Source: Oscillospiraceae bacterium (GTDB lineage Bacteria; Bacillota; Clostridia; Oscillospirales; Oscillospiraceae). Taken from it: 64,000 bases of DNA. The notes under the pieces are model-generated. The model made no database searches. It was given only the letters and a program-made list of their open reading frames with translations, and was not told the origin of the DNA. The translations under genes were made by a program, and so were the position numbers. Of the stretch, positions 1 to 64,000 are shown one piece after another. The DNA lies in the NCBI GenBank assembly GCA_015068425.1, contig SVKK01000001.1:1-64000 (forward strand), in the 5' to 3' direction. Numbering within the stretch: position 1 is the stretch's first letter; every line of letters begins with the position of its first letter.

Positions 1-107
1 TGAAATTGGACAAAAATCAGCGAAAACCCCGTGTTTTCAAGGCTTCTGACCTTTGCCCCTATTATAACAGAAGAGTCAATGCGGCGTACAATTCCTGTTG
101 CTTTCAT
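1..107 (-). pseudogene. SpoVT/AbrB-like start, diverging after 11 codons (partial)
   Basis: A minus-strand reading frame starts at an ATG (105-107) behind a strong AGGAGGAA ribosome binding site and stays open to the window edge. Its first 11 residues, MKATGIVRRID, match the normal start of SpoVT/AbrB-type sporulation regulators. The expected continuation (an LGRVVIPKEIR-type stretch) is absent, and residues 12-35 look unrelated. This could be a broken spoVT, a recombination or assembly junction, or a different protein sharing the leader. The family assignment rests only on the short N-terminal match. Confidence 0.35.
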
Positions 108-111
108 ATAT

Positions 112-166
112 AAATTCCTCCTGCGTTTCTTTGTTTTGACACAAATAGTATCCGCAGGAGGAATTT
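112..166 (-). promoter_or_regulatory. 14-bp perfect inverted repeat that would hide the SD of the spoVT-like start
   Basis: AAATTCCTCCTGCG (112-125) is perfectly complementary to 153-166, with a 27-nt loop. In the minus-strand transcript the 3' arm contains the AGGAGG site of the ATG at 107, so folding would block translation. Read on the plus strand, the stem is followed by TTTT and could act as a terminator, but no plus-strand gene ends here. The rest of 108-245 holds no recognisable gene. A short dyad followed by a T-run (212-224 and beyond, minus) may end the SGNH gene transcript. Confidence 0.5.
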
Positions 167-245
167 TTTTATTCTATTATGCAATTAGGTTGATTTTGGC
201 AAAAAATACATCTGTTCCGAACAGTACGCAAATTTACCCTATTAA

Positions 246-1385
246 TTACTGTATCAGATTCAAAATTTTTGAAACATCAATCTGTCGGGCTGCAAGCTGG
301 CCGCCGCCGGGGTTGAGATGAAGATGATCACCTACATGCATCTTCTCGGGAAGAGCTTCTCCCTCAAAGGCCGCAGCCAGATCGGCAAGCATATCAAACT
401 CACCGCTGCTGCGTATCCACTCATTAATTTCATTGCGCACTTTTGCGGTATTTTCATTATAGGTGGGGAAGCCTCCGAAAGGAGTTATAGTGGCTCCAAT
501 GACCTTAAGTCCCTTTGCGTGACAGCGTTCTATAAGCTCTCTGAACCCCGCCTTCAGCTCTTCGGCATCCACAGTCTCTGACTTTGGGGGAGAGAACATG
601 GGGTGACCGCCGGGCTGAGCAATATCGTTGATGCCCAGAGCCACAATAACGGCTTTAACTCCGCTCAAAGCCAGCACATCCCAGTCCAGACGCTTCAAGG
701 CGGCTTTTCCGAAGGCATTGGCGCCTCTCATAATGGGAGCCTTTGTATCCCGGAGCAGCCGGTTTCCGCCAACGCCCAGATTCAGCACGGCAAGCTCCGG
801 CTGCTGCTCACGGACAGCCTGACGCAGAGGCGCGATCCAGAAGCCCATCTCGGTAATAGAGTCACCGATAACCGCAACAGAGGCAGAGGGCACATTCTCT
901 TCCATCTCAACTTCCAGAGCCTTCAAGCCGCAAAGACGCTCGGAAAAAGGCATATCGGGCAGTGGGCTCTTATAGGGAAGCGCTTCGTAGCCTTCCATTG
1001 TATAGTCGCCCTTGGCGCTGTGGCTTTGAGCCAGCGTGGTCTCGCTGAGAGAACGCTTCTTTCCCATGGCCAACAGCAGCGTAATCTCCTGACCGGCTTT
1101 TAAGGGCAGCTCCACCTTGTCGCTGCGGACTTCCTTGCCGGCTTCCACGACGAAGTCCTTTTTGCCGTTTACAGTCAGCTGTATTTTTTCATCTTCAACT
1201 TCAACCACGGCAGATATATATTCCGCTCTTTTCTTGCCGTAATCCTCGGCAAATACCAAGCGGAAGGCGCTTCCGGAAAGTTCCGTGGCAAAGCTTGCCT
1301 TCACTGTGCATTTGGACACATTGGGGCTAATAGGCTTAGCCAGCTCACGCTGGGCAAAGGCAGCGGCTGTTATCCATTTACTCAT
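246..1385 (-). CDS. SGNH/GDSL hydrolase with N-terminal beta-rich domain
   Basis: Predicted esterase of the SGNH family, 379 aa. Residues from about 170 show the block I motif GDSIT (nucleophile Ser), block II GVGGNRL, block III LGINDI, and a C-terminal DHLHLNPGG with the catalytic Asp/His pair. The N-terminal ~150 residues form a separate domain, as in carbohydrate esterases that deacetylate sugars or polysaccharides. No signal peptide is visible, so it probably acts in the cytoplasm on imported material. The start has an AAAGGAG site. It lies 17 nt after an alpha/beta esterase and at the end of the ABC transporter operon, suggesting removal of acyl groups from the imported compound. The exact substrate is unknown. 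Confidence 0.85.
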   Translation of the reverse strand: MSKWITAAAFAQRELAKPISPNVSKCTVKASFATELSGSAFRLVFAEDYGKKRAEYISAVVEVEDEKIQLTVNGKKDFVVEAGKEVRSDKVELPLKAGQEITLLLAMGKKRSLSETTLAQSHSAKGDYTMEGYEALPYKSPLPDMPFSERLCGLKALEVEMEENVPSASVAVIGDSITEMGFWIAPLRQAVREQQPELAVLNLGVGGNRLLRDTKAPIMRGANAFGKAALKRLDWDVLALSGVKAVIVALGINDIAQPGGHPMFSPPKSETVDAEELKAGFRELIERCHAKGLKVIGATITPFGGFPTYNENTAKVRNEINEWIRSSGEFDMLADLAAAFEGEALPEKMHVGDHLHLNPGGGQLAARQIDVSKILNLIQ

Positions 1386-1402
1386 AAGAACACTCCTTTA
1401 TA

Positions 1403-2491
1403 TCAGAGTTTTCTGATCATAGGTCCGTATTCAACGGCTATGTCATAAGCCTGAGGCGCTGTACCAAGCAGAGAGATGGTGGCATGGACACAGCCCTTAT
1501 ACAGCATATATTTGGCTTCCACACCGGCGCGGCGCAGCTTTCTCACATAAGCCTCCGCCTGAGGACGGAGATAGTCATACTCACTGGTTATTATCAGTGC
1601 GGTAGGCAACCCCTCGGCACTGCCCAGCAATGGCGAGGCATAAGGATCCGTTATAGGGGCGGGGCGGTTCATATAAACGAAGGGCAGGAACTGGTCGCTA
1701 AATTCAAGCGCCCGGGCAAAGCCCTCCGCAGCAGGTCTATCCTGCTGGAAGTCATACAAATCTATGCTCCAATTATAGTCCTCAGCTTCGGTTTTTCCAA
1801 TAATAACCGCAGGATAGAGCAGAACCTGCGCCGCGATTATTCCGCTTCCGCTGTCTCTGTCCTTCTGGCAGCAGCAGGCAGCCATATTGCCTCCGGCACT
1901 ATCGCCCGATATGACGATTTTCCCGGGGTCAATGCCAAGCTCTTCCGCATTGGCGCGAACCCAGCAAAGGGCTGCCCAACAGTCATTAAAGCCTGCGGGA
2001 TGGGGATTTTCCGGAGCCAGACGGTATTCCACGTTAACAGCAACCACATCGTGGAGCTCCACCAGCAGCTTGCAGAAATTATTTACCTGTTTCATACTGC
2101 CGCCGGTAAAAGCGCCGCCATGGATGAACACCACCGCAGGGCGAAGCTTTTTTTCTCCCTTGCTGCGGTAAACCAGCACCGGCATTCCGCTTTCGGGGAC
2201 AGTTTTTTCTTCAATGAGAATCTCGGTGGCGGTCACATCCCGGCTGCCATCAACCTCGTGTTCACGCATAACCTGAGGAGGTGGCATTCCACCGTATTTA
2301 TCTTCCAGCGCTTTGAAGATTTTCATCTGCTCATCATTCAGATTTGCATCCAGAATCACAGGGTCAAGACCCATACCTTCCTGCTTGAAGGGAATAGGCT
2401 TGAATACGGTGGGAATTCCGTGATAATCCTCCTGCCATACTTTTTCCTGCAGAATCTTCAGTGCGTCTTTATTTTCTTCGTAATAACTCAT
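1403..2491 (-). CDS. alpha/beta-hydrolase esterase (HSL-like)
   Basis: Predicted carboxylesterase, 362 aa. The HGGAFTGG oxyanion-hole motif and the GDSAGGNMA nucleophile elbow identify the hormone-sensitive-lipase (family IV) alpha/beta-hydrolase group. The catalytic Asp and His lie near the C-terminus (SEYDYLRP, GCVHATI). There is no signal peptide. The start codon overlaps the stop of the upstream permease gene (ATGA), indicating translational coupling with the transporter. With the following SGNH esterase it forms a two-esterase tail of the operon, consistent with stepwise deacylation of an imported acylated glycoside or ester (inference). Confidence 0.88.
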   Translation of the reverse strand: MSYYEENKDALKILQEKVWQEDYHGIPTVFKPIPFKQEGMGLDPVILDANLNDEQMKIFKALEDKYGGMPPPQVMREHEVDGSRDVTATEILIEEKTVPESGMPVLVYRSKGEKKLRPAVVFIHGGAFTGGSMKQVNNFCKLLVELHDVVAVNVEYRLAPENPHPAGFNDCWAALCWVRANAEELGIDPGKIVISGDSAGGNMAACCCQKDRDSGSGIIAAQVLLYPAVIIGKTEAEDYNWSIDLYDFQQDRPAAEGFARALEFSDQFLPFVYMNRPAPITDPYASPLLGSAEGLPTALIITSEYDYLRPQAEAYVRKLRRAGVEAKYMLYKGCVHATISLLGTAPQAYDIAVEYGPMIRKL

Positions 2492-3501
2492 ATTTTCACC
2501 TCTGTTTGCTGAATTCTAAGCCTCTTTTCCGCAAAAATCTTCCGTTCCGCCACACGATAGCTGTTGGCATCGAAGAAAAGGAAGCAAAGAACAATCACTG
2601 CGTTGAGAACGCTTTGCAGCGTACTTGTCATTCCCAGCTTGGTGAAGCCGGAGGTAATCAGCGCCTGAGTCAGCGCGCCGATAAGAATGCCCACATTATT
2701 GTCGGTATATCGGCTCAGGGCAATGCCGATGAACATAGGCAGAAATGCGCTCATCATATAACTGGAGCTGGAAAGCCCGGTTTTAGGTGCGCAGGTGCCC
2801 AGAATGGAGAAGTTAATAACTCCGGCGCAGGCCATTAGAACGCCCGCCAGAATATAACAGCCGATGGCGTTTCGTTTTTCCTTTATACCCGTTGAAACGC
2901 TGACGGCCTGTCCGCTGCCCAGAGCGCGGAAATGATAGCCAAACAGCGTATAGCGGGACAGGAACACAACTACTATCAAGCCCGCCGCGCAAAGGGTATA
3001 TGTAACAACCGGTGTGGCAAATACAAGAAGATCGTTTCTGCCGATCATAATAATGCCGTTGCCATCGGTGAGGATAAAGGTAAAGGCTTCATAAACCATA
3101 GTCATACCTATGGAGGTTACCATCGGAGAAACCTGCAAAGCCACATACATAATGCCGGACACAAGACCCAGCACCGCTCCCGCAAGGACGAACATCAAAA
3201 GCATACCACCCGCGCCAAGCCCCAGCATATCCGCAAGCTGTGCGCCAATAACGGTGGACAGCAGCATAACAGAGCCTATGCTGAAGTCAAAGCGGCCGTT
3301 GCCCAGATTGAAGGCAAAGGCCCAGGCAATAAAGCCGTTATATACCGCGGTACGCAGCACCACCTGCAAATTGGACCAGGAGCTATAACCGGGAAGTCCC
3401 AAAATGGCGCAGAGCACCACAAAAAACAGGTAGACCGCCACCGGCATAACAAGACAGAGCCCTATTCGCTTCCACAGGCTATTGCGCTTGATTGCATTCA
3501 C
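2488..3501 (-). CDS. Ribose-type ABC transporter permease B
   Basis: Membrane permease of the BPD_transp_2 (RbsC/XylH) family, 337 aa, with about 8-10 hydrophobic segments. The start is GTG at 3501, 10 nt after a GGAGG site. It is the second, divergent permease of a four-gene sugar-type importer (ATPase 7395, permease A 5862, binding protein 4841, this gene). Two unlike permeases suggest a heterodimeric channel. The binding-protein gene ends about 100 nt upstream and the gap holds a GC-rich hairpin. It overlaps the downstream esterase by 4 nt. The substrate is likely a sugar or glycoside, not determinable from sequence alone. Confidence 0.88.
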   Translation of the reverse strand: MNAIKRNSLWKRIGLCLVMPVAVYLFFVVLCAILGLPGYSSWSNLQVVLRTAVYNGFIAWAFAFNLGNGRFDFSIGSVMLLSTVIGAQLADMLGLGAGGMLLMFVLAGAVLGLVSGIMYVALQVSPMVTSIGMTMVYEAFTFILTDGNGIIMIGRNDLLVFATPVVTYTLCAAGLIVVVFLSRYTLFGYHFRALGSGQAVSVSTGIKEKRNAIGCYILAGVLMACAGVINFSILGTCAPKTGLSSSSYMMSAFLPMFIGIALSRYTDNNVGILIGALTQALITSGFTKLGMTSTLQSVLNAVIVLCFLFFDANSYRVAERKIFAEKRLRIQQTEVKI

Positions 3502-3532
3502 AATGAATCGTCCTCCTTCTGTTGTCTGTTGT

Positions 3533-3562
3533 GCCCACCCCGGCGGATTTACCGGGGCGGGC
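3533..3562 (-). promoter_or_regulatory. GC-rich hairpin between binding protein and permease genes
   Basis: GCCCACCCCGG (3533-3543) pairs with 3552-3562; the one mismatch is a G-U pair in the minus-strand RNA. No U-run follows, so it is not a classical terminator. It is more likely a 3' stabiliser or partial attenuator that raises binding-protein mRNA over permease mRNA. The same arrangement recurs at 17737 and 46869. Confidence 0.6.
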
Positions 3563-3602
3563 GGGGCAGAACAGATTGTTAGTTGGAAAGTTTGGCTAAT
3601 TC

Positions 3603-4841
3603 TTAGCCGAGATAAGACTGGTGACGGGCGAGGATAGCATCCAGATCGGTTTCGCCGTAGATCTTCAGCATGCCCTCGAAGCTGGCTTCGGGGTTCAGAG
3701 CCTTGATCATGGAGCAGAAGTCGTTGATATTTACCAGATGCTCGGTGCCGCTGGTAACATCATAAACAGCCTTTGCTTCCTCGTAGTTATCATATACCCA
3801 CAGGTTAGCGTCGATGAGCTCAACAACGCCGTTGGGCTTGACCAGATCCATGTCACCGTTGAGTGCGTTCAGCAGCATAACGATGCACATACCCTGCTCT
3901 TCAACATTGCCGAAGTTGGTGAAATCCAGAACGCCGGTTTCCATGGCAGTCATATTGGTCTGGTCGAAGGCGCCGGAGCCGCTGACAAGAAGGATATCGT
4001 CACGGCCTGCGTTTGCAAGAGGCTGTGCCCAGAAGTTGGGGGTTGCAAGACCGGAAACGGCCTCAACAGTTTTGTCAGCAAGAATGTTTGCCTGTGCAGC
4101 AAACCATTCGTCGCTGGGGAAACCGGGGAGCTCTACGATTTCGATTTCATAGTTGGCATCCTTGAAGGCCTGATAGAAGCCTTCCTGGCCGCGGACAAAC
4201 ATCTCAACGCCAAACAGTGCGCCGCCGCTGGCATAGCAGCACTTCTTGACGCCCTGTTCAATGAGGTACTCAGCGCAGGCATAGCCGGCGAAGTAGTTCA
4301 GGTCGCCCTGAGTGTAGCCGCCCAGCCAGTACTCGTTGGTCTTGTACTGCTCATAAAGGTCGCCTTCCATACGTGCGATGTTGGAGGGTCCCATCAGATA
4401 GTACATACCATACTCGGCGCAGGTGTCGATCATGGTGTGACCGATGACATCATAGGTGCCCATGATTGCCTGGCAGCCGGAGATGTAGCAGTTTTCCACG
4501 AAGGCGATCTGGTCCTCAGCGGAAGCAATGGCCTCGGAGTAGACGAACTCAATGTTCAGATACTCCTCAAGATAATCGAAGTATGCCTTGCCGGCAATGG
4601 CGCTGGAGTCGGTGGTGTCATAGAGGGGAACACCGACCTTTACGGTCTCAGCGGGCCACTTTTCACCGGCGGTCAGATACTTCAGACCGTCATTGTCCTC
4701 AGCAGGGGCTGCAGGGGCATCGTTGGGAGCTGCGGGTGCGTCGTTGGGCGCTGCAGGATTTTCGTTGCCGGAAGTCTGGCCGCAGGCTACCAGAGCGAAA
4801 ACCATTACGAGAGCCAACAGCAGTGCAATCAGCTTTTTCAT
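3603..4841 (-). CDS. Sugar-type ABC transporter substrate-binding lipoprotein
   Basis: Secreted lipoprotein, 412 aa. It has a basic N-terminus, a hydrophobic stretch and lipobox (FALVAC), then an Ala/Pro/Asn-rich linker of about 30 residues built from repeated NDAPAAP units, then a two-lobed periplasmic-binding-protein body. The fold resembles peripla_BP_4-type sugar or autoinducer binders, though the ligand residues are not recognisable. It starts at ATG 4841 with a TAGGAGG site. It sits between the two permease genes of the operon. The linker probably serves as a cell-wall-spanning tether, since similar linkers follow the lipobox in three other unrelated binding proteins here. Confidence 0.88.
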   Translation of the reverse strand: MKKLIALLLALVMVFALVACGQTSGNENPAAPNDAPAAPNDAPAAPAEDNDGLKYLTAGEKWPAETVKVGVPLYDTTDSSAIAGKAYFDYLEEYLNIEFVYSEAIASAEDQIAFVENCYISGCQAIMGTYDVIGHTMIDTCAEYGMYYLMGPSNIARMEGDLYEQYKTNEYWLGGYTQGDLNYFAGYACAEYLIEQGVKKCCYASGGALFGVEMFVRGQEGFYQAFKDANYEIEIVELPGFPSDEWFAAQANILADKTVEAVSGLATPNFWAQPLANAGRDDILLVSGSGAFDQTNMTAMETGVLDFTNFGNVEEQGMCIVMLLNALNGDMDLVKPNGVVELIDANLWVYDNYEEAKAVYDVTSGTEHLVNINDFCSMIKALNPEASFEGMLKIYGETDLDAILARHQSYLG

Positions 4842-4905
4842 GTTTTTTCCTCCTAATAAAAATAGTTTGTTAATTTATGAATCGACCCTTGCGGGTTTAT
4901 TCCTT

Positions 4906-5862
4906 TTATCGGGGCAGCAAATTGGAGCGATAACTAAAACCGGTGATAAACACAACGATCAGAAACAGAATGCCGCGAACCAACTGGATGGAGCCGCTGT
5001 CCACACCGATTACCATCAAACCGTTATTCAGCACCGTAATAATGGCTGCACCTATGAGCGCAGCGCTTATACGGGACTTTGCTCCGCCGGAAAGAGGCAT
5101 TCCTCCGAGAACTATTGCCACCATCATATCCATACCCACGGTGGAAGCGGTGCTGGCGTTAACGGATTTGCTGCGCAGCAAAATTACGATTGCAGTGAGA
5201 GCAATACCAACGGCGCCCAACAGAAATGCGTAGAGCCTTATCCTGTTTGCGTTGATTCCGGTTTGATCTGCAGCTCTTGGGTTGCCGCCTACAATCTTGG
5301 CGCCTTTTCCAAACACATTGAAATTGAAAAGAACAGTGGCGACGATATAGAAAACTGCCAAAAGAACAATATACAAAACCGTCATCTGTCCGCTGGGTAC
5401 CAGATTTGACACGGACAGAGTGGACTGGTCGCCCAGAAGCACATTGCCCAAAGAAGACAGGGCCATTCCCAACACAATAGTTATCATAAATGTTGGCACA
5501 TTCATCCTGATGGAGAGAACCGCCTTAAGAAGTCCCACCACCAGAGAGGCCACAACGCAGGTTGCAACCATAATAAAGGTGGAGCCTGTGGCGTTACCCA
5601 CAATAGCCGCCAGAACCGCTACGCAGCAAACGCTGCCGCTCATGGACATATCCATGGCACCCGCGGTGAAGGCAAAAACTCCGCCGGTGGAAATGAGAGC
5701 CGTCAGCACCACTTGATTAAACAAAATCTTCAGGTTCGGTGTGCTCACGGACTTGCCCTTGGACATAATGGCAAAAAAGGCTACCAGCAGCACAAGACCT
5801 ATTACGGGGGCAAAGCGGGTAATGCTCTGCACATCAAAGCGACGCTTCTTTACAGAATTCAT
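4906..5862 (-). CDS. Ribose-type ABC transporter permease A
   Basis: Membrane permease of the RbsC family, 318 aa. It contains the AIVLGGMPLSGG loop near residue 250, which corresponds to the conserved cytoplasmic coupling segment (consensus VLGG-S-GG). There are multiple hydrophobic helices. The start has an AGAGGAGG site. It follows the ATPase gene by 15 nt and precedes the binding protein by 64 nt. It is only distantly similar to permease B (2488-3501), which lacks that canonical loop, so the importer probably uses a heterodimer. Confidence 0.88.
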   Translation of the reverse strand: MNSVKKRRFDVQSITRFAPVIGLVLLVAFFAIMSKGKSVSTPNLKILFNQVVLTALISTGGVFAFTAGAMDMSMSGSVCCVAVLAAIVGNATGSTFIMVATCVVASLVVGLLKAVLSIRMNVPTFMITIVLGMALSSLGNVLLGDQSTLSVSNLVPSGQMTVLYIVLLAVFYIVATVLFNFNVFGKGAKIVGGNPRAADQTGINANRIRLYAFLLGAVGIALTAIVILLRSKSVNASTASTVGMDMMVAIVLGGMPLSGGAKSRISAALIGAAIITVLNNGLMVIGVDSGSIQLVRGILFLIVVFITGFSYRSNLLPR

Positions 5863-5877
5863 AAGCTTTTCCTCCTC

Positions 5878-7395
5878 TCAGATCATGGCGTTGATAACAT
5901 CGCCCTCTGCCAGATCTTCAGAGCGCATAAATGTTCCGCTGATAAGACCGTCTTTCAGGATAATCAAACGGTCACTCATTCCGATAAGCTCCGTCAGCTC
6001 TTCGGAGATAAGGATGATAGACTTGCCCTCGGCAAGCATATCCTCCATAAGCTGATACATCGCCGCCTTAACGCCGATATCCACACCACGGGTGGGACAG
6101 TCAAGAATCAAAATGTCGGAATCTCTGCCAACCCATTTGCCGAAAACAACCTTCTGCTTGTTTCCGCCGGAGAGATACTGAACTGCCTGATCCATATTGT
6201 GGCACTTGATGCTCAAAGACTCCACCTGAGCCTGAACATAGGCGCGCTCCTTTCGGGGATGAATCATCCCCAGCTTGTTTTTCAGCTTATCAAGACCCGC
6301 GCTTATGATATTATCCCGGATACTGGCGCTGAGCACCAAAGCTTCCTTATCTCTGTCCTTGGAAACATAGCCGAGACCGTGCTTCATAGCTCCAATGGGG
6401 CTGGCGATTTTGTCGCCGCTGGGCAGGTGAATCACCTCGCCGGAAATAACCGGAGTATCACCGAAAATTGCCTTGGAAAGCTCATGCATGCCGCAATGAG
6501 AAAGGCCGCCTATACCAACAAGCTCACCTCTGTGCAGCTCCATACTGAAGTTTTGCAGAGGCCCGTAGCCGGTGGTAAGATTCCTGACAGACAGCACAAC
6601 CTCATCACTGATGGGAGTTCCGTAGTCCTCCCTGTAGTAATGCTCGCTTACCTCTCTGCCCACCATATACTGCTTGATGCGGTTTTCCTCGAATTCTTCC
6701 CGCTCCACCGTGGCAATCAGCTTGCCGTCACGGAGGACGGTCATACGGTCGCAAATATCCATCAGCTCCTGCAGGTCATGGGAAATTAACATAACCGCTC
6801 TGCCCTGACTGCGCATCTGCCGCATAATTTCATACAACTTATCGCGTCCGAACTGAGAAAGAGCCGTGGTCGTTTCGTCCACAATAAGAAGCTCCGGCTG
6901 AGCATACATCACCTTGGCGACCTCCACCAGCTTGCGCTGCTCAATATCCAGCGCCATCATTGGCGTGGCAGGTGAAATATCGGTAAAACCAATCTGCTCC
7001 AGCGCCTTGGCAGCTTCCTGATTCATCAGCCGTCTGCTCACAATGAGACCCTTGCGGAATTTCTTTTCATCGCCCAGAAAAATGTTTTCAGCCACCGTGA
7101 TGCCGGGCACCACGCCGCTTTCCTGAACAATCATACCCACGCCCAGACGCAGACCTTCCACCATAGTTGAAGGGTTATGGGGTTGTTCCTTGAAGAACAT
7201 TTTTCCATCATTAGGCGGCTGCATGCCGGATGCTATGGACGAAATGGTGGATTTGCCCGAGCCGTTTTCTCCGATCAAACCCATTATCTCTCCCCGGCGT
7301 ACACACAGATCCACATGATCCAATGCCACAGTTGGGCCGAAATATTTGCATATTCCTTCCGCGCGAAACAGGATCTCTCCTACGTCTTTTTCCAC
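5878..7395 (-). CDS. Sugar ABC transporter ATPase, two nucleotide-binding domains
   Basis: Cytoplasmic RbsA/MglA-type ATPase with two fused ABC domains, about 505 aa. Domain 1 has Walker A GENGSGKST and Walker B LLIVDETTTAL. Domain 2 has the signature LSGGNKQK and a Walker B ILDCPTRGVDIG but a degenerate Walker A (GGLSHCGMHEL), which is usual for the family. A TTG at 7422 is possible, but GTG 7395 is preferred because GGAGGG lies 7 nt upstream. It is the first gene of the operon reading toward the esterases and is divergent from the AraC/GH39 regulator, the likely controller. Confidence 0.9.
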   Translation of the reverse strand: MEKDVGEILFRAEGICKYFGPTVALDHVDLCVRRGEIMGLIGENGSGKSTISSIASGMQPPNDGKMFFKEQPHNPSTMVEGLRLGVGMIVQESGVVPGITVAENIFLGDEKKFRKGLIVSRRLMNQEAAKALEQIGFTDISPATPMMALDIEQRKLVEVAKVMYAQPELLIVDETTTALSQFGRDKLYEIMRQMRSQGRAVMLISHDLQELMDICDRMTVLRDGKLIATVEREEFEENRIKQYMVGREVSEHYYREDYGTPISDEVVLSVRNLTTGYGPLQNFSMELHRGELVGIGGLSHCGMHELSKAIFGDTPVISGEVIHLPSGDKIASPIGAMKHGLGYVSKDRDKEALVLSASIRDNIISAGLDKLKNKLGMIHPRKERAYVQAQVESLSIKCHNMDQAVQYLSGGNKQKVVFGKWVGRDSDILILDCPTRGVDIGVKAAMYQLMEDMLAEGKSIILISEELTELIGMSDRLIILKDGLISGTFMRSEDLAEGDVINAMI

Positions 7396-7565
7396 GCTGC
7401 TCCCTCCAGTACTTGTGTTCAAATGGTTTTTCTCATTTTAATCTTACCATTCAAAAATTGTGCAGTATATACACCCCCTTGCCATTTTTCGCCGTCTAAA
7501 TCCATCTTTTTGCCCATTATTTGTGCTCCAAACTTATCCCTTGTAAATTTTTTGATATAATCACC

Positions 7566-7593
7566 TTGATATTTCATCAAAAGACTGTATACT
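7566..7593 (+). promoter_or_regulatory. Putative sigma-A promoter for the AraC/GH39 gene
   Basis: TTGATA (7566-7571), a 16-bp spacer and TATACT (7588-7593) lie about 45 bp before the ATG at 7637. The 7396-7636 interval separates divergent genes and should also carry the transporter promoter on the minus strand, but no strong match was seen there. Confidence 0.5.
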
Positions 7594-7636
7594 GAATATA
7601 TGTATCCATTTTTTATCAATCACGCGAGGTGAAGCT

Positions 7637-10102
7637 ATGTCAGCAAGGGTTATTTGGGAGCATTTGGACGACGCTTTTATGCAGTGCTCCATACAAAGCG
7701 CCGAGAGCACAGCTCAGCAAAGTTTGCACTGTTTGCGTCTTTATTTCGTGTTATCCGGCACTTTGAGCATCCGCATTGGTTCAAGGGTTCACCGGTACGG
7801 CGCTGATGAGATCGGGCTGATAAATGCCCATGAGCCCTTTACTGTTTTGGAAAGCGACGCAGTTGCTGCTATATTCGAATTGGATTTCAGCGCGCTGGAT
7901 AAAGAGCTTCCGGAACTCTGGTTTTCAAGACAGCCAGTGCCGGAGACAAATCTTGACCCTTTTTTAATACTCAAATCCCTCCTTGCCCGCTATGTTAAGT
8001 TCAATATTGACAGTCAGCTGAACAACACCCTCCTCAACCGCTCCATGTATTACGCCGTGGCGCACCATCTGATCACCTTTTTCAGAATAGATATGCCCAA
8101 GCATCAGCCTTCCGCCAATTCCAAGGCCTTTCAGATGGAGCAGGTTGCCCGATACATAGACCAAAATTACCGCAGCGACCTGAGTCTGAATCTTCTCGCC
8201 GGACATTTCTATCTTTCTCCTCCCTACCTCTCCCGCCTTTTCAAACAGTTCTACGGCTCCACATTCTCCGAGTATCTAATAAATGTCCGTCTGCAAAACT
8301 GCCTCACGGAGCTGACAGGCAAGACGGTGAGCATAGAGGAGCTATCCTCTATGTACGGTTTTCCCAACTCCAGAAGCTTCATTGCCCATTTCAAGAAGAA
8401 ATTCGGCATCACCCCCGGCCAGTACCGCAAGCAGTTTCTCGCCCGCTCCGACAATCTGGAGCACAGCGAGGTTACTTATTCCGATATTTCCCGCGGTCAG
8501 GAGATGGAGGTTTTCGCCAAGTATCTGGCAAACGACATAAGTCCCGCCGCCGCTCCCTCCGATATACTTATAAGACTTTGCGAAATACCATCCTGCCGTG
8601 TGGACGAACCGGGAACACCGCTCCGACATAATTTTAAGAATATGATTTCCATAAGCTCCGCCGCCGATATTCTCTCAGCCTCGGGACAGGAGATGCTAAG
8701 AACCGTCCAAAAGGATGTGGGCTTTAGATATGTCCATTTTCACGGTCTTCTTGACGACAGTATGCGTGTATACGGTGAGAACGAAAACGGCGACCCGGAG
8801 CTCAACTTCAGCCGCATAGACTCCGTAATTGATTTCCTGCTTTCCATCGGACTGAAACCCTTTATTGAGCTTTCCTATATGCCCTCCCGCCTTGCCCGTC
8901 CCGGCTCGCGGCAGGCTTACTACAGCCAGTCCATAATCAGTTTGCCTTACAGCAATGAAAAGTGGGTGTTTCTGATTCGCTCCCTTCTGCGCCATCTTAT
9001 TGGAAGATACGGACGTCAGGAGCTTGTATCCTGGCCTTTCTCCCTTTGGAATTTGCCGGATAGCGGCAGATTGCTGGGTCTTGGAAGCGCCGACGAATTT
9101 TTCCCCTTTTACCGCGACACATGGCATGCGGTGAAAGCCTGCGATAAAGAAATCTGCTTTTTCTCCCCCTCATGCATGGCAGATACCGCTGAGATCGGAG
9201 ATTTTATTCCCCGTTTTCTGGAGCTGTGCCGCGCGGAAGGCTGCATGCCGGATATGTTCCAGTACCATTTTTACCCCGTGCAGATTGAGTCCTACGCCGA
9301 GGGCAGTACCCGTTTGACCTACCGGGGCTCTCCCTCGGCTTTGAAAGAGAGCATTTCACTTGTTAAGCAGCGTCTGGGGCATCTGCCCGGAAACTTCCGA
9401 CAAGTGCATATTACGGAATGGAACGCCTCGGTCAGCCACCGTGAGCTGCTCAGCGACACAGCATTTCAGGCCGCGTACATTGCAAAAAACATACTGGAAA
9501 ACTATGATGATTTTGCCAGCATCTGCTACTGCGCCATAAGCGACCCCACCAGCGATGGACACATTGCCCGTGAGCTGTTTCACGGTGGAATGGGTCTTTT
9601 CACCTATAACGGCATAAAAAAAGCCTCCTACCACGCTTTGCGGCTGCTTTCCGCATTAGGCGAGGAGAAGCTTTCTTCCGGAGAGGGCTACTTCATAAGC
9701 CGCAGCCGCCGGGGTGTACAGATAATGCTGTATAACTATCAGCACTATTCCGAGCTCTATGCCAGAGGCGAAGCCTTCAATATGACTTTCACCAACCGCT
9801 ACACCCCCTTCTCCAATGCTGCGCACCAGAAGTTCACCCTTTCTCTTGGCGGCTTTGGAGACTGCCGCTACCTGCTCACCGAAACCTGTTTGGGTCCCGG
9901 GCATGGCTCCAGCTTTGATAAATGGCTGGAATTCGGTGCCCTTCCTCTAAAAAGCAAGGAGGATGAAGAATATCTCCGCGCCGTTTCCCAGCCTCTTGTA
10001 CGCAGACGCTATCAGGATAGTCCGGATGGAAAAATGGAGCTTTCCTTCACCCTTGAACCCCACGAGTTGCGGCTGATAGAAATATGCCCGGTATGGGAAT
10101 GA
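7637..10102 (+). CDS. AraC-family regulator fused to a GH39-like domain
   Basis: Protein of 821 aa with three parts: an N-terminal cupin-like segment (about 1-140), an AraC DNA-binding domain with two helix-turn-helix motifs (about 170-270, SPPYLSRLFKQFYG and a C-terminal FGITPGQYRK), and a C-terminal barrel resembling GH39 beta-xylosidases (about 300-815). The nucleophile region HITEWN is present (Glu594). The acid/base motif WNEP reads WNLP (Leu473), so glycosidase activity is doubtful and the domain more likely senses a glycoside. It starts at ATG with GCGAGGTGAAG upstream and is divergent from the first ABC operon, its likely target. Confidence 0.9.
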   Translation: MSARVIWEHLDDAFMQCSIQSAESTAQQSLHCLRLYFVLSGTLSIRIGSRVHRYGADEIGLINAHEPFTVLESDAVAAIFELDFSALDKELPELWFSRQPVPETNLDPFLILKSLLARYVKFNIDSQLNNTLLNRSMYYAVAHHLITFFRIDMPKHQPSANSKAFQMEQVARYIDQNYRSDLSLNLLAGHFYLSPPYLSRLFKQFYGSTFSEYLINVRLQNCLTELTGKTVSIEELSSMYGFPNSRSFIAHFKKKFGITPGQYRKQFLARSDNLEHSEVTYSDISRGQEMEVFAKYLANDISPAAAPSDILIRLCEIPSCRVDEPGTPLRHNFKNMISISSAADILSASGQEMLRTVQKDVGFRYVHFHGLLDDSMRVYGENENGDPELNFSRIDSVIDFLLSIGLKPFIELSYMPSRLARPGSRQAYYSQSIISLPYSNEKWVFLIRSLLRHLIGRYGRQELVSWPFSLWNLPDSGRLLGLGSADEFFPFYRDTWHAVKACDKEICFFSPSCMADTAEIGDFIPRFLELCRAEGCMPDMFQYHFYPVQIESYAEGSTRLTYRGSPSALKESISLVKQRLGHLPGNFRQVHITEWNASVSHRELLSDTAFQAAYIAKNILENYDDFASICYCAISDPTSDGHIARELFHGGMGLFTYNGIKKASYHALRLLSALGEEKLSSGEGYFISRSRRGVQIMLYNYQHYSELYARGEAFNMTFTNRYTPFSNAAHQKFTLSLGGFGDCRYLLTETCLGPGHGSSFDKWLEFGALPLKSKEDEEYLRAVSQPLVRRRYQDSPDGKMELSFTLEPHELRLIEICPVWE

Positions 10103-10149
10103 GTGATTAGTTCTTAGGACAGCACTTCCCTTCTTTCCATAAAAAAAAG

Positions 10150-10191
10150 CCTCCAGCACTTCTTTGCTTTTACACAAAGAAGTGCTGGAGG
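10150..10191. terminator. Bidirectional intrinsic terminator
   Basis: A perfect 17-bp stem (10150-10166 with 10175-10191) and an 8-nt loop are flanked by TTTTT on the plus side and by eight A on the other side (U-run on the minus strand). It separates the convergent AraC/GH39 gene and the activase gene. Confidence 0.93.
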
Positions 10192-10245
10192 TTTTTCTAT
10201 TATTTCATTAATTCTGGGAGAAGAAATTTTCTAATGTAATTCAAC

Positions 10246-11172
10246 TCAGTTACTGTGAAGCTGGCAGTCAAGACCGGCGTCGGTGAAAAGCTTCAGGCAG
10301 GCCGCAAGCTTTTCATCACTCTGCCGCTTAGCTTCCGAAAGAGCATATGGCATATCAAGCATCTTATACTTATTCTCGCCGTAATTATGATAAGGGAGCA
10401 AATCAATATGAAGGGGACGTTCAAGTTCTTTGACAAACTCTGCAATTGCTTTCAAATTTTCCTCGGTATCAGTTATTTCCGGTATCAAAGGAACGCGGAT
10501 AATTATTTCCGCATCCGTTTTCATAAACTCACGGAGATTATCGTGGATAAGGCGGTTATCAACGCCGGTATACAGTTTATGGGTCTCTGGGTCAATTATT
10601 TTCAGGTCAAACAGCACAAGATCCACAAGACCGTTAACCTTGCTTAGCTTCTCCGACGGGAAAAAACCGCAGGTATCCAAAGTTGTATGTATGCCTACAT
10701 TTTTACAAAGCGAGAATAGCTCTGATACGAAGTCGGCCTGCATCATAGGCTCTCCACCGGAAACAGTTACACCGCCTCCAGAACGCATATAATACCCCGC
10801 GTCACGCTTTACCACATCAAAGGCTTCCTTCGCCGCTATATGTTCCCCGTAGATATGCATTGCGCCGGGAGTGCAGACCTCCACGCACCGGCAACAATTG
10901 GTACACAGAGTTCTGTCGATTTTCACTTCAGGTTTTTCCCCTCCGGCAATAATACTTATTGCCTTTTCGGGACATACGGAGACGCATTTGCCGCAGCCAC
11001 GGCATTTTGAGGCGCGGTGAACAATCTGGATATGCGCGGCCTGAGATTCCGGATTGGCGCACCAAGTGCAGGAAAGCGGACACCCCTTCATAAAAACAGT
11101 AGTTCTGACCCCCGGTCCGTCATCTGTGCTGAAGCGCTGGATATTAAAAATTGTTCCGCATATTTCTGACAT
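10246..11172 (-). CDS. Glycyl radical enzyme activase 1 (radical SAM)
   Basis: Radical SAM enzyme, about 308 aa, which would install the glycyl radical on the adjacent enzyme using S-adenosylmethionine. The N-terminus has the GRE-activase signature DGPGVRTTVFMKGCPLSC ending in the CxxxCxxC cluster motif. Next come two ferredoxin-type [4Fe-4S] motifs (CRGCGKCVSVCP and CTNCCRCVEVC), then the conserved GGGVTVSGGEP segment. This three-cluster layout is typical of activases of dehydratase/lyase-type GREs, not of PflA. ATG 11172 is preferred over upstream starts because GGAG lies 8 nt before it and the upstream candidates fall within or beside a hairpin. It is the last gene of the operon. Confidence 0.95.
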   Translation of the reverse strand: MSEICGTIFNIQRFSTDDGPGVRTTVFMKGCPLSCTWCANPESQAAHIQIVHRASKCRGCGKCVSVCPEKAISIIAGGEKPEVKIDRTLCTNCCRCVEVCTPGAMHIYGEHIAAKEAFDVVKRDAGYYMRSGGGVTVSGGEPMMQADFVSELFSLCKNVGIHTTLDTCGFFPSEKLSKVNGLVDLVLFDLKIIDPETHKLYTGVDNRLIHDNLREFMKTDAEIIIRVPLIPEITDTEENLKAIAEFVKELERPLHIDLLPYHNYGENKYKMLDMPYALSEAKRQSDEKLAACLKLFTDAGLDCQLHSN

Positions 11173-11209
11173 CTCAAAGACTCCAAATCGTCCGTATAAT
11201 TTTTCTGAC

Positions 11210-11239
11210 ATGCCTGATACCAAAAACAGTATCAGGCAT
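11210..11239 (-). promoter_or_regulatory. Perfect hairpin between GRE1 and its activase
   Basis: ATGCCTGATAC (11210-11220) is perfectly complementary to 11229-11239 with an 8-nt loop. It starts 26 nt after the GRE1 stop and ends 37 nt before the activase start. No U-run follows, so it probably protects the GRE1 3' end or limits read-through, giving the high enzyme-to-activase ratio such systems need. Confidence 0.65.
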
Positions 11240-11265
11240 ATCAGCTTATTTATTAAATGTATTTA

Positions 11266-13713
11266 TCAAAGCTCTTCGCTGGTTCTGGACATAATCTCAT
11301 TCTGGATGGGTTTGGGAAGGTCAACGAAGAATGCGCTGTAACCGGCGACACGAACCATCAGATCGGAATGCTTCTCCGGGTGCACCTGAGCATCCAGCAG
11401 CGTTTCATGGTCAAGAAAGTTTATCTGAACATGGAAGCCGTTGGTATTGAAGAACTCCTCAAGAATGGCTGCAAGACGTTCGATATTTCCGCTGTGACTG
11501 AAAAGCTTGCGCTCGAACTTCATATTCATCAGCGCGGCATTGGAGTTGGAAACGTGATTGGCCTTACCTGCCGAGTTGAAAACGCAGGTTGGACCATGGG
11601 TATCGCAGCCCTGTGCGGGAGAGCAAAATCCATCAGCAAGAGGCTCCGATGCTTTGCGTCCATTGGGGAGCGCGCCTGTTACGCGTCCGAACATCATATG
11701 GGCATTGGCTCCGCTTCTTCCGGACCACTGAGGCTCGCCAAAGGGGTTTTTTTCCTCAAGAATACGGTTTTCCAGCCAGACAGACAGTTCGCTGAAGAAA
11801 TTATCCACATAATCATCGTCATTTCCGTATTTAGGTGCGGCTGCAAGTCTGTCGCGCAGTTCTTCATAGCCTTCGAAGTTAGCCTTGAGAGCTGCTTTAA
11901 TCTCTTCTATCGTGGCTTTTTTATCGTCGAACACAACTTTTTTGATAGCCGCGAGAGAGTCGGAAACATCCTGAAGCCCGCGATCGCTGACGTGGAAGAG
12001 GAATTGAGGATATCTTGAACCGCCGCCTCTCACATCCTTGCCCTTATTGATGCAGTCATTGACAAGAGCAGAGCAGAAAGGAAGATGGTAGCTGTTTACA
12101 TCGGCAAAAGCGGTCATATGGCTCATGCGAATGAAGATCTTAAACAGTACATCAAACTGTTTTTTGAAAGCCTCGATATAATCCTCGATGCACACAAATG
12201 TGCTGGGATCTCCGGTTTTGGGTCCTATCTGCTTTCCGTTTTTGGGTTCCTTGCCGTCGTTAAGAACATACTCGAACATTTTCGCCAGATTGATATAGTT
12301 CATTCCCAGAGAGCCACCGTGAATGGATGCGGATGTGATAGATCCTGCGCATCCGGCAGCTACCCAGTCTCTGGCATCGCTGAGGGAGACTCCGTGGTCA
12401 ACAAAGCTGGGTATTCTCGGCTCATCGCTCATCAGTGAAGGATTTCCGTCGCCTCGGCGAATATTTACCTCAAGAGCCTTCAGCCATATTTTCCTGTTGA
12501 TATTTCTGTGGTAACGCACATAGATGGGAGGCTGGGGAAGATTTACCTGAGCAAGGGCTTCCAACAGCATATAAGACAGCTCGTTGGATGCGTCGTTTCC
12601 ATCCCTATCCACACCGCAAATGGTGGTGGCCTGAAGGTGCGTTGCGGGAACATTCGCTTTGGTATAGCTGGTTCTGACAGACGTCATCTGGTTCAGTTTG
12701 ACCAACAGGCAGGCAACAAGCTCCGCGGCGTCCTGACGGGAGAGGGTCTGATCCTCCATAACATCCTTGCGATACATAGGATAGAGATACTGGTCAAGCC
12801 TGCCCGGAGTCTCGCCGTGGAATGCCATCTCCAGATTGACGCAAAGATGAATGAACCAGAAGCTTTGAACGGCTTCACGGAAGCTGCGCGCCGGCTTAGC
12901 AGGCACATGAGCGCAGACTTCAGAGATGGTCTCCAGCTCCGCACGTCGCTTTGGGTCTTCCTCTTTGGCGGCCATTTCGGCAGCCAGCACAGAATAACGC
13001 CGGGCATATTCTATTGCACCTTCGCAGGCAATTATTGCAGCATTCAGGAAACAATCTCTGGCATAGTCGTTTTCACTGTCTGCATCATATTCAAGAGCGG
13101 CAAGGGCTTCCTTTGCCTCATTAATAACGCCCTCAAGGCCTATATCGATAACCTTGCCGTAATCGACGGTTCTCACAGCCGGAGGAGCTCCGGTCTGTTT
13201 TCCCAAAACCAGACCAGACTCAGCCCAATCGGGCAGCCATGTAAGCTTTTCCCTTTCAACTGCATGGATTATATCGCCCGGAGATCTGCCGCTCCAGAAT
13301 TCACAGTCTTCAAGAATGCTGCGGCGCTCTTCCTCAGTGATCGCAGCCGTGAAATCGACATTATCTCCGGAAGTATCCAGCCCCTTAAGGTTTTCAATTG
13401 CTCCGTCAGGATTATAGTCAACATAGGGAGATGATCCAAAAAAATACTGGGACTGGGAACCTACAACCAGTTCGCCAGGCCAAATAGCAATGGGGTTTTC
13501 CCGCATAACCTGACGGAAGAGTTTGGCTCTTCTTATATCAAGATTCTGACCGTCAGTGCTCTTCCACGAATCCGTAACTATACGGCTGCGCTCGCAGCAG
13601 ATATGCTCAACCGCATTTTTGCGCAGCTCCAGAAGGCTCGCAACCCTGCCCGTTATGCAATTGACAGAGTCTACCTGAGCAAAATCATTAGTTGCATTTG
13701 ATTTTTCGTTCAT
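11266..13713 (-). CDS. Glycyl radical enzyme 1, unassigned subfamily
   Basis: Anaerobic radical enzyme, 815 aa, with a PFL-like N-terminal domain and the C-terminal glycyl radical motif RVAGYSAFF (radical Gly791). The catalytic Cys is Cys455 in VAAGCAGSIT. Characterised dehydratases, CutC and several decarboxylases have GCVE, where the Glu two residues after the Cys is the general base. Here that position is Gly, so the reaction cannot be predicted from known members. The start has a GAGGAGGG site. It lies downstream of an Opp-type transporter and upstream of its activase. Nearby GH1, SDR and VOC genes suggest a glycoside-derived substrate (inference). Confidence 0.93.
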   Translation of the reverse strand: MNEKSNATNDFAQVDSVNCITGRVASLLELRKNAVEHICCERSRIVTDSWKSTDGQNLDIRRAKLFRQVMRENPIAIWPGELVVGSQSQYFFGSSPYVDYNPDGAIENLKGLDTSGDNVDFTAAITEEERRSILEDCEFWSGRSPGDIIHAVEREKLTWLPDWAESGLVLGKQTGAPPAVRTVDYGKVIDIGLEGVINEAKEALAALEYDADSENDYARDCFLNAAIIACEGAIEYARRYSVLAAEMAAKEEDPKRRAELETISEVCAHVPAKPARSFREAVQSFWFIHLCVNLEMAFHGETPGRLDQYLYPMYRKDVMEDQTLSRQDAAELVACLLVKLNQMTSVRTSYTKANVPATHLQATTICGVDRDGNDASNELSYMLLEALAQVNLPQPPIYVRYHRNINRKIWLKALEVNIRRGDGNPSLMSDEPRIPSFVDHGVSLSDARDWVAAGCAGSITSASIHGGSLGMNYINLAKMFEYVLNDGKEPKNGKQIGPKTGDPSTFVCIEDYIEAFKKQFDVLFKIFIRMSHMTAFADVNSYHLPFCSALVNDCINKGKDVRGGGSRYPQFLFHVSDRGLQDVSDSLAAIKKVVFDDKKATIEEIKAALKANFEGYEELRDRLAAAPKYGNDDDYVDNFFSELSVWLENRILEEKNPFGEPQWSGRSGANAHMMFGRVTGALPNGRKASEPLADGFCSPAQGCDTHGPTCVFNSAGKANHVSNSNAALMNMKFERKLFSHSGNIERLAAILEEFFNTNGFHVQINFLDHETLLDAQVHPEKHSDLMVRVAGYSAFFVDLPKPIQNEIMSRTSEEL

Positions 13714-13752
13714 TGTTTAAATCCCTCCTCGAAAAACCGGAGTTACAGTTTT

Positions 13753-13780
13753 AAGATAACAGATTTTCAGGCTTTTTCAA
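13753..13780 (-). promoter_or_regulatory. Possible promoter for GRE1
   Basis: On the minus strand, TTGAAA (13775-13780), a 16-bp spacer and TATCTT (13753-13758) precede the GRE1 start by about 40 bp. It lies in the 75-bp gap after oppF, so GRE1 and its activase may have their own transcript in addition to read-through. The -10 is only a fair match. Confidence 0.35.
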
Positions 13781-13788
13781 GGTCTTTC

Positions 13789-14754
13789 TCAATCGCTGTT
13801 AATACCTGTTTCTCCTGCGTAATGGCATGCAACATAGTGACCGTTACCACAATCGCGCAGTTCGGGAGTTTCACCGCGGCACTTATCCCTTGCGTAAATG
13901 CAACGAGGTGCGAAACGGCATCCGGGTTTGGGGTCTATTGGAGAGCTTAGTTCTCCCTTGAGCACTATGCGCTTATTTTCACGTTGGAGAGTGGGTATGG
14001 GAATTGCAGAAAGAAGAGCCTGAGTGTAAGGATGCAGCGTGTTGGCAAAAAGCTCCTTGGAGTCAGCCTTTTCCACTATCTGCCCCAGATACATGACAAC
14101 GATTTGGTCTGATATATGCTTCACGACAGAAAGATCATGAGTGATAAATATATATGTCAGACTTCTCTCTTTCTGAAGGTCCTGCAGAAGATTCAGAATC
14201 TGAGCTTGAATAGAAACATCCAAAGCTGATACAGGCTCATCGCACACTATCATCTGGGGCTCTGAAGCCAGCGCTCTGGCAATGCCAATGCGCTGTCTGC
14301 GTCCGCCGTCAAGCTCGTGGGGGTAGACATTCTCAAGACGCCTTGCGAGTCCCACAAGATCCATCAGTTCATAAACCCGTCTTGTAATCTCAGCAGAATC
14401 TTTTACACCCGCCAGAGAACGAATCGGTTCGGCAATGAGTTGGGATACGCTCATGCGTGGATCCAAAGATGCAAATGGGTCCTGAAATATCATCTGGATT
14501 TTCTGGCGATAAGGCTTGAACTCTCTCATAGAGAGCTCTGTTATATCCACGCCGTCATAAATAATTTTTCCGGAGCTCGGCTCAACAAGACGCATTATAG
14601 TTTTTCCAAGGGTTGATTTTCCGCAACCGGATTCGCCGACAACGCCAACAGTTTTTCCTGCATCAATACTTATGGAAACATCATCCACTGCGTGAAGCGT
14701 TCCCTTTGCTACATCAAAATATTTTTTAAGGTTTTGTATTTCAATCAGCGCCAT
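13789..14754 (-). CDS. Opp/Dpp-type ABC transporter ATPase (OppF-like)
   Basis: Cytoplasmic ATPase, about 321 aa, of the oligopeptide/nickel transporter family. It has Walker [10 protein letters not shown], Walker B MIVCDEPVSALD, and the C-terminal oligopeptide-transporter domain with GCRFAPRC and further Cys. The ABC signature reads HELDGGRRQR instead of the usual LSGGQRQR, a mild deviation. ATG 14754 is chosen over 14784 because AAGGTAAGGG lies 7 nt upstream and this avoids overlap with oppD. It is the final transporter gene before GRE1. Confidence 0.9.
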   Translation of the reverse strand: MALIEIQNLKKYFDVAKGTLHAVDDVSISIDAGKTVGVVGESGCGKSTLGKTIMRLVEPSSGKIIYDGVDITELSMREFKPYRQKIQMIFQDPFASLDPRMSVSQLIAEPIRSLAGVKDSAEITRRVYELMDLVGLARRLENVYPHELDGGRRQRIGIARALASEPQMIVCDEPVSALDVSIQAQILNLLQDLQKERSLTYIFITHDLSVVKHISDQIVVMYLGQIVEKADSKELFANTLHPYTQALLSAIPIPTLQRENKRIVLKGELSSPIDPKPGCRFAPRCIYARDKCRGETPELRDCGNGHYVACHYAGETGINSD

Positions 14755-14764
14755 GACAAAACCC

Positions 14765-15769
14765 TTACCTTTCTGCGGAGGCACAGCCTTCGCTTACTAA
14801 ATGACATTTAACGAAATGGCCGGGAGTCACTTCCACAATCTCGGGGTCGATCTGACTGCACTTTTCGCAGCGCTTCGGGCAGCGATCGCAGAAGCTGCAA
14901 TACTCGGGGAGATTTGTGGGGTCGCTGGCAAGTCCCTGAATGGGAGTCAGACGATCCACATCCTTGTCAAGGCTCGGGATAGAATTGAACAAACCGATGG
15001 TGTAAGGATGCAATGGATTTCCAAAAATATCCTCCACTGTGCCGCGCTCAACTATCTCACCGGCATAAATTATTGCGCATTCATCACAGTTTTCTGCCAC
15101 AATACCCAAATCATGGGTAATAAGGAGCATAGAAGTCTGTATCTCTTCGCGCAGCGATCTCATCATACTGAGCACCTGTGCCTGTATGGTAACATCCAGC
15201 GCCGTGGTAGGCTCATCTGCTATGATAAGCTCCGGTCTGCATACAAGAGCCATAGCTATAATAACGCGCTGCTTCATACCGCCGGAGAACTGGTGAGGAT
15301 AATCGCTGAAGCGGTTTTCCTGAATACCAACCATTTTCAGCACCTCGTGAGCCATTACCTCTGCCTCTGCCTTGGAAATTTTATTATGAAGTCTGATAAC
15401 CTCCATTATCTGATCGCCCACGCGCAAAACGGGGTTAAGCGCCGTCATCGGATCCTGGAAGATCATACTGATTTTATTGCCTCGAATTTTTCGCATTTCC
15501 TGCGCACTCTTCTCAAGAAGGTTCTCACCTTCAAAGACTATCTCACCTTCAATAATATGAGACGGCGGATAGGGCAGCAATCCCATTATTGCCAGCGCGA
15601 TAGAGGTTTTTCCCGCGCCCGTCTCGCCTACGAGACCGAGAGTTGTGCCCTTTTTCAGGTTAAATGAAACACCGTTTACCGCTTCATACACTTCTTCTCT
15701 TGTCTCATAATGAAGACGAAGGTTCTTTATCTCAAGCAAATTCTCCTGAGCTTGCTTTTTTTCTTCCAT
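14765..15769 (-). CDS. Opp/Dpp-type ABC transporter ATPase (OppD-like)
   Basis: Cytoplasmic ATPase of 334 aa. It has Walker A GETGAGKTS, signature FSGGMKQR, Walker [13 protein letters not shown], and a C-terminal oligopeptide-transporter extension with four cysteines (CSFCDRCPKRC), often linked to a [4Fe-4S] cluster in the family. It partners with the OppF-like ATPase just downstream and with permeases just upstream (10-nt gap). The transported compound may be a peptide or another small molecule; Opp-type systems also carry glycosides and oligosaccharides. Confidence 0.9.
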   Translation of the reverse strand: MEEKKQAQENLLEIKNLRLHYETREEVYEAVNGVSFNLKKGTTLGLVGETGAGKTSIALAIMGLLPYPPSHIIEGEIVFEGENLLEKSAQEMRKIRGNKISMIFQDPMTALNPVLRVGDQIMEVIRLHNKISKAEAEVMAHEVLKMVGIQENRFSDYPHQFSGGMKQRVIIAMALVCRPELIIADEPTTALDVTIQAQVLSMMRSLREEIQTSMLLITHDLGIVAENCDECAIIYAGEIVERGTVEDIFGNPLHPYTIGLFNSIPSLDKDVDRLTPIQGLASDPTNLPEYCSFCDRCPKRCEKCSQIDPEIVEVTPGHFVKCHLVSEGCASAER

Positions 15770-15779
15770 TTTATGTACC

Positions 15780-16691
15780 TCACTTCATCCTGGGGTCAAG
15801 GGCATCGCGGAGACCTACACCGAAAAGCTGAAAACCGAGTATTGTCACCATAATGCAGCAGGTAGGAGCGATGACCATATGCGGGCAGGACATAAGGAAG
15901 TCCTTTCCCTGATTAAGAATACTGCCCCACTCGGGAGTAGGAGGTGCAATGCCTATGCCTATATAACTGAGACTGGATATAAGCACCATGCCGGCAGCCA
16001 GAAGAGTGACCATCTGAACAGTAAGAAGACCAACGGCATTGGGTATAAGATGTCTCAATATCATTCGGAATGTACCAATATTTATGGCTCGGGAGGATTC
16101 TATGTATTCACCGCTCCTGACAGTCAATATGGCCATTCGGAATGTACGGGCACAAATCGACAAGCTTGAGATCGTTATTGCAATTATAAGCTGTGGAATA
16201 CCGTTGCCCAGCACTGCAGTAACGCTCATAGCCATCAGAACCATGGGTATGGCCTGAAATACGTCCATTACTCGCATTATGGCGTTATCCACTCGTCCGC
16301 CGCAGTATCCTGCAATAGTTCCAAGCAGACCACCCGTAAGGGCCGAGGTTACCATTGTTATCGCGGACAGAGACAGAGAGTATCTTGCGCCATATAGGCA
16401 ACGGCTGAAAATATCGCGGCCAAGAGAATCGGTTCCAAACCAATGTACCGCGTCGGGGGCTTTTTTAAGTGCCATATAATCAGGCTGGTTGGGGTCAAAA
16501 GGAGCCAGAACATTCGCAAAAATTGCCACAAAGAGAACCACAAGGATAATTGCCATGCCAACTATTGCGGTTGGATTGCGCTTCAGGCGTTTCCATGCCT
16601 GGCGGCCGGGAGAATCGAAATTCCCCTTTCCGCTGTATTTGGCTCTTCTTTTTGCAGCCTTTTCCATCGCGGGAGTATTATATTTTGCCAT
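15780..16691 (-). CDS. Opp/Dpp-type ABC transporter permease (OppC-like)
   Basis: Membrane permease, 303 aa, the normal family length. A cytoplasmic N-terminal tail is followed by a first helix, then the HWFGTDSLGRDIFSR motif typical of OppC/DppC, then the BPD_transp_1 core with the coupling sequence near SSRAINIG and a C-terminal GVGLRDALDPRMK. It lies 1 nt after the OppB-like permease stop and 10 nt before the ATPase, so all are one operon. Confidence 0.92.
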   Translation of the reverse strand: MAKYNTPAMEKAAKRRAKYSGKGNFDSPGRQAWKRLKRNPTAIVGMAIILVVLFVAIFANVLAPFDPNQPDYMALKKAPDAVHWFGTDSLGRDIFSRCLYGARYSLSLSAITMVTSALTGGLLGTIAGYCGGRVDNAIMRVMDVFQAIPMVLMAMSVTAVLGNGIPQLIIAITISSLSICARTFRMAILTVRSGEYIESSRAINIGTFRMILRHLIPNAVGLLTVQMVTLLAAGMVLISSLSYIGIGIAPPTPEWGSILNQGKDFLMSCPHMVIAPTCCIMVTILGFQLFGVGLRDALDPRMK

Positions 16692-16692
16692 A

Positions 16693-17661
16693 TTATGCTC
16701 CCCTCACTTTCTTCCGCCTTTTCTTTACATTATCCAAAATCAGGGATGTCTTAAGGCGGGGATCAACATAAGCATAAATAATATCCAAAATCAGATTTAT
16801 TGCTGTGCAGACGCAGGCAAGAACAAACACGCCGCCGAGAGCCGAAGGATAGTTTCGTGATGTAATTGCATCTGCAATATATTTTCCCACTCCGGGAACA
16901 CCGAAAACGGTTTCAATTATTAGAGCTCCGCCAAGCTGATTTCCAAAGTCAAAACCTATCTGAGAAACCATAGGTATCAAAGTGTTGCGAACCATGTGAC
17001 GGAAAATAACGATGCGCTCTTTCTGACCCTTTGCTCTTGCGGTCTTAACATACTCCTGGCGCATAACATCCAGCATAGTTGTGCGTGTCATTCGAATATT
17101 GGTAGACATACACGAGAGCATAATAACGGCCATTGGGAGAATATAACCCTTCCAATCAGCTATGCCACTCGTTGGCAGCACGCCCCACTTGACCGAGAAC
17201 AGCAGTATTCCAAAAAGAGCAAGACAAAATCCGGGGATAGCAAGAAGCGCCATGGAAAAAACAATAAGCGCACTATCTATCCATGTGTACTGCTTTATTG
17301 CCGATATAATTCCCAGCGGTACGCCGAACAAAACACCCAGCAATACCGCGCCCACCGCGAATATCAGAGACACGGGAAATCGAACCATAAGTTCTTTCAA
17401 AACAGGCTGTCCCGAACGATATGAAGTTCCCAGATCTCCCGTGAAAGAATGAAACACATATCTAAAGAATCTGGTCAGAAAGGGGTCGTCCAATTGAAGT
17501 TCTTCCCGAAGTTCCATTATCTGTTCTTCAGTGGCCTCTACACCCAGAATCATCTGCGCGGGATCGCCGGGTGAGATCTCGTTCAGTACGAAGAGAATAA
17601 AAATCACGCCGAACAGAATCGGGATCAGATATATAATTCTTTTTGCCAAATATTTTAACAT
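16693..17661 (-). CDS. Opp/Dpp-type ABC transporter permease (OppB-like)
   Basis: Membrane permease of about 322 aa with six predicted helices. It has an N-terminal helix followed by the SPGDPAQMILG segment typical of OppB/DppB, a conserved TARAKGQKE coupling motif, and a C-terminal YAYVDPRLK. ATG 17661 is preferred because the GAAGGTGG site lies just upstream; a GTG at 17670 would overlap it. It is separated from the binding protein gene by 139 nt holding a strong hairpin. Confidence 0.9.
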   Translation of the reverse strand: MLKYLAKRIIYLIPILFGVIFILFVLNEISPGDPAQMILGVEATEEQIMELREELQLDDPFLTRFFRYVFHSFTGDLGTSYRSGQPVLKELMVRFPVSLIFAVGAVLLGVLFGVPLGIISAIKQYTWIDSALIVFSMALLAIPGFCLALFGILLFSVKWGVLPTSGIADWKGYILPMAVIMLSCMSTNIRMTRTTMLDVMRQEYVKTARAKGQKERIVIFRHMVRNTLIPMVSQIGFDFGNQLGGALIIETVFGVPGVGKYIADAITSRNYPSALGGVFVLACVCTAINLILDIIYAYVDPRLKTSLILDNVKKRRKKVRGA

Positions 17662-17736
17662 TTTTTCCACCTTCGGCGATTAATATAGCTTTAATAGCTG
17701 ATCTATAAATATCGGAAAAATATCATTAAAGAATGG

Positions 17737-17763
17737 GGGGGTGCCGCACGAGGCGGCACCCCC
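17737..17763 (-). promoter_or_regulatory. Strong GC hairpin between oppA-like and oppB-like genes
   Basis: GGGGGTGCCGC (17737-17747) is perfectly complementary to 17753-17763. The tail on the minus strand is A/T-rich but lacks a proper U-run. It is probably a partial terminator or mRNA stabiliser favouring binding-protein expression. Confidence 0.7.
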
Positions 17764-17800
17764 GTTGCCGGTTAAATAACTATCTAATTTTTACCGCTTA

Positions 17801-19480
17801 TCAGCTGATGGGGCGGATAAGGGAAACGTCAATGCTGGTTCCGGTGCCTGCATAGAAGCCCTCAAGACCGGGATTATGAGCCACTGCGTTCAGAGTGCGT
17901 CCAAGACCGAGCACCCATACGTCATCGTAGACATACTGAACGATGTCGTAAATAGCCTCAACGGCCTCTTCTTCATTGAGGCTGCCGGTTGCGGTTTTTA
18001 CAAGAGCGAGGAGCTCAGGATCGTCAATCTGGGGGTTGCCGGGCCATACGCAGCCGGGTTCAATAACGCTGAAGACTATCTTATCGCGGAAGAACTTGCC
18101 GCAGTTTGCGGTTTCGGTGAATATCAGGTCGAAATCGCCGGCCTTGGATTTTTCCAGATAGGTTGGAACGTCGGGAGTAATGAACTCAAGGGTAATGCCA
18201 ACTTCCTTCAGCATTGCCTGAGCAGCGGTCATAAGGCCGGTTGCCTGAGCCTGTGCAAGGCCGTTGATAACGAGGCCATCGCCATATCCCGCCTCCTCAA
18301 GGAGCTGCTTTGCCTTTTCGGGGCTATATTCAATGCCTGCTCCGTTGGTGGGGTCGAAGTAGTATTTGGATTCAGAAGTGATGTAATAAGGCTCAATGGG
18401 AGCAACACCGTTGCTGTGAACCATATTCAGCATTTCGGGATTGAGAGCATAACGAATAGCCTGACGTACTTTGATGTCAGCAGTGGGGTGTCCCTCAAGA
18501 GAATTGAGGAAAATTCTGTTTGCGTTCTGAGTGCTTACGAAGGTAACGCCGCACTTTTCATCGCCGATGAGTTCAGTGGCCTGACCAACGTTGATTGCAA
18601 CTGCAACATCAGCGTTGCCGCTCTGAATGTTCATAATGCGGGTGGCTGCGTCGGGAACAAAGGTGAATTTAATGAACTTGTAGTAGGGGACATTTTTGGT
18701 ATCCCAGTGGTTCTCGTTGCGCTCAAGCAGAATATACTGACCGGGAACCCACTCTACGAAATTATACTTACCGGTACCATACTTGGGGACAGTGGTGTTT
18801 TCTCTGCCGCCACCTGCAAGATAAGAGGACTCGTCAAGCATAAATACAGTGCCTCTGTTGCACATAGATTCAAGGAAAGTGGGATTGCCGCTGGCAACAC
18901 CTATAATGATGTTGTATTCATCAACAACTTCGGTTTTTTCAATATCAACCAGCTCGATGAACTGGCTGCCGCCCATTTCCTTATACTCCTTAAGGCTGAA
19001 ATAAACGTCGTCTGCATTAAACACACTGCCGTCGGAAGCAATAACACCTTCACGTACGGTGCACTTAATCTGAGTGTGTGCATCATCAACCCATTCCCAT
19101 GCGGTAAAGAGGTAAGGTTCAACCTCTCCGGTGTCCTGGTTATAGTTATAGGGCATATCAACCAGAAGGTTAGTTACGGTGAGGCCGTGGGTTCCGATTT
19201 TGTTGCTGGCCAGAAGTGAGGCAGGCTCCTCGGAAAGTACTACGGTCAATGTCTCGTCTGAGCGAACTGTGTTGGGTTCAACTTCACCGGACACGACAAG
19301 GTCGCGGGCCGGTTCATCGGCGCCGGGATCTGCGGGAGCTGCAGGAGCTGCGGGAGCAGCGGGATCAGCAGGAGCAGCAGGTGCACCGGGAGCCGCGGGC
19401 TCGGTCTTGCCACAGCCTGCGAACAGGCCAATGACCATCACGAGTGCCAGTACAAGAGCGATGATTTTGCTAGCTTTCAT
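17801..19480 (-). CDS. Opp-type substrate-binding lipoprotein (SBP_bac_5)
   Basis: Secreted solute-binding lipoprotein of about 559 aa. It has a signal peptide with lipobox (IGLFAGC), an Ala/Pro/Asp linker of roughly 35 residues, then a family 5 extracellular solute-binding body with typical patterns (YNIIIGVASGNPTFL, VRQAIRYALNPE, KAKQLLEEAGY). ATG 19480 is chosen because AGGAGGAAAAGAA precedes it; an in-frame upstream start at 19549 would lie in the terminator hairpin. It is the first gene of the Opp operon that continues to GRE1, with its own promoter and a terminator-containing leader. Confidence 0.93.
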   Translation of the reverse strand: MKASKIIALVLALVMVIGLFAGCGKTEPAAPGAPAAPADPAAPAAPAAPADPGADEPARDLVVSGEVEPNTVRSDETLTVVLSEEPASLLASNKIGTHGLTVTNLLVDMPYNYNQDTGEVEPYLFTAWEWVDDAHTQIKCTVREGVIASDGSVFNADDVYFSLKEYKEMGGSQFIELVDIEKTEVVDEYNIIIGVASGNPTFLESMCNRGTVFMLDESSYLAGGGRENTTVPKYGTGKYNFVEWVPGQYILLERNENHWDTKNVPYYKFIKFTFVPDAATRIMNIQSGNADVAVAINVGQATELIGDEKCGVTFVSTQNANRIFLNSLEGHPTADIKVRQAIRYALNPEMLNMVHSNGVAPIEPYYITSESKYYFDPTNGAGIEYSPEKAKQLLEEAGYGDGLVINGLAQAQATGLMTAAQAMLKEVGITLEFITPDVPTYLEKSKAGDFDLIFTETANCGKFFRDKIVFSVIEPGCVWPGNPQIDDPELLALVKTATGSLNEEEAVEAIYDIVQYVYDDVWVLGLGRTLNAVAHNPGLEGFYAGTGTSIDVSLIRPIS

Positions 19481-19532
19481 TTCTTTTCCTCCTAATTTAT
19501 AATAAGTTTTTGCGGGCAAATTACGTTGAAAT

Positions 19533-19572
19533 AAAAAAACTGACGGCAAACATCATAGATGTTTACCGTCAG
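19533..19572 (-). terminator. Intrinsic terminator or attenuator in the leader of the Opp operon
   Basis: CTGACGGCAAACATC (19540-19554) pairs with 19558-19572 with one wobble, and a seven-U run follows on the minus strand (19533-19539). It lies downstream of a good promoter (19666-19694) and upstream of the first gene, so transcription of the operon must pass it. It could also end read-through from the GH1 gene. Confidence 0.8.
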
Positions 19573-19665
19573 TCAACTTCAAAGTTATTGACGAATTCAA
19601 TTGTGATTTGGCTTGCGTCATCAATATAAATCCCAGTTATTGTAAGCTACGATAAATACAACCTT

Positions 19666-19694
19666 ACTGTATTATATTTGTTCCTTATTGTCAA
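19666..19694 (-). promoter_or_regulatory. Sigma-A promoter for the Opp/GRE1 operon
   Basis: On the minus strand, TTGACA (19689-19694), a 17-bp spacer and TACAGT (19666-19671). The expected start near 19659 gives a leader of about 180 nt that includes the terminator hairpin at 19540-19572. The rest of 19550-19824 shows no gene. Confidence 0.72.
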
Positions 19695-19824
19695 GAAGTA
19701 ATAATTGGAAATCCTTGATCCCATATGACTTTCGTTCGATTTGCTGTAAATCAGCCTTTGATATGTATGCACTTTACCCAACTTACTTATCCGTGCACGG
19801 CTCATGGTTTTCAGCCGACACTCT

Positions 19825-22189
<2,365 letters not shown>

Positions 22190-22202
22190 CGGGCTCCTTT
22201 CT

Positions 22203-22862
22203 TCAGTTGCTGCGGGATTCAGGCTCCAGCCATGTTACGGTATCGGGAGTCTGCCAAAGATACATACCGTTGCCCTCACTATCTTCAATAACAGCGTAGA
22301 GATTTCCCTCTACTTCATAGGGGGCTTTCAGCAGTTTTCCGCCGTTATCCTCAACAAGTTTAACAGTTTCTTCTATGCTGCTGACCTCAATAACATATAA
22401 GGGATGCGTACCTGTGGTCTCACTTGCTCTGTCTTTCAAAAATCCATATGTAAATGAAACAACCCTGGGTTCCCAGTTCGGATTGCCGGGTCCCGTTGCG
22501 CAGTACATTAAGGGTTTTTCAGGGTCGGAATGTTCAGTGTCAATAATGTCCCACCCGAAAACATCCTCATAGAATTTGCGCAGCTCGGCGGCATTCTCAT
22601 ATTCCATTACGAATCTGCGTACACGTCCATTTCTGCTGCGGGGAGGAAACTTTTTGGGTATATGATACTCGAGGTTCATTGGATCCCAATCCGGATCCGG
22701 AAGGGGTGGATCAACGTGGATTCGTCTTATTTCCTGCTCATTATAGGGTTCTCCCAGAAAATTATCGGGGCTTGCGCCGCAGGCCGGGCATTCGGTGGGC
22801 AAATCCTGGTCATCGGACTTGAAGGGAAATCCACATCCATAGCATGTATATAATTTCAGCAT
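22203..22862 (-). CDS. VOC-domain protein with N-terminal rubredoxin-like zinc knuckle
   Basis: Protein of 219 aa. Residues 1-35 have two CxxC pairs (CYGCGF and CPACGA), a rubredoxin-type metal site as seen in rubrerythrin tails. Residues about 60-215 form a vicinal-oxygen-chelate (glyoxalase/bleomycin) unit with FYEDVFGWD and a C-terminal LWQTPDTVTW. It is clearly paralogous to the next upstream gene (shared PKKFP, GRVR, FGWD, YCATGP and W-EPE patterns). The classical VOC metal-binding His/Glu positions are not evident. Its location between the MerR/SDR and ROK/GH1 genes suggests a role with the same substrate. Function unknown. Confidence 0.8.
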   Translation of the reverse strand: MLKLYTCYGCGFPFKSDDQDLPTECPACGASPDNFLGEPYNEQEIRRIHVDPPLPDPDWDPMNLEYHIPKKFPPRSRNGRVRRFVMEYENAAELRKFYEDVFGWDIIDTEHSDPEKPLMYCATGPGNPNWEPRVVSFTYGFLKDRASETTGTHPLYVIEVSSIEETVKLVEDNGGKLLKAPYEVEGNLYAVIEDSEGNGMYLWQTPDTVTWLEPESRSN

Positions 22863-22873
22863 ACCTTTCCTCC

Positions 22874-23401
22874 TTAATCCCTGTCGTAATCTGTTTCAGG
22901 TTCTTCCCATGTTCTGGAATCAGGGCATTTCCACAAAAACAGTCGGTTTCCGGCGGGGTCTTCCACCATAGCAACCTCTGCCCAAGGGTTCTTGGGGTCG
23001 CTGATGCTCAAAAGCTTGCCTCCCGCTGCCACCACGCGGTCAGCAGTTTTCTGGAGGCTCACATCCATTTCCACTTCCATCATAAGAAAAGGCTTGTTAT
23101 CTTCATCCGTCTTTTTTATCATTATCATTGGCATATATCCCGGCACCGCGCCCTCCCAGCCAAACTGGGCAGGACCTGTTGCGCAGCACACATCCGGTGT
23201 TTCAGCGGGAGAATAACGCCCCATCACATTGGAGGGCAGTTTGAACATATCCCACCCAAACACATTGACATAGAAACGCTGCGCGCGCTCCAGTTCTTCA
23301 TAAAGCATATAACCCGAGCGAACTCTGCCGTGGAGAGATTTCTTAGGGAATTTCTTCGGTGCACGATAAGGATACTGATTCATTGTCTTTTTTTCTGACA
23401 T
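22874..23401 (-). CDS. VOC-domain protein (glyoxalase-like)
   Basis: Protein of 175 aa with a single VOC unit: a beta-alpha-beta pattern from FYVNVFGWD, a middle LMMEVEMDVS, and the C-terminal FLWKCPDSRTWEEPE. It resembles the VOC half of the neighbouring zinc-knuckle protein and precedes it by 11 nt, indicating tandem duplication followed by gain or loss of the knuckle. The start follows AGGTGAAATA. VOC proteins include epimerases, isomerases, dioxygenases and binding proteins; the specific role here cannot be assigned. Confidence 0.8.
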   Translation of the reverse strand: MSEKKTMNQYPYRAPKKFPKKSLHGRVRSGYMLYEELERAQRFYVNVFGWDMFKLPSNVMGRYSPAETPDVCCATGPAQFGWEGAVPGYMPMIMIKKTDEDNKPFLMMEVEMDVSLQKTADRVVAAGGKLLSISDPKNPWAEVAMVEDPAGNRLFLWKCPDSRTWEEPETDYDRD

Positions 23402-23421
23402 TATTTCACCTCATTTGCTTT

Positions 23422-24273
23422 CTATTTGCGCTGATTTCCTGCTTTCACCTGAATAAAGCAGCGCACCAAATAGTTGTCACGGTCTCTCTCAACAATATGG
23501 CTGAGGAGATCCTCCTCATAAGCATGGCCGCAAACTTCATAACCGTTTGCATCCGCGTAATTCTTTATTTGACGATAAACATCAGGTATGCGGTCTCCTC
23601 CCGCATAACAGGCCATAGTAAGATAAGTTCCCGCTGGACGGACAAAAATGTTGCCGCCCTCTTTTGTATCTGTTCGGAATCCACCGTAAGTTTTTGCAAA
23701 GCTTCCGTTGAGTACATTCTCCTTCAACACAACTTCAGAAACATTTATGCTGCTGTTGATAAAGCCTTCCTTGCAGTGACGTATAAGCGACCGGGTTTCC
23801 TTTAAATCGTAGGCTGCCTGCTCAGTCCGGTAAGGCATCCTGTAGACAGAATAATAGACATCTTCTTCCGTTGTGATTTCCTCTATTTTTCCTATTGTCA
23901 GTTTTTTTGCCTCTTCAATATCCGCAAGAGTGCGCTCCACGGTTTTTTCCACCTGGGCGAGATACTGCTGCTGGGCTTTGAGCTCGTTCAGCTGGCTGCG
24001 CAATATTTCGCGGCATTCGCTTATGCCGGCATTTTCCATATAGTATTTAATTTTCTCAAGAGGAACAGACATGGCGCGAAGCAGGCTTATTACCTCGAAA
24101 TCATATATCTGTCCCGGCTGATAATAAAAATATCCGTTTTCGCCTATATGGCAGGGAGGCAGAAGACCGATTTTCGCATAGTGGACCAGCGTTGCTTTTT
24201 TTACTCCGCAAATCTTTGCAAATTCTCCCATTTTAAAATACTGTCCGCTTATGTTTCCTCCTCCTTCCCTCAT
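23422..24273 (-). CDS. MerR-family regulator with GyrI-like effector domain
   Basis: Transcriptional regulator of 283 aa. The N-terminal MerR winged helix (FKMGEFAKICGVKKATLVHY) is followed by a dimerisation coiled coil (about 90-135) and a C-terminal GyrI/BltR-like small-molecule-binding domain (about 145-275). The ATG overlaps the SDR stop (ATGA), implying coupled translation; a later Met15 is also possible. It likely senses the substrate or an aromatic/amphipathic intermediate and controls this operon (inference). Confidence 0.87.
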   Translation of the reverse strand: MREGGGNISGQYFKMGEFAKICGVKKATLVHYAKIGLLPPCHIGENGYFYYQPGQIYDFEVISLLRAMSVPLEKIKYYMENAGISECREILRSQLNELKAQQQYLAQVEKTVERTLADIEEAKKLTIGKIEEITTEEDVYYSVYRMPYRTEQAAYDLKETRSLIRHCKEGFINSSINVSEVVLKENVLNGSFAKTYGGFRTDTKEGGNIFVRPAGTYLTMACYAGGDRIPDVYRQIKNYADANGYEVCGHAYEEDLLSHIVERDRDNYLVRCFIQVKAGNQRK

Positions 24274-25088
24274 TTTGTCAGGCGACTGTCACAGCCATGA
24301 CGAAGCATTTCGCAATCATCGGAATAAACCAGAAGTATTGCCTGCCCCGTTGGCTGTGTTTCGTCCCAGTTCAGGATATGACACACTGCCTCTCCAACTT
24401 CCTCAGCCTCAAGAAGCGATGGAATGCCTGTGCACTGTCCAACAGTTTCCGCGCTGAGTTCCAGTCCGTAATCCTCGAAAAACCGCTCCAGCATTGGAGT
24501 TCTGGTAGCTGCCGGGCACACGGCATTAACCCGTATGCCATATGGTTTCAGTTCACAGTCCAAGGATTCATTCAGGGCAAGCTGGGCGTATTTGGACGCA
24601 TCATAGCTGTGCTCATTGCTGCTCGGCGGATATAAATAACGCTTAACATGATTTGTAACAATGTTTATAATATGCCCGCTTTTCTGCCGCGCCATATATG
24701 GCGCGGCTTTTTTAGCGCAGAGGAAGGTGCTGCGGGCATTAGTGTTGATATTTCTCTCCCAATCTGCCAGCGCGCTTTCATATGTATCCTCCACAAAGGA
24801 CATAGTTGAAAACACTGCGGCATTATTCACGAGAATATCTATTCCCCCTGTTTCCTTCGCAATTTTGTCAAAAACCTCGGACACCTGCACCGGATCGGAC
24901 ACATCACAGCTATAGGCTCTGTGTCCGGGGGATATTTCTCTCAATTTCTCGGCTACAGCACTGTTTTCCGTATCATTTATATCCAGACACATAACCTGTA
25001 GTCCACGCCTTGCCAAAGCAAACGCAATGGCCGCTCCTATCCCTTCAGCAGCTCCGGTGACTATTGCTGTTTGTCCCTTTTTGATCAT
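24270..25088 (-). CDS. Short-chain dehydrogenase/reductase
   Basis: NAD(P)-dependent oxidoreductase, about 272 aa, classical SDR. It has the TGAAEGIG nucleotide-binding motif, NNAA, and catalytic Tyr/Lys in YDASK. The usual catalytic Ser region reads NIVTNHV, so Thr may replace Ser. ATG 25088 is preferred, with AGGAGGAAGC 9 nt before it; upstream in-frame codons up to 25148 are of low complexity. It probably oxidises or reduces an alcohol/ketone group of the sugar or aglycone. Confidence 0.9.
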   Translation of the reverse strand: MIKKGQTAIVTGAAEGIGAAIAFALARRGLQVMCLDINDTENSAVAEKLREISPGHRAYSCDVSDPVQVSEVFDKIAKETGGIDILVNNAAVFSTMSFVEDTYESALADWERNINTNARSTFLCAKKAAPYMARQKSGHIINIVTNHVKRYLYPPSSNEHSYDASKYAQLALNESLDCELKPYGIRVNAVCPAATRTPMLERFFEDYGLELSAETVGQCTGIPSLLEAEEVGEAVCHILNWDETQPTGQAILLVYSDDCEMLRHGCDSRLTK

Positions 25089-25165
25089 TATCCGCTTCCT
25101 CCTGCTTTCCGGCTGAGCCGGTTCACCTTGCTTCCCATCAGTGTCCAAAATCGCTTCAAGACAAA

Positions 25166-25192
25166 TTCCGGCCGGGATTTGCCCGGCCGGAA
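25166..25192 (-). terminator. GC hairpin between ABC permease and SDR genes
   Basis: TTCCGGCCGGG (25166-25176) is perfectly complementary to 25182-25192. The minus-strand tail is AATTTGTCTTG, a weak U-run, so it is probably a partial terminator. Downstream genes could be co-transcribed by read-through; no clear promoter is seen in the 116-bp gap. Confidence 0.6.
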
Positions 25193-25204
25193 CTTATTGC
25201 CCTA

Positions 25205-26173
25205 TCAGGCGCTTGTTTTTATCTTTTGCGTGGACGCTTTTCTGCGTACAGAAGTACCGTTCGTACAGGCATCAAGGGACATAAAGAAGAGCACGAAAAT
25301 TGAAATTACAATGGAGTTATACTCACTGGGGAATCCAAGAGCCATCAGACAGAGCTTTACCAGCTGCATAACCAAACTTCCGCAATAAATTCCCGCAATC
25401 AGATTGCCCTTGCGCGTTATGGACATTCCCACGAATACGCACATCATGGCATCAAAGCATGTACCCATTGAACCCATTGAACCGACAATCTTTTGCACGC
25501 CGGATGAGCCCAAACTGACAGACGCATATACGCCGGCAAAAAGTCCGGCCAGGGCAATGGCAATAACCTTCACCTTATATACATCAAGTCCGTTTGCTGC
25601 GGCAACAACAGCGTTATTTCCCACTGCGCGCACATTATATCCGATTTTGGACTTATAAAACAGCAGGTGGGCTGCAACAGCTGCGACAATGGCGATTATC
25701 ATAAGACTGATGCTGTTGAAAAGCTTCCAGTCGCTGGGCAGATAAACGCCGGAGCCGTTGAAAACATAGGCGCTGATGCTCTCATATATGAGCAGAATTC
25801 CGATACTGGTGATAATAGTGGGAATTTTCAGCAGATAGTAGACAAGACCCACCACCGCTCCGGCAATCAGTGCCACCAGAATACATAAAACCATCATGCC
25901 TGGCATACCGAGCCCAAGAATTATTGCCAGATTACCGCCTACAATGGCGCTGAGCAACACGACAGAGCCGACCGAGAAATCCCAGTTGCCAACCTTCATG
26001 TTGAACAAGACACCCCATCCCAAAATGGCGGGAGCCACAGCTTGCTTGAGCAGGGAAGGAACATTCTTCATGCTGACCGTGCCCTGAAAAGCAATGCACA
26101 GGACAAGAAAACCCACTATGGGAACAAGCAGCATCAGTCCATATTTACTTGCAATGGATTTTACTGTTTTCAT
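25205..26173 (-). CDS. Ribose-type ABC transporter permease B (second system)
   Basis: RbsC-family membrane permease of 322 aa with about 8-10 helices. It ends the second ABC operon (ATPase 29911, permease A 28395, binding protein 27361, this gene). The order is identical to the first ABC system at 2488-7395, where the equivalent permease also lacks the canonical coupling loop. The binding protein stops 45 nt upstream. Confidence 0.87.
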   Translation of the reverse strand: MKTVKSIASKYGLMLLVPIVGFLVLCIAFQGTVSMKNVPSLLKQAVAPAILGWGVLFNMKVGNWDFSVGSVVLLSAIVGGNLAIILGLGMPGMMVLCILVALIAGAVVGLVYYLLKIPTIITSIGILLIYESISAYVFNGSGVYLPSDWKLFNSISLMIIAIVAAVAAHLLFYKSKIGYNVRAVGNNAVVAAANGLDVYKVKVIAIALAGLFAGVYASVSLGSSGVQKIVGSMGSMGTCFDAMMCVFVGMSITRKGNLIAGIYCGSLVMQLVKLCLMALGFPSEYNSIVISIFVLFFMSLDACTNGTSVRRKASTQKIKTSA

Positions 26174-26218
26174 ATTGCCAACCTACTCGAAAAATTTGTG
26201 TTAACTGTTTTAAAAAGC

Positions 26219-27361
26219 TTACTGAGCAGCGGATACAACAGACTCGAGGGTATACTCATCCATCAGGTCATAGATGGTCTGGAGGGAAGCATCCTTGTTG
26301 TAGCGCTTAGCCATGCTGCGGATAGTCTCTGCATCATAGATCATATGCTCGGGATTGCTGATATACTTTGCATAGTTTGCGCAGTCCTCAGTGTTGGTGA
26401 TGTAGATGAACTTCTGCTGCAGGACGGTGAAGGTATCAGACAGAGGAGTTCCATCAACTGCGTTGAACAGAAGAACGAAATCGAAGAGGCTCTGGATCTC
26501 GATACCGCCGGCAATGGCAGTAATCCATCCATCAGCGAAGCCCTGTTCCATACCCTCGAAGGTATCGAAGGTGCAGATTTTAATCTTGCCGGGCTCAGTG
26601 AGACCCTTGAGGGTGTTGATAACAGTTTCACCGCCGCCACCGGTTGCGCTGCTCATAAGGAGACCGTCCATCTCAGGATAAGAGGTGGTGAAGTTTTCCA
26701 TATAGGTCACATATGCCTGAGTGCTGCCGTCGGAGGGAGAGGTGTAGTCAGCAAGGACTTTGCCGCCAACGGAGGCAACAGCCTCTTCATAAGCGGTGTT
26801 TCTGACAGCCAGAGAGGAGCCGGGAGCGATTTTGCCAAGACCGTAGTTCAGGCGGCCTTCAGCAGCCATCATTTCGGTCATAGCCTGGCAGGCATCTTCG
26901 TTGGCCTCAAAGCTGGTACCAACGTAGAAGGGGTTGGCCTGACATGCAGCCTTGATATCGGGATCGCTGATATCGCGGTTCATCATCTGGAACCAGATCT
27001 CATTCTGCAGGCAGTAGTCGCTGATGAGGCTTACGGTGTTGTCACTCAGAGGCAGGAAGAGAAGTCCCTCGCAGCCAGCGGCAACAAGGTTTTCCGCGGA
27101 AGCCAGCTGAGATTCTGCATCATAGTCATTGAGTGCCCACTGGATCTCAACATCCAGAGCCTCGGCTGCGGAGTTGATGTAAGCATACTCGGCAGCGCCG
27201 AATGCGTCATCCTTACCGTAAAGGATAACACCTATCTTGTGTTTTACATTTTCGTCTCCGCCCTTGGCGCCGCAACCGGTCATACCGATCATAGCTACCA
27301 TAAGCAGTGCAAGGACAAGTGCTGTTACCTTAAAGGCACGCTTAAGAGTTCTTCTTTTCAT
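26219..27361 (-). CDS. Sugar-type ABC transporter substrate-binding lipoprotein (second system)
   Basis: Secreted binding lipoprotein, 380 aa. It has a signal peptide with lipobox (MIGMTGC), a short Gly/Lys linker, and a peripla_BP_4-type body starting with KIGVILYGKDDAFG. It lacks the Ala/Pro linker seen in the other four binding lipoproteins of the window. Conserved features include FLPLSDNTVS and a DGLLMSS segment. The ligand is presumably a sugar or glycoside, given the operon type and the GH1/ROK genes downstream. Confidence 0.9.
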   Translation of the reverse strand: MKRRTLKRAFKVTALVLALLMVAMIGMTGCGAKGGDENVKHKIGVILYGKDDAFGAAEYAYINSAAEALDVEIQWALNDYDAESQLASAENLVAAGCEGLLFLPLSDNTVSLISDYCLQNEIWFQMMNRDISDPDIKAACQANPFYVGTSFEANEDACQAMTEMMAAEGRLNYGLGKIAPGSSLAVRNTAYEEAVASVGGKVLADYTSPSDGSTQAYVTYMENFTTSYPEMDGLLMSSATGGGGETVINTLKGLTEPGKIKICTFDTFEGMEQGFADGWITAIAGGIEIQSLFDFVLLFNAVDGTPLSDTFTVLQQKFIYITNTEDCANYAKYISNPEHMIYDAETIRSMAKRYNKDASLQTIYDLMDEYTLESVVSAAQ

Positions 27362-27423
27362 TATGGAGTCTCCTTTTCATTTTATTTTCTAACGGCTTTG
27401 CCATTTAGATTCTGTGGATTTTT

Positions 27424-28395
27424 TCAGGTCATCACTCTGCCGGAACCGCGCTCAATGGAAATATACACAACTCCAAGGAATACGATGCCCTTAACAATGT
27501 ATATAAGGGAGGGATCCATACCCCAGAGCTGGAGACCGTTATTGAGGATAAACAATGTCATACCGCCAAGGATGGCGCTGCGCACCTTAGTTCCGGAACC
27601 GCCTGTCAGAGGCAGACCACCAAGAGTGAGAGCCAAAAGGACGTTTGTTTCCAGACTGCTTCCGGTAGAAACACCCACACCGCCACCGCGGATAATGGTC
27701 ATAAAGGCGGCGATGCCCACCGTGCATCCACTGATAAGGAAAGCGATGGTCTTATACTTATTCACCTTTACGCCGCTGAGAGCCGCGCATGCGGGATTGG
27801 AGCCGATAAGCTTATTATATTTACCAATTTTTGTGTACTCAAAAAGTATGTAGGCTACCACAAACACGAACACAACAACGCCCAGATAGAACCAGACATT
27901 CTGCAGCACCTTGAACTCTTTGGGCAAGGACATTGGGAAGGTTTGATAAGTTCCCTGCGCAACACCGCGTCCCAGGAACATAATACACAGACCGGCCATA
28001 AAGGCAGGTATTCTGGCTTTTATATGCAATACTGCAGTTGCCAGGCCGCAGAGCATTCCGGTGATAATGCATATAGGCAGCATAAGGGCATAGGATGTGA
28101 AGCCGCCAATTACAATTCCCGCAACGGCACAGAGCGCGCACGCTCCTCCCAGAGAAAAGTCCAGATTGTTATGCGCCATAACAAAGCTGCATCCGATAGC
28201 CGCCACCATTGTTATTGCCGCCTGAGAAACAATATTTGTCAGATTTCTTATAGTTAGAAATCTGCCCTTTGTTGTCAGGCCGAACAGTATGACAAGGACA
28301 ATCAGGCCAAGGAACGGCACCGTCTGCTTCAAAATGCCCTTCCAATTGTGACCAATAGCCGTAAGTTTTTTACACATCTTACATTCCTCCGTCAC
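27424..28395 (-). CDS. Ribose-type ABC transporter permease A (second system)
   Basis: RbsC-family permease of 323 aa with the conserved LALTLGGLPLTGGSG coupling loop near residue 265 and multiple transmembrane helices. It follows the ATPase by 19 nt and precedes the binding protein by 62 nt. With the divergent permease at 25205-26173 it should form a heterodimeric channel. Confidence 0.88.
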   Translation of the reverse strand: MTEECKMCKKLTAIGHNWKGILKQTVPFLGLIVLVILFGLTTKGRFLTIRNLTNIVSQAAITMVAAIGCSFVMAHNNLDFSLGGACALCAVAGIVIGGFTSYALMLPICIITGMLCGLATAVLHIKARIPAFMAGLCIMFLGRGVAQGTYQTFPMSLPKEFKVLQNVWFYLGVVVFVFVVAYILFEYTKIGKYNKLIGSNPACAALSGVKVNKYKTIAFLISGCTVGIAAFMTIIRGGGVGVSTGSSLETNVLLALTLGGLPLTGGSGTKVRSAILGGMTLFILNNGLQLWGMDPSLIYIVKGIVFLGVVYISIERGSGRVMT

Positions 28396-28414
28396 AGTCT
28401 CTTCAACAGGTGAA

Positions 28415-29911
28415 TCATATTATTTTCTCGATCAGCATACGCTCGGTAAGATTGTCGCTTCTGCTGAACTGGCCGTTTATTACGCCGTCTTTCATTATAA
28501 GAATACGGTCCGACATACCCAGCAGCTCAGGAAGCTCTTCGGACACCATAATGATGGACTTTCCTTCCGAAATGAGCTTTTCCATAAGCTTATAGATGGT
28601 TGCCTTGACGCCTATATCTATTCCTCGTGTTGGGCAGTCCATAATAATTATGCGTGAATCATTGGCCATCCACTTGGCCACAACTACCTTCTGCTTATTT
28701 CCGCCTGAAAGCTCCTTGGCAAACTGCTCAACATTCTGCATCTTTACCGCCAGCTCATCCGCCGCATCCACAGCCAGTTTCTTCTCGCTGCGGGGAGAGA
28801 TGAAAATGCCCTTTTTCAGATTGTCAAGGGATGTAACCGTGATATTGTCCTTGATGCTGGTCATCAAAAATACAGACTCCTGGTCACGATCCTTAGGAAG
28901 ATAAGCAATATGGTTTTTGATGGCAATGGAGGGACTTGTCACCTTCACACCCGTTTCGCTGAGCACCACCTCGCCACTATCCGGTTTGATGGCACCGAAA
29001 ACAACCTTGCATAGCTCGTGCATACCGCACTCGGTGAGACCGCCAAGACCGAGGATCTCGCCCTTATTGAGCCGGAAGCTAATATTATGCAGAACGTCTG
29101 CATAGTTGATGTCCCTGACTTCGAGAACGCTTTCATCAGTGGAGTAGCTTTTTTCGTCCCGGTAATAGCTGCCGCTCAGCTCGCGTCCAATCATACGCTG
29201 GCGCATCATATCAGGAGTTACATCTTCTCCAAACAGGGTGTCAATATACTGTCCATCACGGAGAATAAATGCGCAATCGCAAACTCTCTGCACCTCTTCC
29301 AAATCATGAGAAATGAAGATAACGGACTTGTTCTGCTCCTTGAGGCTATTTATAAGTGCATAAATCTTTTCGCGCCCGGTATGAGACAAAGCGGTGGTTG
29401 TCTCGTCAACAATCAGAAGTTCCGGATCATTAGAGAGCGCGCGGCATACCTCAACCAGTTTTCTCTCTTCGAAGGAGAGTTCGTCAATCAGCTGTTTTGC
29501 GGATATATGGGGTGCGCCCACGCTGTCAAGAAGCTCTTGCGCTGCCTCATTGAGTTTTCGGCTGCTTATGGAGACGCCTACAGTGAAGCGGCTTTCCTTG
29601 CCCAGGAAAATATTCTCCGCAACGGTCAGTCCGTTAATGGTTCCCGTTTCCTGAATGAGGATGCAAATACCCTGATTGCCGGCATCAATTATTGATTTGG
29701 GGCTATAGGGCTCGCCTTTATAAAACATTGTTCCTTCATCACTTTTCAAGGAACCCGTGACCATACTCATAAGAGTGGATTTTCCGGAGCCGTTTTCTCC
29801 GATGAGAGCCATTATCTGCCCGCGCTGCAGTTCCAGCGAAACATGCTGCACCGCCTTTGTTGGACCAAAGCTTTTGCTCATATTTTCAAGTTTCAATATA
29901 ATGTCTTTCAT
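28415..29911 (-). CDS. Sugar ABC transporter ATPase, two domains (second system)
   Basis: RbsA/MglA-type ATPase of about 498 aa. Domain 1 has Walker A GENGSGKST and Walker B LLIVDETTTAL. Domain 2 has signature LSGGNKQK and IIMDCPTRGIDIG with a degenerate Walker A (GGLTECGMHEL). It resembles the first-system ATPase closely in layout and motifs. ATG 29911 is preferred since AGGATGGG lies 5 nt upstream; ATG 29920 has no spacing from its site. It is the first gene of the minus-strand operon. Confidence 0.9.
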   Translation of the reverse strand: MKDIILKLENMSKSFGPTKAVQHVSLELQRGQIMALIGENGSGKSTLMSMVTGSLKSDEGTMFYKGEPYSPKSIIDAGNQGICILIQETGTINGLTVAENIFLGKESRFTVGVSISSRKLNEAAQELLDSVGAPHISAKQLIDELSFEERKLVEVCRALSNDPELLIVDETTTALSHTGREKIYALINSLKEQNKSVIFISHDLEEVQRVCDCAFILRDGQYIDTLFGEDVTPDMMRQRMIGRELSGSYYRDEKSYSTDESVLEVRDINYADVLHNISFRLNKGEILGLGGLTECGMHELCKVVFGAIKPDSGEVVLSETGVKVTSPSIAIKNHIAYLPKDRDQESVFLMTSIKDNITVTSLDNLKKGIFISPRSEKKLAVDAADELAVKMQNVEQFAKELSGGNKQKVVVAKWMANDSRIIIMDCPTRGIDIGVKATIYKLMEKLISEGKSIIMVSEELPELLGMSDRILIMKDGVINGQFSRSDNLTERMLIEKII

Positions 29912-30013
29912 AGCACCCATCCTATCTTAGAAAAGCATCAATTTGTCACCTGTAAGCCTTCAGAACCCGGTACATTTATATACGTAATATATAGTATAAT
30001 ACCTCTTGATTTT

Positions 30014-30044
30014 ATGATAAACCGAGTGGTTGCTTCGCAGTCAA
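30014..30044 (-). promoter_or_regulatory. Possible promoter for the second sugar ABC operon
   Basis: On the minus strand, TTGACT (30039-30044) lies 17-19 bp before TTTATC/TATCAT (30014-30021). It sits about 110 bp upstream of the ATPase start and after the terminator of the activase gene. Only a moderate consensus match. Confidence 0.35.
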
Positions 30045-30129
30045 CTCATTTTACATACAACAATTTGTAAATCCGTTTGTGCATTTTAGCGAAAGCGGAA
30101 GATTGCTGATAGAATTCCTTCACAACAAA

Positions 30130-30163
30130 TAGCCCGGCAGAGTATGACTACTCTGTCGGGCTA
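30130..30163 (-). terminator. Intrinsic terminator after activase 2
   Basis: TAGCCCGGCAGAG (30130-30142) pairs with 30151-30163 with one wobble and an 8-nt loop. The minus-strand tail TTTGTTGT is weakly U-rich. It begins 29 nt after the activase stop. Confidence 0.7.
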
Positions 30164-30191
30164 TATTTCAGTTCATTATATCTCTGCGGCA

Positions 30192-31130
30192 CTAACCGCC
30201 GATTTGCACCTGCACGCCGAAGGACTCCGCAACAGCTTTCAGATGTTCCATATGTTCGTCCGAGGGCACTTCTATGTTTAATTTTGTATCGTTACCGAGA
30301 TTCTCGTTCTTTGACTCGCCGAGGCGGTGATAAGGCAGTAAGCGAATCTTAACCTCTCCTATAAGCTCCTCCGCCACAAACTTTGCGGTCGCGGCAATAT
30401 TCTCCTCAGAGTCATTACAGCCCGGGATGGTCGGAAGGCTTATCATTATGGGAATTCCAAGATCATTATGTATATGTTTTATATTATCAAGTATCTGTTC
30501 ATTGGGCACTCCCGTCAGTCTCCTATGTTCTGCGGAGTCCATATGTTTTATATCCAACAAGCCCAGATCTACATAACGAAAGACCTTATCAACAACCTCT
30601 CTTGAAGCAAAGGAACAGGACTCTATCGCAGTATGCAGTCCTTCCTCTTTTGCTGCGCGAAGCAAGGTCTCGGTAAATTCCGGATGCATAAGAGGCTCGC
30701 CCCCACTGATGGTAACCCCTCCGCCGGAGGCATCCATAAACATTTTGTCTCGCAAAACGGTTTTTATTACTTCCTCCACCGTCATTTCCTTGCCTACGAG
30801 TTCTCTCGCCTGGGCCGGACACGCATCGACACACATACCGCAATCCACACAAACCGTTCTGTCTGTGTATGCCAACATTTTTCCGTCCTTTTCAAGCATA
30901 GAAATTGCATTATGAGGGCAGAAAGACACACACTCACCGCAGCCCGTGCATTTCCCCGCATAAGTCATAAGCTGAGGCTTTGTCAAATTGGATTCCGGAT
31001 TGGCGCACCACTGGCACCGAAGGGGGCAGCCCTTCACAAAAACAGTAACTCGTATACCCGGCCCATCGTGTATGGAGTACGACTGAATGTTAAATACACT
31101 TGCAGAAACGGATGAGCACACAGACTTCAT
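30192..31130 (-). CDS. Glycyl radical enzyme activase 2 (radical SAM)
   Basis: Radical SAM activase of 312 aa. It has the signature DGPGIRVTVFVKGCPLRCQWC with the CxxxCxxC cluster motif, two extra [4Fe-4S] motifs (CTGCGECVSFCP, CVDCGMCVDACP), and GGGVTISGGEP. It would activate GRE2, encoded about 2 kb away on the other strand. In between lies a PucR-type regulator. It has its own promoter (31181-31208). It is only moderately similar to activase 1, consistent with separate partner enzymes. Confidence 0.94.
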   Translation of the reverse strand: MKSVCSSVSASVFNIQSYSIHDGPGIRVTVFVKGCPLRCQWCANPESNLTKPQLMTYAGKCTGCGECVSFCPHNAISMLEKDGKMLAYTDRTVCVDCGMCVDACPAQARELVGKEMTVEEVIKTVLRDKMFMDASGGGVTISGGEPLMHPEFTETLLRAAKEEGLHTAIESCSFASREVVDKVFRYVDLGLLDIKHMDSAEHRRLTGVPNEQILDNIKHIHNDLGIPIMISLPTIPGCNDSEENIAATAKFVAEELIGEVKIRLLPYHRLGESKNENLGNDTKLNIEVPSDEHMEHLKAVAESFGVQVQIGG

Positions 31131-31180
31131 TTTTACTCCCTCACAATCTTCCGGATATTCCTTGTTCTTATCTATATAAA

Positions 31181-31208
31181 ACTATATCAGATTGGTTTGC
31201 CAGTGCAA
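31181..31208 (-). promoter_or_regulatory. Promoter for activase 2 with GTGCAA motif at the -35
   Basis: On the minus strand, TTGCAC (31203-31208), a 16-bp spacer and TATAGT (31181-31186), about 50 bp before the start. The -35 overlaps a GTGCAA word that also occurs in the GRE2 regulatory region, hinting at a shared regulator. Confidence 0.5.
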
Positions 31209-31285
31209 CGAGGCATATCAGAAAGGCTGAAAATATGTACTCGATGCAGTTTTACTGCCCGCATTTTCAGCGTAAATGCATACAG

Positions 31286-32911
31286 CTACAGATCCAAAAA
31301 GTAAGTAGGCCAGAGAGACAAAAGATTTGTATGCTCCGGAAGAGACACAGGAAGAGGTCTATGCAGATAATGCTTATAGTACTGGAGCACCATACACGAG
31401 AACAGCAGACTGAAATAAATACCCGGGTCATCAAAATCGATGTTGGTAATCTCTTTTATCAGCACCATTTTCTTCTGCACGGTATTTCGATGCATAAAAA
31501 GCAGCTCGCTGGCCTTTGAAATATTGCCTCCGGCCAGAAGATACTTATGCAGGACATTAACAAGATTATCTCTGTGCATATTGTCGTGTACAGCCAGATG
31601 GGCAATTGAGGGATCGCCCAAATATATGAGGGCATCATCTGTGCCCCCCATCTTTAAAAGCGCGTTTCTGCACATATCAATGGCGATAAAACCATAATAA
31701 TCAGCGTAGAAATATACTCTCTTACTGGATGCAGGGGCGTCACTCTCTGTCATAACTGTAACAATATGCATAGTTGAAAGGGCAAGGTTATAGTTGACAT
31801 GCAGCATATTCCAGCTGGAAGTTGCATTACAGACAATCATAAAGGCTCCCAACTCTTCCATAAGTGCCTCAAGTGCCTTTATATCAAAATCCTGTTTGAA
31901 AAACATTCTCTCTTTGCAGAACAACACAACAATGTGGCCATTATACACGGCAACATTGTGGAGAGGGAATACTTCTCTCACACGCTGAAACGCACGCTGA
32001 AGGGAAAAGTCTATCCTGTTGCTGTCGGCGTAAACAAGAATAGTTGCATAAAAACGTTTTATTGGTTTTTCCAGACAATTCAATTTTGTGCGCAGCTCTT
32101 CCGGAGCCGGAGCTCTATTTGCGGAAACATAGTCCAGCAGTCCCGGCAGTGCCGAAGGCTGGATGGCGTTTTCCTCCCTTTGGAATTGTGCCGAAATAAG
32201 CTCGCAGCATATCTCAAGGTAAGTAGTTGAAAGTGATATAACAGCTTTTGCAGACAAAATCGCAACTAAAAGGAAGCGTATATGCGCTCCTGTTGAAACC
32301 GCTCTTATCAGACAGAATTCTCCCTGTTTTGTAGTATATACTTTGGTTGCATCAAGAAACTCCCTGATGTCCGTTTCTCCGCAGACTGCCTTTAGCGGGA
32401 ACAGGCCGCTCGCCTGTATACCCTCCACCAGCGCGCTCGTATTTGCACTGCGTATTTCTTCCTGAACGACCTCCATCTGATGGTTGAGAAGAAAAACTGC
32501 CCCTCCAAGTTTTTGAGAACATCTCTTCACGAGATGAATTGGGGAAGTGCTTCGGAGTGCATCCTCCACACAACGCAGCTTATATGTTGCAATATCCTGC
32601 AGGCGGGTATTGAGGCAATTGAAAAGCTGCTCCAGCGACATCTGCACATATATAATATTGGATCCTCTTGAGTTGGATACATCAGCAGTACTTCCTGAGC
32701 TTGCTATAAAAATAGTTACAGGCACAGAATGGCGAAGCCTTTTTAGAAGGCTTTCCGCAACGTATACCGAAGCAACATATACATTTCCTGCAGCAGGAAC
32801 AGTATCAGAGGAAGCAAGAATAAGAGGCTTTTTTATATTTATCTGCTCAAAACTAATGACCTGCTTGGTGGTCTTTGATATTACCGCATCCACGAGAGCG
32901 AAGACCGTCAT
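31286..32911 (-). CDS. PucR/CdaR-type transcriptional regulator
   Basis: Regulator of about 541 aa. The C-terminal ~65 residues match the PucR helix-turn-helix (VLHKYLLAGGNISKASELLFMHRNTVQKKM). The larger N-terminal part probably contains PucR-like sensory and GGDEF-like regions, but these are weakly recognisable. ATG 32911 is preferred, with GGAGGGGG 8 nt upstream. It is divergent from GRE2 and beside activase 2, so it is the probable regulator of this GRE/TTT locus. PucR family members often control purine or sugar-acid use in Firmicutes. Confidence 0.82.
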   Translation of the reverse strand: MTVFALVDAVISKTTKQVISFEQINIKKPLILASSDTVPAAGNVYVASVYVAESLLKRLRHSVPVTIFIASSGSTADVSNSRGSNIIYVQMSLEQLFNCLNTRLQDIATYKLRCVEDALRSTSPIHLVKRCSQKLGGAVFLLNHQMEVVQEEIRSANTSALVEGIQASGLFPLKAVCGETDIREFLDATKVYTTKQGEFCLIRAVSTGAHIRFLLVAILSAKAVISLSTTYLEICCELISAQFQREENAIQPSALPGLLDYVSANRAPAPEELRTKLNCLEKPIKRFYATILVYADSNRIDFSLQRAFQRVREVFPLHNVAVYNGHIVVLFCKERMFFKQDFDIKALEALMEELGAFMIVCNATSSWNMLHVNYNLALSTMHIVTVMTESDAPASSKRVYFYADYYGFIAIDMCRNALLKMGGTDDALIYLGDPSIAHLAVHDNMHRDNLVNVLHKYLLAGGNISKASELLFMHRNTVQKKMVLIKEITNIDFDDPGIYFSLLFSCMVLQYYKHYLHRPLPVSLPEHTNLLSLWPTYFLDL

Positions 32912-33006
32912 AAATATTTCCCCCTCCAAAAAGTGCATTTTTCTACAGTTTACACCTCTAAAACCGCCGAGTCAATAGACATTGGCAGGCATTAATGTGC
33001 AATTTT

Positions 33007-33021
33007 GCTGCATTGTGCAGC
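33007..33021. promoter_or_regulatory. Candidate operator palindrome for the PucR-type regulator
   Basis: GCTGCATTGTGCAGC is a perfect 6-bp-arm palindrome in the 236-bp gap between the divergent regulator and GRE2. The word TGTGCA occurs three times in this gap (near 32996, 33016 and 33072), the last at the -35 of the GRE2 promoter. A longer dyad, GGCATT/AATGCC, encloses the palindrome. Confidence 0.5.
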
Positions 33022-33069
33022 CTCAAAAATGCCAGATAAACATAAAACGTCACTTTAAGCACGGTTCTA

Positions 33070-33098
33070 TTGTGCAAGGAATTCTTCGTCTTTATAAT
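33070..33098 (+). promoter_or_regulatory. Promoter for the GRE2-tct operon
   Basis: TTGTGC (33070-33075), a 17-bp spacer and TATAAT (33093-33098), about 50 bp before the GRE2 ATG. The weak -35 overlaps a TGTGCAA word, which suggests control by an activator or repressor at that site. Confidence 0.6.
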
Positions 33099-33147
33099 AT
33101 CTTTATAAACTACTTAAACCTTAAATTTAAGCCAAAGGAGGAGTAAT

Positions 33148-35562
33148 ATGACAGAAAGAGTAAAACGACTTCGAAAAAAAATTGTTGCTTTCGGCAATGA
33201 AATTCGTGCTGAAAAAATGCGAATCACTCTGGAGAGTGAGAAAAAAACTCAAAACTGGCCCTCCATACTCCGCCGTGCTCAAAGTTTTTACGATGTTGCA
33301 TGCCAGATAGAGGTGCACGTAAACGACGACGAGTTGATAGTTGGAACTCCCGCGAGCAAGCCTTGGGCTCTTGAAATAGAATCCTGTCTTGGAAAATGGG
33401 ATCAGGATGAGATCATAGCGCTCCGCGAAGATGGCTACAAAGTGACCGAAGAAACGGAAAATCTTATCCTTGAACTAAACAAGAACTTTGAACCCTTCGG
33501 TATGTACCAGTATGCCAATCTCGCTGTCCGCGCAGACAAGGAACTGGAAAACTTTGTCCGCACCGGAATTTGCCTTGCTCCCTGGAAAGAAGACACAGGC
33601 AACAATGATAACCGAGTGGGCGGCGGATCCGCCTGTTCCGGACTTGGTCTGGGTCCCGGTTGGATGCTTTACATCGCGGATTACGAGATGGCTCTGAATA
33701 AGGGCTTTGAAAAACTCATTGAAGAGTGCGACGAACAGCTGGATAAACACCAGTTTGACGGTCCCAAGGCCATAGACCGCTCCTGCACTCTGCAGGCAAT
33801 GAGATTATGTCTGCAAGGCGTTATCCGCTATGCCAATCGCTGTGCTGATCTTGCAGAGAACAAGGCAGCTGTATGCAGCGATGCCGCAAGAAAAAAAGAG
33901 CTTGAAGAAATTGCAGAAATTTGCCGCCGTGTGCCTGCCAAACCTCCCCGCAGTTTCCGTGAAGCACTTCAGTTTGTCTGGTTCATCTTTATGTTCATAG
34001 CCCCATCCCCCACTGCAACAATAGGCCGTATGGACCAGTATCTCTATCCCTATTACAAAAACGACATTGATGCCGGAATCATAAGCAACGATGAGGTTAT
34101 AGAACTTCTTGACTGCTTCCGCATACGCTGTATGGAAATCCACGCGGTATCCGGCAAAGAGGTTCGAAAGCGTGCCTCCGGCGGAGCAAGATGGCTCAAC
34201 GTTACCATAGGCGGAGTTAAGCCCGACGGAAGCGATGCAACCAACGAGCTCAGCTATCTTATACTTGACGCGGTAATGGATTGTCCTTGCATACAGCACA
34301 CTGTGTCCGTTCGTGTTGCAGAAAGCACCCCGAAAAGCCTTATAGCCAAGGGTGTTCAGTGCCAGGCAATGGGTCTTAGCATGCCCGCCTTCACCAGCGA
34401 CAAGAGTTATATAAGCTTCTTTATGCAAAAGAGCAGAGGTGACGACGGTCTTCCTCTGGAAACTGCCCGCAATTACTGCATGACGGGATGCATAGACGGA
34501 AACATCCCCGGCAAAACCCGTACCTTCGGCGTTTCTATGTTTATAGCCCCCCTCACACTGGATATTTTCCTTAATCAGGGCATATGTAAAAATACCGGCG
34601 TGCAGGCCGGTCACGCAGTGGGTGATCTGGACCGCTTTGAAACTTTTGAGGAGTTCAAGGAAGCATATTATAAAGAATTCCGCTACTTCATACATCTTGC
34701 ATGCCAGAAAAACAATATTGAAAATCTCAGCTTCGCACAGCTTATGCCCACTCCTTTCCGCTCCGCCCTCATGAGCGACGGAATAGAGGTTGGACTTGAT
34801 GTTGGTAATCGCTGCTTCCCCTTCGAAAACGGCTCAGACATCAATGCTGTTGGAACCGTTAATCTGGCACAAAGTCTCTACGCTATTAAAAAATTGGTTT
34901 ATGACGAGAAGCTTGTAACTCTCAGCCAACTCAAAAAAATCCTTGACGCCAACTGGGAGGGTCACGAAGATCTTCTGCGCAAATGCAGAGAGCTTCCCCA
35001 TTATGGCAATGATATTGACGAGGTTGACGAGCATATTGTCGACATATACAAAGTCTGGAACGAGTTTGCAACCGAGTATCCCTCATCCTTCGGAGGCTAC
35101 TCCCGCACCAACGCCATTTCCGTCACCAGCCACGGTCCGGGCGGCAAGCTGACCGGAGCCACTCCGGATGGTCGAGTGGCAGGAGAAACTCTTGCCGACG
35201 CCAATGCCTCTCCCATTCGCGGAACTGACCACAACGGACCTCTCGCCGTTATGAAGAGCGCTATGAAGATAGACCAGAGCAAATATCAGGCTTTCCTCTT
35301 CAATATGAAATTCCATCCCACTGCTCTTAAAACGGCCGAAGATCAGATGAAGCTCGTTGAAGCTATTCGCGTATATCTTCTCAATGGCGGAAGTATGATA
35401 CAGTTTAATGTTGTTGACGACAAGCTGATGATAGAAGCCCGCGAGCATCCCGAAGACCACCAGGACCTTATGGTACGAGTTGCAGGCTACAGCGCATACT
35501 TTGTAAACCTGACTCCGGACATACAGTCCGAGCTTATTGAACGCACCTCTCAGCGTTTTTAA
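33148..35562 (+). CDS. Glycyl radical enzyme 2, unassigned subfamily
   Basis: Anaerobic radical enzyme, 804 aa, PFL-like domain plus C-terminal motif RVAGYSAYF (radical Gly780). The catalytic Cys is Cys448 in MTGCIDGNIPGKT. In known dehydratase/lyase GREs the motif is GCVE; here Asp450 stands where the Glu base is expected. The IPGKT region aligns well with that class. The start has AAAGGAGGAG. It is followed by a complete tripartite tricarboxylate transporter, so the substrate is probably an organic acid (inference). The activase is encoded divergently at 30192-31130. It is only distantly similar to GRE1. Confidence 0.94.
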   Translation: MTERVKRLRKKIVAFGNEIRAEKMRITLESEKKTQNWPSILRRAQSFYDVACQIEVHVNDDELIVGTPASKPWALEIESCLGKWDQDEIIALREDGYKVTEETENLILELNKNFEPFGMYQYANLAVRADKELENFVRTGICLAPWKEDTGNNDNRVGGGSACSGLGLGPGWMLYIADYEMALNKGFEKLIEECDEQLDKHQFDGPKAIDRSCTLQAMRLCLQGVIRYANRCADLAENKAAVCSDAARKKELEEIAEICRRVPAKPPRSFREALQFVWFIFMFIAPSPTATIGRMDQYLYPYYKNDIDAGIISNDEVIELLDCFRIRCMEIHAVSGKEVRKRASGGARWLNVTIGGVKPDGSDATNELSYLILDAVMDCPCIQHTVSVRVAESTPKSLIAKGVQCQAMGLSMPAFTSDKSYISFFMQKSRGDDGLPLETARNYCMTGCIDGNIPGKTRTFGVSMFIAPLTLDIFLNQGICKNTGVQAGHAVGDLDRFETFEEFKEAYYKEFRYFIHLACQKNNIENLSFAQLMPTPFRSALMSDGIEVGLDVGNRCFPFENGSDINAVGTVNLAQSLYAIKKLVYDEKLVTLSQLKKILDANWEGHEDLLRKCRELPHYGNDIDEVDEHIVDIYKVWNEFATEYPSSFGGYSRTNAISVTSHGPGGKLTGATPDGRVAGETLADANASPIRGTDHNGPLAVMKSAMKIDQSKYQAFLFNMKFHPTALKTAEDQMKLVEAIRVYLLNGGSMIQFNVVDDKLMIEAREHPEDHQDLMVRVAGYSAYFVNLTPDIQSELIERTSQRF

Positions 35563-35645
35563 GCTTTGTATGCCCAGCTGTGTACCAAGGTGATAGATGT
35601 CATTGCTATATGCTGATTCCAATATGAAAGGAAGGGATCTGTGAA

Positions 35646-36125
35646 ATGGGCAAAATTAAAAAAGATCAGGTTCTCGGTATCATCATCCTGATCGTTGCGG
35701 CCTTTTTTGGCTACCACACTCTGAAGCTGGCTCCGACCAATCTTGTCGGAGATCCCGGGCCCAGAATGTTCCCCCTTGCAGGCTGCATATTGATGGCAGT
35801 TTTCGCCGTTGTCGTGATTGTTCATCCCGAAAAGAACAACGGCAAAGTATATCTTACCAAAAAACAGTGGATGCATGCCATCTCTCTTTTCGGAGTCTAT
35901 GTGCTTTACCTTCTGCTGCTTTGGCTTTTAGGCTTTACAATTGCCAACTACATTGCACTTGCGGTTTTTTCCTTTATGTTTTCCTATGTTACAAACCCGG
36001 ATTCAACCCTTGCAAAACGAATTTTGAAGAGCGTTATCTACGCGGCCATCGTAGGAACAGCCCTTTACCTGCTATATGTTATAGCCCTCGATGCCCAACT
36101 GCCAAGAGCAATGCTCTGGGACTAA
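35646..36125 (+). CDS. tctB: Tripartite tricarboxylate transporter small subunit TctB
   Basis: Small membrane protein, 159 aa, four predicted helices, TctB family (GDPGPRMFPLAGCILM motif near residues 35-50). It forms the small membrane subunit with TctA. It lies 83 nt after GRE2 and 12 nt before tctA. The order tctB-tctA-tctC differs from the common tctC-tctB-tctA. Its coupling to GRE2 is the main clue to the enzyme's substrate class (carboxylates). Confidence 0.9.
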   Translation: MGKIKKDQVLGIIILIVAAFFGYHTLKLAPTNLVGDPGPRMFPLAGCILMAVFAVVVIVHPEKNNGKVYLTKKQWMHAISLFGVYVLYLLLLWLLGFTIANYIALAVFSFMFSYVTNPDSTLAKRILKSVIYAAIVGTALYLLYVIALDAQLPRAMLWD

Positions 36126-36137
36126 GGAGGTGCCGCT

Positions 36138-37643
36138 ATGAATGAAGTATTGCAATATTGTTGGGGCGCTGTCCTGGATTTGTGCACCCCCGCCGGAATA
36201 CTGTTTCTTTTCGGTGGCTCTCTCATCGGTCTTGTGCTGGGCTCTCTGCCGGGACTAAGCGGCGGTACGCTTACAGTTCTGCTGCTTCCCATTATGTATA
36301 AAATAGAGCCAGTTATGGCCATGGCACTGCTGATTTCCATCTACACAAGCTCGACCTCCGGCGGTTGCATAGGTTCCATACTTCTGGGCATTCCCGGAAC
36401 CAACTCCTCTATTGCCACGGTATGGGATGGATACGAGTTTACGAAACAGGGTGATCCTGTTCGTCCATTGAGTGTCGCTGTAATATGTAATTTTATCGGC
36501 ACCCTCCCCTCTATGCTGATCGCCATGATCTGCTGCAAGGCTCTTGCGGAAATTGCCGTTAAAATGGGTCCCTGGGAATACGCCGGAATGTGCTTCTGTG
36601 CGGTGGCACTTGTTGTAGGCCTTACAAAGGGTAATATGGCAAAAGGACTTATCGGCGTTGGTCTCGCCATAGTTTTGAGTTCTATGGGCCCCGACCCGCT
36701 GACGGGTATGCGCCGTCTTACCTTTGATGTAAAGAGTCTTTACGGCGGAATAAATGTTATCCAGCTCATGCTCGGTATGTTTGCCGCAAAAGTAATTATG
36801 CTGGAATATTCACGCCGCGACAAAGTAGACGCGGCAAAAAGAATTAAGGTGGACAGATTCCGCTGGCCGGGAAAAGACCTGAAGAGCAATCTTGGAAATA
36901 TGTTCCGCTCCTTCTTTACCGGTGCTTTCATCGGCTTCCTCCCCGGTCTCGGCGGTCCCACCTCCACAGTCGTGGCATATTCCACAGAACGCTCTCTTTC
37001 AAAGGAAAAGGAAAAATGGGGCAAAGGCCACATTGGTGGTGTTATTGCTCCCGAAATCGCAAACAATGCCGGTATTGGCGGAGCTCTTATTCCTATGATC
37101 GCTCTCGGTGTTCCCGGAGATGCAGCAATGGTTCACTTTATGGCTGCACTCCAGAGCCAGGGTATTAATCCCGGACCTCTGCTTATGTCAAGCCATCCTG
37201 ATATTGCATATATGCTTTTTGTGGGTGGCATAATCTGCGGCGTATTTGTTCTGATATGCGAGATTGTAGGTATGCCGCTGTTCCCGAAGCTTCTTAAAAT
37301 ACCCTATCATTATCTTTACCCCGCCATCATAGTTGTGAGCTTCATCGGTGCCTATATGGTAAAGGGAAATATGTTTGGCATGATCGTATGCCTCGGCGCC
37401 TGCGTCCTCGGCATTTTTATGGAGTATTTTGAAATTCCCGAAATGCCCTTTATCATGACAGTTATACTCAGCTCCCTTCTGGAAAAAAATATTCGTCAGG
37501 GTATGAATTTCTCCTTTGTAGGTTTCGCGGAATTTTTCACCCGTCCTGTTTCCTGCATTTTCATCGTTGTCGGCCTTGCAATGCTGCTCTGGCATGCATT
37601 CGGCGGCCTTGTGATCAAAGCTCTTCGTAAGAAAAGCAAGTAA
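36138..37643 (+). CDS. tctA: Tripartite tricarboxylate transporter large subunit TctA
   Basis: Membrane transporter of 501 aa with about 11-12 helices. It carries both conserved TctA repeats: GSLPGLSGGT at about 35-45 and GFLPGLGGPTSTVVAYS at about 270-285. It also has the GIPGTNSSIATVWDGY and GVPGDAAMVHFMAAL segments. The start follows AAGGAGGTG. It is a secondary, ion-gradient-driven importer of citrate-like or other carboxylates. Confidence 0.95.
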   Translation: MNEVLQYCWGAVLDLCTPAGILFLFGGSLIGLVLGSLPGLSGGTLTVLLLPIMYKIEPVMAMALLISIYTSSTSGGCIGSILLGIPGTNSSIATVWDGYEFTKQGDPVRPLSVAVICNFIGTLPSMLIAMICCKALAEIAVKMGPWEYAGMCFCAVALVVGLTKGNMAKGLIGVGLAIVLSSMGPDPLTGMRRLTFDVKSLYGGINVIQLMLGMFAAKVIMLEYSRRDKVDAAKRIKVDRFRWPGKDLKSNLGNMFRSFFTGAFIGFLPGLGGPTSTVVAYSTERSLSKEKEKWGKGHIGGVIAPEIANNAGIGGALIPMIALGVPGDAAMVHFMAALQSQGINPGPLLMSSHPDIAYMLFVGGIICGVFVLICEIVGMPLFPKLLKIPYHYLYPAIIVVSFIGAYMVKGNMFGMIVCLGACVLGIFMEYFEIPEMPFIMTVILSSLLEKNIRQGMNFSFVGFAEFFTRPVSCIFIVVGLAMLLWHAFGGLVIKALRKKSK

Positions 37644-37714
37644 AAGCCCACTTTTCAGTAAAACTTCAGCCTCCAATCGGGGCTTGGTTTAATAAAAATG
37701 GAAGGAGATCCAAA

Positions 37715-38809
37715 ATGAAAAAAATCATTGTCCTTTTGCTGGCGCTCTGCCTCTGTGTCGGCCTTTTCGGCTGCGGCAATGAGCCCGCTGCACCTGCTGC
37801 GCCTGCCGCTCCTGCTGCACCCGCAGACCCCGCTGCGCCCGCCGCTCCCGCTGAGCCCGCCGCTCCCGCTGAGCCTGCCGCTCCCTGGCCCAAAGATGAT
37901 GTAACCGTTTACATCACTAACGATGTCGGTGCTCCTACCGACCTGGCAGCCCGCGTTCTCATTGACTATCTGGCTGATATGACCGGATATTCCTTCACCA
38001 TTGAGAATGACTCCACCGGCGGCGGTGCAAGACTTGGTTCTGAGCTTTATGAAGCTGAGCCCGACGGCACCACCCTTATGATTACCTCTCCTACCTGCAT
38101 TACCTCCTACTATGAGGGATATTGGGACAACAATCTCTCCGATCCCAACAGCTATACCCTCATCGCTCCCAGCATCGGTCCCTCCATCGACAGCGGAAGC
38201 ATTATGATGACCCAGACCGACAAGCCCTTCAACAATATGGAAGAGCTGGTCAAATACTGCGAGGAAAATCCCAACACCCTCACCGTTGGCTATCCTCCCG
38301 GAACCATTTATGAGCCCCGTCTGAGAGTTGTATTCCGCCACTTTGGAATTGAAGACAAGGTACGCTGGGTATCCGCTACCAATGACGATATGATCACCGG
38401 TCTTCTTGGCGGCACCATCAACATCGGTATGTATTCCGAGGACCAGGGTGTTGGCTATCTTGCCGACGGCAAGCTGAAGGCTCTGCTGCTTACTCGTTCC
38501 TCCCGCAACTACACCGCACATCAGCAGTATTTCGACAGCATTCCCATTCTCCCCGATGTTGCCGATGACTTCCAGGATATGCTGGTTCTGATGCCCATGG
38601 TGCTCTGCGGTCCTGCAAACATGCCCGAAGAGATTGTTAACTACATCAACGATCTCTGCTCTGTAATTCTTGAGAACGAAGAATATGCCGAGAGAATTGC
38701 CGGACTTGGCGGAATTTCCACCTATGAGCCCAAAACTCCTGAAGAGCTCCGTCAGATCATCGCCGATCTGGACACCGCTCTCGAGGTTGTTCACAACGCA
38801 AAGGGCTAA
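37715..38809 (+). CDS. tctC: Tripartite tricarboxylate transporter binding lipoprotein TctC
   Basis: Extracytoplasmic binding lipoprotein, 364 aa. It has a signal peptide and lipobox (GLFGC), then a striking Ala/Pro repeat linker of about 30 residues, then a TctC (Bug-type) body (NDVGAPTDLAARVL, STGGGARLGSELY). Bug-family proteins bind carboxylates such as citrate, aromatic acids or amino acids. The start follows GGAAGGAGAT. It is the last gene of the operon, ended by a strong terminator. Confidence 0.93.
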   Translation: MKKIIVLLLALCLCVGLFGCGNEPAAPAAPAAPAAPADPAAPAAPAEPAAPAEPAAPWPKDDVTVYITNDVGAPTDLAARVLIDYLADMTGYSFTIENDSTGGGARLGSELYEAEPDGTTLMITSPTCITSYYEGYWDNNLSDPNSYTLIAPSIGPSIDSGSIMMTQTDKPFNNMEELVKYCEENPNTLTVGYPPGTIYEPRLRVVFRHFGIEDKVRWVSATNDDMITGLLGGTINIGMYSEDQGVGYLADGKLKALLLTRSSRNYTAHQQYFDSIPILPDVADDFQDMLVLMPMVLCGPANMPEEIVNYINDLCSVILENEEYAERIAGLGGISTYEPKTPEELRQIIADLDTALEVVHNAKG

Positions 38810-38823
38810 GCCCAAATCAATAT

Positions 38824-38853
38824 AAAAGGCAGATGCTTTTGCATCTGCCTTTT
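38824..38853. terminator. Bidirectional terminator
   Basis: AAAAGGCAGATGC (38824-38836) is perfectly complementary to the GCATCTGCCTTTT arm at 38841-38853, with a TTTT loop. More T follow on the plus strand and A-rich sequence on the other side, so it can serve both tctC and the convergent MATE gene. Confidence 0.93.
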
Positions 38854-38860
38854 TTTAGTT

Positions 38861-40225
38861 TTATGCTGTGAGTTCCTTTCGTATACGCTTCATAAGCCTT
38901 AAAAATATAATGAGAGCTATAACAAAGGCGACCAGCTCCGACACCGAGTAAGCGGCCGCTAAACCAACCACGCCCCATAAACGGCTCATAATCAGAATAT
39001 TGGGGATATATATTACAATCTGCCGCACGAAGTTCATAAGAAGACTGCTTTTCCATGACCCATATGCCTGATATGCCGATATGAAGAAATTCATGAATAT
39101 GGTGCCGCCAATGCCAAGATATCCGATTTTAACGAATTCAGCCGCTGCATATGCCGTATCAGCATCCGAGGTCAAAAGCGATGTGAAGAACACTGTAAAG
39201 CTCTCCACCGCAATGAAGAACACCGCCGCAAGTATTGCATCTGCTCCAACAACAATTCTTGTCGCCTGGCGAATACGGCGATAATTTTGTGCCGTGTAAT
39301 TATATCCAAGCAACGGAGCAATTCCCTGCCCGATACCAATCGCAACAAAAATTGCCATAGTCATATATTTTTGAAGTATACCGAAGGACGCAACCGCAAT
39401 GTCTCCATATGCTGAAGCCGTTTTTGTCATAACGATGTTGGACGTACTGCCGAAAAGGATTGTAATCGCAGCCGCAGCTCCGTTGGCGATAACCTCACCG
39501 CCTACGTGCAGAGAGTAATTTCTCACATCGCATGAGAGAAAGCTCTCCGATCTTGTCTTAAAAAGAATTACAATGAAATAGGCAAGAGAGACGCAATTTG
39601 AAATCAGGGTTGCGATCGCCGCTCCTTTAAATCCCAGATTAAAGGCAAACATAAAGACGGGGTCAAGTACTATATTCAGAATTCCTCCGAGCATTATTCC
39701 AAAGCCCGCCTGACGGGAAGCGCCTTCAGCACGCACAAGATGAGACAATGTCAGCTGCAGGGTTGTAGGCACAGCTCCCAATATCAGGACAACATACAAA
39801 TAGTCGTAAGCGTATCCCACCGTATTTGCGCTTGCTCCAATAAAATATAGCACCTCATTAAGCGCGGGATATAAACAAAGGGAAAACACCAGCGCCACTC
39901 CAACGCAGGAATATACTGAAAATGCCGATGTTCTCCGGGCTTTGGTATAGTCTGCTTCACCCAATGCCCGGGAAATCACACTGTTTCCGCCTATACCGAA
40001 CAGGTTGCCCAGCAGAGTTGTCATCATATAGAGAGGGAAAACCAATGAAAGCGCTGCAATCTGATTTTCATCTCCCAGCCGCCCAACAAAGAATGCATCG
40101 GCAAAGCTATAGATCATCGTGACAAGCTGACTCAATATCGTCGGTACGACAAGGCGCAGCACCGCCTTATGTATGGGAGCGCTTTCAAACAGTATCAATT
40201 TTTCAGCTTTTGACAATGTTCTCAT
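38861..40225 (-). CDS. MATE-family efflux transporter
   Basis: Multidrug/toxin exporter of 454 aa with about 12 predicted helices in two homologous halves. It has the MATE-typical N-terminal PTILSQLVTMIYSFADAFFVGRLG segment and a matching second-half start. It probably exports toxic compounds, for example aromatic by-products of the local catabolism (inference from position only). It is monocistronic, convergent with tctC and divergent from the UroD-like gene. Confidence 0.92.
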   Translation of the reverse strand: MRTLSKAEKLILFESAPIHKAVLRLVVPTILSQLVTMIYSFADAFFVGRLGDENQIAALSLVFPLYMMTTLLGNLFGIGGNSVISRALGEADYTKARRTSAFSVYSCVGVALVFSLCLYPALNEVLYFIGASANTVGYAYDYLYVVLILGAVPTTLQLTLSHLVRAEGASRQAGFGIMLGGILNIVLDPVFMFAFNLGFKGAAIATLISNCVSLAYFIVILFKTRSESFLSCDVRNYSLHVGGEVIANGAAAAITILFGSTSNIVMTKTASAYGDIAVASFGILQKYMTMAIFVAIGIGQGIAPLLGYNYTAQNYRRIRQATRIVVGADAILAAVFFIAVESFTVFFTSLLTSDADTAYAAAEFVKIGYLGIGGTIFMNFFISAYQAYGSWKSSLLMNFVRQIVIYIPNILIMSRLWGVVGLAAAYSVSELVAFVIALIIFLRLMKRIRKELTA

Positions 40226-40470
40226 ATTTTTTCCTCCATACCATCCCGAATATATTATAAACCACCTTGCTTGCTAATGTAAGCCTAACATTGCTTGAGT
40301 ATAAATCTATGTGCAGCCTGCCCATTTATCCAAACAGGCGAGGGCAGTTTGCAACCAAAACATTTCCCCCTCTCTTCCCCGCAAAAAAGGTAAAATACTA
40401 ACAATTATATTTAATTTTTACGATGACAAACTCCCTGTAGTATGTTAATATAAAAACATAGATACTAATA

Positions 40471-40500
40471 AGCCTCGTGGGAAGTTCAACGGGGTTTTTA
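40471..40500 (+). promoter_or_regulatory. Leader hairpin with U-run before the UroD-like gene
   Basis: AGCCTCGT (40471-40478) pairs with 40489-40496 using G-U pairs and is followed by TTTTATT, ending 20 nt before the start codon. This is a weak attenuator-like structure. A possible promoter is TTTACG (40417-40422), an 18-bp spacer and TATGTT (40441-40446). The remainder of 40226-40470 holds no gene; it must contain the MATE promoter as well. Confidence 0.45.
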
Positions 40501-40519
40501 TTCAATCAGGAGGTACATT

Positions 40520-41524
40520 ATGCTTAGCAAGAGAGAGAATTTTCTTGAAACCATCCGCGGCGGCAAGCCCGACCGCTTTGTGAAGCAGTATGAGTATATG
40601 GCTATGCTGCCCGGTGATCCCGTCTGCTCCTTTGTCCGCGGCAACCGCTATCCCGGCATGGAGCCCAGCTTCGACAAGTGGGGCACCCGTATTCTCTGGC
40701 CCGCACACGAAGTTGCCGCCACTCCCGACCCCCTTCACAAGGTCCTTGACGACATTGAGGAATGGGAAGACATCATAAAGGTTCCTGATCTTATCGCCAA
40801 CTGCTCTGCCGAAGAGCTCTGGGCTCCCTATATTGAGCGCTGCAACGCAGTTGACCGCAGTGAGCAGCTTGTCACCTGCTTTGCACCCACCGGCGTATTT
40901 GAGCGCCTTCACTTCCTCATGGGCTTTGAGGACACTCTCTGCAACTTTATGCTGGAGCCCGAGCTTATGGCCGACCTGAGCATGGCTATCGGCGAATACC
41001 GCTACAACGGCTTCAAGCTTATGGTTGAAAATGCTCATCCCGACGCCATCCTCTCCCATGACGACTGGGGCAGCAAAACCAACCTCTTCGTTCAGCCAGA
41101 GCTCTGGCGTGAGATCATCAAGCCCGCATACGAGAAGAGCTACAAGTATCTCAAGGAGAAGGGTGTTATAATCATCCACCACTCCGACAGCTTCTGCGAG
41201 CCCATAGTTGAGGATATGATCGACCTTGGCATCGATGTATGGCAGGGTGTTCTTCCCCAGAACGACATCGTCAAGCTCCAGAAACAGATCGGCGGTCGAA
41301 TGGCCCTTCAGGGCGGCATTGATGCTGCTATCGTTGACAGACCCGACTCCACCGAAGAAGAAATTCGCGCCGAGGTTCAGCGTGTCTGCCGCGAATACTG
41401 CGCTCCCGGCAATTTCTTCATCCCCTCCGTTACTTACGGCGGCCCCGGCTTTATCCATCCCGGTGTTGACGATATCGTAAATGAGGAAATCGACAAGTTC
41501 TCCGCTGAGGTTTTCGGAAAATAA
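40520..41524 (+). CDS. Uroporphyrinogen decarboxylase-family (methyltransferase-like) protein
   Basis: Cytoplasmic TIM-barrel protein, 334 aa, of the URO-D family. The segment IIIHHSDSF at the position of the methylcobalamin:CoM methyltransferase zinc site (HxC in MtaA) lacks the Cys. This resembles the UroD-like methyltransferase group associated with corrinoid-dependent O-demethylases, not the haem enzyme. No haem genes or corrinoid protein are nearby, so its function is open: a methyl transfer to or from an aromatic or corrinoid substrate is the best guess. It is monocistronic, with AGGAGGT upstream. Confidence 0.8.
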   Translation: MLSKRENFLETIRGGKPDRFVKQYEYMAMLPGDPVCSFVRGNRYPGMEPSFDKWGTRILWPAHEVAATPDPLHKVLDDIEEWEDIIKVPDLIANCSAEELWAPYIERCNAVDRSEQLVTCFAPTGVFERLHFLMGFEDTLCNFMLEPELMADLSMAIGEYRYNGFKLMVENAHPDAILSHDDWGSKTNLFVQPELWREIIKPAYEKSYKYLKEKGVIIIHHSDSFCEPIVEDMIDLGIDVWQGVLPQNDIVKLQKQIGGRMALQGGIDAAIVDRPDSTEEEIRAEVQRVCREYCAPGNFFIPSVTYGGPGFIHPGVDDIVNEEIDKFSAEVFGK

Positions 41525-41538
41525 GTACATAATTTTTT

Positions 41539-41575
41539 ATCCGCCGCAGAGAAAACTTTGCGGCGGATTTTTTGC
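41539..41575 (+). terminator. Intrinsic terminator of the UroD-like gene
   Basis: ATCCGCCGCA (41539-41548) is complementary to 41559-41568 and is followed by TTTTT. It begins 15 nt after the stop codon. Confidence 0.9.
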
Positions 41576-41580
41576 ACACA

Positions 41581-41613
41581 AAAAACGACCTGCACAATGT
41601 GCAGGTCGTTTTT
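41581..41613. terminator. Terminator hairpin, best fitting the minus-strand Opp operon
   Basis: AAAAACGACCTGCACA pairs with TGTGCAGGTCGTTTTT across 41581-41613. It lies 6 nt after the stop of the 94-aa protein (minus) and has U-rich tails on both strands. Confidence 0.88.
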
Positions 41614-41618
41614 AATTA

Positions 41619-41903
41619 TTACCAAAAGACGTAGAGCAAAATTGCAACCAAGGCGCCCAGTCCAACTATATAGGCAAGACCTATAAGCAGCGAGGCGGAA
41701 AGTGCGCCCAGCACAGCGCTGCGGCGTTCACTGCGGTTATAGCCGCTGTCCTCCCAGGGTCGCTCAGGCTTTTCCTTAGGCTTGGAAAACACCGGGTTTT
41801 CCCTTTTGGGGAGGTGACCGAGCATTGACGGGCGTTCAACGCCGCTCATATCAACTATTGTGCGTCCGTCATCGTCCTCATAGCGTTTTCCATTATAAGC
41901 CAT
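41619..41903 (-). CDS. Small hypothetical membrane protein
   Basis: Protein of 94 aa, not recognised. A hydrophilic, Pro/Lys/Glu-rich N-terminal 60 residues is followed by a hydrophobic C-terminal stretch that could span the membrane once or twice (SLLIGLAYIVGLGALVAILL). The ATG abuts the OppF-like stop (TAA/ATG), with GAGGAG upstream, so it is co-translated with the Opp operon and is probably its last gene. It may be an accessory of that transporter. Confidence 0.75.
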   Translation of the reverse strand: MAYNGKRYEDDDGRTIVDMSGVERPSMLGHLPKRENPVFSKPKEKPERPWEDSGYNRSERRSAVLGALSASLLIGLAYIVGLGALVAILLYVFW

Positions 41904-42920
41904 TTATTTCTCCTCGTCGTAAAGATGGCAAACAACAAAGTGGCCGGGCTCAATCTCGCGCTGAACGGGCTCTTCCACCTTGCAGCGCTCCATGCAGTTG
42001 GCGCAGCGGGTGTGGAACTTGCAGCCCTTGGGGGGATTAGCGGGAGAGGGAATGGAGCCTTCCAGAACTATGCGGTCCATCTTGGCATTGGGGTCGGGAA
42101 CAGGAATTGCAGAGAACAGAGCCTTGGTATAGGGGTGGAGAGGATTGCGGAAGATATCCTCGGTCTCACCGTACTCAACAAGATTGCCCAGATACATAAC
42201 GCCGACGGTATCGGAGATATGCTCAACAACGCTCAGGTCGTGGGAGATGAAGAGATAGGTGAGGTTACGCTTTTCCTGCAGTTCCTTCAGCAGGTTGATG
42301 ATCTGAGCCTGGATAGAAACGTCCAGAGCGGAAACAGGCTCATCGCATACGATGAACTCAGGGTTGAGAGCCAGAGCACGGGCAATGCATATACGCTGGC
42401 GCTGGCCACCGGAGAACTCGTGGGGATAGCGATCCTTGTGGAATGGCTGGAGTCCGCAGTCGTCCATAACAGAGTCGATATAATCCTCGAACTCCTCTGG
42501 GGGGACAAGATTATGCTCGCGGACAGCTTCGCCTATAATCTCGCCGACAGGAAGACGGGGAGAAAGGCTGGAGAAGGGGTCCTGATAGATTATCTGCATC
42601 TTGGGACGCATTGCGCGCATTTCCTTGGCGGAAAGGTCATAAACCTCCTGACCGTTGAAGAGAACTTCGCCCTCGGTCTTTTCGCCGGAAAGGCGGAGAA
42701 TGACACGACCGGTGGTGGTCTTGCCGCAGCCGGATTCTCCAACGAGACCCATGGTGGTGCCGCGCTTGAGCTTGAAGCTTACGCCGTCAACAGCCTTTAC
42801 ATGGCCGACGGTGCGGGAGATGAAGCCACCCTTGATGGGGAAATGCTTCTTGAGGTTTTTAACTTCAAGAATATATTCGCTCTGCTCTTCGGGGGTGTTG
42901 ACATTTTTCAGTTCTTCCAT
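41904..42920 (-). CDS. Opp/Dpp-type ABC transporter ATPase (OppF-like, second system)
   Basis: ATPase of 338 aa. It has Walker A GESGCGKTT, signature FSGGQRQR, Walker B FIVCDEPVSALD, and the C-terminal oligopeptide domain with GCKFHTRC and further Cys residues. The start overlaps the OppD-like stop by one base (TAATG). It belongs to the complete Opp operon 49272-41619. Codon use is strongly biased to C/G-ending, frequent codons, suggesting high expression. Confidence 0.93.
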   Translation of the reverse strand: MEELKNVNTPEEQSEYILEVKNLKKHFPIKGGFISRTVGHVKAVDGVSFKLKRGTTMGLVGESGCGKTTTGRVILRLSGEKTEGEVLFNGQEVYDLSAKEMRAMRPKMQIIYQDPFSSLSPRLPVGEIIGEAVREHNLVPPEEFEDYIDSVMDDCGLQPFHKDRYPHEFSGGQRQRICIARALALNPEFIVCDEPVSALDVSIQAQIINLLKELQEKRNLTYLFISHDLSVVEHISDTVGVMYLGNLVEYGETEDIFRNPLHPYTKALFSAIPVPDPNAKMDRIVLEGSIPSPANPPKGCKFHTRCANCMERCKVEEPVQREIEPGHFVVCHLYDEEK

Positions 42921-44068
42921 TACTGTTCACCCTCCTTGTTGTAGTAGCGGTAGCAGCTGACCTTGTGGGTATCGCTGAGACTTATCTCGCAGGGATACTC
43001 GCCCTTGCAGCCTTCTACGCACATTTCGCAGCGATCCTTGAAATAGCAGTAGTTAGGCATATTGATGGGATTGGGAACCTTGCCGGGAATAGAATAGAGC
43101 TTATCAACCTTTTTGCCGACAACGGGCTTGGAAGCCATCAGACCAATGGTGTAGGGATGAGCAGGATGATAGAATATATCATCTGCAGTTCCCTTCTCAA
43201 CTATGCGTCCTGCATACATAACAACAACATAGTCTGCCATCTCGGCGATAACGCCAAGGTCGTGAGTAATAAGCATGATGGAAGAGTTGATCTTATCCTT
43301 CAGCTGGCGGAGCAGGTCAAGAATCTGAGCCTGAATGGTAACGTCCAGAGCGGTGGTGGGCTCGTCAGCAATGATGACCTTGGGGTTGCAGGCCAGAGCC
43401 ATAGCTATCATAACACGCTGGCGCATACCGCCGGAAAGCTCGTGGGGATACATCTTGTAAACACCCTCGCTGTTGGCGATGCCGACCATTTCAAGAAGCT
43501 CAATGCAGCGAGCCTTGATGCTCTCTGCGGTTCTGCCTTCTCCATCGTGAAGCTCAATAACCTCAGTGAGCTGCTCTCCGATACGGAAAACAGGGTTAAG
43601 AGCGGTCATAGGCTCCTGGAATATCATAGAGATATAGTTGCCGCGGAGATCCTGCATCTTCTCGTTGGGAACCTTGGTGACATCATAGCACTTATCGCCC
43701 AGATTGACACGGATCTCGCCTTCAACAACCTGACCCTGAGGACGCTGGAGAAGCTGCATCAGAGAAAGGCTGGTAACGCTCTTGCCGCAGCCGGACTCAC
43801 CGACGACACCGACGGTGGATCCAAGAGGAACCTCAAAGCTGACGCCGTCAACGCTCTTTACAGTACCTGCATCGGTGAAGAAATAGGTATGGAGGTTGTC
43901 AAATTCAACGGCGTTGCGGGAATCATGCATAGTGGTGAGGTATTCGCTCTCAGGAACATTCTTGCGCTTGCGCTGCTTCTCCATTTTATCGGTGATGCGG
44001 CGGTTTGCCTTGGAAATCTTTCTTGCCTCGCGGCCGGAGAGGTAACCTTCGGGTTTTTTCTTAGCCAT
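42920..44068 (-). CDS. Opp/Dpp-type ABC transporter ATPase (OppD-like, second system)
   Basis: ATPase of 382 aa. A Lys/Arg-rich N-terminal extension of about 50 residues precedes the ABC domain. The domain has Walker [10 protein letters not shown], signature LSGGMRQR and Walker [13 protein letters not shown]. The C-terminal extension has Cys residues ([10 protein letters not shown]) like other OppD proteins. The basic extension (roughly residues 1-50) is unusual for the family and might contact membrane or RNA. It pairs with the OppF-like ATPase. Confidence 0.92.
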
Positions 44069-44084
44069 AGTTTTTCCTCCCTCC

Positions 44085-45638
44085 TTATCGTTTCATCTTG
44101 GGGTCGAAGGCGTCACGGAGACCGTCGCCGACGAAGTTGAAGCCGAGAACTGAGAGCACCAGCAGGATGCCTGCGGGTATCCAGATGAACCAGTAGTGGG
44201 TGAGAACATAGACGTTATTAACGTCATTCATAATGTTACCCCAGGATGCGAAGGGGAACTTAACGCCGAGACCAAGGAAAGAAAGGGTGGACTCGGTGAT
44301 AATGGTGGAGCCAAGGCTCATAGTGCAGGTAACGATAAGCTGGGGGATAACGTTGGGAATAAGATGCTTAAAAATTCTGCGGCTTACGCGGAGACCGCTG
44401 GACTCAGTTGCGGTCATGAACTCCTGCTCGCGGAGAGAGAGGATCTGGCCGCGGACCAGACGGGCAATGCCGGGCCAACCCAGGAAGCCCAGAATGAGCA
44501 TCAGATAAAGCATACGGATGCGGGGGTCAACACGCATACCGTCCATCGCAGCACCGAGGATAATCAGCAGCGGAGTGGAGGGGATGCAGTAGAAAATATC
44601 AACTATACGCATTATGAGCTGGTCAACCCACTTGCCGAAGTAACCGGAAAGACCACCCAGAACAACGCCGATGAATGCGGAGATGAAAACGACTATAAAG
44701 CCGATAACAAGAGATACTCGTCCGCCATACATAAGACGGGTCAGCATATCCATACCGTTCTTATCGGTACCAAGGAGATGCTCCTCGCTGGGGTTGGAGT
44801 ATTTGTCAAAAACATAAGTGGGAGTGCCTTCCTTGATGGACCAGATCTTGTCCGCAGGGAGATACTGCATCTCATACTCGCGCTCGGTGCCGCTTGCATC
44901 AACAAAGGTAAACTCGCTAATGCCGGCTTCAATATTCTCGGTAACAAGCTCCTTCAGCTCGCGGCTGATGTTGGTGCCGGGAATTTTGGACTGAACGATG
45001 ACTCGGCTGATATAGCCAAACTCACCTTCGGCAGAGCTTATAGTACCGTCTTCATCGATGCTGAACTTATTTCCGTCGGCTGTGAAGCTTTTTTCGCTGT
45101 TAACATAGGCTTCGAGAGCATTGACGGAAAACTCAAAGGAGGGCTTTGCGTTTGCATCGTGGGGGAAGATGATATCCTTGTATGCAAGACCAAGGACTGT
45201 GTTGCCCTGAGACACGGTATAAAGATCAGTTCCAAGTTCATCAACGATATACTTGGCATCCTTATATTTGAAGCTGTCGGCACCCTTGTTCTGAGCGAGG
45301 GTGAACTGAGCCTGCAGAACAGCGCCGAAGTCCTGTCCCTCAGCGGAGATATAGCGGAACTCAGAGTTTTCGGCCGCGCCGGCAAACTCCTTCATCTGAA
45401 TCTCTTCAGTATAGAAAACTTCATCCTGTCCGTAGGGGATTACCCAGCCTCCGACAAAGGAAAAGATGAACATAAAAGCGAGAATAACGAGACCGACAAC
45501 AGCGAGACGGTTGCGGAAGAAACGCTTTGCAACCAGTGCGCCGGGGGAAAGACTCTTTACTCGGCGGTCGTCATTAAGGGAAAACTGCTCTTCAGTTTCG
45601 GGAGAGGCAGCAGCGGTGTTTATTTCTTTTTCGCTCAT
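44085..45638 (-). CDS. OppC-like permease with large extracytoplasmic insertion
   Basis: Membrane permease of 517 aa, about 215 longer than usual. The first helix (about 45-70) is followed by roughly 215 residues of hydrophilic sequence (about 72-288) before the normal HLLGTDKNGMDMLTR motif and BPD_transp_1 core. By topology the inserted region should face the outside, where it could contact the binding protein or cell wall. OppC of the first system (303 aa) lacks it. The C-terminal VGDGLRDAFDPKMK is typical. Confidence 0.92.
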   Translation of the reverse strand: MSEKEINTAAASPETEEQFSLNDDRRVKSLSPGALVAKRFFRNRLAVVGLVILAFMFIFSFVGGWVIPYGQDEVFYTEEIQMKEFAGAAENSEFRYISAEGQDFGAVLQAQFTLAQNKGADSFKYKDAKYIVDELGTDLYTVSQGNTVLGLAYKDIIFPHDANAKPSFEFSVNALEAYVNSEKSFTADGNKFSIDEDGTISSAEGEFGYISRVIVQSKIPGTNISRELKELVTENIEAGISEFTFVDASGTEREYEMQYLPADKIWSIKEGTPTYVFDKYSNPSEEHLLGTDKNGMDMLTRLMYGGRVSLVIGFIVVFISAFIGVVLGGLSGYFGKWVDQLIMRIVDIFYCIPSTPLLIILGAAMDGMRVDPRIRMLYLMLILGFLGWPGIARLVRGQILSLREQEFMTATESSGLRVSRRIFKHLIPNVIPQLIVTCTMSLGSTIITESTLSFLGLGVKFPFASWGNIMNDVNNVYVLTHYWFIWIPAGILLVLSVLGFNFVGDGLRDAFDPKMKR

Positions 45639-45655
45639 TGCAATTCTCTCCTTTC

Positions 45656-46642
45656 TTAAGAGTAGCGTACGCGAGGATCGACCACGCCGTACAGAAGGTC
45701 AGTGATGAGGTTGCCTGCCAGAGTCAGAATGGCAAGGAAGCTCAGATAGAACATAGAGAAGGGAATATCGCCGGAAATCATAGCGTTATAGGAAGTATAG
45801 CCTATACCGGGAATCATAAACAGAGTCTCGGTGATAAGAGCGCCGGAGAAAAGGCCGGGCAGAGAACCGCCGACAATGGTAACCAGAGGAATAAGGGTAT
45901 TGCGGAAAGCGTGGGTATATATAACCTTGCGCTCGCTGAGACCCTTTGCGCGGGCGGTGCGGATATAGTCGGCATTGAGCACTTCCAGCATATTGGTGCG
46001 GGTATAGCGCATAAGTCCGCCTATGGAGATTATTGTCAGCGTAACTATTGGCAAGACAAGATGGTTGGCTTTGTCAAGGAACTGCCCCATAGCGTCCAGA
46101 CTCTGATGGTCTCGTCCAACCAGACCGAACAAATCAAACCATCCAAGCTTGACAGAGAATATCAGCTTCAGGAAGGTTGCAAGGAAGAAGGTTGGCAGAG
46201 AAATACCTGTCAGCGCAATTGCGGTGATGGCATAGTCGGTTTTGGAGTACTGCTTGGTAGCGGCAATAACGCCAAGGGGAATAGCAATAATAAGCTCAAA
46301 CACCAGGGCAATGGCGCCAACGATAAAGCTCAGCCAGATAACATCGTTGAACTTCTCGATAACGGGAACGGTGTACTTCCAGCTGTCGCCGAAGTTGCCG
46401 GTGATGAGATGACCCAGCTGCACAAAGAAGCCGGGAACAATGCCCACGTCAAGACCGTACTGGGCATTTAGCTGCACTAACCATTCCTCATAGGACTTGG
46501 AGCCGGGAGCCTGAGAAAGCTGAACAGCCATAGTCTCAACATAGCTCATGGGCAGGCAGCGCAAAACTGCGTATATTATGAATATGACGAAGAAGAGTAT
46601 TACGATTGAAAGCAGAATTCTTTTAAGTATATATTTGTACAT
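45656..46642 (-). CDS. Opp/Dpp-type ABC transporter permease (OppB-like, second system)
   Basis: Membrane permease of 328 aa with six helices. The periplasmic loop after helix 1 is enlarged compared with the first system (MSYVETMAVQLSQAPGSKSYEEWLVQLNAQ region is not the normal PGDP motif). The coupling segment TARAKGLSERKV and the C-terminal YGVVDPRVR are conserved. It precedes the OppC-like gene by 17 nt. Confidence 0.9.
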   Translation of the reverse strand: MYKYILKRILLSIVILFFVIFIIYAVLRCLPMSYVETMAVQLSQAPGSKSYEEWLVQLNAQYGLDVGIVPGFFVQLGHLITGNFGDSWKYTVPVIEKFNDVIWLSFIVGAIALVFELIIAIPLGVIAATKQYSKTDYAITAIALTGISLPTFFLATFLKLIFSVKLGWFDLFGLVGRDHQSLDAMGQFLDKANHLVLPIVTLTIISIGGLMRYTRTNMLEVLNADYIRTARAKGLSERKVIYTHAFRNTLIPLVTIVGGSLPGLFSGALITETLFMIPGIGYTSYNAMISGDIPFSMFYLSFLAILTLAGNLITDLLYGVVDPRVRYS

Positions 46643-46944
46643 TTTATGGGATCCCTCCGTTTGTTATAGCGGTTCAAGGGATTTTTTCACCGCACAGGCA
46701 TTTCGCCTTTTGTCTGTGTATTATGTTTAAGCAGGTTCTGCATATCAGGCAGCCGCTCCGACTTTGCAGTCTCTGGCCGAAACAGCCGGGCCGGCCGTCT
46801 CATATGCAGATAAACAGCTGCGAATTTTCAAATTTATGGGAAAATTAAAGTGTATTAAATTACGTGGATTGCCAAGAGGGCATAAGCCCCCTTGGCAACC
46901 TGATTAATTGGTATTTAAGCGTTTTGGAAACTTAAGTCAGAGAC
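46643..46944 (-). promoter_or_regulatory. 302-bp gap with hairpin between binding protein and permease genes
   Basis: It contains TTGCCAAGAGGGC at 46869-46881 pairing with the arm ending at 46898, close to the binding-protein stop and without a U-run after it on the minus strand. It is probably a stabiliser or partial attenuator of the oppA-like mRNA. No gene or clear promoter was seen in the rest of the gap. Confidence 0.6.
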
Positions 46945-49272
46945 TTAGTTCATCTCCAGAAGCTCGATATCGTTTGCCCAACCCCAGAAGGTGGTGATGT
47001 CGGGAGTAACGGTATCCATGTTAACGCGCTCGGAGGAGAAGATGATGCAGTTCTGGCGCTGATATACAGGAATCTCAACTGCCCAGTCAGCAACGATGTC
47101 AAGGCACTCCTTGTAGAGGGTCTTGCGGTAGGTCTGGTCGGTGGACTGACGTGCCATCATGATGAGCTCGTCGAGGTCAGCATCCTTGATCCAGTAGCTC
47201 TTCTGGTTAGAGCCGCCGAGAGAGTGGTAAATCTGATACATGTCGGGATCGGGAGTTGCCTGCCATGCCATTGCGAACATCTCAGCAGTGCCGCCATTGA
47301 CAGCGTTGGTCAGCTCAGCGAAGTTGGACATATCGGAAACGATGAAGTTGAAGCCGATCTCCTTGAGAGCGTCAGCAGCGAGGGTGAGAGCCATGAAGGT
47401 GGGGTGGTCGCCGGTACCGCCGCCGCCAACCATGCACTCGACATCCAGCTTGCCGCCTTCGGGAGCAGCGGTGATCTTGCCGTCAGCAACAGTGTAGCCT
47501 GCAGCCTCGAAGTAGCCGAGAGCAGCAACCTTGGCAGCCTCGTACTTCTCTTCAACGGTCATGCCATCGGTGTAGATGGGATCGCCGTTAACGTCGGTGG
47601 AGAAAGCAACTTTGTAGCCCTCGTCGGTTACGCGGGGAGCGGCCCAAGAGGTGTCAGAGATGGGATAGTTGATGACGTTTGCGAACTCGCCGTAGTAGGA
47701 GTCAACAGCAACGTCACGGTAAACGGAGATAACGGTGGCGATAGCCTTACGCAGGTTCTTGGAAGCCTCAGAGCCCCAGTCTTCCTGGCCGGCGCCGGTG
47801 TCGATGCAAACGTTCTTTGCAGCGAAACCTACATAGCCGTAACCGAGGTTAGCAACCATGTTGGTGGTGATGACGTCGCCGGAAACGGTGCCGTCGTTAG
47901 CTTCCTTGATCTGGTTAGCAACTTCAGTGGAGTAGCTGGGATCGGTGATGTCAACAGTGCCGGAGATAACGCCGGGAACCTTATCAGCATCCTGGCCTTC
48001 CTTGTAGAGGATGTACTCGATCTTGGGGCAGCCCTTGTAGTACAGGGGGTTAGCCTTCAGGGTAACAACGCCGTTTTCATAGCTCTCGAAGGTGTAGGGA
48101 CCGGAGCCAACGGGCTGAGTGGTAACTTCCTTAACGATGCTCAGATCGCCCTTGGGGAAACCGAACATATTGTTTTCATAGTCATAGAGAGACTCGTCGC
48201 CGTAGTAGTGGAGGGGGCAAACGGTCTGGCCCATCTGGTAGATGGCGTTAGCATTGACCTCGGTGAGGACAATGCGGAGGTTGTAATCATCGATCTTCTG
48301 GATACCGGAAACGTTAGCAACGTCGCTGGTCTTGGTCAGGGTGAAGAAGAACTCAGCGTCATCAGCCAGCTCGGCCTTGATGAAGTCGGTGATGGAGGTG
48401 CCGGCGGTCTCATAGTTGATGCCGTCGTCAGAGAGGTCGTAGCCGCAGTTATCAACGATAGCAGCGAAGAAGTCAGCAGCGGTTGCGCCTTCCTCGAGGG
48501 TGTAGCCCCAAGCGCCTGCAGCGGTAGCAACGTCGTTGGAGTCAGCGCCGTAACCAGCGGATACACAGTAGTCAACGATTTCCTGAGCGAACTTCTCGCC
48601 AGCTGCCCAGAAGGCTGCGAAGAAAGCGTCATACTGTTCCTGAGTGTAGATCTCGTTCTCAACGTAAGCTTCGTTGGCAGCGAGGATCAGGTTGGCAGGA
48701 TATGCCAGAGAAGAACGGTACTCAGTCATGCCCTCGATGGGGAGGGAGTAGAAGGTGGAGATGCCGTCAAAAGAGGGGTCGATCATGACGTAGAGGGTGA
48801 AGATAACGTCATCGATGTTCATGTACTCGCCATCGGAGAACTGAACGTCCTCACGCATGGTGATGTCATAATAAACGGTGCCGTCTTCATTCTCGGTGAT
48901 CTCGAGGTTGGCAATGCCGTCATAGGTGTAGTCGGTGCCGTTGTAGGGACGAACTTCGCCTTCGATGCCCTTCAGAACGACAGCGCCTTCACGGTCGGTG
49001 CCGAGAAGAGCCTGGTGGGTCAGGCCGAGAACCTGAGACTCATAGTCGTTGGTGTAGAAGAAGGGAGAGAACTTACCGTCGAAGTTCTGAGTCTGCACGA
49101 CGAGAGTGTCGGGCTCGTCAGCAGGAGCGGGGGTTGCAGGATCTGCGGGTGCGGGGTCAGCGGGAGCTACGGGCTCAGCAGGAGCAGCGGGAGTCTGGCC
49201 GCAAGCTGCGAAGAGAGCAACTACCATGACAACAGCAAGAAGCAGAGCAAGCAGTTTCTTTGCGTTTTTCAT
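46945..49272 (-). CDS. Large Opp-type substrate-binding lipoprotein
   Basis: Solute-binding lipoprotein of 775 aa, about 200 longer than typical OppA. Signal peptide and lipobox (ALFAAC) are followed by an Ala/Pro/Asp linker (about 25-57), then an SBP_bac_5 body starting LVVQTQNFDGKFSPFF. The C-terminal WAVEIPVYQRQNCIIFSSERV is typical. An additional ~140-residue segment lies around 190-330. It is very acidic, and codon use is highly biased, suggesting very high expression. A near-perfect promoter and a long leader precede it. Confidence 0.93.
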   Translation of the reverse strand: MKNAKKLLALLLAVVMVVALFAACGQTPAAPAEPVAPADPAPADPATPAPADEPDTLVVQTQNFDGKFSPFFYTNDYESQVLGLTHQALLGTDREGAVVLKGIEGEVRPYNGTDYTYDGIANLEITENEDGTVYYDITMREDVQFSDGEYMNIDDVIFTLYVMIDPSFDGISTFYSLPIEGMTEYRSSLAYPANLILAANEAYVENEIYTQEQYDAFFAAFWAAGEKFAQEIVDYCVSAGYGADSNDVATAAGAWGYTLEEGATAADFFAAIVDNCGYDLSDDGINYETAGTSITDFIKAELADDAEFFFTLTKTSDVANVSGIQKIDDYNLRIVLTEVNANAIYQMGQTVCPLHYYGDESLYDYENNMFGFPKGDLSIVKEVTTQPVGSGPYTFESYENGVVTLKANPLYYKGCPKIEYILYKEGQDADKVPGVISGTVDITDPSYSTEVANQIKEANDGTVSGDVITTNMVANLGYGYVGFAAKNVCIDTGAGQEDWGSEASKNLRKAIATVISVYRDVAVDSYYGEFANVINYPISDTSWAAPRVTDEGYKVAFSTDVNGDPIYTDGMTVEEKYEAAKVAALGYFEAAGYTVADGKITAAPEGGKLDVECMVGGGGTGDHPTFMALTLAADALKEIGFNFIVSDMSNFAELTNAVNGGTAEMFAMAWQATPDPDMYQIYHSLGGSNQKSYWIKDADLDELIMMARQSTDQTYRKTLYKECLDIVADWAVEIPVYQRQNCIIFSSERVNMDTVTPDITTFWGWANDIELLEMN

Positions 49273-49417
49273 TTTGGAATTCCTCCTTATATATTTTGAA
49301 CTAAAATGGGCAATATTTGATTTTTATAGGACCCAACGTTCACATTTTTCAGGCAGGATAAGCCACCTGCGGGGCTGAGGACCACATTCCTCGGGGCAAC
49401 TTGTACGGACAAGTTAT
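49273..49417 (-). ncRNA. Structured leader RNA of the second Opp operon
   Basis: About 145 nt between the predicted transcription start (~49417) and the oppA-like ATG. In the minus-strand RNA it can form three successive hairpins: ACTTGT/ACAAGT, GAGGA/TCCTC and GCAGG/CCTGC. They are bracketed by CCCAA near the 5' end and TTGGG further on. No terminator U-run follows. It could be a regulatory leader or a processed small RNA; it does not match a riboswitch I recognise. Confidence 0.45.
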
Positions 49418-49423
49418 TGGGAA

Positions 49424-49452
49424 ATTATATAGTAGTATGGCGCGTATGTCAA
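49424..49452 (-). promoter_or_regulatory. Consensus sigma-A promoter for the second Opp operon
   Basis: On the minus strand, TTGACA (49447-49452), a 17-bp spacer and TATAAT (49424-49429), an exact consensus match in both hexamers. This fits the highly biased codons of the downstream genes. Confidence 0.85.
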
Positions 49453-49465
49453 TAATGCAAATTCT

Positions 49466-50014
49466 TCATTCATTTTCCCAACGAAGAGAAGCCATAAGCC
49501 TTCTGAGCAAAATGGCTGCGGCCACAGAAACAGCCTTTGCCGCAATAAGCAGCACAAGCTCTCCCACACCGCCGTCAAGACCGTTGAAAACAATAAAAAT
49601 GACAATGCACACAACACCCGCAGCAGCGAAAACAGCCGCAAGAAGGGCTCTGACCGGAATCTTTACTATTGAAGACTCATATTCATAATCGCGGAGCCTG
49701 CTGCCTCTGGATATCGCCTTATACACAGCTAAAAGAAGCGTGAACACCGCGATGGCCTCTGCCATATAGGGTATAAGTACATAAAAGCAGTTGCCCATTC
49801 CTCCGACCCGGACAAAACCGGCAGCCGCAAGACCCGCCAGAGATAAGAGCGCATATACCGCCATTTCCGACATTGCACGTCGGTAGCTCTTGTTTTCGGG
49901 AACAAAATTCAGGTGAGCTCCCGTATAAACATATTCGCCGGACAGATTGGGGCGTATGTCTTTAAGGTACGCCTTCCTGCCCCGTTTTTTGGCTTTTCCA
50001 TTTTCCTTTGCCAT
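49466..50014 (-). CDS. Hypothetical four-helix membrane protein
   Basis: Protein of about 182 aa, not assigned to a known family. A basic N-terminal tail (KKRGRKAYLKDIRPN) is followed by four hydrophobic segments (about 50-68, 76-97, 118-140 and 150-168). ATG 50014 is preferred because GGGAG lies 7 nt upstream; earlier in-frame starts add an unlikely N-terminus. The gene has its own promoter (50103-50131) and ends just before the promoter of the Opp operon. Function unknown. Confidence 0.75.
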   Translation of the reverse strand: MAKENGKAKKRGRKAYLKDIRPNLSGEYVYTGAHLNFVPENKSYRRAMSEMAVYALLSLAGLAAAGFVRVGGMGNCFYVLIPYMAEAIAVFTLLLAVYKAISRGSRLRDYEYESSIVKIPVRALLAAVFAAAGVVCIVIFIVFNGLDGGVGELVLLIAAKAVSVAAAILLRRLMASLRWENE

Positions 50015-50102
50015 ATGTGCTCTCCCAAAGGAACGCGCAGTTGCGATGTAGTTTGTTAGCGCTTTAGTCTGTAAAAGCAGGTCGGTGCAAATACACGCAT
50101 AG

Positions 50103-50131
50103 ATTATAGCATACAATTTAACAATTAACAA
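50103..50131 (-). promoter_or_regulatory. Promoter for the four-helix membrane protein gene
   Basis: On the minus strand, TTGTTA (50126-50131), a 17-bp spacer and TATAAT (50103-50108), about 90 bp upstream of the ATG at 50014. Confidence 0.62.
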
Positions 50132-50223
50132 GCGGAAAACTTAAAAAATACCATACGATTATAGCGCAAATTTTAGTAAAACTGTTAATATCCCCATTCA
50201 TCTTTACCGGATATCACACAATT

Positions 50224-50254
50224 CAATTTCATCCCCATATATGGGATGAAATTG
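50224..50254. repeat. 12-bp perfect hairpin next to the inverted-repeat element
   Basis: CAATTTCATCCC (50224-50235) is perfectly complementary to 50243-50254 with a 7-nt loop. It lies 3 bp outside the left terminal repeat of the element at 50258-50544 and may belong to it. No U-run follows on either strand. Confidence 0.65.
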
Positions 50255-50257
50255 CCG

Positions 50258-50544
50258 GCTCCGTAGCCTGACAGATATAATCCGAACACGCTCCGCGAGG
50301 CGGATTTTAGCGCCAGACTTCATTTCATTCTTTGGTGGGCGACAGCCCACCTGCATAATTCAATTTTGCCTGACACAAAAATCCGCTCTCGGGGAGTCGA
50401 AGATTTTTGAGGTCATATACTAATGCAGTGCAAGACGGCGGCTTGCAGATGGGCTTTCGCCCATCAAAAGCCGACAACGCAGCAATGCCGACGGGTATGC
50501 CCTCAAAAACGGGTTCGGACTATATCTGTCAGGCTATATGGAGC
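50258..50544. mobile_element. 287-bp non-coding element with about 30-bp terminal inverted repeats
   Basis: The left end (50258-50287) and right end (50513-50544) share GCTCC, then TAGCCTGACAGATATA, then TCCGAAC in inverted orientation, differing at only a few positions. Inside are perfect small hairpins: GGTGGGC/GCCCACC (near 50334-50351), CAAAAATC/GATTTTTG (near 50386-50409), GCAAG/CTTGC and GATGGGC/GCCCATC (near 50448-50465). No transposase or convincing ORF is present and no target duplication is obvious. It looks like a MITE-type element or a large structured RNA. It occupies most of the gap between the membrane-protein gene and spmA. Confidence 0.7.
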
Positions 50545-50608
50545 GCATATTTTTCAGTCATACATCTGCCTTCTCAGGCATAGCCTTTCCAAAAGGGGTG
50601 ATGCGGAC

Positions 50609-51178
50609 TTGCTTATGGGTTTTATATGGCTGGGGATAGCTGCCTTTTCCCTGCTTTTTGCAGCCGCGAACGGCAGCATTGACCAAGTTTCCAACGCTGT
50701 GTTCGAGGGTGCTCAGGCCGCTGTTGAGCTTTGCATTTCCATCGCGGGGCCTTTGTGCCTTTGGTCCGCCCTTATGGAAGTTATGAATGAAAGCGGCCTT
50801 TCGCTGCTTCTCTCCCGCCTTTTAAGTCCATTTCTCCGCTTTATTTTTCCCCATTCCTTTGCCGACAGGGAATGTGCCGAGGCTCTTTCCTCCAATTTCA
50901 GCGCCAATCTTCTTGGGCTCGGCAACGCGGCCACCCCTGCCGGACTGCGCGCCGCAAAGCGAATGGCTTCCCTTCCCGGCTGCGAAAACGAACTGAGCCG
51001 TCTTGTTGTGATGAACAGCGCTTCCCTCCAGCTCATTCCCGCAACCGTTGCCGCCATTCGCGGAAGTCTGGGCAGCGCCGAAAGCTTTGATATACTCCCC
51101 TGCGTATGGCTAACAAGCGTATGCGCTCTCGCAGTGGGACTTATCTCCGCCCGCATAATGGAGGGCAGAGGTCATTGA
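50609..51178 (+). CDS. spmA: Spore maturation protein A
   Basis: Membrane protein of about 190 aa required, with SpmB, for spore core dehydration in Bacillus. It has several helices and the conserved SSNFSANLLGLGNAATPAGLRAAKRM segment. TTG at 50609 is the preferred start, 10 nt after an AAAAGGGGTGAT site; ATG 50615 is the alternative but is spaced 16 nt from it. The long in-frame upstream extension (from 50423) would read through the inverted-repeat element and is not credible. Translation appears coupled to spmB. Confidence 0.9.
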   Translation: MLMGFIWLGIAAFSLLFAAANGSIDQVSNAVFEGAQAAVELCISIAGPLCLWSALMEVMNESGLSLLLSRLLSPFLRFIFPHSFADRECAEALSSNFSANLLGLGNAATPAGLRAAKRMASLPGCENELSRLVVMNSASLQLIPATVAAIRGSLGSAESFDILPCVWLTSVCALAVGLISARIMEGRGH

Positions 51179-51693
51179 GCGCGCTTTTCATTCCCTTGCT
51201 CCTGATTGCAGTTGCTGCCTATGGCAGCTATAAAAAGCTGGATACATTCTCCCTTATGATAAAAGGCGCAAAAAGCGGTCTTGAGATCGCAAAGGGTATA
51301 CTCCCCTCCCTTGTTGTGCTGCTCACTGCCGTATATATGCTCCGAGCCTCGGGCGCAGCGGAAGCTGCCGCGCGGTTTCTCTCTCCTCTTTTCGAAAAAC
51401 TTGGAATCCCTCCGGACTGCGCTCCTTTGATGCTTTTAAGACCGGTGAGCGGCAGCGGCGCTCTGGCTATCGGCGCAGAAATAATGGAACGCATGGGACC
51501 CGACAGCTATGCGGGACGCTGCGCCGCCGTTATGCTTGGCAGCACGGAGACCACATTTTATGTGATCGCTCTGTATTTCGGCTCTCTGGGTATAAAAAAG
51601 ACCCGCCACGCAGTGCCTGCGGCACTTCTGGCGGATCTTACCGGTTTTATTATAGCTGCTCTTAGCGTCAGATTGATTTTAGGGCACGGCTGA
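51175..51693 (+). CDS. spmB: Spore maturation protein B
   Basis: Membrane protein of about 172 aa, SpmB family, with the conserved LRPVSGSGALAIGAEIM and GSTETTFYVIALYFGS segments. TTG at 51175 is chosen: it overlaps the spmA stop (TTGA), is preceded by GGAGGGCAGAGG, and places the first helix at the N-terminus as in other SpmB proteins. Earlier in-frame ATG 51106 would add a hydrophilic leader inside spmA. The 3' end overlaps the convergent homocysteine methyltransferase gene by 26 bp. Confidence 0.9.
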   Translation: MSALFIPLLLIAVAAYGSYKKLDTFSLMIKGAKSGLEIAKGILPSLVVLLTAVYMLRASGAAEAAARFLSPLFEKLGIPPDCAPLMLLRPVSGSGALAIGAEIMERMGPDSYAGRCAAVMLGSTETTFYVIALYFGSLGIKKTRHAVPAALLADLTGFIIAALSVRLILGHG

Positions 51694-52519
51694 TGGCCTC
51701 AATATGGAGGGGTGTTGTACCGCAGCAACCGCCAATGAGACGGGCTCCCCGCTCATGGAATTTCAGAGCATACTCGGCCATTTTCTCGGTGGGGAAATCA
51801 TAAACGCTGCGTCCGTCTTTTATAAGGGGTACGCCTGCGTTGGGCTTTGCTATGAGAGGCAGCTCCGTTCTCTCCCGAAGCTTTTCAAGAATGGAACAAA
51901 GCAGGTCAAGGTCCCCGCAGCAGTTCACGCCGAAGGCGGTGATTCCAAGCTGCTGAAGCTCATCGCAGACATCGCAAAGATCCTCTCCCCAGAGGGTCTT
52001 GCCGGTGGGACCGCAGGAAAAGCTTACAATAATGGGTTTGGAGCTGACTTCCTTCACAGCCTTCACGGCCAGTCTTGCCTCATCCAGATACATCTGGGTC
52101 TCTATGCCGAAAAGGTCGACTCCCGCTCTTTCAATAGCCTCCGCCTGATGGGCGAAGACAGAGAAAAGCTCGTCCTCTTCCATATCACCGTAGGGCTCAA
52201 CCAGTTCTCCGGTGGAGCTGATGTCGCCAATCACCATAGCAAGACCGTCGGCGGCCTCACGGCTGAGAGCGACAAGGTCGCGGCACATAATGTTAAGGTC
52301 ATCCTTAATGCCGTGCTTTGCCAGATTTATGCTGTTTGCACCAAAGGTTGGGGCATAGATGAGTCTACTTCCCGCGGAAACATAGGCGCGCTGGAGCAAA
52401 ATCATCTTGTCGGGATTTTCAAGAACCCATTTTTCCGTGCAGCTTCCCGCAGGCATGCCCAGACGCTGAAGCTCAGTGCCGGTGGCGCCGTCCATAATAA
52501 CAGGTCTTTTTTCAAACAT
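51668..52519 (-). CDS. Homocysteine S-methyltransferase-domain protein
   Basis: Zn-dependent methyltransferase domain, 283 aa, of the BHMT/MetH N-terminal type. It has the DGATGTELQ start, and zinc-ligand cysteines in GVNCCG and GGCCGTTP. It transfers methyl groups to homocysteine or a related thiol; the donor (S-methylmethionine, betaine-like or methyl-folate through a partner) is not evident. It is a stand-alone domain without the folate- or cobalamin-binding modules of MetH. It is convergent with spmB. Confidence 0.9.
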   Translation of the reverse strand: MFEKRPVIMDGATGTELQRLGMPAGSCTEKWVLENPDKMILLQRAYVSAGSRLIYAPTFGANSINLAKHGIKDDLNIMCRDLVALSREAADGLAMVIGDISSTGELVEPYGDMEEDELFSVFAHQAEAIERAGVDLFGIETQMYLDEARLAVKAVKEVSSKPIIVSFSCGPTGKTLWGEDLCDVCDELQQLGITAFGVNCCGDLDLLCSILEKLRERTELPLIAKPNAGVPLIKDGRSVYDFPTEKMAEYALKFHERGARLIGGCCGTTPLHIEAISRALKSI

Positions 52520-52536
52520 AGTGTTTTCCCCTTTCG

Positions 52537-53466
52537 TCAGATAAGCTCAAGAAGCAAAGTCCAGATGGGAACGGTTGCTATGCAGGCAAGGGTGGAAAGC
52601 ACCACCATATAGCCGCCTGCAACTCTCGCTTCCACAGCCTCCGGATTATAGCGAAGGAGGAAGGAGGGCAGGAAGGAGGCAACAGGCATTGCATAGTAGA
52701 AGATGACGCTCTGTATGGTCTGCTTGTCTATTCCAAGGAGCAGGAATATACCCAGCACAGCGCCGGGAACCACAAAAAGTCTTGCGATAACCACCAGAAA
52801 AACGCTGGGGTACTTAGTAATGCCCTTCCAGTTGGCATCGGCAATGATGCTTCCGCAGAGGATGAGACCCAGAGGAGAGGCCATATTGCCAAGCCCCTCA
52901 ATCACTCCGGTGATCACCTGGGGCAGCTGAATCTGGGTGGCATAGAGGAAGAAGCCTATAAACACCGCCACAACCGGCTCGCAAATAAACTTTTTCAGCG
53001 TTTCCTTAACATTGAGCTTTTCGCCGTTGCCAAGCATAAGGGGTGCGCCGCCGTAGAAAATGATACGGACGGGCAGGGTGAAAATAACATAGTTGAAAAC
53101 CGCCTCGGGTCCGTAGAGCTCGGAAACTATTGGCAGACCCATGAAGGTGAAGTTTGTGAACATGAGGGAAAATCTCACTGTTCTCCACATATCGCGGTTT
53201 TTCATTTTGGGAGTGAGGAAGCGGACTGCCACAAACACGAAGACAAGGCTTCCCACGCTCATAAGCAAAATAACGGGGGTGCTTATCAGCTTTTCAATGT
53301 CAAACTCTATGTTGAAGGAGTTTATGATCATGCAGGGCAAGGGTATTGCCATAACGAATTTGGTAAGCATTTTGTCGAAGCCGTCGGCCATAATCTTCAG
53401 CTTTCTGGCCACATAGCCCACCACTATGAAAAGCATAAGCTTTATTGCAAGTTCAAGAACTGTCAT
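52537..53466 (-). CDS. AEC-family transporter (auxin efflux carrier type)
   Basis: Membrane carrier of 309 aa with about 10 helices in two inverted halves, AEC/Mem_trans family. The sequence has the characteristic FTNFTFMGLPI and GSIIADANWK segments. Substrates in bacteria are typically organic acids such as malate or malonate. It sits between argS and the methyltransferase gene and may be co-transcribed with argS. Confidence 0.9.
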   Translation of the reverse strand: MTVLELAIKLMLFIVVGYVARKLKIMADGFDKMLTKFVMAIPLPCMIINSFNIEFDIEKLISTPVILLMSVGSLVFVFVAVRFLTPKMKNRDMWRTVRFSLMFTNFTFMGLPIVSELYGPEAVFNYVIFTLPVRIIFYGGAPLMLGNGEKLNVKETLKKFICEPVVAVFIGFFLYATQIQLPQVITGVIEGLGNMASPLGLILCGSIIADANWKGITKYPSVFLVVIARLFVVPGAVLGIFLLLGIDKQTIQSVIFYYAMPVASFLPSFLLRYNPEAVEARVAGGYMVVLSTLACIATVPIWTLLLELI

Positions 53467-53487
53467 TTGATCATCTCTTTATCCGGA

Positions 53488-55230
53488 TTACATCTTCTCG
53501 GGGGCGGAAACGCCGATAATGGCAAGGGAGTTGGCGATGGTCTGCTTTACGCACCATACCAGCATAAGTCTTGCCTTTGCAGTCTCCTCCTCGGCGCCCT
53601 TAATGCGGCAGGCACCGTAGAAGCGGTGGAAACGGGCGGCCAGCTCGTTGACATAGTTATTGATGCGGCTGGGGTTATAGTCACGGGCAGCAATTCTGAT
53701 CTCCTCCGGGAGGGCGGAAAGCTGCTTGATAAGCTCAATTTCGTGAACATCGCTGAGAAGGCTCATATCCACATTTTCTGCCTTGGGCACCTCAAGACCC
53801 TCGGCCGCCAGACCTGCAATGAGGGAGCAGATACGTGCGTGGGCATACTGAACATAGTATACGGGGTTTTCGCTATCCTGACGGAGAGCGAGTCCAAGGT
53901 CAAAATCTATCTGGCTGTCAGGCTTGGAGTTGAAGAAATAGCGGGCGGCATCCACAGGCACCTCGTCCAGCAAATCGCTGAGAGAGATAGCCTTGCCGGT
54001 GCGCTTGCTCATTCGCACAACCTCACCGTCGCGCATAAGGCGGACAAGCTGCATAAGAACAACATCAAGTCTGTTTTCGCCGTCCAGACCCAGAGCGTCC
54101 ATAGCGCCCTTGAGACGGGCAACATGGCCGTGGTGGTCAGCGCCCCAGATGTTGATCACCTTATCAAAGCCGCGGACGGCAAGCTTATTGCGGTGGTAAG
54201 CTATATCGGCGGCAAAATAGGTGTAGAAACCGTTGGCGCGGCGGAGAACATCGTCCTTCAGACCAAGCTTTTCAATGGCTTCGGGCTTCTTGCCGGCGGC
54301 AAGGAGCTTGTCTCCCAAAATCTTGGAGGTATTGAGCCAGAGAGCACCATCCTTTTCATAAGTGTATCCGGCCTTTGTAAGCTCGGCAACAGATTCGGCA
54401 ACATAGCCACTATTGTGAAGAGCGGACTCATAAAACCACTCATCGTAGTTAATTTTATAGCGGGCAAGGTCTGCCTTCATCTTGGGCAGATTGCGCTCAA
54501 GACCGAAGGCTGCCATGGCATCGTGACGCTCGGCCACACTCTTATCCATAAAGCTCTCGCCCTTTGCCTCATAAAAGCCCTTTGCAAGAGCCTTTATATC
54601 CTCGCCGTGGTACCCGTCTTCAGGGAACTCTACCGCATCCTCACCAAGGATAAGCTGACGGTAGCGAGCATCAATACTGGTGGCGAACTTTTCAATCTGG
54701 TTGCCGGCATCGTTCACATAGAACTCGCGGCTAACGTCAGCACCGGCGCAGTGGAGTACCTCCGCGAGAGCGTCACCCAGAACGCCGCCGCGTGCATTGC
54801 CCATATGCATGGGGCCGGTGGGGTTGGCGGAGACAAACTCCACCATTATTTTCTGTCCCTTGAGGGCATCGGTCTTGCCGTAGTCAGCACCCTCTTCCTC
54901 TATGTTGCGGAGAACATCACCGAACCATTTTCTGCCAAGACGGAAGTTCATAAAGCCGGGTCCGGCTATCTCAACGCTTTCAAAATAGCTGCCGGAAAGA
55001 TCTATATTTGCAACAAGAGCCTCGGCGATTTTTCTGGGGGCGTTTCTAAGAGCCTTGGCGGCTGCCATAGCGTGGTTTGCAGCGTAGTCGCCGTTGGAGG
55101 TGTCCTTGGGTATTTCAACAATGCCCTTAAGCTCCGCGCCTGCGCTCAGAGCGCCGGACTCGGCGGCGGCATTATATGCTGCCTCTATGAGAGCGTGTAT
55201 CTGAAGTTTTGCATTTTCAATAAGATTCAT
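53488..55230 (-). CDS. argS: Arginyl-tRNA synthetase
   Basis: Class I aminoacyl-tRNA synthetase of 580 aa charging tRNA-Arg. The HIGH-like motif reads HMGNARG (about 133), following ANPTGP. The KMSKS-like motif reads RMSKRTGKAISL (about 370). N-terminal Arg-tRNA synthetase N domain and C-terminal DALR anticodon-binding domain are present. It starts immediately after the DUF1934 gene, an arrangement like ywiB-argS in Bacillus. Confidence 0.98.
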   Translation of the reverse strand: MNLIENAKLQIHALIEAAYNAAAESGALSAGAELKGIVEIPKDTSNGDYAANHAMAAAKALRNAPRKIAEALVANIDLSGSYFESVEIAGPGFMNFRLGRKWFGDVLRNIEEEGADYGKTDALKGQKIMVEFVSANPTGPMHMGNARGGVLGDALAEVLHCAGADVSREFYVNDAGNQIEKFATSIDARYRQLILGEDAVEFPEDGYHGEDIKALAKGFYEAKGESFMDKSVAERHDAMAAFGLERNLPKMKADLARYKINYDEWFYESALHNSGYVAESVAELTKAGYTYEKDGALWLNTSKILGDKLLAAGKKPEAIEKLGLKDDVLRRANGFYTYFAADIAYHRNKLAVRGFDKVINIWGADHHGHVARLKGAMDALGLDGENRLDVVLMQLVRLMRDGEVVRMSKRTGKAISLSDLLDEVPVDAARYFFNSKPDSQIDFDLGLALRQDSENPVYYVQYAHARICSLIAGLAAEGLEVPKAENVDMSLLSDVHEIELIKQLSALPEEIRIAARDYNPSRINNYVNELAARFHRFYGACRIKGAEEETAKARLMLVWCVKQTIANSLAIIGVSAPEKM

Positions 55231-55671
55231 TTATGCCTTCTCCTTTTCGGATTTTTCTTTAATTGTGATACTGATCTGATTTCGGCTTAACAGGGCATTT
55301 TCAAAGTCAAGGTCATAGCCCAGATCAAGACTTCCCCCCTGCTCATTCAGGAAAACATCAATAAAATTTGTGTTTATACCCATTGCAAGAGTGCCGTAGG
55401 GAGTGCCGTAAAGGAAGCGGTGCTTTTTGCCCTTGCTGAAAACCATACGGCTTGTAACCATGCCGGTGCGATTCATTACTATCTCATCGGGACGGATCAA
55501 AAATTCCGTCTTTGTGCCCTCAAGACCCGTTATAGCGCTTTCCATATAGGAAAACTTCCTAAGTCCGCCGCGGCAGGCATAATTCCCCAAAGTGATAAGC
55601 TCTGTGGGCTCGGCCTCTTCCCCGCCCACGCTTTGGGTGCTTTTTATGCTGATAAGAACTTCTTTTTCCAT
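55231..55671 (-). CDS. DUF1934 (YwiB-like) beta-barrel protein
   Basis: Small cytoplasmic protein, 146 aa, of the DUF1934 family, a calycin-like beta barrel of unknown function. It has the typical N-terminal VLISIKSTQ and the LYGTPYGTLAMGINT segment. The 3' end directly abuts argS, as in Bacillus subtilis ywiB-argS. Function is not established. Confidence 0.9.
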   Translation of the reverse strand: MEKEVLISIKSTQSVGGEEAEPTELITLGNYACRGGLRKFSYMESAITGLEGTKTEFLIRPDEIVMNRTGMVTSRMVFSKGKKHRFLYGTPYGTLAMGINTNFIDVFLNEQGGSLDLGYDLDFENALLSRNQISITIKEKSEKEKA

Positions 55672-55680
55672 GGATATTCC

Positions 55681-56481
55681 TCAAAATTCTGCCTTTTCGG
55701 TCTCTACGCTATGGCCGAGGAAAACCCCCGCTCCAGCGCTGAAAACGGCTGTGTCACCGCTTGTGAACCATCGGCGTCCGCCCATTTCACTGTCTGGGCA
55801 GAGTTTGTTTTCATTATGGAGATATTCCCGCAAAGCCAGAGCGGCCTCGCCGCCGCAGGAAATCAGCTGCACTTCCTCACCCAGATATTCGGCTATGGCT
55901 TCTCCAAGAAGGGGGAAATGGGTGCAGCCCAATATCACCGTATCCGCCCCGAAGCGCTTAAGGGCGCTGAGCTCCGCTTCAACCGCAGCTCTCACTTTGG
56001 TATCTTCTGCGGCAAAATGTCCGCTTTCCACAAGGGGAACAAAGCTGGGGCAGGCCGTTTCAAAAACTTTAACGTTCTTTCCGCAGGCTTCTATGGCGCG
56101 GCGATATGCACCGCTCCTGATACTGGCCTCGGTGGCAATAACGCCTATACGCCCCGTTTCCGTAGCTTCGGCAGCCGCAAGCGCCGCAGAGTCTACAACT
56201 CCGAAAAAGGGCACATTGAAGCTCTCACGCAGCTTATCCAGCGCATTGCTGGAAACTGTTCCGCAGGCAACCAGTATGGCCTTCACATCCATTTCCAGCA
56301 GAAATTCCGCATTTTGCAGAGCAAGACGGGTAATATCCTCCCTGCTTCTGGGGCCATAGGGCATATTGGCTGTGTCCCCGAGATATATTATATTTTCACA
56401 GGGCATTGTCTCCTCCAGAACCTTTGCGGCGGTAAGTCCGCCCAGGCCTGAATCGAAGATACCTATTGCTCTTCGGTCCAT
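55681..56481 (-). CDS. murI: Glutamate racemase
   Basis: Converts L- to D-glutamate for peptidoglycan, about 266 aa. It has N-terminal GIFDSGLGGLT (catalytic Asp), first catalytic Cys in VACGTVSSN and second in GCTHFPLL. The first motif is normally CNT; here it is CGT, a change next to the catalytic Cys. ATG 56481 is preferred, with GGAG about 10 nt upstream; ATG 56487 is close. The longer upstream reading frame has unrelated sequence. It is followed by the DUF1934 and argS genes on the same strand. Confidence 0.95.
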   Translation of the reverse strand: MDRRAIGIFDSGLGGLTAAKVLEETMPCENIIYLGDTANMPYGPRSREDITRLALQNAEFLLEMDVKAILVACGTVSSNALDKLRESFNVPFFGVVDSAALAAAEATETGRIGVIATEASIRSGAYRRAIEACGKNVKVFETACPSFVPLVESGHFAAEDTKVRAAVEAELSALKRFGADTVILGCTHFPLLGEAIAEYLGEEVQLISCGGEAALALREYLHNENKLCPDSEMGGRRWFTSGDTAVFSAGAGVFLGHSVETEKAEF

Positions 56482-56628
56482 TGGCATACTTCTCCAATTT
56501 AATTCTATTACAACAGTGTATTGTATTCCATTTCCACGGTAATTACAAGCATAATTTATGTGTGGAATTCTCGGGGCAAATTTGATATAATATATTATAA
56601 GCTTATCGGGGAAGGGGGCAGCCACCCA

Positions 56629-57042
56629 ATGAACATCGAACTGAGCGACAAGGAATTTCGCAGACTCCTTGACCTTGTTTACATCGGAAACTGGATATTG
56701 AATTCCACCCGCGGTGAGGATCGCTTCGAGGACTATGACCTTTTGCAGGAAAAATTTTTCGCCATGTGCGCAAAAAACGGTCTTCGCGCCCTGAGCGAAA
56801 GCTATATGGGGCACTATTTCCCCTCCAAAGCCTACGAGGAGGGCGGGATACACGAAGCCATTGCCGACTATGAGGACGCGGTTTTCTTCGACATTCTTGC
56901 CGAGGAGCTGGCGCGGAGAGATATGATGGTGGAAAACCTTAATCAGGATGACCTTCGGGAGCTTGCCCAGCGTATGGATGACTATATGGATGAGTTCGAG
57001 CGCAACGGAATAGACAATCTCAGCATAGAAAACGCCGAATAA
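56629..57042 (+). CDS. Hypothetical acidic protein
   Basis: Protein of about 137 aa, unrecognised. It is acidic, probably helical and cytoplasmic, with a central aromatic SYMGHYFPSKAYEEGG segment and a C-terminal acidic stretch. ATG 56629 is chosen because of the upstream GGGGAAGGGGG site; earlier in-frame codons lie in A/T-rich promoter-like DNA (TATAAT near 56585). It is divergent from murI and upstream of spoVAC. Confidence 0.75.
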   Translation: MNIELSDKEFRRLLDLVYIGNWILNSTRGEDRFEDYDLLQEKFFAMCAKNGLRALSESYMGHYFPSKAYEEGGIHEAIADYEDAVFFDILAEELARRDMMVENLNQDDLRELAQRMDDYMDEFERNGIDNLSIENAE

Positions 57043-57045
57043 TTT

Positions 57046-57080
57046 TTCCTCCCCTTGCCATACTAAGGCAAAGGGAGGAA
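57046..57080 (+). promoter_or_regulatory. Hairpin that includes the spoVAC SD
   Basis: TTCCTCCCCTTGCC (57046-57059) pairs with 57067-57080 with one mismatch. The 3' arm contains the GGGAGG site, followed by TTTTT and the ATG at 57086. It may both end transcription from the upstream gene and limit spoVAC translation. Confidence 0.55.
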
Positions 57081-57085
57081 TTTTT

Positions 57086-57529
57086 ATGAAAATGTCCAAA
57101 AGCGAATACGCAAAATATGTTTCCGACAAGATGCCGCCCTCACCTATTATAAAAAATTGCCTTATGGCCTTTCTCTTCGGCGGGCTGATATGCTGCATCG
57201 GTCAGCTTATTATGGACGGCTGGAGCGCCTTCGGTCTTACAAAGGAGGACGCCGCCACCGCCACCACCATTTCCATGGTGTTCCTCGGCGCCTTCTGCAC
57301 GGGCCTGGGCTTTTACGATAATCTTGCCAAACGCGGCGGCGCAGGTACGCTGGTACCCATTACCGGCTTTGCCAATGCCGTGGCCTCCCCCGCTCTTGAA
57401 TTCAAGACCGAAGGATTCATCCTCGGCGTCGGCGCGAAGATGTTCACGATTGCAGGACCTGTCATCGTGTATGGAGTGAGTGCCAGCGTGGTGTATGGAC
57501 TTGTATATTGGGCATGGGCCATACTTTGA
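57086..57529 (+). CDS. spoVAC: Stage V sporulation protein AC
   Basis: Membrane component of the SpoVA dipicolinic-acid channel, 147 aa. It has the near-invariant GGLICCIGQLI, GAGTLVPITGFANAV and GVGAKMFTIAGPVIVYG segments and about five helices. In most spore formers spoVAC is followed by spoVAD and spoVAE; here it stands alone and ends at a bidirectional terminator. Partner genes may be elsewhere in the genome. Confidence 0.95.
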   Translation: MKMSKSEYAKYVSDKMPPSPIIKNCLMAFLFGGLICCIGQLIMDGWSAFGLTKEDAATATTISMVFLGAFCTGLGFYDNLAKRGGAGTLVPITGFANAVASPALEFKTEGFILGVGAKMFTIAGPVIVYGVSASVVYGLVYWAWAIL

Positions 57530-57549
57530 AATGAGAACCCCATTCACTG

Positions 57550-57585
57550 CGAAAAAAGCACCGTGATGTCACGGTGCTTTTTTCG
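57550..57585. terminator. Bidirectional terminator between spoVAC and the Crp/Fnr gene
   Basis: A GC-rich stem GCACCGT/ACGGTGC is flanked by AAAAAA and TTTTTT runs, usable on both strands. Confidence 0.92.
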
Positions 57586-57621
57586 TGGCGCAGTTTCTTG
57601 CTTCAACATACATAGCCGCTT

Positions 57622-58293
57622 TCAAAGCTCCTTATTCAGCAGCTTGAAATTATTCTTATTGAACTCCAAAAGTCCTTCCCTGCGCATTTTTGAAAGCTCG
57701 GCGGACATTGCGCTGCGGTCAACAGATAAAAAATCCGCAAGCTGCTGGCGGTTGAAGGGTATTGCAAATTCGCCGCTTGAATGTCTTTTGGCCTCCTCGG
57801 AGAGATAGGAAATAAGCTTTTCTCTGGTGCTGCGTCTGGACATATGCCCTATTTTCTGGACCAGCTTTCTGTTCTTTTCGGAAAGAGCAAAAAACATATT
57901 CTGCACCACCATAGCGTGGAAACGGCAGGCAGAAGGACAGGTTAAAAGCACACGTTTCACATCGAAGAAAATAAGGGTGCTGTCCTCCACCGCCACCACA
58001 TCGTTGAGCAAAGCTCCGCTATCGGGTGCGGCATAAGCCTCGCCGAACATCTCTCCCGCCGACACACTTGAGAGAATGGCGCGGTTTCCCCAATAGTCAT
58101 CATTGCGGATATGAAGTCTGCCCTCCACCAAAACCACGATGGCTGTGGGGTGCTCTCCCTGACGGAAAACATATTCCCCGCTTTTGTAACTTTGCAGCTT
58201 TGCTCCCAGACAGGAGAGCATGGAGGCTATTTCCTCCTCCACCACCCCCGCGAACATTCTTGTTCTTTTAAGAATAGGTATATATTTCTTCAT
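57622..58293 (-). CDS. Crp/Fnr-family transcriptional regulator
   Basis: Regulator of 223 aa with an N-terminal cyclic-nucleotide-type effector domain (about 20-120) and a C-terminal winged helix (QQLADFLSVDRSAMSAELSKMRREGLL). It lacks an N-terminal Cys cluster as in Fnr, so it senses something other than oxygen through an Fe-S cluster, possibly haem, NO or a small ligand. It is divergent from a ferredoxin-like gene, a common pairing in clostridia. Confidence 0.93.
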   Translation of the reverse strand: MKKYIPILKRTRMFAGVVEEEIASMLSCLGAKLQSYKSGEYVFRQGEHPTAIVVLVEGRLHIRNDDYWGNRAILSSVSAGEMFGEAYAAPDSGALLNDVVAVEDSTLIFFDVKRVLLTCPSACRFHAMVVQNMFFALSEKNRKLVQKIGHMSRRSTREKLISYLSEEAKRHSSGEFAIPFNRQQLADFLSVDRSAMSAELSKMRREGLLEFNKNNFKLLNKEL

Positions 58294-58308
58294 AAGTCAA
58301 CTCTTTCC

Positions 58309-58322
58309 GTTGTAAAAACAAC
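58309..58322. promoter_or_regulatory. Candidate Crp/Fnr-type operator
   Basis: GTTGTAAAAACAAC is an inverted repeat with 5-bp arms in the 89-bp gap between the divergent regulator and ferredoxin genes. A plus-strand TATAAT lies near 58346. Autoregulation is plausible. Confidence 0.4.
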
Positions 58323-58382
58323 CGACTTGTTTTATTTATTGTACTATAATAAGCACATCCAAGCAAGGGAGGTTTTGAAAAC

Positions 58383-59075
58383 ATGATCAGAAAAATAATA
58401 AAAATAGATGAAGGAAAATGCAACGGCTGCGGAGAGTGCGCCGCCGCCTGCCACGAGGGCGCAATTGAAATGGTGAACGGCAAGGCAAAGCTCACCCGTG
58501 AGGATTATTGCGACGGTTTGGGCGATTGTCTGCCCGCCTGCCCCACCAATGCCATCAGCTTCGAGGAGATGGAGGCTCCCGCATATAATGAAGCCGCTGT
58601 CCTTGCGGCGAAGAAGGACGCCGCTCCCCTGCCCTGCGGCTGCCCCGGCAGCAACTCGAAGACTATACACCGGCAGGTCTGCGATACTTCTCAGCCTGCC
58701 GCGCCCATAAGCAGCCGCCTTGCCCAGTGGCCTGTACAGATTAAGCTTGTGCCCGTGAATGCCCCTTATTTTGATGGCGCAAATCTGCTTGTGGCCGCCG
58801 ACTGCACGGCCTATGCTTACGGAAACTTCCATAATGAGTTTATGAAAAACCACATCACTCTTGTGGGCTGCCCCAAGCTTGACAGCGTGGATTATTCCGA
58901 GAAGCTCACGGCAATCATAGCCGGCAACAACATTAAAAGCGTCACCGTTGTGCGTATGGAGGTTCCCTGCTGCGGGGGCATTGAGCACGCGGTGAAGCAG
59001 GCACTTCTAAGAAGCGGAAAGTTCATCCCCTGGCGAATAGTCACTGTATCCACCGACGGAAGAATACTGGATTAA
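58383..59075 (+). CDS. Ferredoxin-like iron-sulfur protein
   Basis: Cytoplasmic electron carrier or enzyme subunit of 230 aa. The first [4Fe-4S] motif is complete (CNGCGECAAACHEG). The second is CDGLGDCLPACP, which lacks one Cys in a way typical of this family. A ~140-residue C-terminal domain with CPKLD and CCGG motifs follows. It often occurs with a Crp/Fnr regulator near hybrid-cluster genes; none is seen here. The start follows a GGGAGG site. Confidence 0.9.
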   Translation: MIRKIIKIDEGKCNGCGECAAACHEGAIEMVNGKAKLTREDYCDGLGDCLPACPTNAISFEEMEAPAYNEAAVLAAKKDAAPLPCGCPGSNSKTIHRQVCDTSQPAAPISSRLAQWPVQIKLVPVNAPYFDGANLLVAADCTAYAYGNFHNEFMKNHITLVGCPKLDSVDYSEKLTAIIAGNNIKSVTVVRMEVPCCGGIEHAVKQALLRSGKFIPWRIVTVSTDGRILD

Positions 59076-59108
59076 AAAAGCTTGCCCTTTGAAAGGGCAA
59101 GCTTTTTT
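59074..59108 (+). terminator. Intrinsic terminator of the ferredoxin gene
   Basis: The AAAAAAGCTTGCCCTTT stem pairs perfectly with the complementary 3' half, ending in TTTTTT. It overlaps the stop codon by two bases. Confidence 0.92.
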
Positions 59109-59126
59109 AATGTCGTTTCATTTTTA

Positions 59127-59156
59127 TTGCTTTGAGCATACATAATGTGATATAAT
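59127..59156 (+). promoter_or_regulatory. Promoter for murT-gatD
   Basis: TTGCTT (59127-59132), an 18-bp spacer and TATAAT (59151-59156), about 43 bp before the ATG at 59199. Confidence 0.6.
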
Positions 59157-59198
59157 AATTATTTGGAAAACAAAATAAATTTTGATCAGGATGATTAT

Positions 59199-60566
59199 AT
59201 GAATATTAAAGTTCCCATTGCTATATTGGCTTGCCGCGCTGTGCGGCTTCTGGCCCATGTTCTCCGCAAGGGCGGTACCGCAAAGCCCGGCGAGATTGCT
59301 CTGAAAATCTGTCCCAACCTTCTCAGCATTCTCTCAAGGAATGTTAAGACAGTGGTTATAACCGGCACCAACGGCAAAACCACCACCGCCCGCATGGTGG
59401 AGCAGGCCTTTGCCGACGCTCAGCTCAGCTACATCGCCAACCGCTCCGGTGCCAATCTTATCAGCGGCATCACCACCGAGTTCGCCCTTAAAAGCAGCCT
59501 TTTCGGCCGCTGCCGCTGCAGCCACGCCGTTATCGAGTGCGACGAGGCCGCCTGCCGCCGCACTTTGGTACAGCTCAAGCCTCAGGCGGTTCTGGTCACC
59601 AACCTTTTCCGGGATCAGGTGGACCGCTTCGGCGACGTCAGCGTAACGCTGCAGAACATCCGTGAGGGTCTTGAAAAAGTTCCCGAGAGCACCGTCTGCA
59701 TCAACGCCGACTGTCCCCTCTGCTCCTCCCTTGCAAGTTTGCCCAACCCCCGGGTTTTCTTCGGTCTTGAGAACGGGGCTGCAAACAGCGATACCGATGG
59801 CGGCGACATTAAGCGCTGCCCCGGCTGCGGAAGCGAGCTTGAATACTCTTACCGCACCCTCGGTCATCTTGGCGGCTGGATTTGTACCGGCTGCGGCAAA
59901 AAGAGAGCCGATACGGATATTTCCGTCACAGATCTCCTTGCGGCAAACGCATCGGGCAGCACTGTCAGTATGCGTGTTGGCGGCGAAAGCAGCAGTGTGA
60001 ACATCAACCTCCCCGCTCTTTACAACGTTTATAATGCAGCCGCCGCAACCGCCGCCCTTGTTGCGGCAGGCTTTGAAGCCGGCTCCGCATATGCCGCCCT
60101 TGAGAGCTTTTCCTGCGGCTTCGGACGTATGGAGAGCCTCCCCATAGGCACAAAGGGCGCAAGAATGATGCTGGTGAAAAACCCCACCGGCTGCAAGCAG
60201 GTTATCGACTTCCTCTCCGCACTTGATGAAGAAATTGAGCTTGTTATCTGCCTCAATGACCGTGCAGGCGACGGCACCGACATCTCCTGGATTTGGGAGA
60301 CGGATTTTGAAAAGCTTGCCGGACTTGGGGAAAAGCTCTCCTGCATTCGTGTTTCCGGAATACGCTGGGCGGATATGGCTCTGCGTCTGAAATACGCCGG
60401 AATTGACGAGGATAAGATAATCTGCACCCCCGATTACGCCGCTCTCACTACCGATATGGCAAGCTCCGAAAAGAGCATTTATATTATCCCCACATACTCC
60501 GCCATGCTTGAACTGAGAAGCCACATCGTCCGTCTCACCGGCGGCACCGAATTCTGGGAGGGTTAA
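59199..60566 (+). CDS. murT: Lipid II isoglutaminyl synthase, ligase subunit
   Basis: Mur-ligase-like protein of about 455 aa that, with GatD, amidates the D-Glu of lipid II. It has Walker A GTNGKTTTARM, a Cys4 zinc ribbon (CPGCGS and CTGCGK, about 215-245) and the C-terminal MurT domain with LNDRAGDGTDISWIW, the region holding the Asp that completes the GatD triad. ATG 59199 follows AGGA by 7 nt; TTG 59163 would add a poor N-terminus. It is followed by gatD with a 4-nt gap. Confidence 0.95.
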   Translation: MNIKVPIAILACRAVRLLAHVLRKGGTAKPGEIALKICPNLLSILSRNVKTVVITGTNGKTTTARMVEQAFADAQLSYIANRSGANLISGITTEFALKSSLFGRCRCSHAVIECDEAACRRTLVQLKPQAVLVTNLFRDQVDRFGDVSVTLQNIREGLEKVPESTVCINADCPLCSSLASLPNPRVFFGLENGAANSDTDGGDIKRCPGCGSELEYSYRTLGHLGGWICTGCGKKRADTDISVTDLLAANASGSTVSMRVGGESSSVNINLPALYNVYNAAAATAALVAAGFEAGSAYAALESFSCGFGRMESLPIGTKGARMMLVKNPTGCKQVIDFLSALDEEIELVICLNDRAGDGTDISWIWETDFEKLAGLGEKLSCIRVSGIRWADMALRLKYAGIDEDKIICTPDYAALTTDMASSEKSIYIIPTYSAMLELRSHIVRLTGGTEFWEG

Positions 60567-60570
60567 GACT

Positions 60571-61287
60571 ATGGAACTGAAAATTATTCACCTCTACCCG
60601 GATGTTATGAATCTCTACGGAGATATCGGAAATATTATCTGCATCAAAAAGCGCCTCCAGTGGCGGGGCATAGACTGCTCCGTAAAGGAAATCGGTCTCG
60701 GCGAGAAGGCAGATTTCAGCGAGGCTGACCTTATCTTCATCGGTTCCGGCCGTGAGGAGGAGCAAAAAACCCTTCACGCCGATCTTCTGGAAAACAAGGC
60801 CGGGGCTCTCCGCTGCGCTGCTGAAGCCGGCACTTCCATCCTCGCAATAGGCGGCGGCTTTGAGCTGCTTGGCAAGTATATTGAGCTTTCCGACGGCAGC
60901 CGTCTGGAGCTTGCCGGAGTTTTGGATATGCATACCGTAGGCGGAAAGAGCCGCCACACGGGCAACTATATGTTCTCCACTGCCTTTGGCAAGGTTGTTG
61001 CCTTTGAAAACCATAGCGGCAGCACCTATCTTGGCGAAGATCTTGAAAGTCTCGGTAAAATTGAGAAGGGTTACGGCAATAACGGCGAAGGCGAAGAAGG
61101 AGCCAGATGGAAAAATGTTTTCGGCTCCTACGGTCACGGCTCCCTGCTCCCCAAAAACCCCGCTCTCTGCGACGAGATTATCCGCGCCGCCCTTTCCCGC
61201 CGCTACGGTGAAACTGAGCTTGCTCCCCTCCCCGACGAGGCTGAAAAGCGCGCCCACAGCTATATGGCGGAAAGACTTGAAAAATAA
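60571..61287 (+). CDS. gatD: GatD-type glutamine amidotransferase with Cys94 replaced by Gly
   Basis: Glutaminase subunit partner of MurT, 238 aa, class I GATase-like fold. In S. aureus GatD the catalytic residues are Cys94 and His189. Here the aligned motif reads LAIGGGFELLG instead of LAICGGYQLLG: residue 94 is Gly (GGC at 60850-60852), and the Gln is Glu. His189 is kept in YGHGSLLPKNP. The rest looks intact and starts with MELKIIHLYPDVMNLYGD. The protein should be unable to hydrolyse glutamine in the usual way; MurT may use free ammonia, or the base may be an error. Confidence 0.92.
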   Translation: MELKIIHLYPDVMNLYGDIGNIICIKKRLQWRGIDCSVKEIGLGEKADFSEADLIFIGSGREEEQKTLHADLLENKAGALRCAAEAGTSILAIGGGFELLGKYIELSDGSRLELAGVLDMHTVGGKSRHTGNYMFSTAFGKVVAFENHSGSTYLGEDLESLGKIEKGYGNNGEGEEGARWKNVFGSYGHGSLLPKNPALCDEIIRAALSRRYGETELAPLPDEAEKRAHSYMAERLEK

Positions 61288-61292
61288 TATAT

Positions 61293-61317
61293 GGGGCGGA
61301 CAGAAAATGTCCGCCCC
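61293..61317 (+). promoter_or_regulatory. GC-rich hairpin between gatD and the C26 gene
   Basis: GGGGCGGACA (61293-61302) pairs perfectly with the TGTCCGCCCC arm ending at 61317. No U-run follows, so it is probably a processing or partial-termination structure. Confidence 0.6.
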
Positions 61318-61343
61318 GATTTCCTATAAAGGAGCTTAAAGCA

Positions 61344-62066
61344 ATGAATAAGGCCATTATCTGCATTTCCAACGCCTCCAACCATAACACGAAGACTAAT
61401 CCCAGCGCCACGCGGCAGATAATCCTCAGCCGTGCCTATGCCGATGCCATTGCGGCGGCAGGCGCTGTGCCCGTAGTAACGGCGGAGCACTGTCCCGATG
61501 AGCTGGCCATTTTCTGCGACGGACTTGTCCTCAGCGGCGGCGAGGATATTGAGCCGGAGCTTTTCGGCGAGAGTATACTCAACGACACGGTGGTGCTGGA
61601 TACTGAGCGCAGCCGCTTTGAGATTCCCCTTATCCGCGCTTTTATGAAAGCCGGCAAACCCATTCTTGCCATATGCCGGGGCAGCCAGATTCTCAGCTGC
61701 CTTCTTGGCGGCGACCTATACCAAGACCTTGCTCAGCAGCGGGGACTCAATCACATGGACAAAGAGCTTCGCCACAGCGTTAGCTGCGCCGAAGGCAGCC
61801 TGATGCATCGGCTATTTGGTGAGAGCGTTCCCGTCAACAGCACTCATCATCAGGCAGTCAGAAGTGTGGCTCCCGGGTTTTGGGTAACAGCCCTCAGCGA
61901 GGAAGGCATTATAGAGGCCTATGAACACAAAGAGCTTCCCATTTGGGCAACTCAGTTCCATCCCGAGCGCCTTACCGGCAGCTGGAGCGACGGCCGCACC
62001 CCGGATTTTGCTCCCCTTTTTCAATTCTTTGTGGAACAGGTAATGAAAATCAAAGCAGGCGAATAA
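61344..62066 (+). CDS. Gamma-glutamyl hydrolase-like amidohydrolase (peptidase C26)
   Basis: Class I glutamine amidotransferase-like hydrolase, 240 aa, of the gamma-glutamyl-GABA hydrolase (PuuD) type. The nucleophile Cys is intact in LAICRGSQ, and His/Glu occur in ATQFHPER. It probably cleaves gamma-glutamyl amides. Its position directly after murT-gatD, 56 nt downstream, is notable because the neighbouring GatD lacks its Cys. There is no proof it substitutes for GatD. Confidence 0.9.
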   Translation: MNKAIICISNASNHNTKTNPSATRQIILSRAYADAIAAAGAVPVVTAEHCPDELAIFCDGLVLSGGEDIEPELFGESILNDTVVLDTERSRFEIPLIRAFMKAGKPILAICRGSQILSCLLGGDLYQDLAQQRGLNHMDKELRHSVSCAEGSLMHRLFGESVPVNSTHHQAVRSVAPGFWVTALSEEGIIEAYEHKELPIWATQFHPERLTGSWSDGRTPDFAPLFQFFVEQVMKIKAGE

Positions 62067-62070
62067 ATAA

Positions 62071-62100
62071 AATCCCACACTCCTAAAAGAGCGTGGGATT
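62071..62100. terminator. Terminator hairpin
   Basis: AATCCCACACTC (62071-62082) pairs with 62089-62100 with one mismatch, followed by ATTTTTATT on the plus strand. It can serve both the C26 gene and the convergent small membrane-protein gene. Confidence 0.8.
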
Positions 62101-62104
62101 ATTT

Positions 62105-62392
62105 TTATTCTTTTTCATGAGATAGAGCAAGTGCAATGGCATTGACAAAAAGCACTGCGATAGCCGCAGCACCTGCTATAAGCAAGACGGCACCGATTGT
62201 ATCTTCAATGCCGCCGAAGTCACCGCTGAAGCAGCGGCGGCGAATGGTGAAAAGATGGTCCATACATAAAAGAGCATAGAAAAGGAAGCTGCCCAGAGAG
62301 AATGGCCAAAGCTCCTTAAGCTTGCCTTTGCTGCGGAGAGATATGCCCAGAAGCGGCAGCGCAACGGAAATAAAACCAAACAGAAGCCACAT
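62105..62392 (-). CDS. Small hypothetical membrane protein
   Basis: Protein of 95 aa with three hydrophobic segments (about 1-18, 30-45 and 64-90) and a short basic loop. No family recognised. Between it and the upstream lipoprotein gene (62432) is a gap of 39 nt with a possible AAGGAGA site, so the two may be co-transcribed. Confidence 0.65.
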   Translation of the reverse strand: MWLLFGFISVALPLLGISLRSKGKLKELWPFSLGSFLFYALLCMDHLFTIRRRCFSGDFGGIEDTIGAVLLIAGAAAIAVLFVNAIALALSHEKE

Positions 62393-62431
62393 TTTTACTT
62401 GTCTCCTTTCGCAGATGCGCGGATATAGCCT

Positions 62432-62917
62432 TCACGTATCTATCTCAAAATAATAGAGGGTGTCTGTATCCAAATCGTAAACTGCCATGGAAAAATTAAA
62501 GGAAAATCTATTCAGCAGTTCTGTATCGTCCGACTCATCCGTCGACTCGGAATGGCGGTCAACAAACTTGTAGACTCCATTGCTTATATTTGGCCAATGG
62601 GCTTCTTCCGAAAATCCGTATGCATAGCTCACGCGATCCTTAACTCCGCCGTACATAACGATCTGCAAATTTTCCGTAAGAGGAAGCTCCTGCCAATCTG
62701 CAATGATTTCATAAGCTTTCTCCGTATTTTCCAAACAGTCCAAAATCAGATAGTAAGATCCGTCGCCGTGAAATCCTCCGTGGGTATCTGCTTCCTCTTT
62801 TACTGCGAAGTCCTTTGTATTAAAGCCGAAGTAATCATTCTCTCCCTCTGCCGCGGCGCAGCCGGTGAACAGAAAACAGGCAAGAAGCGCAACAGTTACC
62901 GCCTTTACTAATTTCAT
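62432..62917 (-). CDS. Hypothetical lipoprotein
   Basis: Exported lipoprotein of 161 aa. It has a signal peptide with lipobox FLFTGC near residue 20, then an acidic domain of mixed strand/helix character. No family recognised. It lies 15 nt after the GNAT gene on the same strand. Confidence 0.75.
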   Translation of the reverse strand: MKLVKAVTVALLACFLFTGCAAAEGENDYFGFNTKDFAVKEEADTHGGFHGDGSYYLILDCLENTEKAYEIIADWQELPLTENLQIVMYGGVKDRVSYAYGFSEEAHWPNISNGVYKFVDRHSESTDESDDTELLNRFSFNFSMAVYDLDTDTLYYFEIDT

Positions 62918-62932
62918 CTCAAGCCCTCCGTT

Positions 62933-63460
62933 TTATAATCTGTCTTTATCCTGTTCAATGTAAGCTTCGGCGCTGATGGCAAAAATCCACATATCCGCCG
63001 GATTTCCAAAAATATCCTCCGCGCTCTCTGCCTGAAGCTCCTCCTGCTTCATTCCAAGCTTCTTCATAAGTGGAACGGATTTTGCTGCATCGATGGTCTC
63101 GGCGAATATTTTGCGGGCTTTCAAACTGCCGAAAGCATGGGCTATCACCGCACTGCAGGCTTCATAAGCATAGCCCTGTCTCCAATAGGTTCTGTTGAAA
63201 AACCAGCCCAGTTCATATACTCTCTCCTCGGTTTCCTTGAACAGAATGTAGCCGATGACCCTGCCGCTTTCGGCGTGAACTGCCGCCAGAGCGCCATGGC
63301 TTGCTATACAAAACTCCTGCAGAAAATTTTTCGTTTTCTCCAACGTGTAGGCTTCTTCGGAGTATTTCATAGTTTCCCCGTCGCCCAGAATTTCCTGCAG
63401 ATCCTCCGCGTCATCCATACGGAAATCACGAATAAGCAGTCTTTTCGTTTTAATATTCAC
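62933..63460 (-). CDS. GNAT-family N-acetyltransferase (RimJ/RimL-like)
   Basis: Predicted acetyl-CoA-dependent acetyltransferase of 175 aa. It starts TKRLLIRDFRMDDAEDL, typical of RimJ/RimL-type proteins. The acetyl-CoA-binding loop is in RQGYAYEA (about 95-102), and the C-terminal SVPLMKKLGM motif is conserved. The acceptor is unknown. It is possibly the first gene of a three-gene unit with the lipoprotein and small membrane protein. Confidence 0.9.
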   Translation of the reverse strand: MNIKTKRLLIRDFRMDDAEDLQEILGDGETMKYSEEAYTLEKTKNFLQEFCIASHGALAAVHAESGRVIGYILFKETEERVYELGWFFNRTYWRQGYAYEACSAVIAHAFGSLKARKIFAETIDAAKSVPLMKKLGMKQEELQAESAEDIFGNPADMWIFAISAEAYIEQDKDRL

Positions 63461-63570
63461 CGCTCTTCACCACCTTAGCTATTTTTACAATACCATAAAA
63501 CAGCACAGGGGACAAGCGTTTGCGGCGCTATGAGGGCATCGCGACTTACGCTCGGCGTCATATAAGCAAA

Positions 63571-63600
63571 CAAGCACGGCGGTAAAAACTGCCGTGCTTG
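63571..63600 (-). terminator. Terminator of the enolase gene
   Basis: CAAGCACGGC (63571-63580) pairs perfectly with 63591-63600 and is followed by TTTGCTTAT on the minus strand. It begins 12 nt after the enolase stop. The rest of 63461-63570 shows no gene. Confidence 0.85.
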
Positions 63601-63612
63601 TTCGTTTTTTAT

Positions 63613-64000
<388 letters not shown>

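Follow-up and report, generated by a model that had tools for sequence, protein, structure and literature searches.

What reaction does a glycyl radical enzyme (GRE) catalyze when the glutamate beside its catalytic cysteine is gone? The assignment of GREs leans on few active-site residues, and the characterised enzymes represent a handful of reaction classes. The 64,000-nucleotide stretch analysed here (the window), from a contig of an uncultured Oscillospiraceae bacterium (Clostridia), raises this question, since it encodes a GRE, designated GRE1, with Cys-Ala-Gly at the position where eliminases and decarboxylases have Cys-x-Glu.

Motifs and activase of GRE1

GRE1 is encoded on the minus strand, and the plus-strand reading of the same interval is interrupted by stops (Table 1). 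As a preliminary description of the locus had stated, the radical motif and activase are intact. Gly791 lies within RVAGYSAFF, a site matched by the Pfam Gly_radical model at 97.3 bits (cut-off, 22.2), and the activase 1 gene, 42 bp downstream of GRE1, encodes the CX3CX2C motif as GCPLSCTWC together with two four-Cys clusters. The same description had reported Ala-Gly after Cys455, which was found within DWVAAGCAGSITSASIHGGSLG. An activase gene adjoined the GRE gene in all five members of the orthologous group with downstream sequence (the window, L006, L165, L166 and L167); L007, whose contig stops about 80 bp past the GRE stop codon, was excluded from this count. An AF2 model was built from an alignment (A2) of 42 sequences, comprising GRE1 and 41 of its 80 best-scoring relatives. 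With its RVxGY motif, cysteine, radical SAM activase and 10-stranded barrel, GRE1 belongs to the glycyl radical enzymes (PFL-like superfamily). Collectively, the motifs and the fold model suggest that GRE1 is an intact GRE that would be active.

Table 1. Features of the GRE1 transcription unit, in window coordinates
Feature	Position	Strand	Basis
Terminator-like hairpin 3' of activase 1, 18 pairs, CTTTTTTTT	10150..10191	-	Terminator scan
Activase 1, radical SAM GRE-activating protein with ferredoxin-like domain	10246..11223	-	TIGR02494 (PFLE_PFLC, NCBIfam) 357.6 bits, cut-off 174.35
GRE1, glycyl radical enzyme, GCAG type, 815 aa	11266..13713	-	ORF; Gly_radical domain; NCBIfam PFL2-3 562.7 bits (below its cut-off of 678.2); AF2 pLDDT 90.8
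Arg788-Val-Ala-Gly791-Tyr792 codons, glycyl radical site	11338..11352	-	Motif
Gly454-Cys455-Ala456-Gly457 codons, catalytic Cys loop	12343..12354	-	Counted from translation; motif also in orthologues
OppF-type ATPase, 75 bp upstream of GRE1	13789..14784	-	NCBIfam, below equivalog cut-offs
OppD-type ATPase	14765..15769	-	NCBIfam, below equivalog cut-offs
OppC-type permease	15780..16691	-	NCBIfam, below equivalog cut-offs
OppB-type permease	16693..17670	-	NCBIfam Opp/Nik permease family, below equivalog cut-offs
OppA-type solute-binding protein, family 5; likely start ATG 19480	17801..19549	-	PF00496 188 bits; RBS and ATG seen
Intrinsic-terminator-like hairpin between GH1 and OppA, 17 pairs and T tract	19538..19574	-	Fold z-score -4.85

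Conservation of the GCAG loop

When 250 genomes of the window's own family were searched with profile A1, six GCAG members were recovered at 1518 to 1716 bits, with the next best match at 648; at most four candidates were scored per genome, and members may have been missed. These were G000 (the window), G805 (locus L006), G955 (L007), G858 (L165), G965 (L166) and G921 (L167). Across 391 genomes of the class and 394 of the order, with at most two candidates scored per genome and members therefore possibly missed, profile A1 detected no member beyond G000 (best other match, 611.1 bits, versus 1705.7 bits for GRE1). The contig scan confirmed 562 relatives; among the 80 that scored best, GCAG was present only in L006 and L007. 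The orthologues were 63 to 66% identical to GRE1, with 390 invariant columns. GCAG was found in all six, along with Ser458 and the HGGS motif (465 to 468), and is therefore no sequencing accident. For the L007-L165 pair, dN was 0.019 and dS 0.475 (dN/dS, 0.041), most other pairs being saturated at synonymous sites; by these sequence comparisons the orthologues are under purifying selection. The open-licence PMC literature, judged by title or abstract opening, a scope that most subscription papers of the field lie outside, yielded no paper on GCAG-type or GCLG-type GREs.

Comparison with characterised GREs

The preliminary description had held that the enzyme cannot be assigned to glycerol/propanediol dehydratase, choline lyase, Hyp dehydratase or isethionate lyase, and it proved not assignable to any characterised GRE. 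Every NCBIfam equivalog cut-off was missed by a wide margin, including those for HypD (NF043068; 518.8 bits versus 1100), the choline TMA-lyase CutC (TIGR04394; 466.8 versus 1050), the sulfopropanediol dehydratases HpsG and HpfG (516.4 and 476.3 versus 1000) and the decarboxylases HPAD and IAD (333.1 and 407.8 versus 1150 and 1100). For pyruvate formate-lyase (TIGR01255) the score was 92.5 bits versus 994.2, and GRE1 has a single Cys in place of the Cys-Cys pair by which that enzyme is characterised (PMC12338860, available excerpt). GRE1 also stands apart from the GRE eliminases (GDH, PD, CutC, HypD and IslA), as CxE is absent and GCAG occupies its place in six of six orthologues. The missing CxE separates it likewise from IslA (phmmer match to 7kq3, 362.8 bits), in which Arg189, Gln193 and Arg678 contact the sulfonate.

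By sequence and fold GRE1 groups with the PFL2/glycerol-dehydratase enzymes, and the closest similarity was to the B12-independent glycerol and 1,2-propanediol dehydratases (1r8w, 5i2a and 9rco). The best PDB sequence match was 1r8w (500 bits), and identity was 33 to 36% to dehydratases versus 27 to 28% to X-succinate synthases. In structural comparison of the AF2 model with the PDB, PD/GDH dehydratases ranked best (TM 0.92; Z 46.9, rmsd 1.9, 778 aligned), although the top matches lay within less than 1 Z of each other and count as tied. GRE1 shares with these dehydratases its fold, length, Gly and Cys loops and activase type, but falls in a separate clade, and no microcompartment or alcohol/aldehyde dehydrogenase genes were seen alongside it.

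A clade without glutamate at Cys+2

In a FastTree phylogeny of 66 rows (121 rows less 55 near-duplicates), the GCAG enzymes, three of them included, fell inside a clade without Glu at Cys+2 with support of 100. The six GCAG enzymes were included in an IQ-TREE LG+G4 tree of 38 rows, in which the Glu-less clade comprised 16 rows (support, 100/99). A 40-row tree, from which L017 and L019 were dropped and to which three X-succinate synthase rows and a PFL fragment of the window's genome (flagged unsure) were added, gave a Glu-less clade of 15 rows (100/100). All trees used LG models without mixtures and contain several long branches. GRE1 lies inside this supported clade, which comprises the six GCAG enzymes, L008 (CCVL), L009 (GCGD), L011 (GCSH) and a GCLG group. 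None of the three trees placed a characterised member within it, HypD, GDH/PD, CutC, YbiW, PflD and the X-succinate synthases all being separate; clustering in a characterised clade, named in advance as the result that would speak against the preliminary description, was thus not obtained. In the 40-row tree, the Glu-less clade plus L010 joined HypD (95/93), and the X-succinate synthases joined the GRE2 side (92/91) rather than GRE1. Since L010, immediately outside the clade, still has GCVE and the X-succinate synthases lie on the GRE2 side, Glu appears to have been lost within the clade, independently of those enzymes.

The GCLG-type GREs (L013, L014, L016, L018, L019, L021, L023, L033, L087, L088, L091 and L092, with GCLA in L012) share the Glu-less clade with GRE1 but have another Cys loop and no HGGS. 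Adenosylcobalamin glutamate-mutase-like genes (MutE and/or MutS) and MutL were encoded with the GRE in L012, L014, L016 and L033. This sister clade was also present in a genome classed as Sporobacter termitidis.

A residue other than Glu at Cys+2 is not unique to GRE1. Among 118 GREs tallied, a set biased toward GRE1 relatives that contains duplicates (L117=L091, L118=L090, and L087 identical to L014) and leaves out seven loci (L001 to L005, L086 and L099), 33 had a different residue (E 85, G 16, T 6, D 5, L 2, and H, A, V and S one each).

Active-site residues and a possible relocated base

His164, Ser282, Glu435 and Asp447 (C. butyricum numbering) have active-site roles in glycerol dehydratase. 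In GRE1 these are replaced by Val180, Gly300, Gly457 and Gly470, which sets it apart from the glycerol/propanediol dehydratases. At the position of GDH His281, GRE1 has His299, and the remaining five aligned orthologues have Leu or Gln. Gly457, Ser458, His465-Gly-Gly-Ser468 and Glu301 are invariant in the six GCAG members and absent from the dehydratases aligned; Glu301 is also present in L008. Tyr473, likewise invariant in the six, aligns with Tyr450 of HypD (6vxc), which hydrogen-bonds the substrate carboxylate (PMC7077986, available excerpt). Unlike HypD, GRE1 lacks the equivalents of His160 and Glu436, and the Asp278 position is variable (H, L or Q).

That eliminases need the glutamate agrees with the excerpts available to us. 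The IslA variant E470Q is inactive (PMC8473560), as are HypD variants E436Q, H160Q and D278N (PMC7077986), and HPAD and IAD keep the residue (Glu1; Cys500/Glu502 in IAD; PMC6181972). GRE1 has no Glu1, which separates it from these arylacetate decarboxylases, although a carboxylate substrate is conceivable for GRE1 too.

To conclude from the loss of this Glu that GRE1 cannot be an eliminase would go too far. The absence of CxE stands, but its role could have passed to a different base, Glu301 for example. GRE1 might then be a 1,2-eliminase whose base has been relocated, either to Glu301 on strand beta-1 or, within its longer Cys loop, to His465. Eliminases are its nearest folds and sequences; all six GCAG members share Glu301, His465, Ser458 and Tyr473; and the beta-1 acid of HypD, Asp278, serves acid-base chemistry in the available excerpt of PMC7077986. 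However, Glu301 aligns one residue past the Ser282 position, the Cys loop contains no other carboxylate, and all four tested dehydratase positions were lost together. We regard a relocated base as less likely than not, but an eliminase with Glu301 in this role is a serious competitor to a non-elimination reaction.

Transcription unit and neighbourhoods of the orthologues

The gene order OppA-OppB-OppC-OppD-OppF-GRE1-activase 1 forms one minus-strand unit from the ATG at 19480 to 10246. Since the terminator scan was overall at chance (12 found versus 11.4 in shuffles), the hairpins between GH1 and OppA and after activase 1 were judged on their T tracts and how long they are. One more hairpin, with a weak T tail, lies between OppA and OppB (17763-17737). 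Because a promoter-like TTGACA-17-TACAGT (19694-19666) lies upstream of the GH1/OppA hairpin, the latter may also serve as an attenuator besides a terminator. An Rfam scan of the window gave no matches. In homology searches OppA had no close relative with an established ligand (best PDB match, 77.9 bits), and no OppA orthologue was found in the L006 and L007 genomes (best, 32% and 29%). In the window's genome, the gene order suggests that the Opp-type ABC importer probably supplies the GRE1 substrate or a conjugate thereof.

The orthologous loci are arranged differently. Those of L165 and L167 both contain a divergent LysR gene, the GRE, the activase, a MatC_N/CitMHS carrier and a PGA_cap protein, followed in L167 by a 3HCDH protein. 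The L166 locus consists of a 3HCDH protein, GRE, activase and PGA_cap protein. At L006 the GRE and activase stand alone, flanked on both sides by large ORFs on the opposite strand, and L007 has a partial, divergent LysR-like gene and the GRE before the contig ends. The closest PDB entries to the 3HCDH protein were 5-formyl-3-hydroxy-2-methylpyridine-4-carboxylate dehydrogenase and lambda-crystallin. No carrier, CapA-like or 3HCDH gene lies beside the GRE in the window or at L006. For the PGA_cap (CapA-like) protein, the MslH epimerase family was closest. No close CapA-like protein is encoded in the window's genome, where the best match reached 39% over about 100 residues. As CapA-like proteins also occur near GRE2-type GREs (L190 and L141), they are no marker of GRE1 alone.

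The 3HCDH homologue in the window's genome (51%) lies in a separate operon with a 3-keto-5-aminohexanoate-cleavage-enzyme-like (BKACE) protein, a cupin-like protein and a CoA-transferase. Of the 250 family genomes, 23 contained 3HCDH homologues (E up to 1e-80), and four of these 23 are among the six with GRE1 (naive hypergeometric P 0.0007, a value that ignores kinship and GRE-rich genomes). Because of this spread, and since the 3HCDH protein of G806 (66%) is not adjacent to any GRE, BKACE was not used as evidence; the BKACE pathway was rejected as a GRE1 partner, the homologue lying in a separate operon and equally close homologues occurring in genomes without GRE1.

Neither the link to GH1, SDR and VOC genes nor the glycoside- or peptide-derived substrate drawn from it in the preliminary description found support. 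On such a view, a glycoside or peptide would be imported by Opp and trimmed by GH1. The Opp genes do share a strand with GRE1 and precede it at short intervals, and in L008, the nearest relative outside the GCAG group (43%), a family-5 binding protein is next downstream of the GRE. With 29 OppA-like matches in the L008 genome, however, this pairing may be chance. The 17-bp hairpin with its T tract separates GH1 from OppA. At the four orthologous loci with further genes in the surroundings, no GH1, SDR, ROK or VOC gene flanks the GRE, and in three a dicarboxylate-type carrier and acid-related enzymes occur there instead. In G921, an OppDF pair 62 to 63% identical to that of the window adjoins 2-hydroxyacyl-CoA-dehydratase-like and CoA-transferase genes (names assigned by eye). 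The glycoside link was rejected on the GH1/OppA terminator and the orthologous neighbourhoods, and we judge a glycoside or peptide source to be quite unlikely.

The neighbourhoods point, with moderate strength, to an organic acid rather than a sugar as the substrate, because a MatC-type dicarboxylate carrier and a 3HCDH-like enzyme lie beside the GRE of relatives and Tyr473 aligns with the carboxylate-binding Tyr450 of HypD. The case is moderate rather than strong since it draws on two to three relatives. The transporter in the window, of Opp type, is of another class than the MatC-type carrier.

Fumarate addition and loss of activity as unlikely alternatives

The X-succinate synthases (BSS and MASS; 4pkf and 9o8u) resemble GRE1 in having no Glu at Cys+2, the loop reading CMSP in L199 and L201. 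The absence of Glu and the dicarboxylate-type carrier of the relatives would both suit a fumarate-adding enzyme of this kind with a new substrate. L199, which adjoins a BssD-like activase (479.6 bits, slightly below the cut-off of 496.45) and was found through it, has an Arg at Cys+15 and served as the reference against which this identity was rejected. In BSS and MASS, fumarate is held by Arg508 and Arg492, respectively, whose residue numbers gave the Cys+15 offset (available excerpt of PMC12358834). GRE1 has no Arg at Cys+15 or elsewhere in its Cys loop. It also lies on the other branch of the tree, and small-subunit genes were not recognised beside any of the six, GRE1 included, in searches that did not take tiny ORFs individually. 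An X-succinate synthase-like reaction is therefore very unlikely. That GRE1 is degenerate or inactive, as its missing catalytic-looking residues might suggest, is most improbable given six intact orthologues, their invariant columns, a dN/dS of 0.04 and a retained activase.

Proposed reaction and significance

On the basis of its motifs, modelled fold, place in the tree, pocket substitutions shared by the orthologues and operon layout, we tentatively infer that GRE1 is an active GRE of the Glu-less clade with an organic acid as its substrate. Its reaction would not be a Glu-assisted 1,2-elimination, since neither the CxE glutamate nor the dehydratases' other polar pocket residues are present. 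Activase 1 and SAM would generate the Gly791 radical, which would be passed to Cys455 as a thiyl, and the thiyl would then abstract a hydrogen atom from the substrate. In our view the substrate radical would be resolved by a carbon-skeleton reaction (C-C cleavage, addition or rearrangement) or by a different step for which a base at Cys+2 is not required. A carbon-skeleton step is preferred over a Glu-free elimination because all tested acid/base positions of the dehydratases are lost and because the GCLG sisters are encoded with glutamate-mutase-like genes. The reaction is probably one not yet described by anyone.

More speculatively, and in our view with little likelihood, the Glu-less clade could represent a further mechanistic class of GREs devoted to carbon-skeleton chemistry on organic acids. 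GRE1 would be its stand-alone form, with an ABC importer or a dicarboxylate carrier supplying it. The GCLG version would pass its product directly to the adenosylcobalamin carbon-skeleton mutase of the same operon, and two radical enzymes of different kinds would then work in series.

A supported clade that lacks the eliminase glutamate, but whose members are intact and accompanied by an activase, is a place where testing a few organic acids can reveal a new reaction. Through the GCLG sister clade and its tie to a B12 mutase, this question also becomes approachable in more genomes.

A probably carboxylate-using enzyme type and the surroundings of GRE1 relatives

To the second glycyl radical enzyme (GRE) of the window, GRE2, belongs a motif, GCID, in which Asp replaces Glu two residues after the Cys. 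In the genome bearing L007, a locus with a GCAG orthologue of GRE1, a GRE2 homologue (44% identity) adjoins TctA (64%) and an activase (64%). Because of this arrangement, GRE2-type enzymes probably use an imported carboxylate as substrate.

Genomic features discussed in the text
Locus	Feature	Position	Strand	Remark
Window	Regulator, AraC-type HTH fused to GH39-like domain	7637-10102	+
Window	Activase divergent to GRE2	30192-31130
Window	GRE2, then TctB, TctA, TctC	33148-38809	+
L143 (= L011)	GRE1-type gene region	6630-12361		MAG titled Deltaproteobacteria
L166	C-P lyase-like (phn) cluster and 3HCDH-GRE-activase-CapA genes	12247-19899
L192	Opp cluster with surrounding genes	10279-19703		Genome G921
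L012	GRE-activase-mutase stretch	3348-9015		GRE motif GCLA, not GCLG
L014	GRE-activase-mutase stretch	8968-15802
L016	GRE-activase-mutase stretch	4323-11373		Mutase-like genes identified by eye
L033	GRE-activase-mutase stretch	8920-14361		Mutase-like genes identified by eye

At L143, the GRE1-type gene contains one in-frame stop; its neighbours are a gene of the GRE2 type and a fragment of a third GRE, with SDR and several CoA-transferase family III genes close by. In the window, the regulator is convergent to the GRE1 unit. The 3HCDH-GRE-activase-CapA genes of L166, another GCAG locus, immediately follow the phn-like cluster and are encoded on its strand (names by eye from translations). In G921, the genome of the GCAG orthologue L167, the OppD and OppF of L192 share 62-63% identity with those of the window. 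This Opp cluster is preceded by 2-hydroxyacyl-CoA-dehydratase-like and CoA-transferase III-like genes (names by eye) and adjoined by a CapA-like protein gene.

High GRE richness was common in genomes of the window's family (e.g., G798, G799 and G022). With fragments counted, GRE matches numbered 17 in a 2.4 Mb genome and 14 in a 2.0 Mb genome, and first-look candidates reached up to 21 in a 1.8 Mb genome; the window's own genome had five Gly_radical matches.

GCLG-type enzymes and glutamate-mutase-like genes

Among the GCLG-type GREs, the sister group of the GCAG orthologues, the order GRE, activase, glutamate-mutase-like genes was observed in L012, L014, L016 and L033. The mutase-like set comprises MutE, B12-binding MutS and MutL. 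MutE and MutS form one fused protein in L014 and two separate proteins in L012, while MutS alone of this pair was seen in L033. In these loci, the GRE seems to work in the same pathway as an adenosylcobalamin carbon-skeleton mutase.

Follow-up and report, generated by a model that had tools for sequence, protein, structure and literature searches.

Glycyl radical enzymes (GREs) run some of the hardest reactions of gut anaerobes, including those of choline, taurine/isethionate, hydroxyproline, p-cresol and skatole, and many GREs are still unassigned. In the stretch of DNA analysed here, a window of 64,000 nucleotides from an Oscillospiraceae bacterium (contig SVKK01000001.1), a GRE that we call GRE2 stands beside a tripartite tricarboxylate transporter (TTT). 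The question raised by this locus is what reaction such an enzyme performs, and whether the importer supplies its substrate.

GRE2 is followed on the same strand by tctB, tctA and tctC, separated in that order by gaps of 83, 12 and 71 nt, and each of the four genes is preceded by a Shine-Dalgarno-like sequence. The four genes form a single operon that ends at a terminator, and a PucR-type regulator and a radical-SAM activase are encoded divergently from it. The features of the locus are:

30192..31130, minus strand: radical-SAM glycyl radical activase (312 aa; TIGR02494 360 bits, cut-off 174)
31286..32938, minus strand: PucR-type regulator (550 aa; PF13556 HTH_30 48 bits, residues 459-515)
32996..33001, plus strand: TGTGCA half-site 1, candidate PucR operator (motif enrichment)
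33014..33019, plus strand: TGTGCA half-site 2, candidate PucR operator (motif enrichment)
33071..33076, plus strand: TGTGCA half-site 3, candidate PucR operator (motif enrichment)
33148..35562, plus strand: GRE2, CXD-type glycyl radical enzyme (804 aa; PF02901 and PF01228)
34489..34497, plus strand: codons Cys448-Ile449-Asp450, predicted catalytic Cys and Asp (conservation in alignments)
35485..35487, plus strand: codon Gly780, predicted glycyl radical site (RVAGYS motif)
35646..36125, plus strand: tctB, small TTT membrane subunit (PF07331 55.8 bits)
36138..37643, plus strand: tctA, large TTT membrane subunit (PF01970 408 bits)
37715..38809, plus strand: tctC, predicted substrate-binding lipoprotein of the TTT importer (PF03401 46 bits)
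38824..38853, plus strand: intrinsic terminator, end of the GRE2-tctBAC operon (13-pair stem, T-rich tail)
40520..41524, plus strand: URO-D-like protein, probably also part of the module but transcribed separately (PF01208 46 bits)

An earlier note on this DNA had placed tctB-tctA-tctC directly after GRE2, and coordinates, strand, Pfam matches and the shared terminator bear this out. The activase and the PucR-type regulator are divergent, as it had also claimed, and both lie just outside 33148-38809.

By sequence, GRE2 is a complete glycyl radical enzyme. It has a PFL-like domain (498 bits) and a C-terminal Gly_radical domain with the RVxGY motif (99 bits), both above the Pfam cut-offs, together with a cysteine in the Cys loop and a dedicated activase. 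The Cys loop, YCMTGCIDGNIPGK, contains Cys448 and Asp450, which are invariant in both alignments (A1 and A2), while the radical loop, RVAGYSAYF, contains Gly780, with RVAGYS invariant in alignment A2. The activase carries CPLRCQWC, a Radical_SAM domain and two Fer4 stretches (Pfam); it scores under all equivalog activase cut-offs and passes TIGR02494. Assignment of GRE2 through an NCBIfam equivalog was rejected on score, as it falls below every GRE cut-off (CutC, HypD, HpsG, HpfG, IAD, HPAD, PflD and PFL1; best 481 of 1050 bits).

GRE eliminases are reported to share a conserved CXE motif (PMC7077986), so the earlier note was correct that Asp450, near Cys448, occupies the place of a usual Glu. 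The Asp is no local oddity, being present in all 96 rows of what we term the CXD clade. This clade comprises 96 sequences from 83 loci in several phyla, is monophyletic with a support of 100, and has as hosts rumen and gut Bacillota, Acidobacteriota, Planctomycetota, Spirochaetales and other anaerobes; Youngiibacter fragilis, Fusibacter ferrireducens and Geosporobacter ferrireducens are members in culture. Its specific residues are Arg340, Lys/Arg348, Trp349, Asp450, Asn452 and Arg458 (GRE2 numbering), and it also has a Gly-rich insertion near residues 155-171. In a tree from which HPAD, IAD, PAD, XSS and IslA are absent, the clade is sister (support 99) to the arylacetate-decarboxylase-like (AAD-like) GREs, themselves a clade with a support of 100; GRE2 holds this sister position and is not inside the AAD-like clade, and its closest characterised relative within the sampling is arylacetate decarboxylase. 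An AU test rejects grouping with HypD (p 0.0015) or with CutC-like GREs (p 6e-5). The earlier note had allowed that GRE2 might fall in a known clade with an established substrate; by tree, AU test and equivalog scores it does not, and clade placement and scores uphold that note's view that the locus matches no characterised GRE locus. No description of such a GRE module was found in the open-access literature, and literature searches found no GRE with TctC, TTT, PrpD or the candidate substrates considered below.

To relate GRE2 to its importer we compared the neighbourhoods of the 83 CXD-GRE loci, with genes called by a codon-usage gene caller. All three TTT subunits of the window score above their Pfam cut-offs within one operon, as in tripartite tricarboxylate transporters of the TctABC/Bug type; the genome encodes a second TctA besides this one, and TctC is remote from every TTT binding protein of solved structure (35 bits at best). 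The GRE-tctBAC synteny recurs in other genomes, at 8 of the 83 loci, so that the linkage extends to relatives. MatC/CitMHS, unrelated to TTT, is found at 25 loci and is the type used by most importer-bearing members of the clade. MatC or TctA occurs at 32/83 CXD-GRE loci compared with 1/29 control GRE loci (Fisher p 2.4e-4). On the tree the importer label changes at least 7 times for TTT and at least 19 times for MatC, and the GRE-importer linkage is therefore recurrent. In the reverse test, 7 of the 12 nearest TctC homologues (34-48% identity) lie with a CXD GRE and 4 with partner genes only (activase, MmgE/PrpD, URO-D or PGA_cap); none of 6 distant homologues (<30% identity) lies with a CXD GRE, activase, MmgE/PrpD, URO-D or PGA_cap.

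The TTT is one interchangeable importer and not a fixed partner of the CXD clade. As it is found at 8 of 83 loci and the other importers are mostly MatC/CitMHS, the conserved unit is a CXD GRE with a carboxylate importer, a PucR regulator (homologue near 27/83 loci) and an activase (homologue near 51/83). The proposal that GRE and TTT together point to a radical reaction of an imported organic acid is supported as to the radical reaction and the imported acid, but TTT itself marks only a minority of loci. A tripartite importer of organic anions beside a GRE has been seen before: the isethionate sulfite-lyase IseG/IslA sits with a TRAP transporter (PMC6453916). The genomic logic of a GRE adjoining a binding-protein-dependent importer is the same, although the importer is TRAP rather than TTT and the enzyme CXE rather than CXD. 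In the available part of that description the sulfonate-binding Arg/Gln/Arg set is reported for the IseG cluster only, and a PucR/MmgE/URO-D context is not found.

The chemistry of GRE2 can be read in several ways. Tentatively, it may have arisen from the arylacetate decarboxylase branch and decarboxylate, by radical chemistry, a polycarboxylate or an aryl-substituted acid. The arylacetate decarboxylase of Olsenella scatoligenes (PDB 7e7l; PMC9248008), reported without the accessory subunits of HPAD, has the same GRE fold (31% identity in the fold alignment), and its relatives form the sister group of the CXD clade; the PHxT strand and a His at GRE2 position 662 are common to both, and linkage with acid importers points the same way. 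However, its Cys loop is GCVLH rather than GCIDGN, it lacks the Gly-rich insertion, AAD-like sequences lack the basic residues of the CXD clade (positions 340, 348 and 458), none of five AAD-like loci examined has MatC or TTT, and the sister position comes from a tree without the five GREs named above. A possible but somewhat doubtful alternative makes GRE2 an eliminase that has diverged, acting as a dehydratase or as a C-N or C-S lyase, with Asp as a plain substitute for the CXE Glu; it would turn a hydroxy or amino acid that bears a leaving group at the beta position into an oxo acid or aldehyde. GRE2 shares the predicted activation chemistry and the acidic Cys+2 residue, a hallmark of eliminases, with CutC, HypD, glycerol/propanediol dehydratase and isethionate lyase, and its AF2 model (pLDDT 88.6, pTM 0.91; TM approximately 0.9 to GRE folds) has glycerol and propanediol dehydratases as its closest solved folds. 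At loci L122 and L124 a set read as a putative CoA-aldehyde dehydrogenase, phosphotransacylase and kinase lies upstream of the GRE; an aldehyde as product would be in keeping with it. Yet the decarboxylases HPAD and IAD also carry Glu at Cys+2, the CXE eliminases have other pocket residues and 27-32% identity to GRE2, the HypD and CutC-like groupings are rejected, and no aldehyde dehydrogenase cluster is widely recurrent among neighbour clusters.

Two further readings are less probable. It is improbable that the GRE2-TTT adjacency is incidental, with the substrate of GRE2 made inside the cell and TctBAC downstream only by chance. For GRE2's closest sampled relatives (the 55% identity group) the importer is MatC or a Dpp-type ABC system, or there is none close by, and a TTT in no case adjoins the GRE; 45/83 loci lack MatC, TctA or Dpp nearby, though many contigs are short. 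Against this stand the co-directional GRE2-tctBAC arrangement with a single terminator, the association of 11 of the 12 related TctC genes with CXD GREs or their partner genes, and the rarity of importers at control loci. That GRE2 is a diverged pyruvate formate-lyase or other characterised GRE is largely refuted and very hard to credit: Pfam and TIGR01774 label it PFL/glycerol dehydratase-like, but it scores less than half of the cut-off for CutC, HypD, HpsG, IAD and HPAD and 106 of 994 bits for PFL1, and a separate GRE on contig C18 scores much better as PFL-like.

We consider it rather probable that the GRE2 operon forms a regulated module for the breakdown of an organic acid, probably with two or three carboxylates, that is cleaved by radical lyase chemistry. 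In this module the PucR-type regulator would control the divergent operon, the TctC lipoprotein would capture the acid and TctAB would import it, as known for these families. Family knowledge and the conserved residues suggest that the activase, with SAM, generates a radical at Gly780; this would pass to Cys448, whose thiyl radical would abstract hydrogen from the substrate. From clade-specific conservation and alignment to HypD positions, rather than coordinates, Arg458, Lys/Arg348 and Arg340 may neutralise carboxylates, and Asp450, in place of the usual Glu, may be a proton shuttle or base. The substrate would then lose CO2 or another leaving group; here we infer decarboxylation with reservation, elimination with still more, and other chemistry as rather unlikely. 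Tricarballylate/aconitate, an iminodisuccinate-like acid, tartrate, quinate and esterified plant acids were weighed as substrates, and the evidence favours none over the others.

CXD GREs stand next to importers of acids again and again across many anaerobes, so a hitherto undescribed reaction that degrades an acid is probably still to be found. The chances are about even that the CXD clade is a new GRE functional class. Its substrate would then be a di- or tricarboxylate not known to be used by any GRE, cleaved by means of Asp450 and the Arg/Lys set; a single radical step would be served by exchangeable importers of unrelated families (TTT, MatC and perhaps Dpp), and pairs of paralogues on either side of one common TTT would carry out two linked steps. 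With the clade in so many anaerobes, assigning its function would supply an annotation for well over a hundred loci and clarify the role of Asp in the CXE position. TctC offers a practical handle, as its ligand can be screened before the probably oxygen-sensitive GRE2 is attempted.

Partner enzymes in relatives' loci include HGD-D, CoA-transferases, acyl-CoA dehydrogenase and MmgE/PrpD, and the product there would appear to be processed further by CoA-linked reduction (CoA-transferase, 2-hydroxyacyl-CoA dehydratase, acyl-CoA dehydrogenase/Etf). The window's own genome has no MmgE/PrpD and carries its HGD-D pair on a different contig, so this downstream route may not apply here; as partner genes differ between loci, the clade may hold several substrates. 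MmgE/PrpD is far below the cut-off for 2-methylcitrate dehydratase (45 of 575 bits); its closest solved relatives, iminodisuccinate epimerase and cis-aconitate decarboxylase, are suggestive of polycarboxylate chemistry but too distant for assignment. A capsule role for PGA_cap was set aside, its closest solved relatives being 8gq9/8gqb (81 bits); the closest NCBIfam is the lasso-peptide epimerase MslH, which makes an epimerase role only a lead. URO-D-like homologues lie near 14/83 CXD-GRE loci and also beside related TctC genes. No solved relative of the URO-D-like protein was found, and a role as corrinoid methyltransferase is unsupported, the family sharing HDDW and His221 and no conserved Cys. 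In the window a MATE gene on the opposite strand sits between tctC and the URO-D-like gene.

The regulator has its HTH (PF13556, 48.4 bits, cut-off 27) at the C-terminus, with no Pfam match to the PucR N-terminal domain. The intergenic region between its gene and GRE2 measures 209 bp. TGTGCA/TGCACA is present in 15/21 divergent PucR-GRE intergenic regions compared with 38/317 others (Fisher p 3.5e-9, for a motif chosen after the fact), making the TGTGCA half-sites a candidate PucR operator. Site density is 4.85 per kb in these regions versus 0.86 per kb in the others, a 5.6-fold difference.

The contig that carries the window (C39) belongs to a 1.9 Mb draft genome, 84% complete, with four glycyl radical enzymes (GREs) and two TctA genes. 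GRE2, the GRE under study (33148-35562, 804 amino acids), was found with Pfam to contain a PFL-like and a glycyl radical domain, and the arrangement described in the earlier note is borne out: the Cys loop is Cys448-Ile449-Asp450, with Asp at position 450; tctB, tctA and tctC, the tripartite carboxylate importer (TTT), follow on the same strand with successive gaps of 83, 12 and 71 nt; and a divergent PucR-type regulator (550 amino acids, PucR C-terminal HTH) lies 209 nt away, with the activase the next gene beyond it. A Shine-Dalgarno-like sequence precedes each tct gene, and a 13-pair terminator starts 15 nt past the end of tctC. The radical in GREs is relayed from activase to Gly to Cys, and GRE2 would work likewise, as its conserved residues support; its glycyl radical motif is RVAGYSAYF (Gly780). 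A sugar-type ABC importer operon (25205-29920; binding protein, two permeases, ATPase) adjoins the activase on the same strand, approximately 270 nt apart, with no evidence for its membership in the GRE2 module.

By every test run the GRE2 locus matched no known system, and the earlier observation is real. Against the CutC equivalog, whose cut-off is 1050 bits, GRE2 scored no more than 481 bits; the HypD equivalog (cut-off 1100) gave 457 bits and its best solved relatives 375-429 bits. An AF2 model built from 51 sequences (pLDDT 88.6, pTM 0.91) resembles glycerol/propanediol dehydratase, CutC, HypD and others at TM ~0.9 and 23-32% identity, and the fold therefore picks no function.

To define the relatives of GRE2 we scanned genomes with an alignment of 20 of them, which confirmed 141 stretches; the best 80 of the 141 gave 79 loci, and adding the window and three loci from whole genomes brings the set to 83 loci with 96 usable GREs. 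Asp occupies position 450 in all 96, referred to here as the CXD clade. Members score 587-995 bits against GRE2 and occur in rumen and gut Oscillospiraceae and Lachnospiraceae, Geosporobacter, Fusibacter, Youngiibacter, Acidobacteria, Sedimentisphaerales, Spirochaetales, and actinobacterial and 'Proteobacteria' MAGs. Arg340, Lys or Arg348 and Trp349 (each 96/96), Asn452 (95/96) and Arg458 (94/96) are near-fixed in the clade and rare among 35 other GREs, relative to which a Gly-rich stretch at residues ~155-171 is an insertion. By alignment, positions 348 and 349 correspond to HypD Asp339, whose part in the active-site network is reported to be essential, and Phe340, which touches substrate (PMC7077986). 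The added positive charge at these positions would suggest an anionic substrate.

In a mixture-model tree of 48 sequences, all CXD GREs form one monophyletic group (support 100); GREs with a GGCV[LI]H Cys loop are its sister (support 99), a term limited to this sampling since HPAD, IAD, PAD, XSS and IslA are absent. One of these AAD-like GREs (L163) matches PDB 7e7l, the arylacetate decarboxylase of Olsenella scatoligenes, at 1204 bits; the group scores 441-536 bits against its best CXD relative. Grouping the clade with HypD or with CutC-like GREs is rejected by the AU test (p 0.0015 and p 6e-5). Judged from kinship with AAD-like GREs, decarboxylation by GRE2 would be favoured; the acidic residue at Cys+2 is compatible with elimination as well as with HPAD/IAD-type decarboxylation.

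The GRE-TTT linkage proposed earlier held in part: among neighbours up to 7 kb and five genes away, TctA recurs (8/83 loci), as one importer type of several, beside MatC/CitMHS (PF07158/PF03600; 25/83) and Dpp-type permeases (8/83). MatC or TctA occurs at 32/83 loci versus 1/29 control stretches with the nearest non-CXD GREs from the same bacterial family (MatC 1, TctA 0, counted over the whole stretch); the Fisher p of 2.4e-4 is merely a guide because the loci are related to each other. On the tree at least 7 label changes are needed for TTT and 19 for MatC, so TTT is one among several importers repeatedly gained at CXD loci. The nearest relatives of GRE2 (53-55% identity) have MatC (L055, L062), Dpp genes (L056) or no importer nearby. 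MatC had no match in the window's genome, and its model also matched 0 control genomes.

For the reverse test, the window TctC served as query against 200 genomes of the same family. Twelve homologues were found at 34-48% identity, after which full-length matches drop below 30%. Seven of the twelve share a contig with a CXD GRE, four accompany the activase of such a GRE, MmgE/PrpD, URO-D-like or PGA_cap genes, and one lies on a 3.7-kb contig with a CoA-transferase as sole companion. At six more distant TctC loci all of these genes are absent. The window TctC subfamily thus belongs to the module of CXD GRE, carboxylate importer, PucR regulator and activase. The window's URO-D-like gene (40520-41524) is probably part of it too.

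A carboxylate is the substrate that we infer for GRE2 with best support, from importer families, the reverse test and the basic clade residues. The CXD GRE locus is a variant not known before inside a known enzyme superfamily, and we regard the TctC ligand as the best way in to GRE2 function.

Several neighbours recur beside CXD GREs. Among them are MmgE/PrpD, whose closest relatives of solved structure are iminodisuccinate epimerase and cis-aconitate decarboxylase, and PGA_cap, for which the closest NCBIfam family is the epimerase MslH; others are URO-D-like and esterase/PepS15 proteins, CoA-transferases, acyl-CoA dehydrogenase with Etf, and HGD-D proteins related to 2-hydroxyacyl-CoA dehydratase. 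Jointly they suggest a lead rather than a pathway, from polycarboxylates to CoA-linked intermediates, the acids perhaps being freed from esters and sorted by stereochemistry before the CoA-linked steps. MmgE/PrpD is absent from the window's draft genome at its 84% completeness, and the HGD-D pair there is on a different contig from GRE2.

Three loci (L109, L125, L131) hold two CXD GRE paralogues, of AGCLDL and TGCLDG types, around one tctBAC set, which suggests two radical steps or two stereoisomers of one imported acid. L122 and L124 (~6.3-16.5 kb) differ in context from the other CXD loci: there the CXD GRE lies in one line with genes for a putative CoA-acylating aldehyde dehydrogenase, phosphotransacylase and acyl kinase and for two OYE-type reductases. 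DUF4125, TPR and DUF4037 genes recur near CXD GREs at L081, L116, L120, L125, L130 and L131. At L138 and L164 a URO-D-like gene is directly followed by another GRE type (TGCFIH Cys loop), so more than one GRE branch has URO-D-like companions.

TGTGCA/TGCACA occurs in 15/21 divergent PucR-GRE intergenic regions versus 38/317 of the remaining intergenic regions at these loci (4.85 versus 0.86 sites per kb). The Fisher p of 3.5e-9 is uncorrected, and since TGTGCA was picked as the top-scoring 6-mer it needs correction for ~2,000 6-mers, which its significance survives. The window has three copies:

32996, 33014 and 33071: TGTGCA, candidate PucR operator

The window also holds a second GRE, unrelated to GRE2 and downstream of an importer recognised from translations:

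10246-11223: activase of the second GRE
11266-13713, minus strand: second GRE, motif GCAGS
13789-19549: Dpp-type ABC importer

The second GRE's relative at L146 (64-65% identity) is accompanied by activase, MatC and PGA_cap.

Follow-up and report, generated by a model that had tools for sequence, protein, structure and literature searches.

A MurT-associated GatD without its nucleophilic cysteine in an Oscillospiraceae bacterium, and GatD proteins lacking Cys94 among other Clostridia

The closest described system is the MurT/GatD lipid II isoglutaminyl synthase of Staphylococcus aureus and Streptococcus pneumoniae, a drug target that is assumed to depend on the hydrolysis of glutamine by GatD. 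The S. aureus MurT or GatD alone was inactive with any nitrogen donor (PMC3266927); Ala replacements of Cys94, His189 or Arg128 in GatD each abolished glutaminase activity, Arg128 being required for the use of glutamine (PMC5871853). In the laboratory mutant GatD-C94G the use of glutamine was abolished and NH3-dependent amidation at pH 8.5 was unaffected (Munch 2012, PMC3266927); MurT/GatD-C94G used ammonia at pH 8.5 only and not at pH 7.5 (PMC3266927). In S. pneumoniae, Gly72–74 of GatD are the likely oxyanion hole, and the MurT loop 135–143 was described as facing the GatD active site (PMC6085368); replacement E143A in this MurT had only minor effects in vitro. An inactive glutaminase-like domain is also retained by vertebrate carbamoyl phosphate synthetase 1 (CPS1; Cys → Ser in human), which uses environmental ammonia (PMC4655335, PMC7657897).

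The window is the whole stretch of DNA analysed, 64,000 nucleotides of an Oscillospiraceae bacterium (contig SVKK01000001.1, positions 1 to 64,000, assembly GCA_015068425.1). An orthologous pair in the same order was found in it, murT being placed upstream of gatD with 4 bases between the two genes; the features are as follows.

59199–60566, + strand: murT, ligase partner, 455 aa, start ATG at 59199 (TTG at 59163 possible); PF08353, PF08245, NF045635 (296 bits) and motifs.
59610–59636, + strand: MurT loop R138–E146 (S. pneumoniae 135–143) facing the GatD active site, with L141V and E146D in the window; invariant-column comparison.
60297–60299, + strand: MurT D367E, at the negative gate that faces GatD (Asp361 in S. 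pneumoniae); invariant-column comparison.
60571–61287, + strand: gatD, 238 aa, GATase_3 fold, predicted glutaminase-dead; ORF, PF07685, match to S. aureus GatD, AlphaFold2 model.
60745–60756, + strand: oxyanion-hole strand, GSGREEEQ vs GGGQDFEQ, G59S, Q61R and D62E flanking G60; invariant-column comparison.
60850–60852, + strand: codon GGC, encoding Gly94 (nucleophile Cys94 in S. aureus); alignment and codon reading.
60862–60864, + strand: codon GAG, encoding Glu98 (Gln98 in S. aureus; Cys+4); alignment and codon reading.
60952–60954, + strand: Arg128 codon, kept; alignment.
61135–61137, + strand: His189 codon, kept; alignment.
61344–62066, + strand: Peptidase_C26, gamma-glutamyl hydrolase-like, Cys intact (AICRGSQ, QFHPE); PF07722 (171 bits).

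The window GatD was matched by PF07685 with 106 bits, over the cut-off, and by S. aureus GatD with E 5e-44 (HMMER); scored alone, the window protein fell below the NCBIfam equivalog cut-offs (NF045636, 154.6 of 400 bits; NF052463, 178.3 of 450 bits). The nucleophile stretch reads GCA ATA GGC GGC GGC TTT GAG CTG (AIGGGFEL). In the HMMER alignment to S. aureus GatD (5n9m, 6gs2: LTICGGYQFLG), in which two streptococcal GatDs were also included, its Gly and Glu stand opposite Cys94 and Gln98, and His189 in GHGSLLPKNP opposite the catalytic His; the exchange of Cys94 for Gly, that of the nearby Gln for Glu and the conservation of His189, all three claimed in the initial annotation, were thus confirmed. 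The Cys of the G-X-C-X-G nucleophile elbow of class I triad glutamine amidotransferases is therefore absent (AIGGGF). The AlphaFold2 model (pLDDT 91.8) gave S. aureus GatD (6gs2/5n9m) as best PDB matches with TM 0.91, and the strand-elbow-helix around residue 94 is kept in it. The protein is a GatD orthologue of the ordinary GatD clade that lacks the glutaminase residue Cys94; judged from these residues, its glutaminase activity has almost certainly been lost. The glutaminase domain was found kept without the catalytic Cys, as in CPS1, with the differences that the latter is non-orthologous, is part of a fused polypeptide and serves the urea cycle, not the cell wall. The nucleophile substitution is identical to that of the S. 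aureus C94G mutant; the window variant is natural, known here from sequence, and carries additional pocket changes including Q98E.

For the count of changes, the reference was the 63 alignment columns of GatD in which 153 Cys-type relatives show an invariance of 97% or more. The window GatD departs at 9 of these (L13M, G59S, Q61R, D62E, C94G, Q98E, Y104I and G144A, plus an Asp missing through a gap of one residue), against a mean of 0.5 in the Cys-type relatives. Five of the nine (G59S, Q61R, D62E, C94G, Q98E) sit in the oxyanion strand or the nucleophile elbow, G59 being the central one of the three probable oxyanion-hole Gly residues; the changes at invariant sites thus lie largely in the predicted glutamine pocket.

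In the window MurT the Walker A motif (GTNGKT), GAN, ECDE, KNP, DGTDISWIW and the four zinc-ribbon Cys are retained, these being all the ligase and ATP motifs checked, and Asp349, third member of the proposed triad, is kept in an ordinary surrounding region; with Arg128 and His189 of GatD, the zinc ribbon, ATP site and Asp349 are shared with the S. aureus and S. pneumoniae pairs, from which the window pair differs by C94G, Q98E and G59S in GatD and by E146D and D367E at the MurT gate. Among 85 columns invariant in 144 intact partners the window MurT departs at 6, including L141V, E146D and D367E. Position 146 was not Glu in 4 of 6 degenerate pairs (Asp) vs 2 of 144 intact pairs (Fisher p 1e-5, kinship ignored); with phylogeny allowed for, the association was non-significant (median p 0.6, five independent pairs only). 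A joint variation of the MurT gate residues with GatD degeneration is only suggested, the more so because the E143A replacement in S. pneumoniae had so little effect.

Alignment with GatDs of relatives, which the initial annotation had proposed, revealed that the loss is recurrent and, beyond that annotation, an older clade without Cys and His. In total 240 distinct GatDs (same GTDB family and beyond) were aligned, of which 158 carry Cys94 and 82 lack it; this split is not a census, the set having been partly picked for interesting matches. Gln98 was found in 155 and His189 in 157 of the 158 Cys-type proteins; among the 82 Cys-less ones, Glu or Asp occupied position 98 in 80, Arg128 was kept in 78 and His189 was absent from 78. 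The four Cys-less GatDs with His189 all fall inside the ordinary GatD clade: the window protein; L186 (JAFQQV010000063, goat-colon MAG, genome G423; CIGGGMEMLG, the same Gly/Glu pair as in the window); L108 (genome G199; AVGGGYQLLG); and L013 (genome G036; AIDGAYEFLG). L186 is likewise altered at D62, C94, Q98, Y104 and G144. Cys with Glu98 was found in L091/L213, L092 and L318, which are possible intermediates; in L092 and L091 much of the same set of sites is altered with Cys still present. In L318 (genome G1057, outside the order of the window organism) Cys94 and His189 are kept, with Gly95 → Thr and Gln98 → Glu (ATCTGFEILG). In L005/L121 (genome G018) Cys94 is present and the catalytic His189 is replaced by Tyr.

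The MurT tree (gate columns masked) implies that members of the ordinary GatD clade lost Cys94 on four occasions (window, L186, L108 and L013), each time beside an intact MurT. A common origin of the losses in the window and L186 was rejected: in the MurT tree L186 is nested in its own genus clade, in which the other members sampled are Cys-type (support for the clade 100/98), and the gene 3' of its gatD matches the same genus. When the motif was masked, the GatD tree grouped L186 with the window protein (99/80); since the MurT tree and the downstream gene tie L186 to its genus, this pairing is read as convergence or long-branch attraction, and a transfer of gatD only between the two lineages, though possible, is not favoured. 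Genome G423 holds, besides the Cys-less pair at the genus-typical locus, two near-identical Cys-type GatDs with MurT on other contigs (L219/L265, L266), gained by transfer or derived from contamination.

The separate MurT-GatD-like clade (L014–L026, L234–L258, L294–L317 and others) mostly has TGNxxE for CGGxQ, lacks His189 and adjoins MurT; it is old and spread over many families of Clostridia. The model of one member (pLDDT 86) matched S. aureus GatD best, with TM 0.84. In the MurTs of this clade the P-loop is kept, Glu or Asn replaces Asp349, the DNADD region is altered, and the Glu ending the GatD-facing loop is replaced, mostly by His; the altered Asp349 and DNADD suggest a different chemistry there. 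The window GatD shares with the clade the fold, the adjoining MurT, Glu98 and Arg128, but is placed outside it, in the ordinary clade, without TGNxxE and with His189 kept. In a sample of 60 relatives, each genome with a MurT_C match had exactly one.

The reading preferred here, judged to have an even chance of being right, is that the window GatD is glutaminase-dead yet structurally indispensable to MurT, free ammonia being the most likely source of nitrogen, as in CPS1. MurT would activate the alpha-carboxyl of D-Glu in lipid II using ATP; the amide nitrogen would come most likely from free ammonia and no longer from glutamine; and a GatD without glutaminase would be retained since MurT still needs it. 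The behaviour of S. aureus C94G, for which the use of NH3 requires GatD, would explain such a retention. By analogy, the complex may be taken as active, with ammonia as donor and D-Glu of lipid II still as acceptor. Many relatives of the window organism are rumen or gut MAGs, and rumen and gut are usually rich in ammonia. The main difficulty is the failure of the S. aureus mutant at pH 7.5, because of which the use of ammonia at cytoplasmic pH would need further adaptation. Against the ammonia reading stands also the presence of glutamine synthetase (GlnA) in the window organism, so that glutamine is not lacking; an inability to make glutamine was rejected as the cause on this ground. In the window genome, assembled to 1.9 Mb with a completeness of 84%, one GATase_3 and one MurT_C protein were found; at this completeness an additional GatD of the Cys type could have been missed, and the L186 genome does hold such copies. 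Of the options named in the initial annotation, a MurT driven by ammonia is the best supported, though still by analogy.

According to a second reading, held to be rather unlikely, the glutaminase was lost recently and the pair is drifting to loss, amidation being absent or provided by an undetected second copy. The long branches of the window GatD and MurT would fit it, that of GatD fitting relaxed constraint as well; so would the sole other genome of the genus (66% complete), in which neither MurT nor GatD was detected, and the Cys-type copies alongside the Cys-less one in the L186 genome. Both ORFs, however, are full length, closely spaced and coding-like in GC3, the changes are clustered in the glutamine pocket with the MurT motifs intact, and elsewhere the clade without Cys has a long history and a wide distribution. 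When neutral decay was simulated, an amino acid divergence of 10% left the ORF intact, with at most 9 of the invariant sites changed, in 24% of runs, which is compatible with a recent loss, whereas at 20% divergence the observed state was obtained in just 3% of runs. The initial annotation had also considered that amidation might be lost; the intact MurT and the pattern of retained sites weaken this option, and recent decay is the form in which it survives.

A changed donor appears distinctly unlikely for the window pair: the pocket, which has retained Arg128 and acquired Glu98, would take an amino acid or other amine that MurT joins to D-Glu, or would sense an effector. It is favoured by the retention of the glutamine-capturing Arg128 and the acidic position 98 in nearly all of the Cys-less GatDs, as counted above, and by the altered Asp349 and DNADD region in the MurTs of the Cys-less clade; a changed donor or a sensing role is compatible above all with that clade. 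The Asp349 region of the window MurT is ordinary, however, Arg128 is perhaps structural, Q98E perhaps merely shuts out glutamine, and the pocket ligand is hypothetical.

A supply of ammonia by a separate glutaminase, e.g. the C26 enzyme, is highly improbable. The initial annotation had correctly placed a Cys-containing C26 gene directly downstream, and it does begin 56 bases 3' of gatD, has its Cys motif intact and encodes the only PF00117-type protein found in the window assembly; but its nearest families (Pfam/NCBIfam) are gamma-glutamyl hydrolases, there is no sign of complex formation, and no C26 homologue was found beside gatD at the other loci compared (most flanks ~1.5–4 kb). The gene adjoins murT-gatD but is probably not part of the system, and the hint in the initial annotation that it might compensate was not upheld. 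That codon 94 was misread or misassembled, for which the single base change TGC → GGC would be enough, is hardly credible in view of the second change at 98 (12 bases off), the further pocket changes G59S, Q61R and D62E and the recurrence of this Gly/Glu pair in another MAG (L186), which agree with the earlier argument from two changes.

Returning to the glutaminase-free reading, it may be extended tentatively, with slightly less than even confidence, to the proposal that across Clostridia a large MurT-GatD clade and several independent converts have abandoned glutamine, the pseudo-glutaminase pocket (Arg128 and acidic 98) and the MurT gate being remodelled for ammonia or another amine; there would then be two biochemical types of D-Glu modification in peptidoglycan. 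The repeated natural loss of the nucleophile suggests that in many gut Clostridia the pair can do without glutaminase activity, and insensitivity to inhibitors aimed at the GatD cysteine is predicted there. The losses would constitute several independent natural experiments in the conversion of a glutamine-dependent amidotransferase into a glutaminase-free one, and bear on D-Glu amidation run on ammonia; amidation affects crosslinking and the peptidoglycan fragments released by gut bacteria. The GatD family is known and the acatalytic variant is new; no earlier description of acatalytic GatDs, those of the Cys- and His-less clade included, was found in open papers, most subscription papers and preprints lying outside the search.

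Apart from the C26 protein, the window genome yielded no PF00117 class-I domain of the kind present in CarA, GuaA and PyrG. Among G002, G005, G006, G009, G014, G018, G019 and G022, several gave only 1–2 weak PF00117 matches, some of these genomes being 94–98% complete; the scarcity of such proteins suggests reduced nucleotide synthesis. The idea that the GatD change followed from a genome-wide depletion of class-I amidotransferases was rejected, no strict link being seen: G005 is nearly as poor yet has a Cys-type GatD, and G008, G021 and G023 have several yet carry the Cys-less clade. A gene at 55681–56470 (− strand), which from its sequence we take to be glutamate racemase (MurI)-like, with a role in D-Glu supply, lies ~3 kb from murT-gatD.
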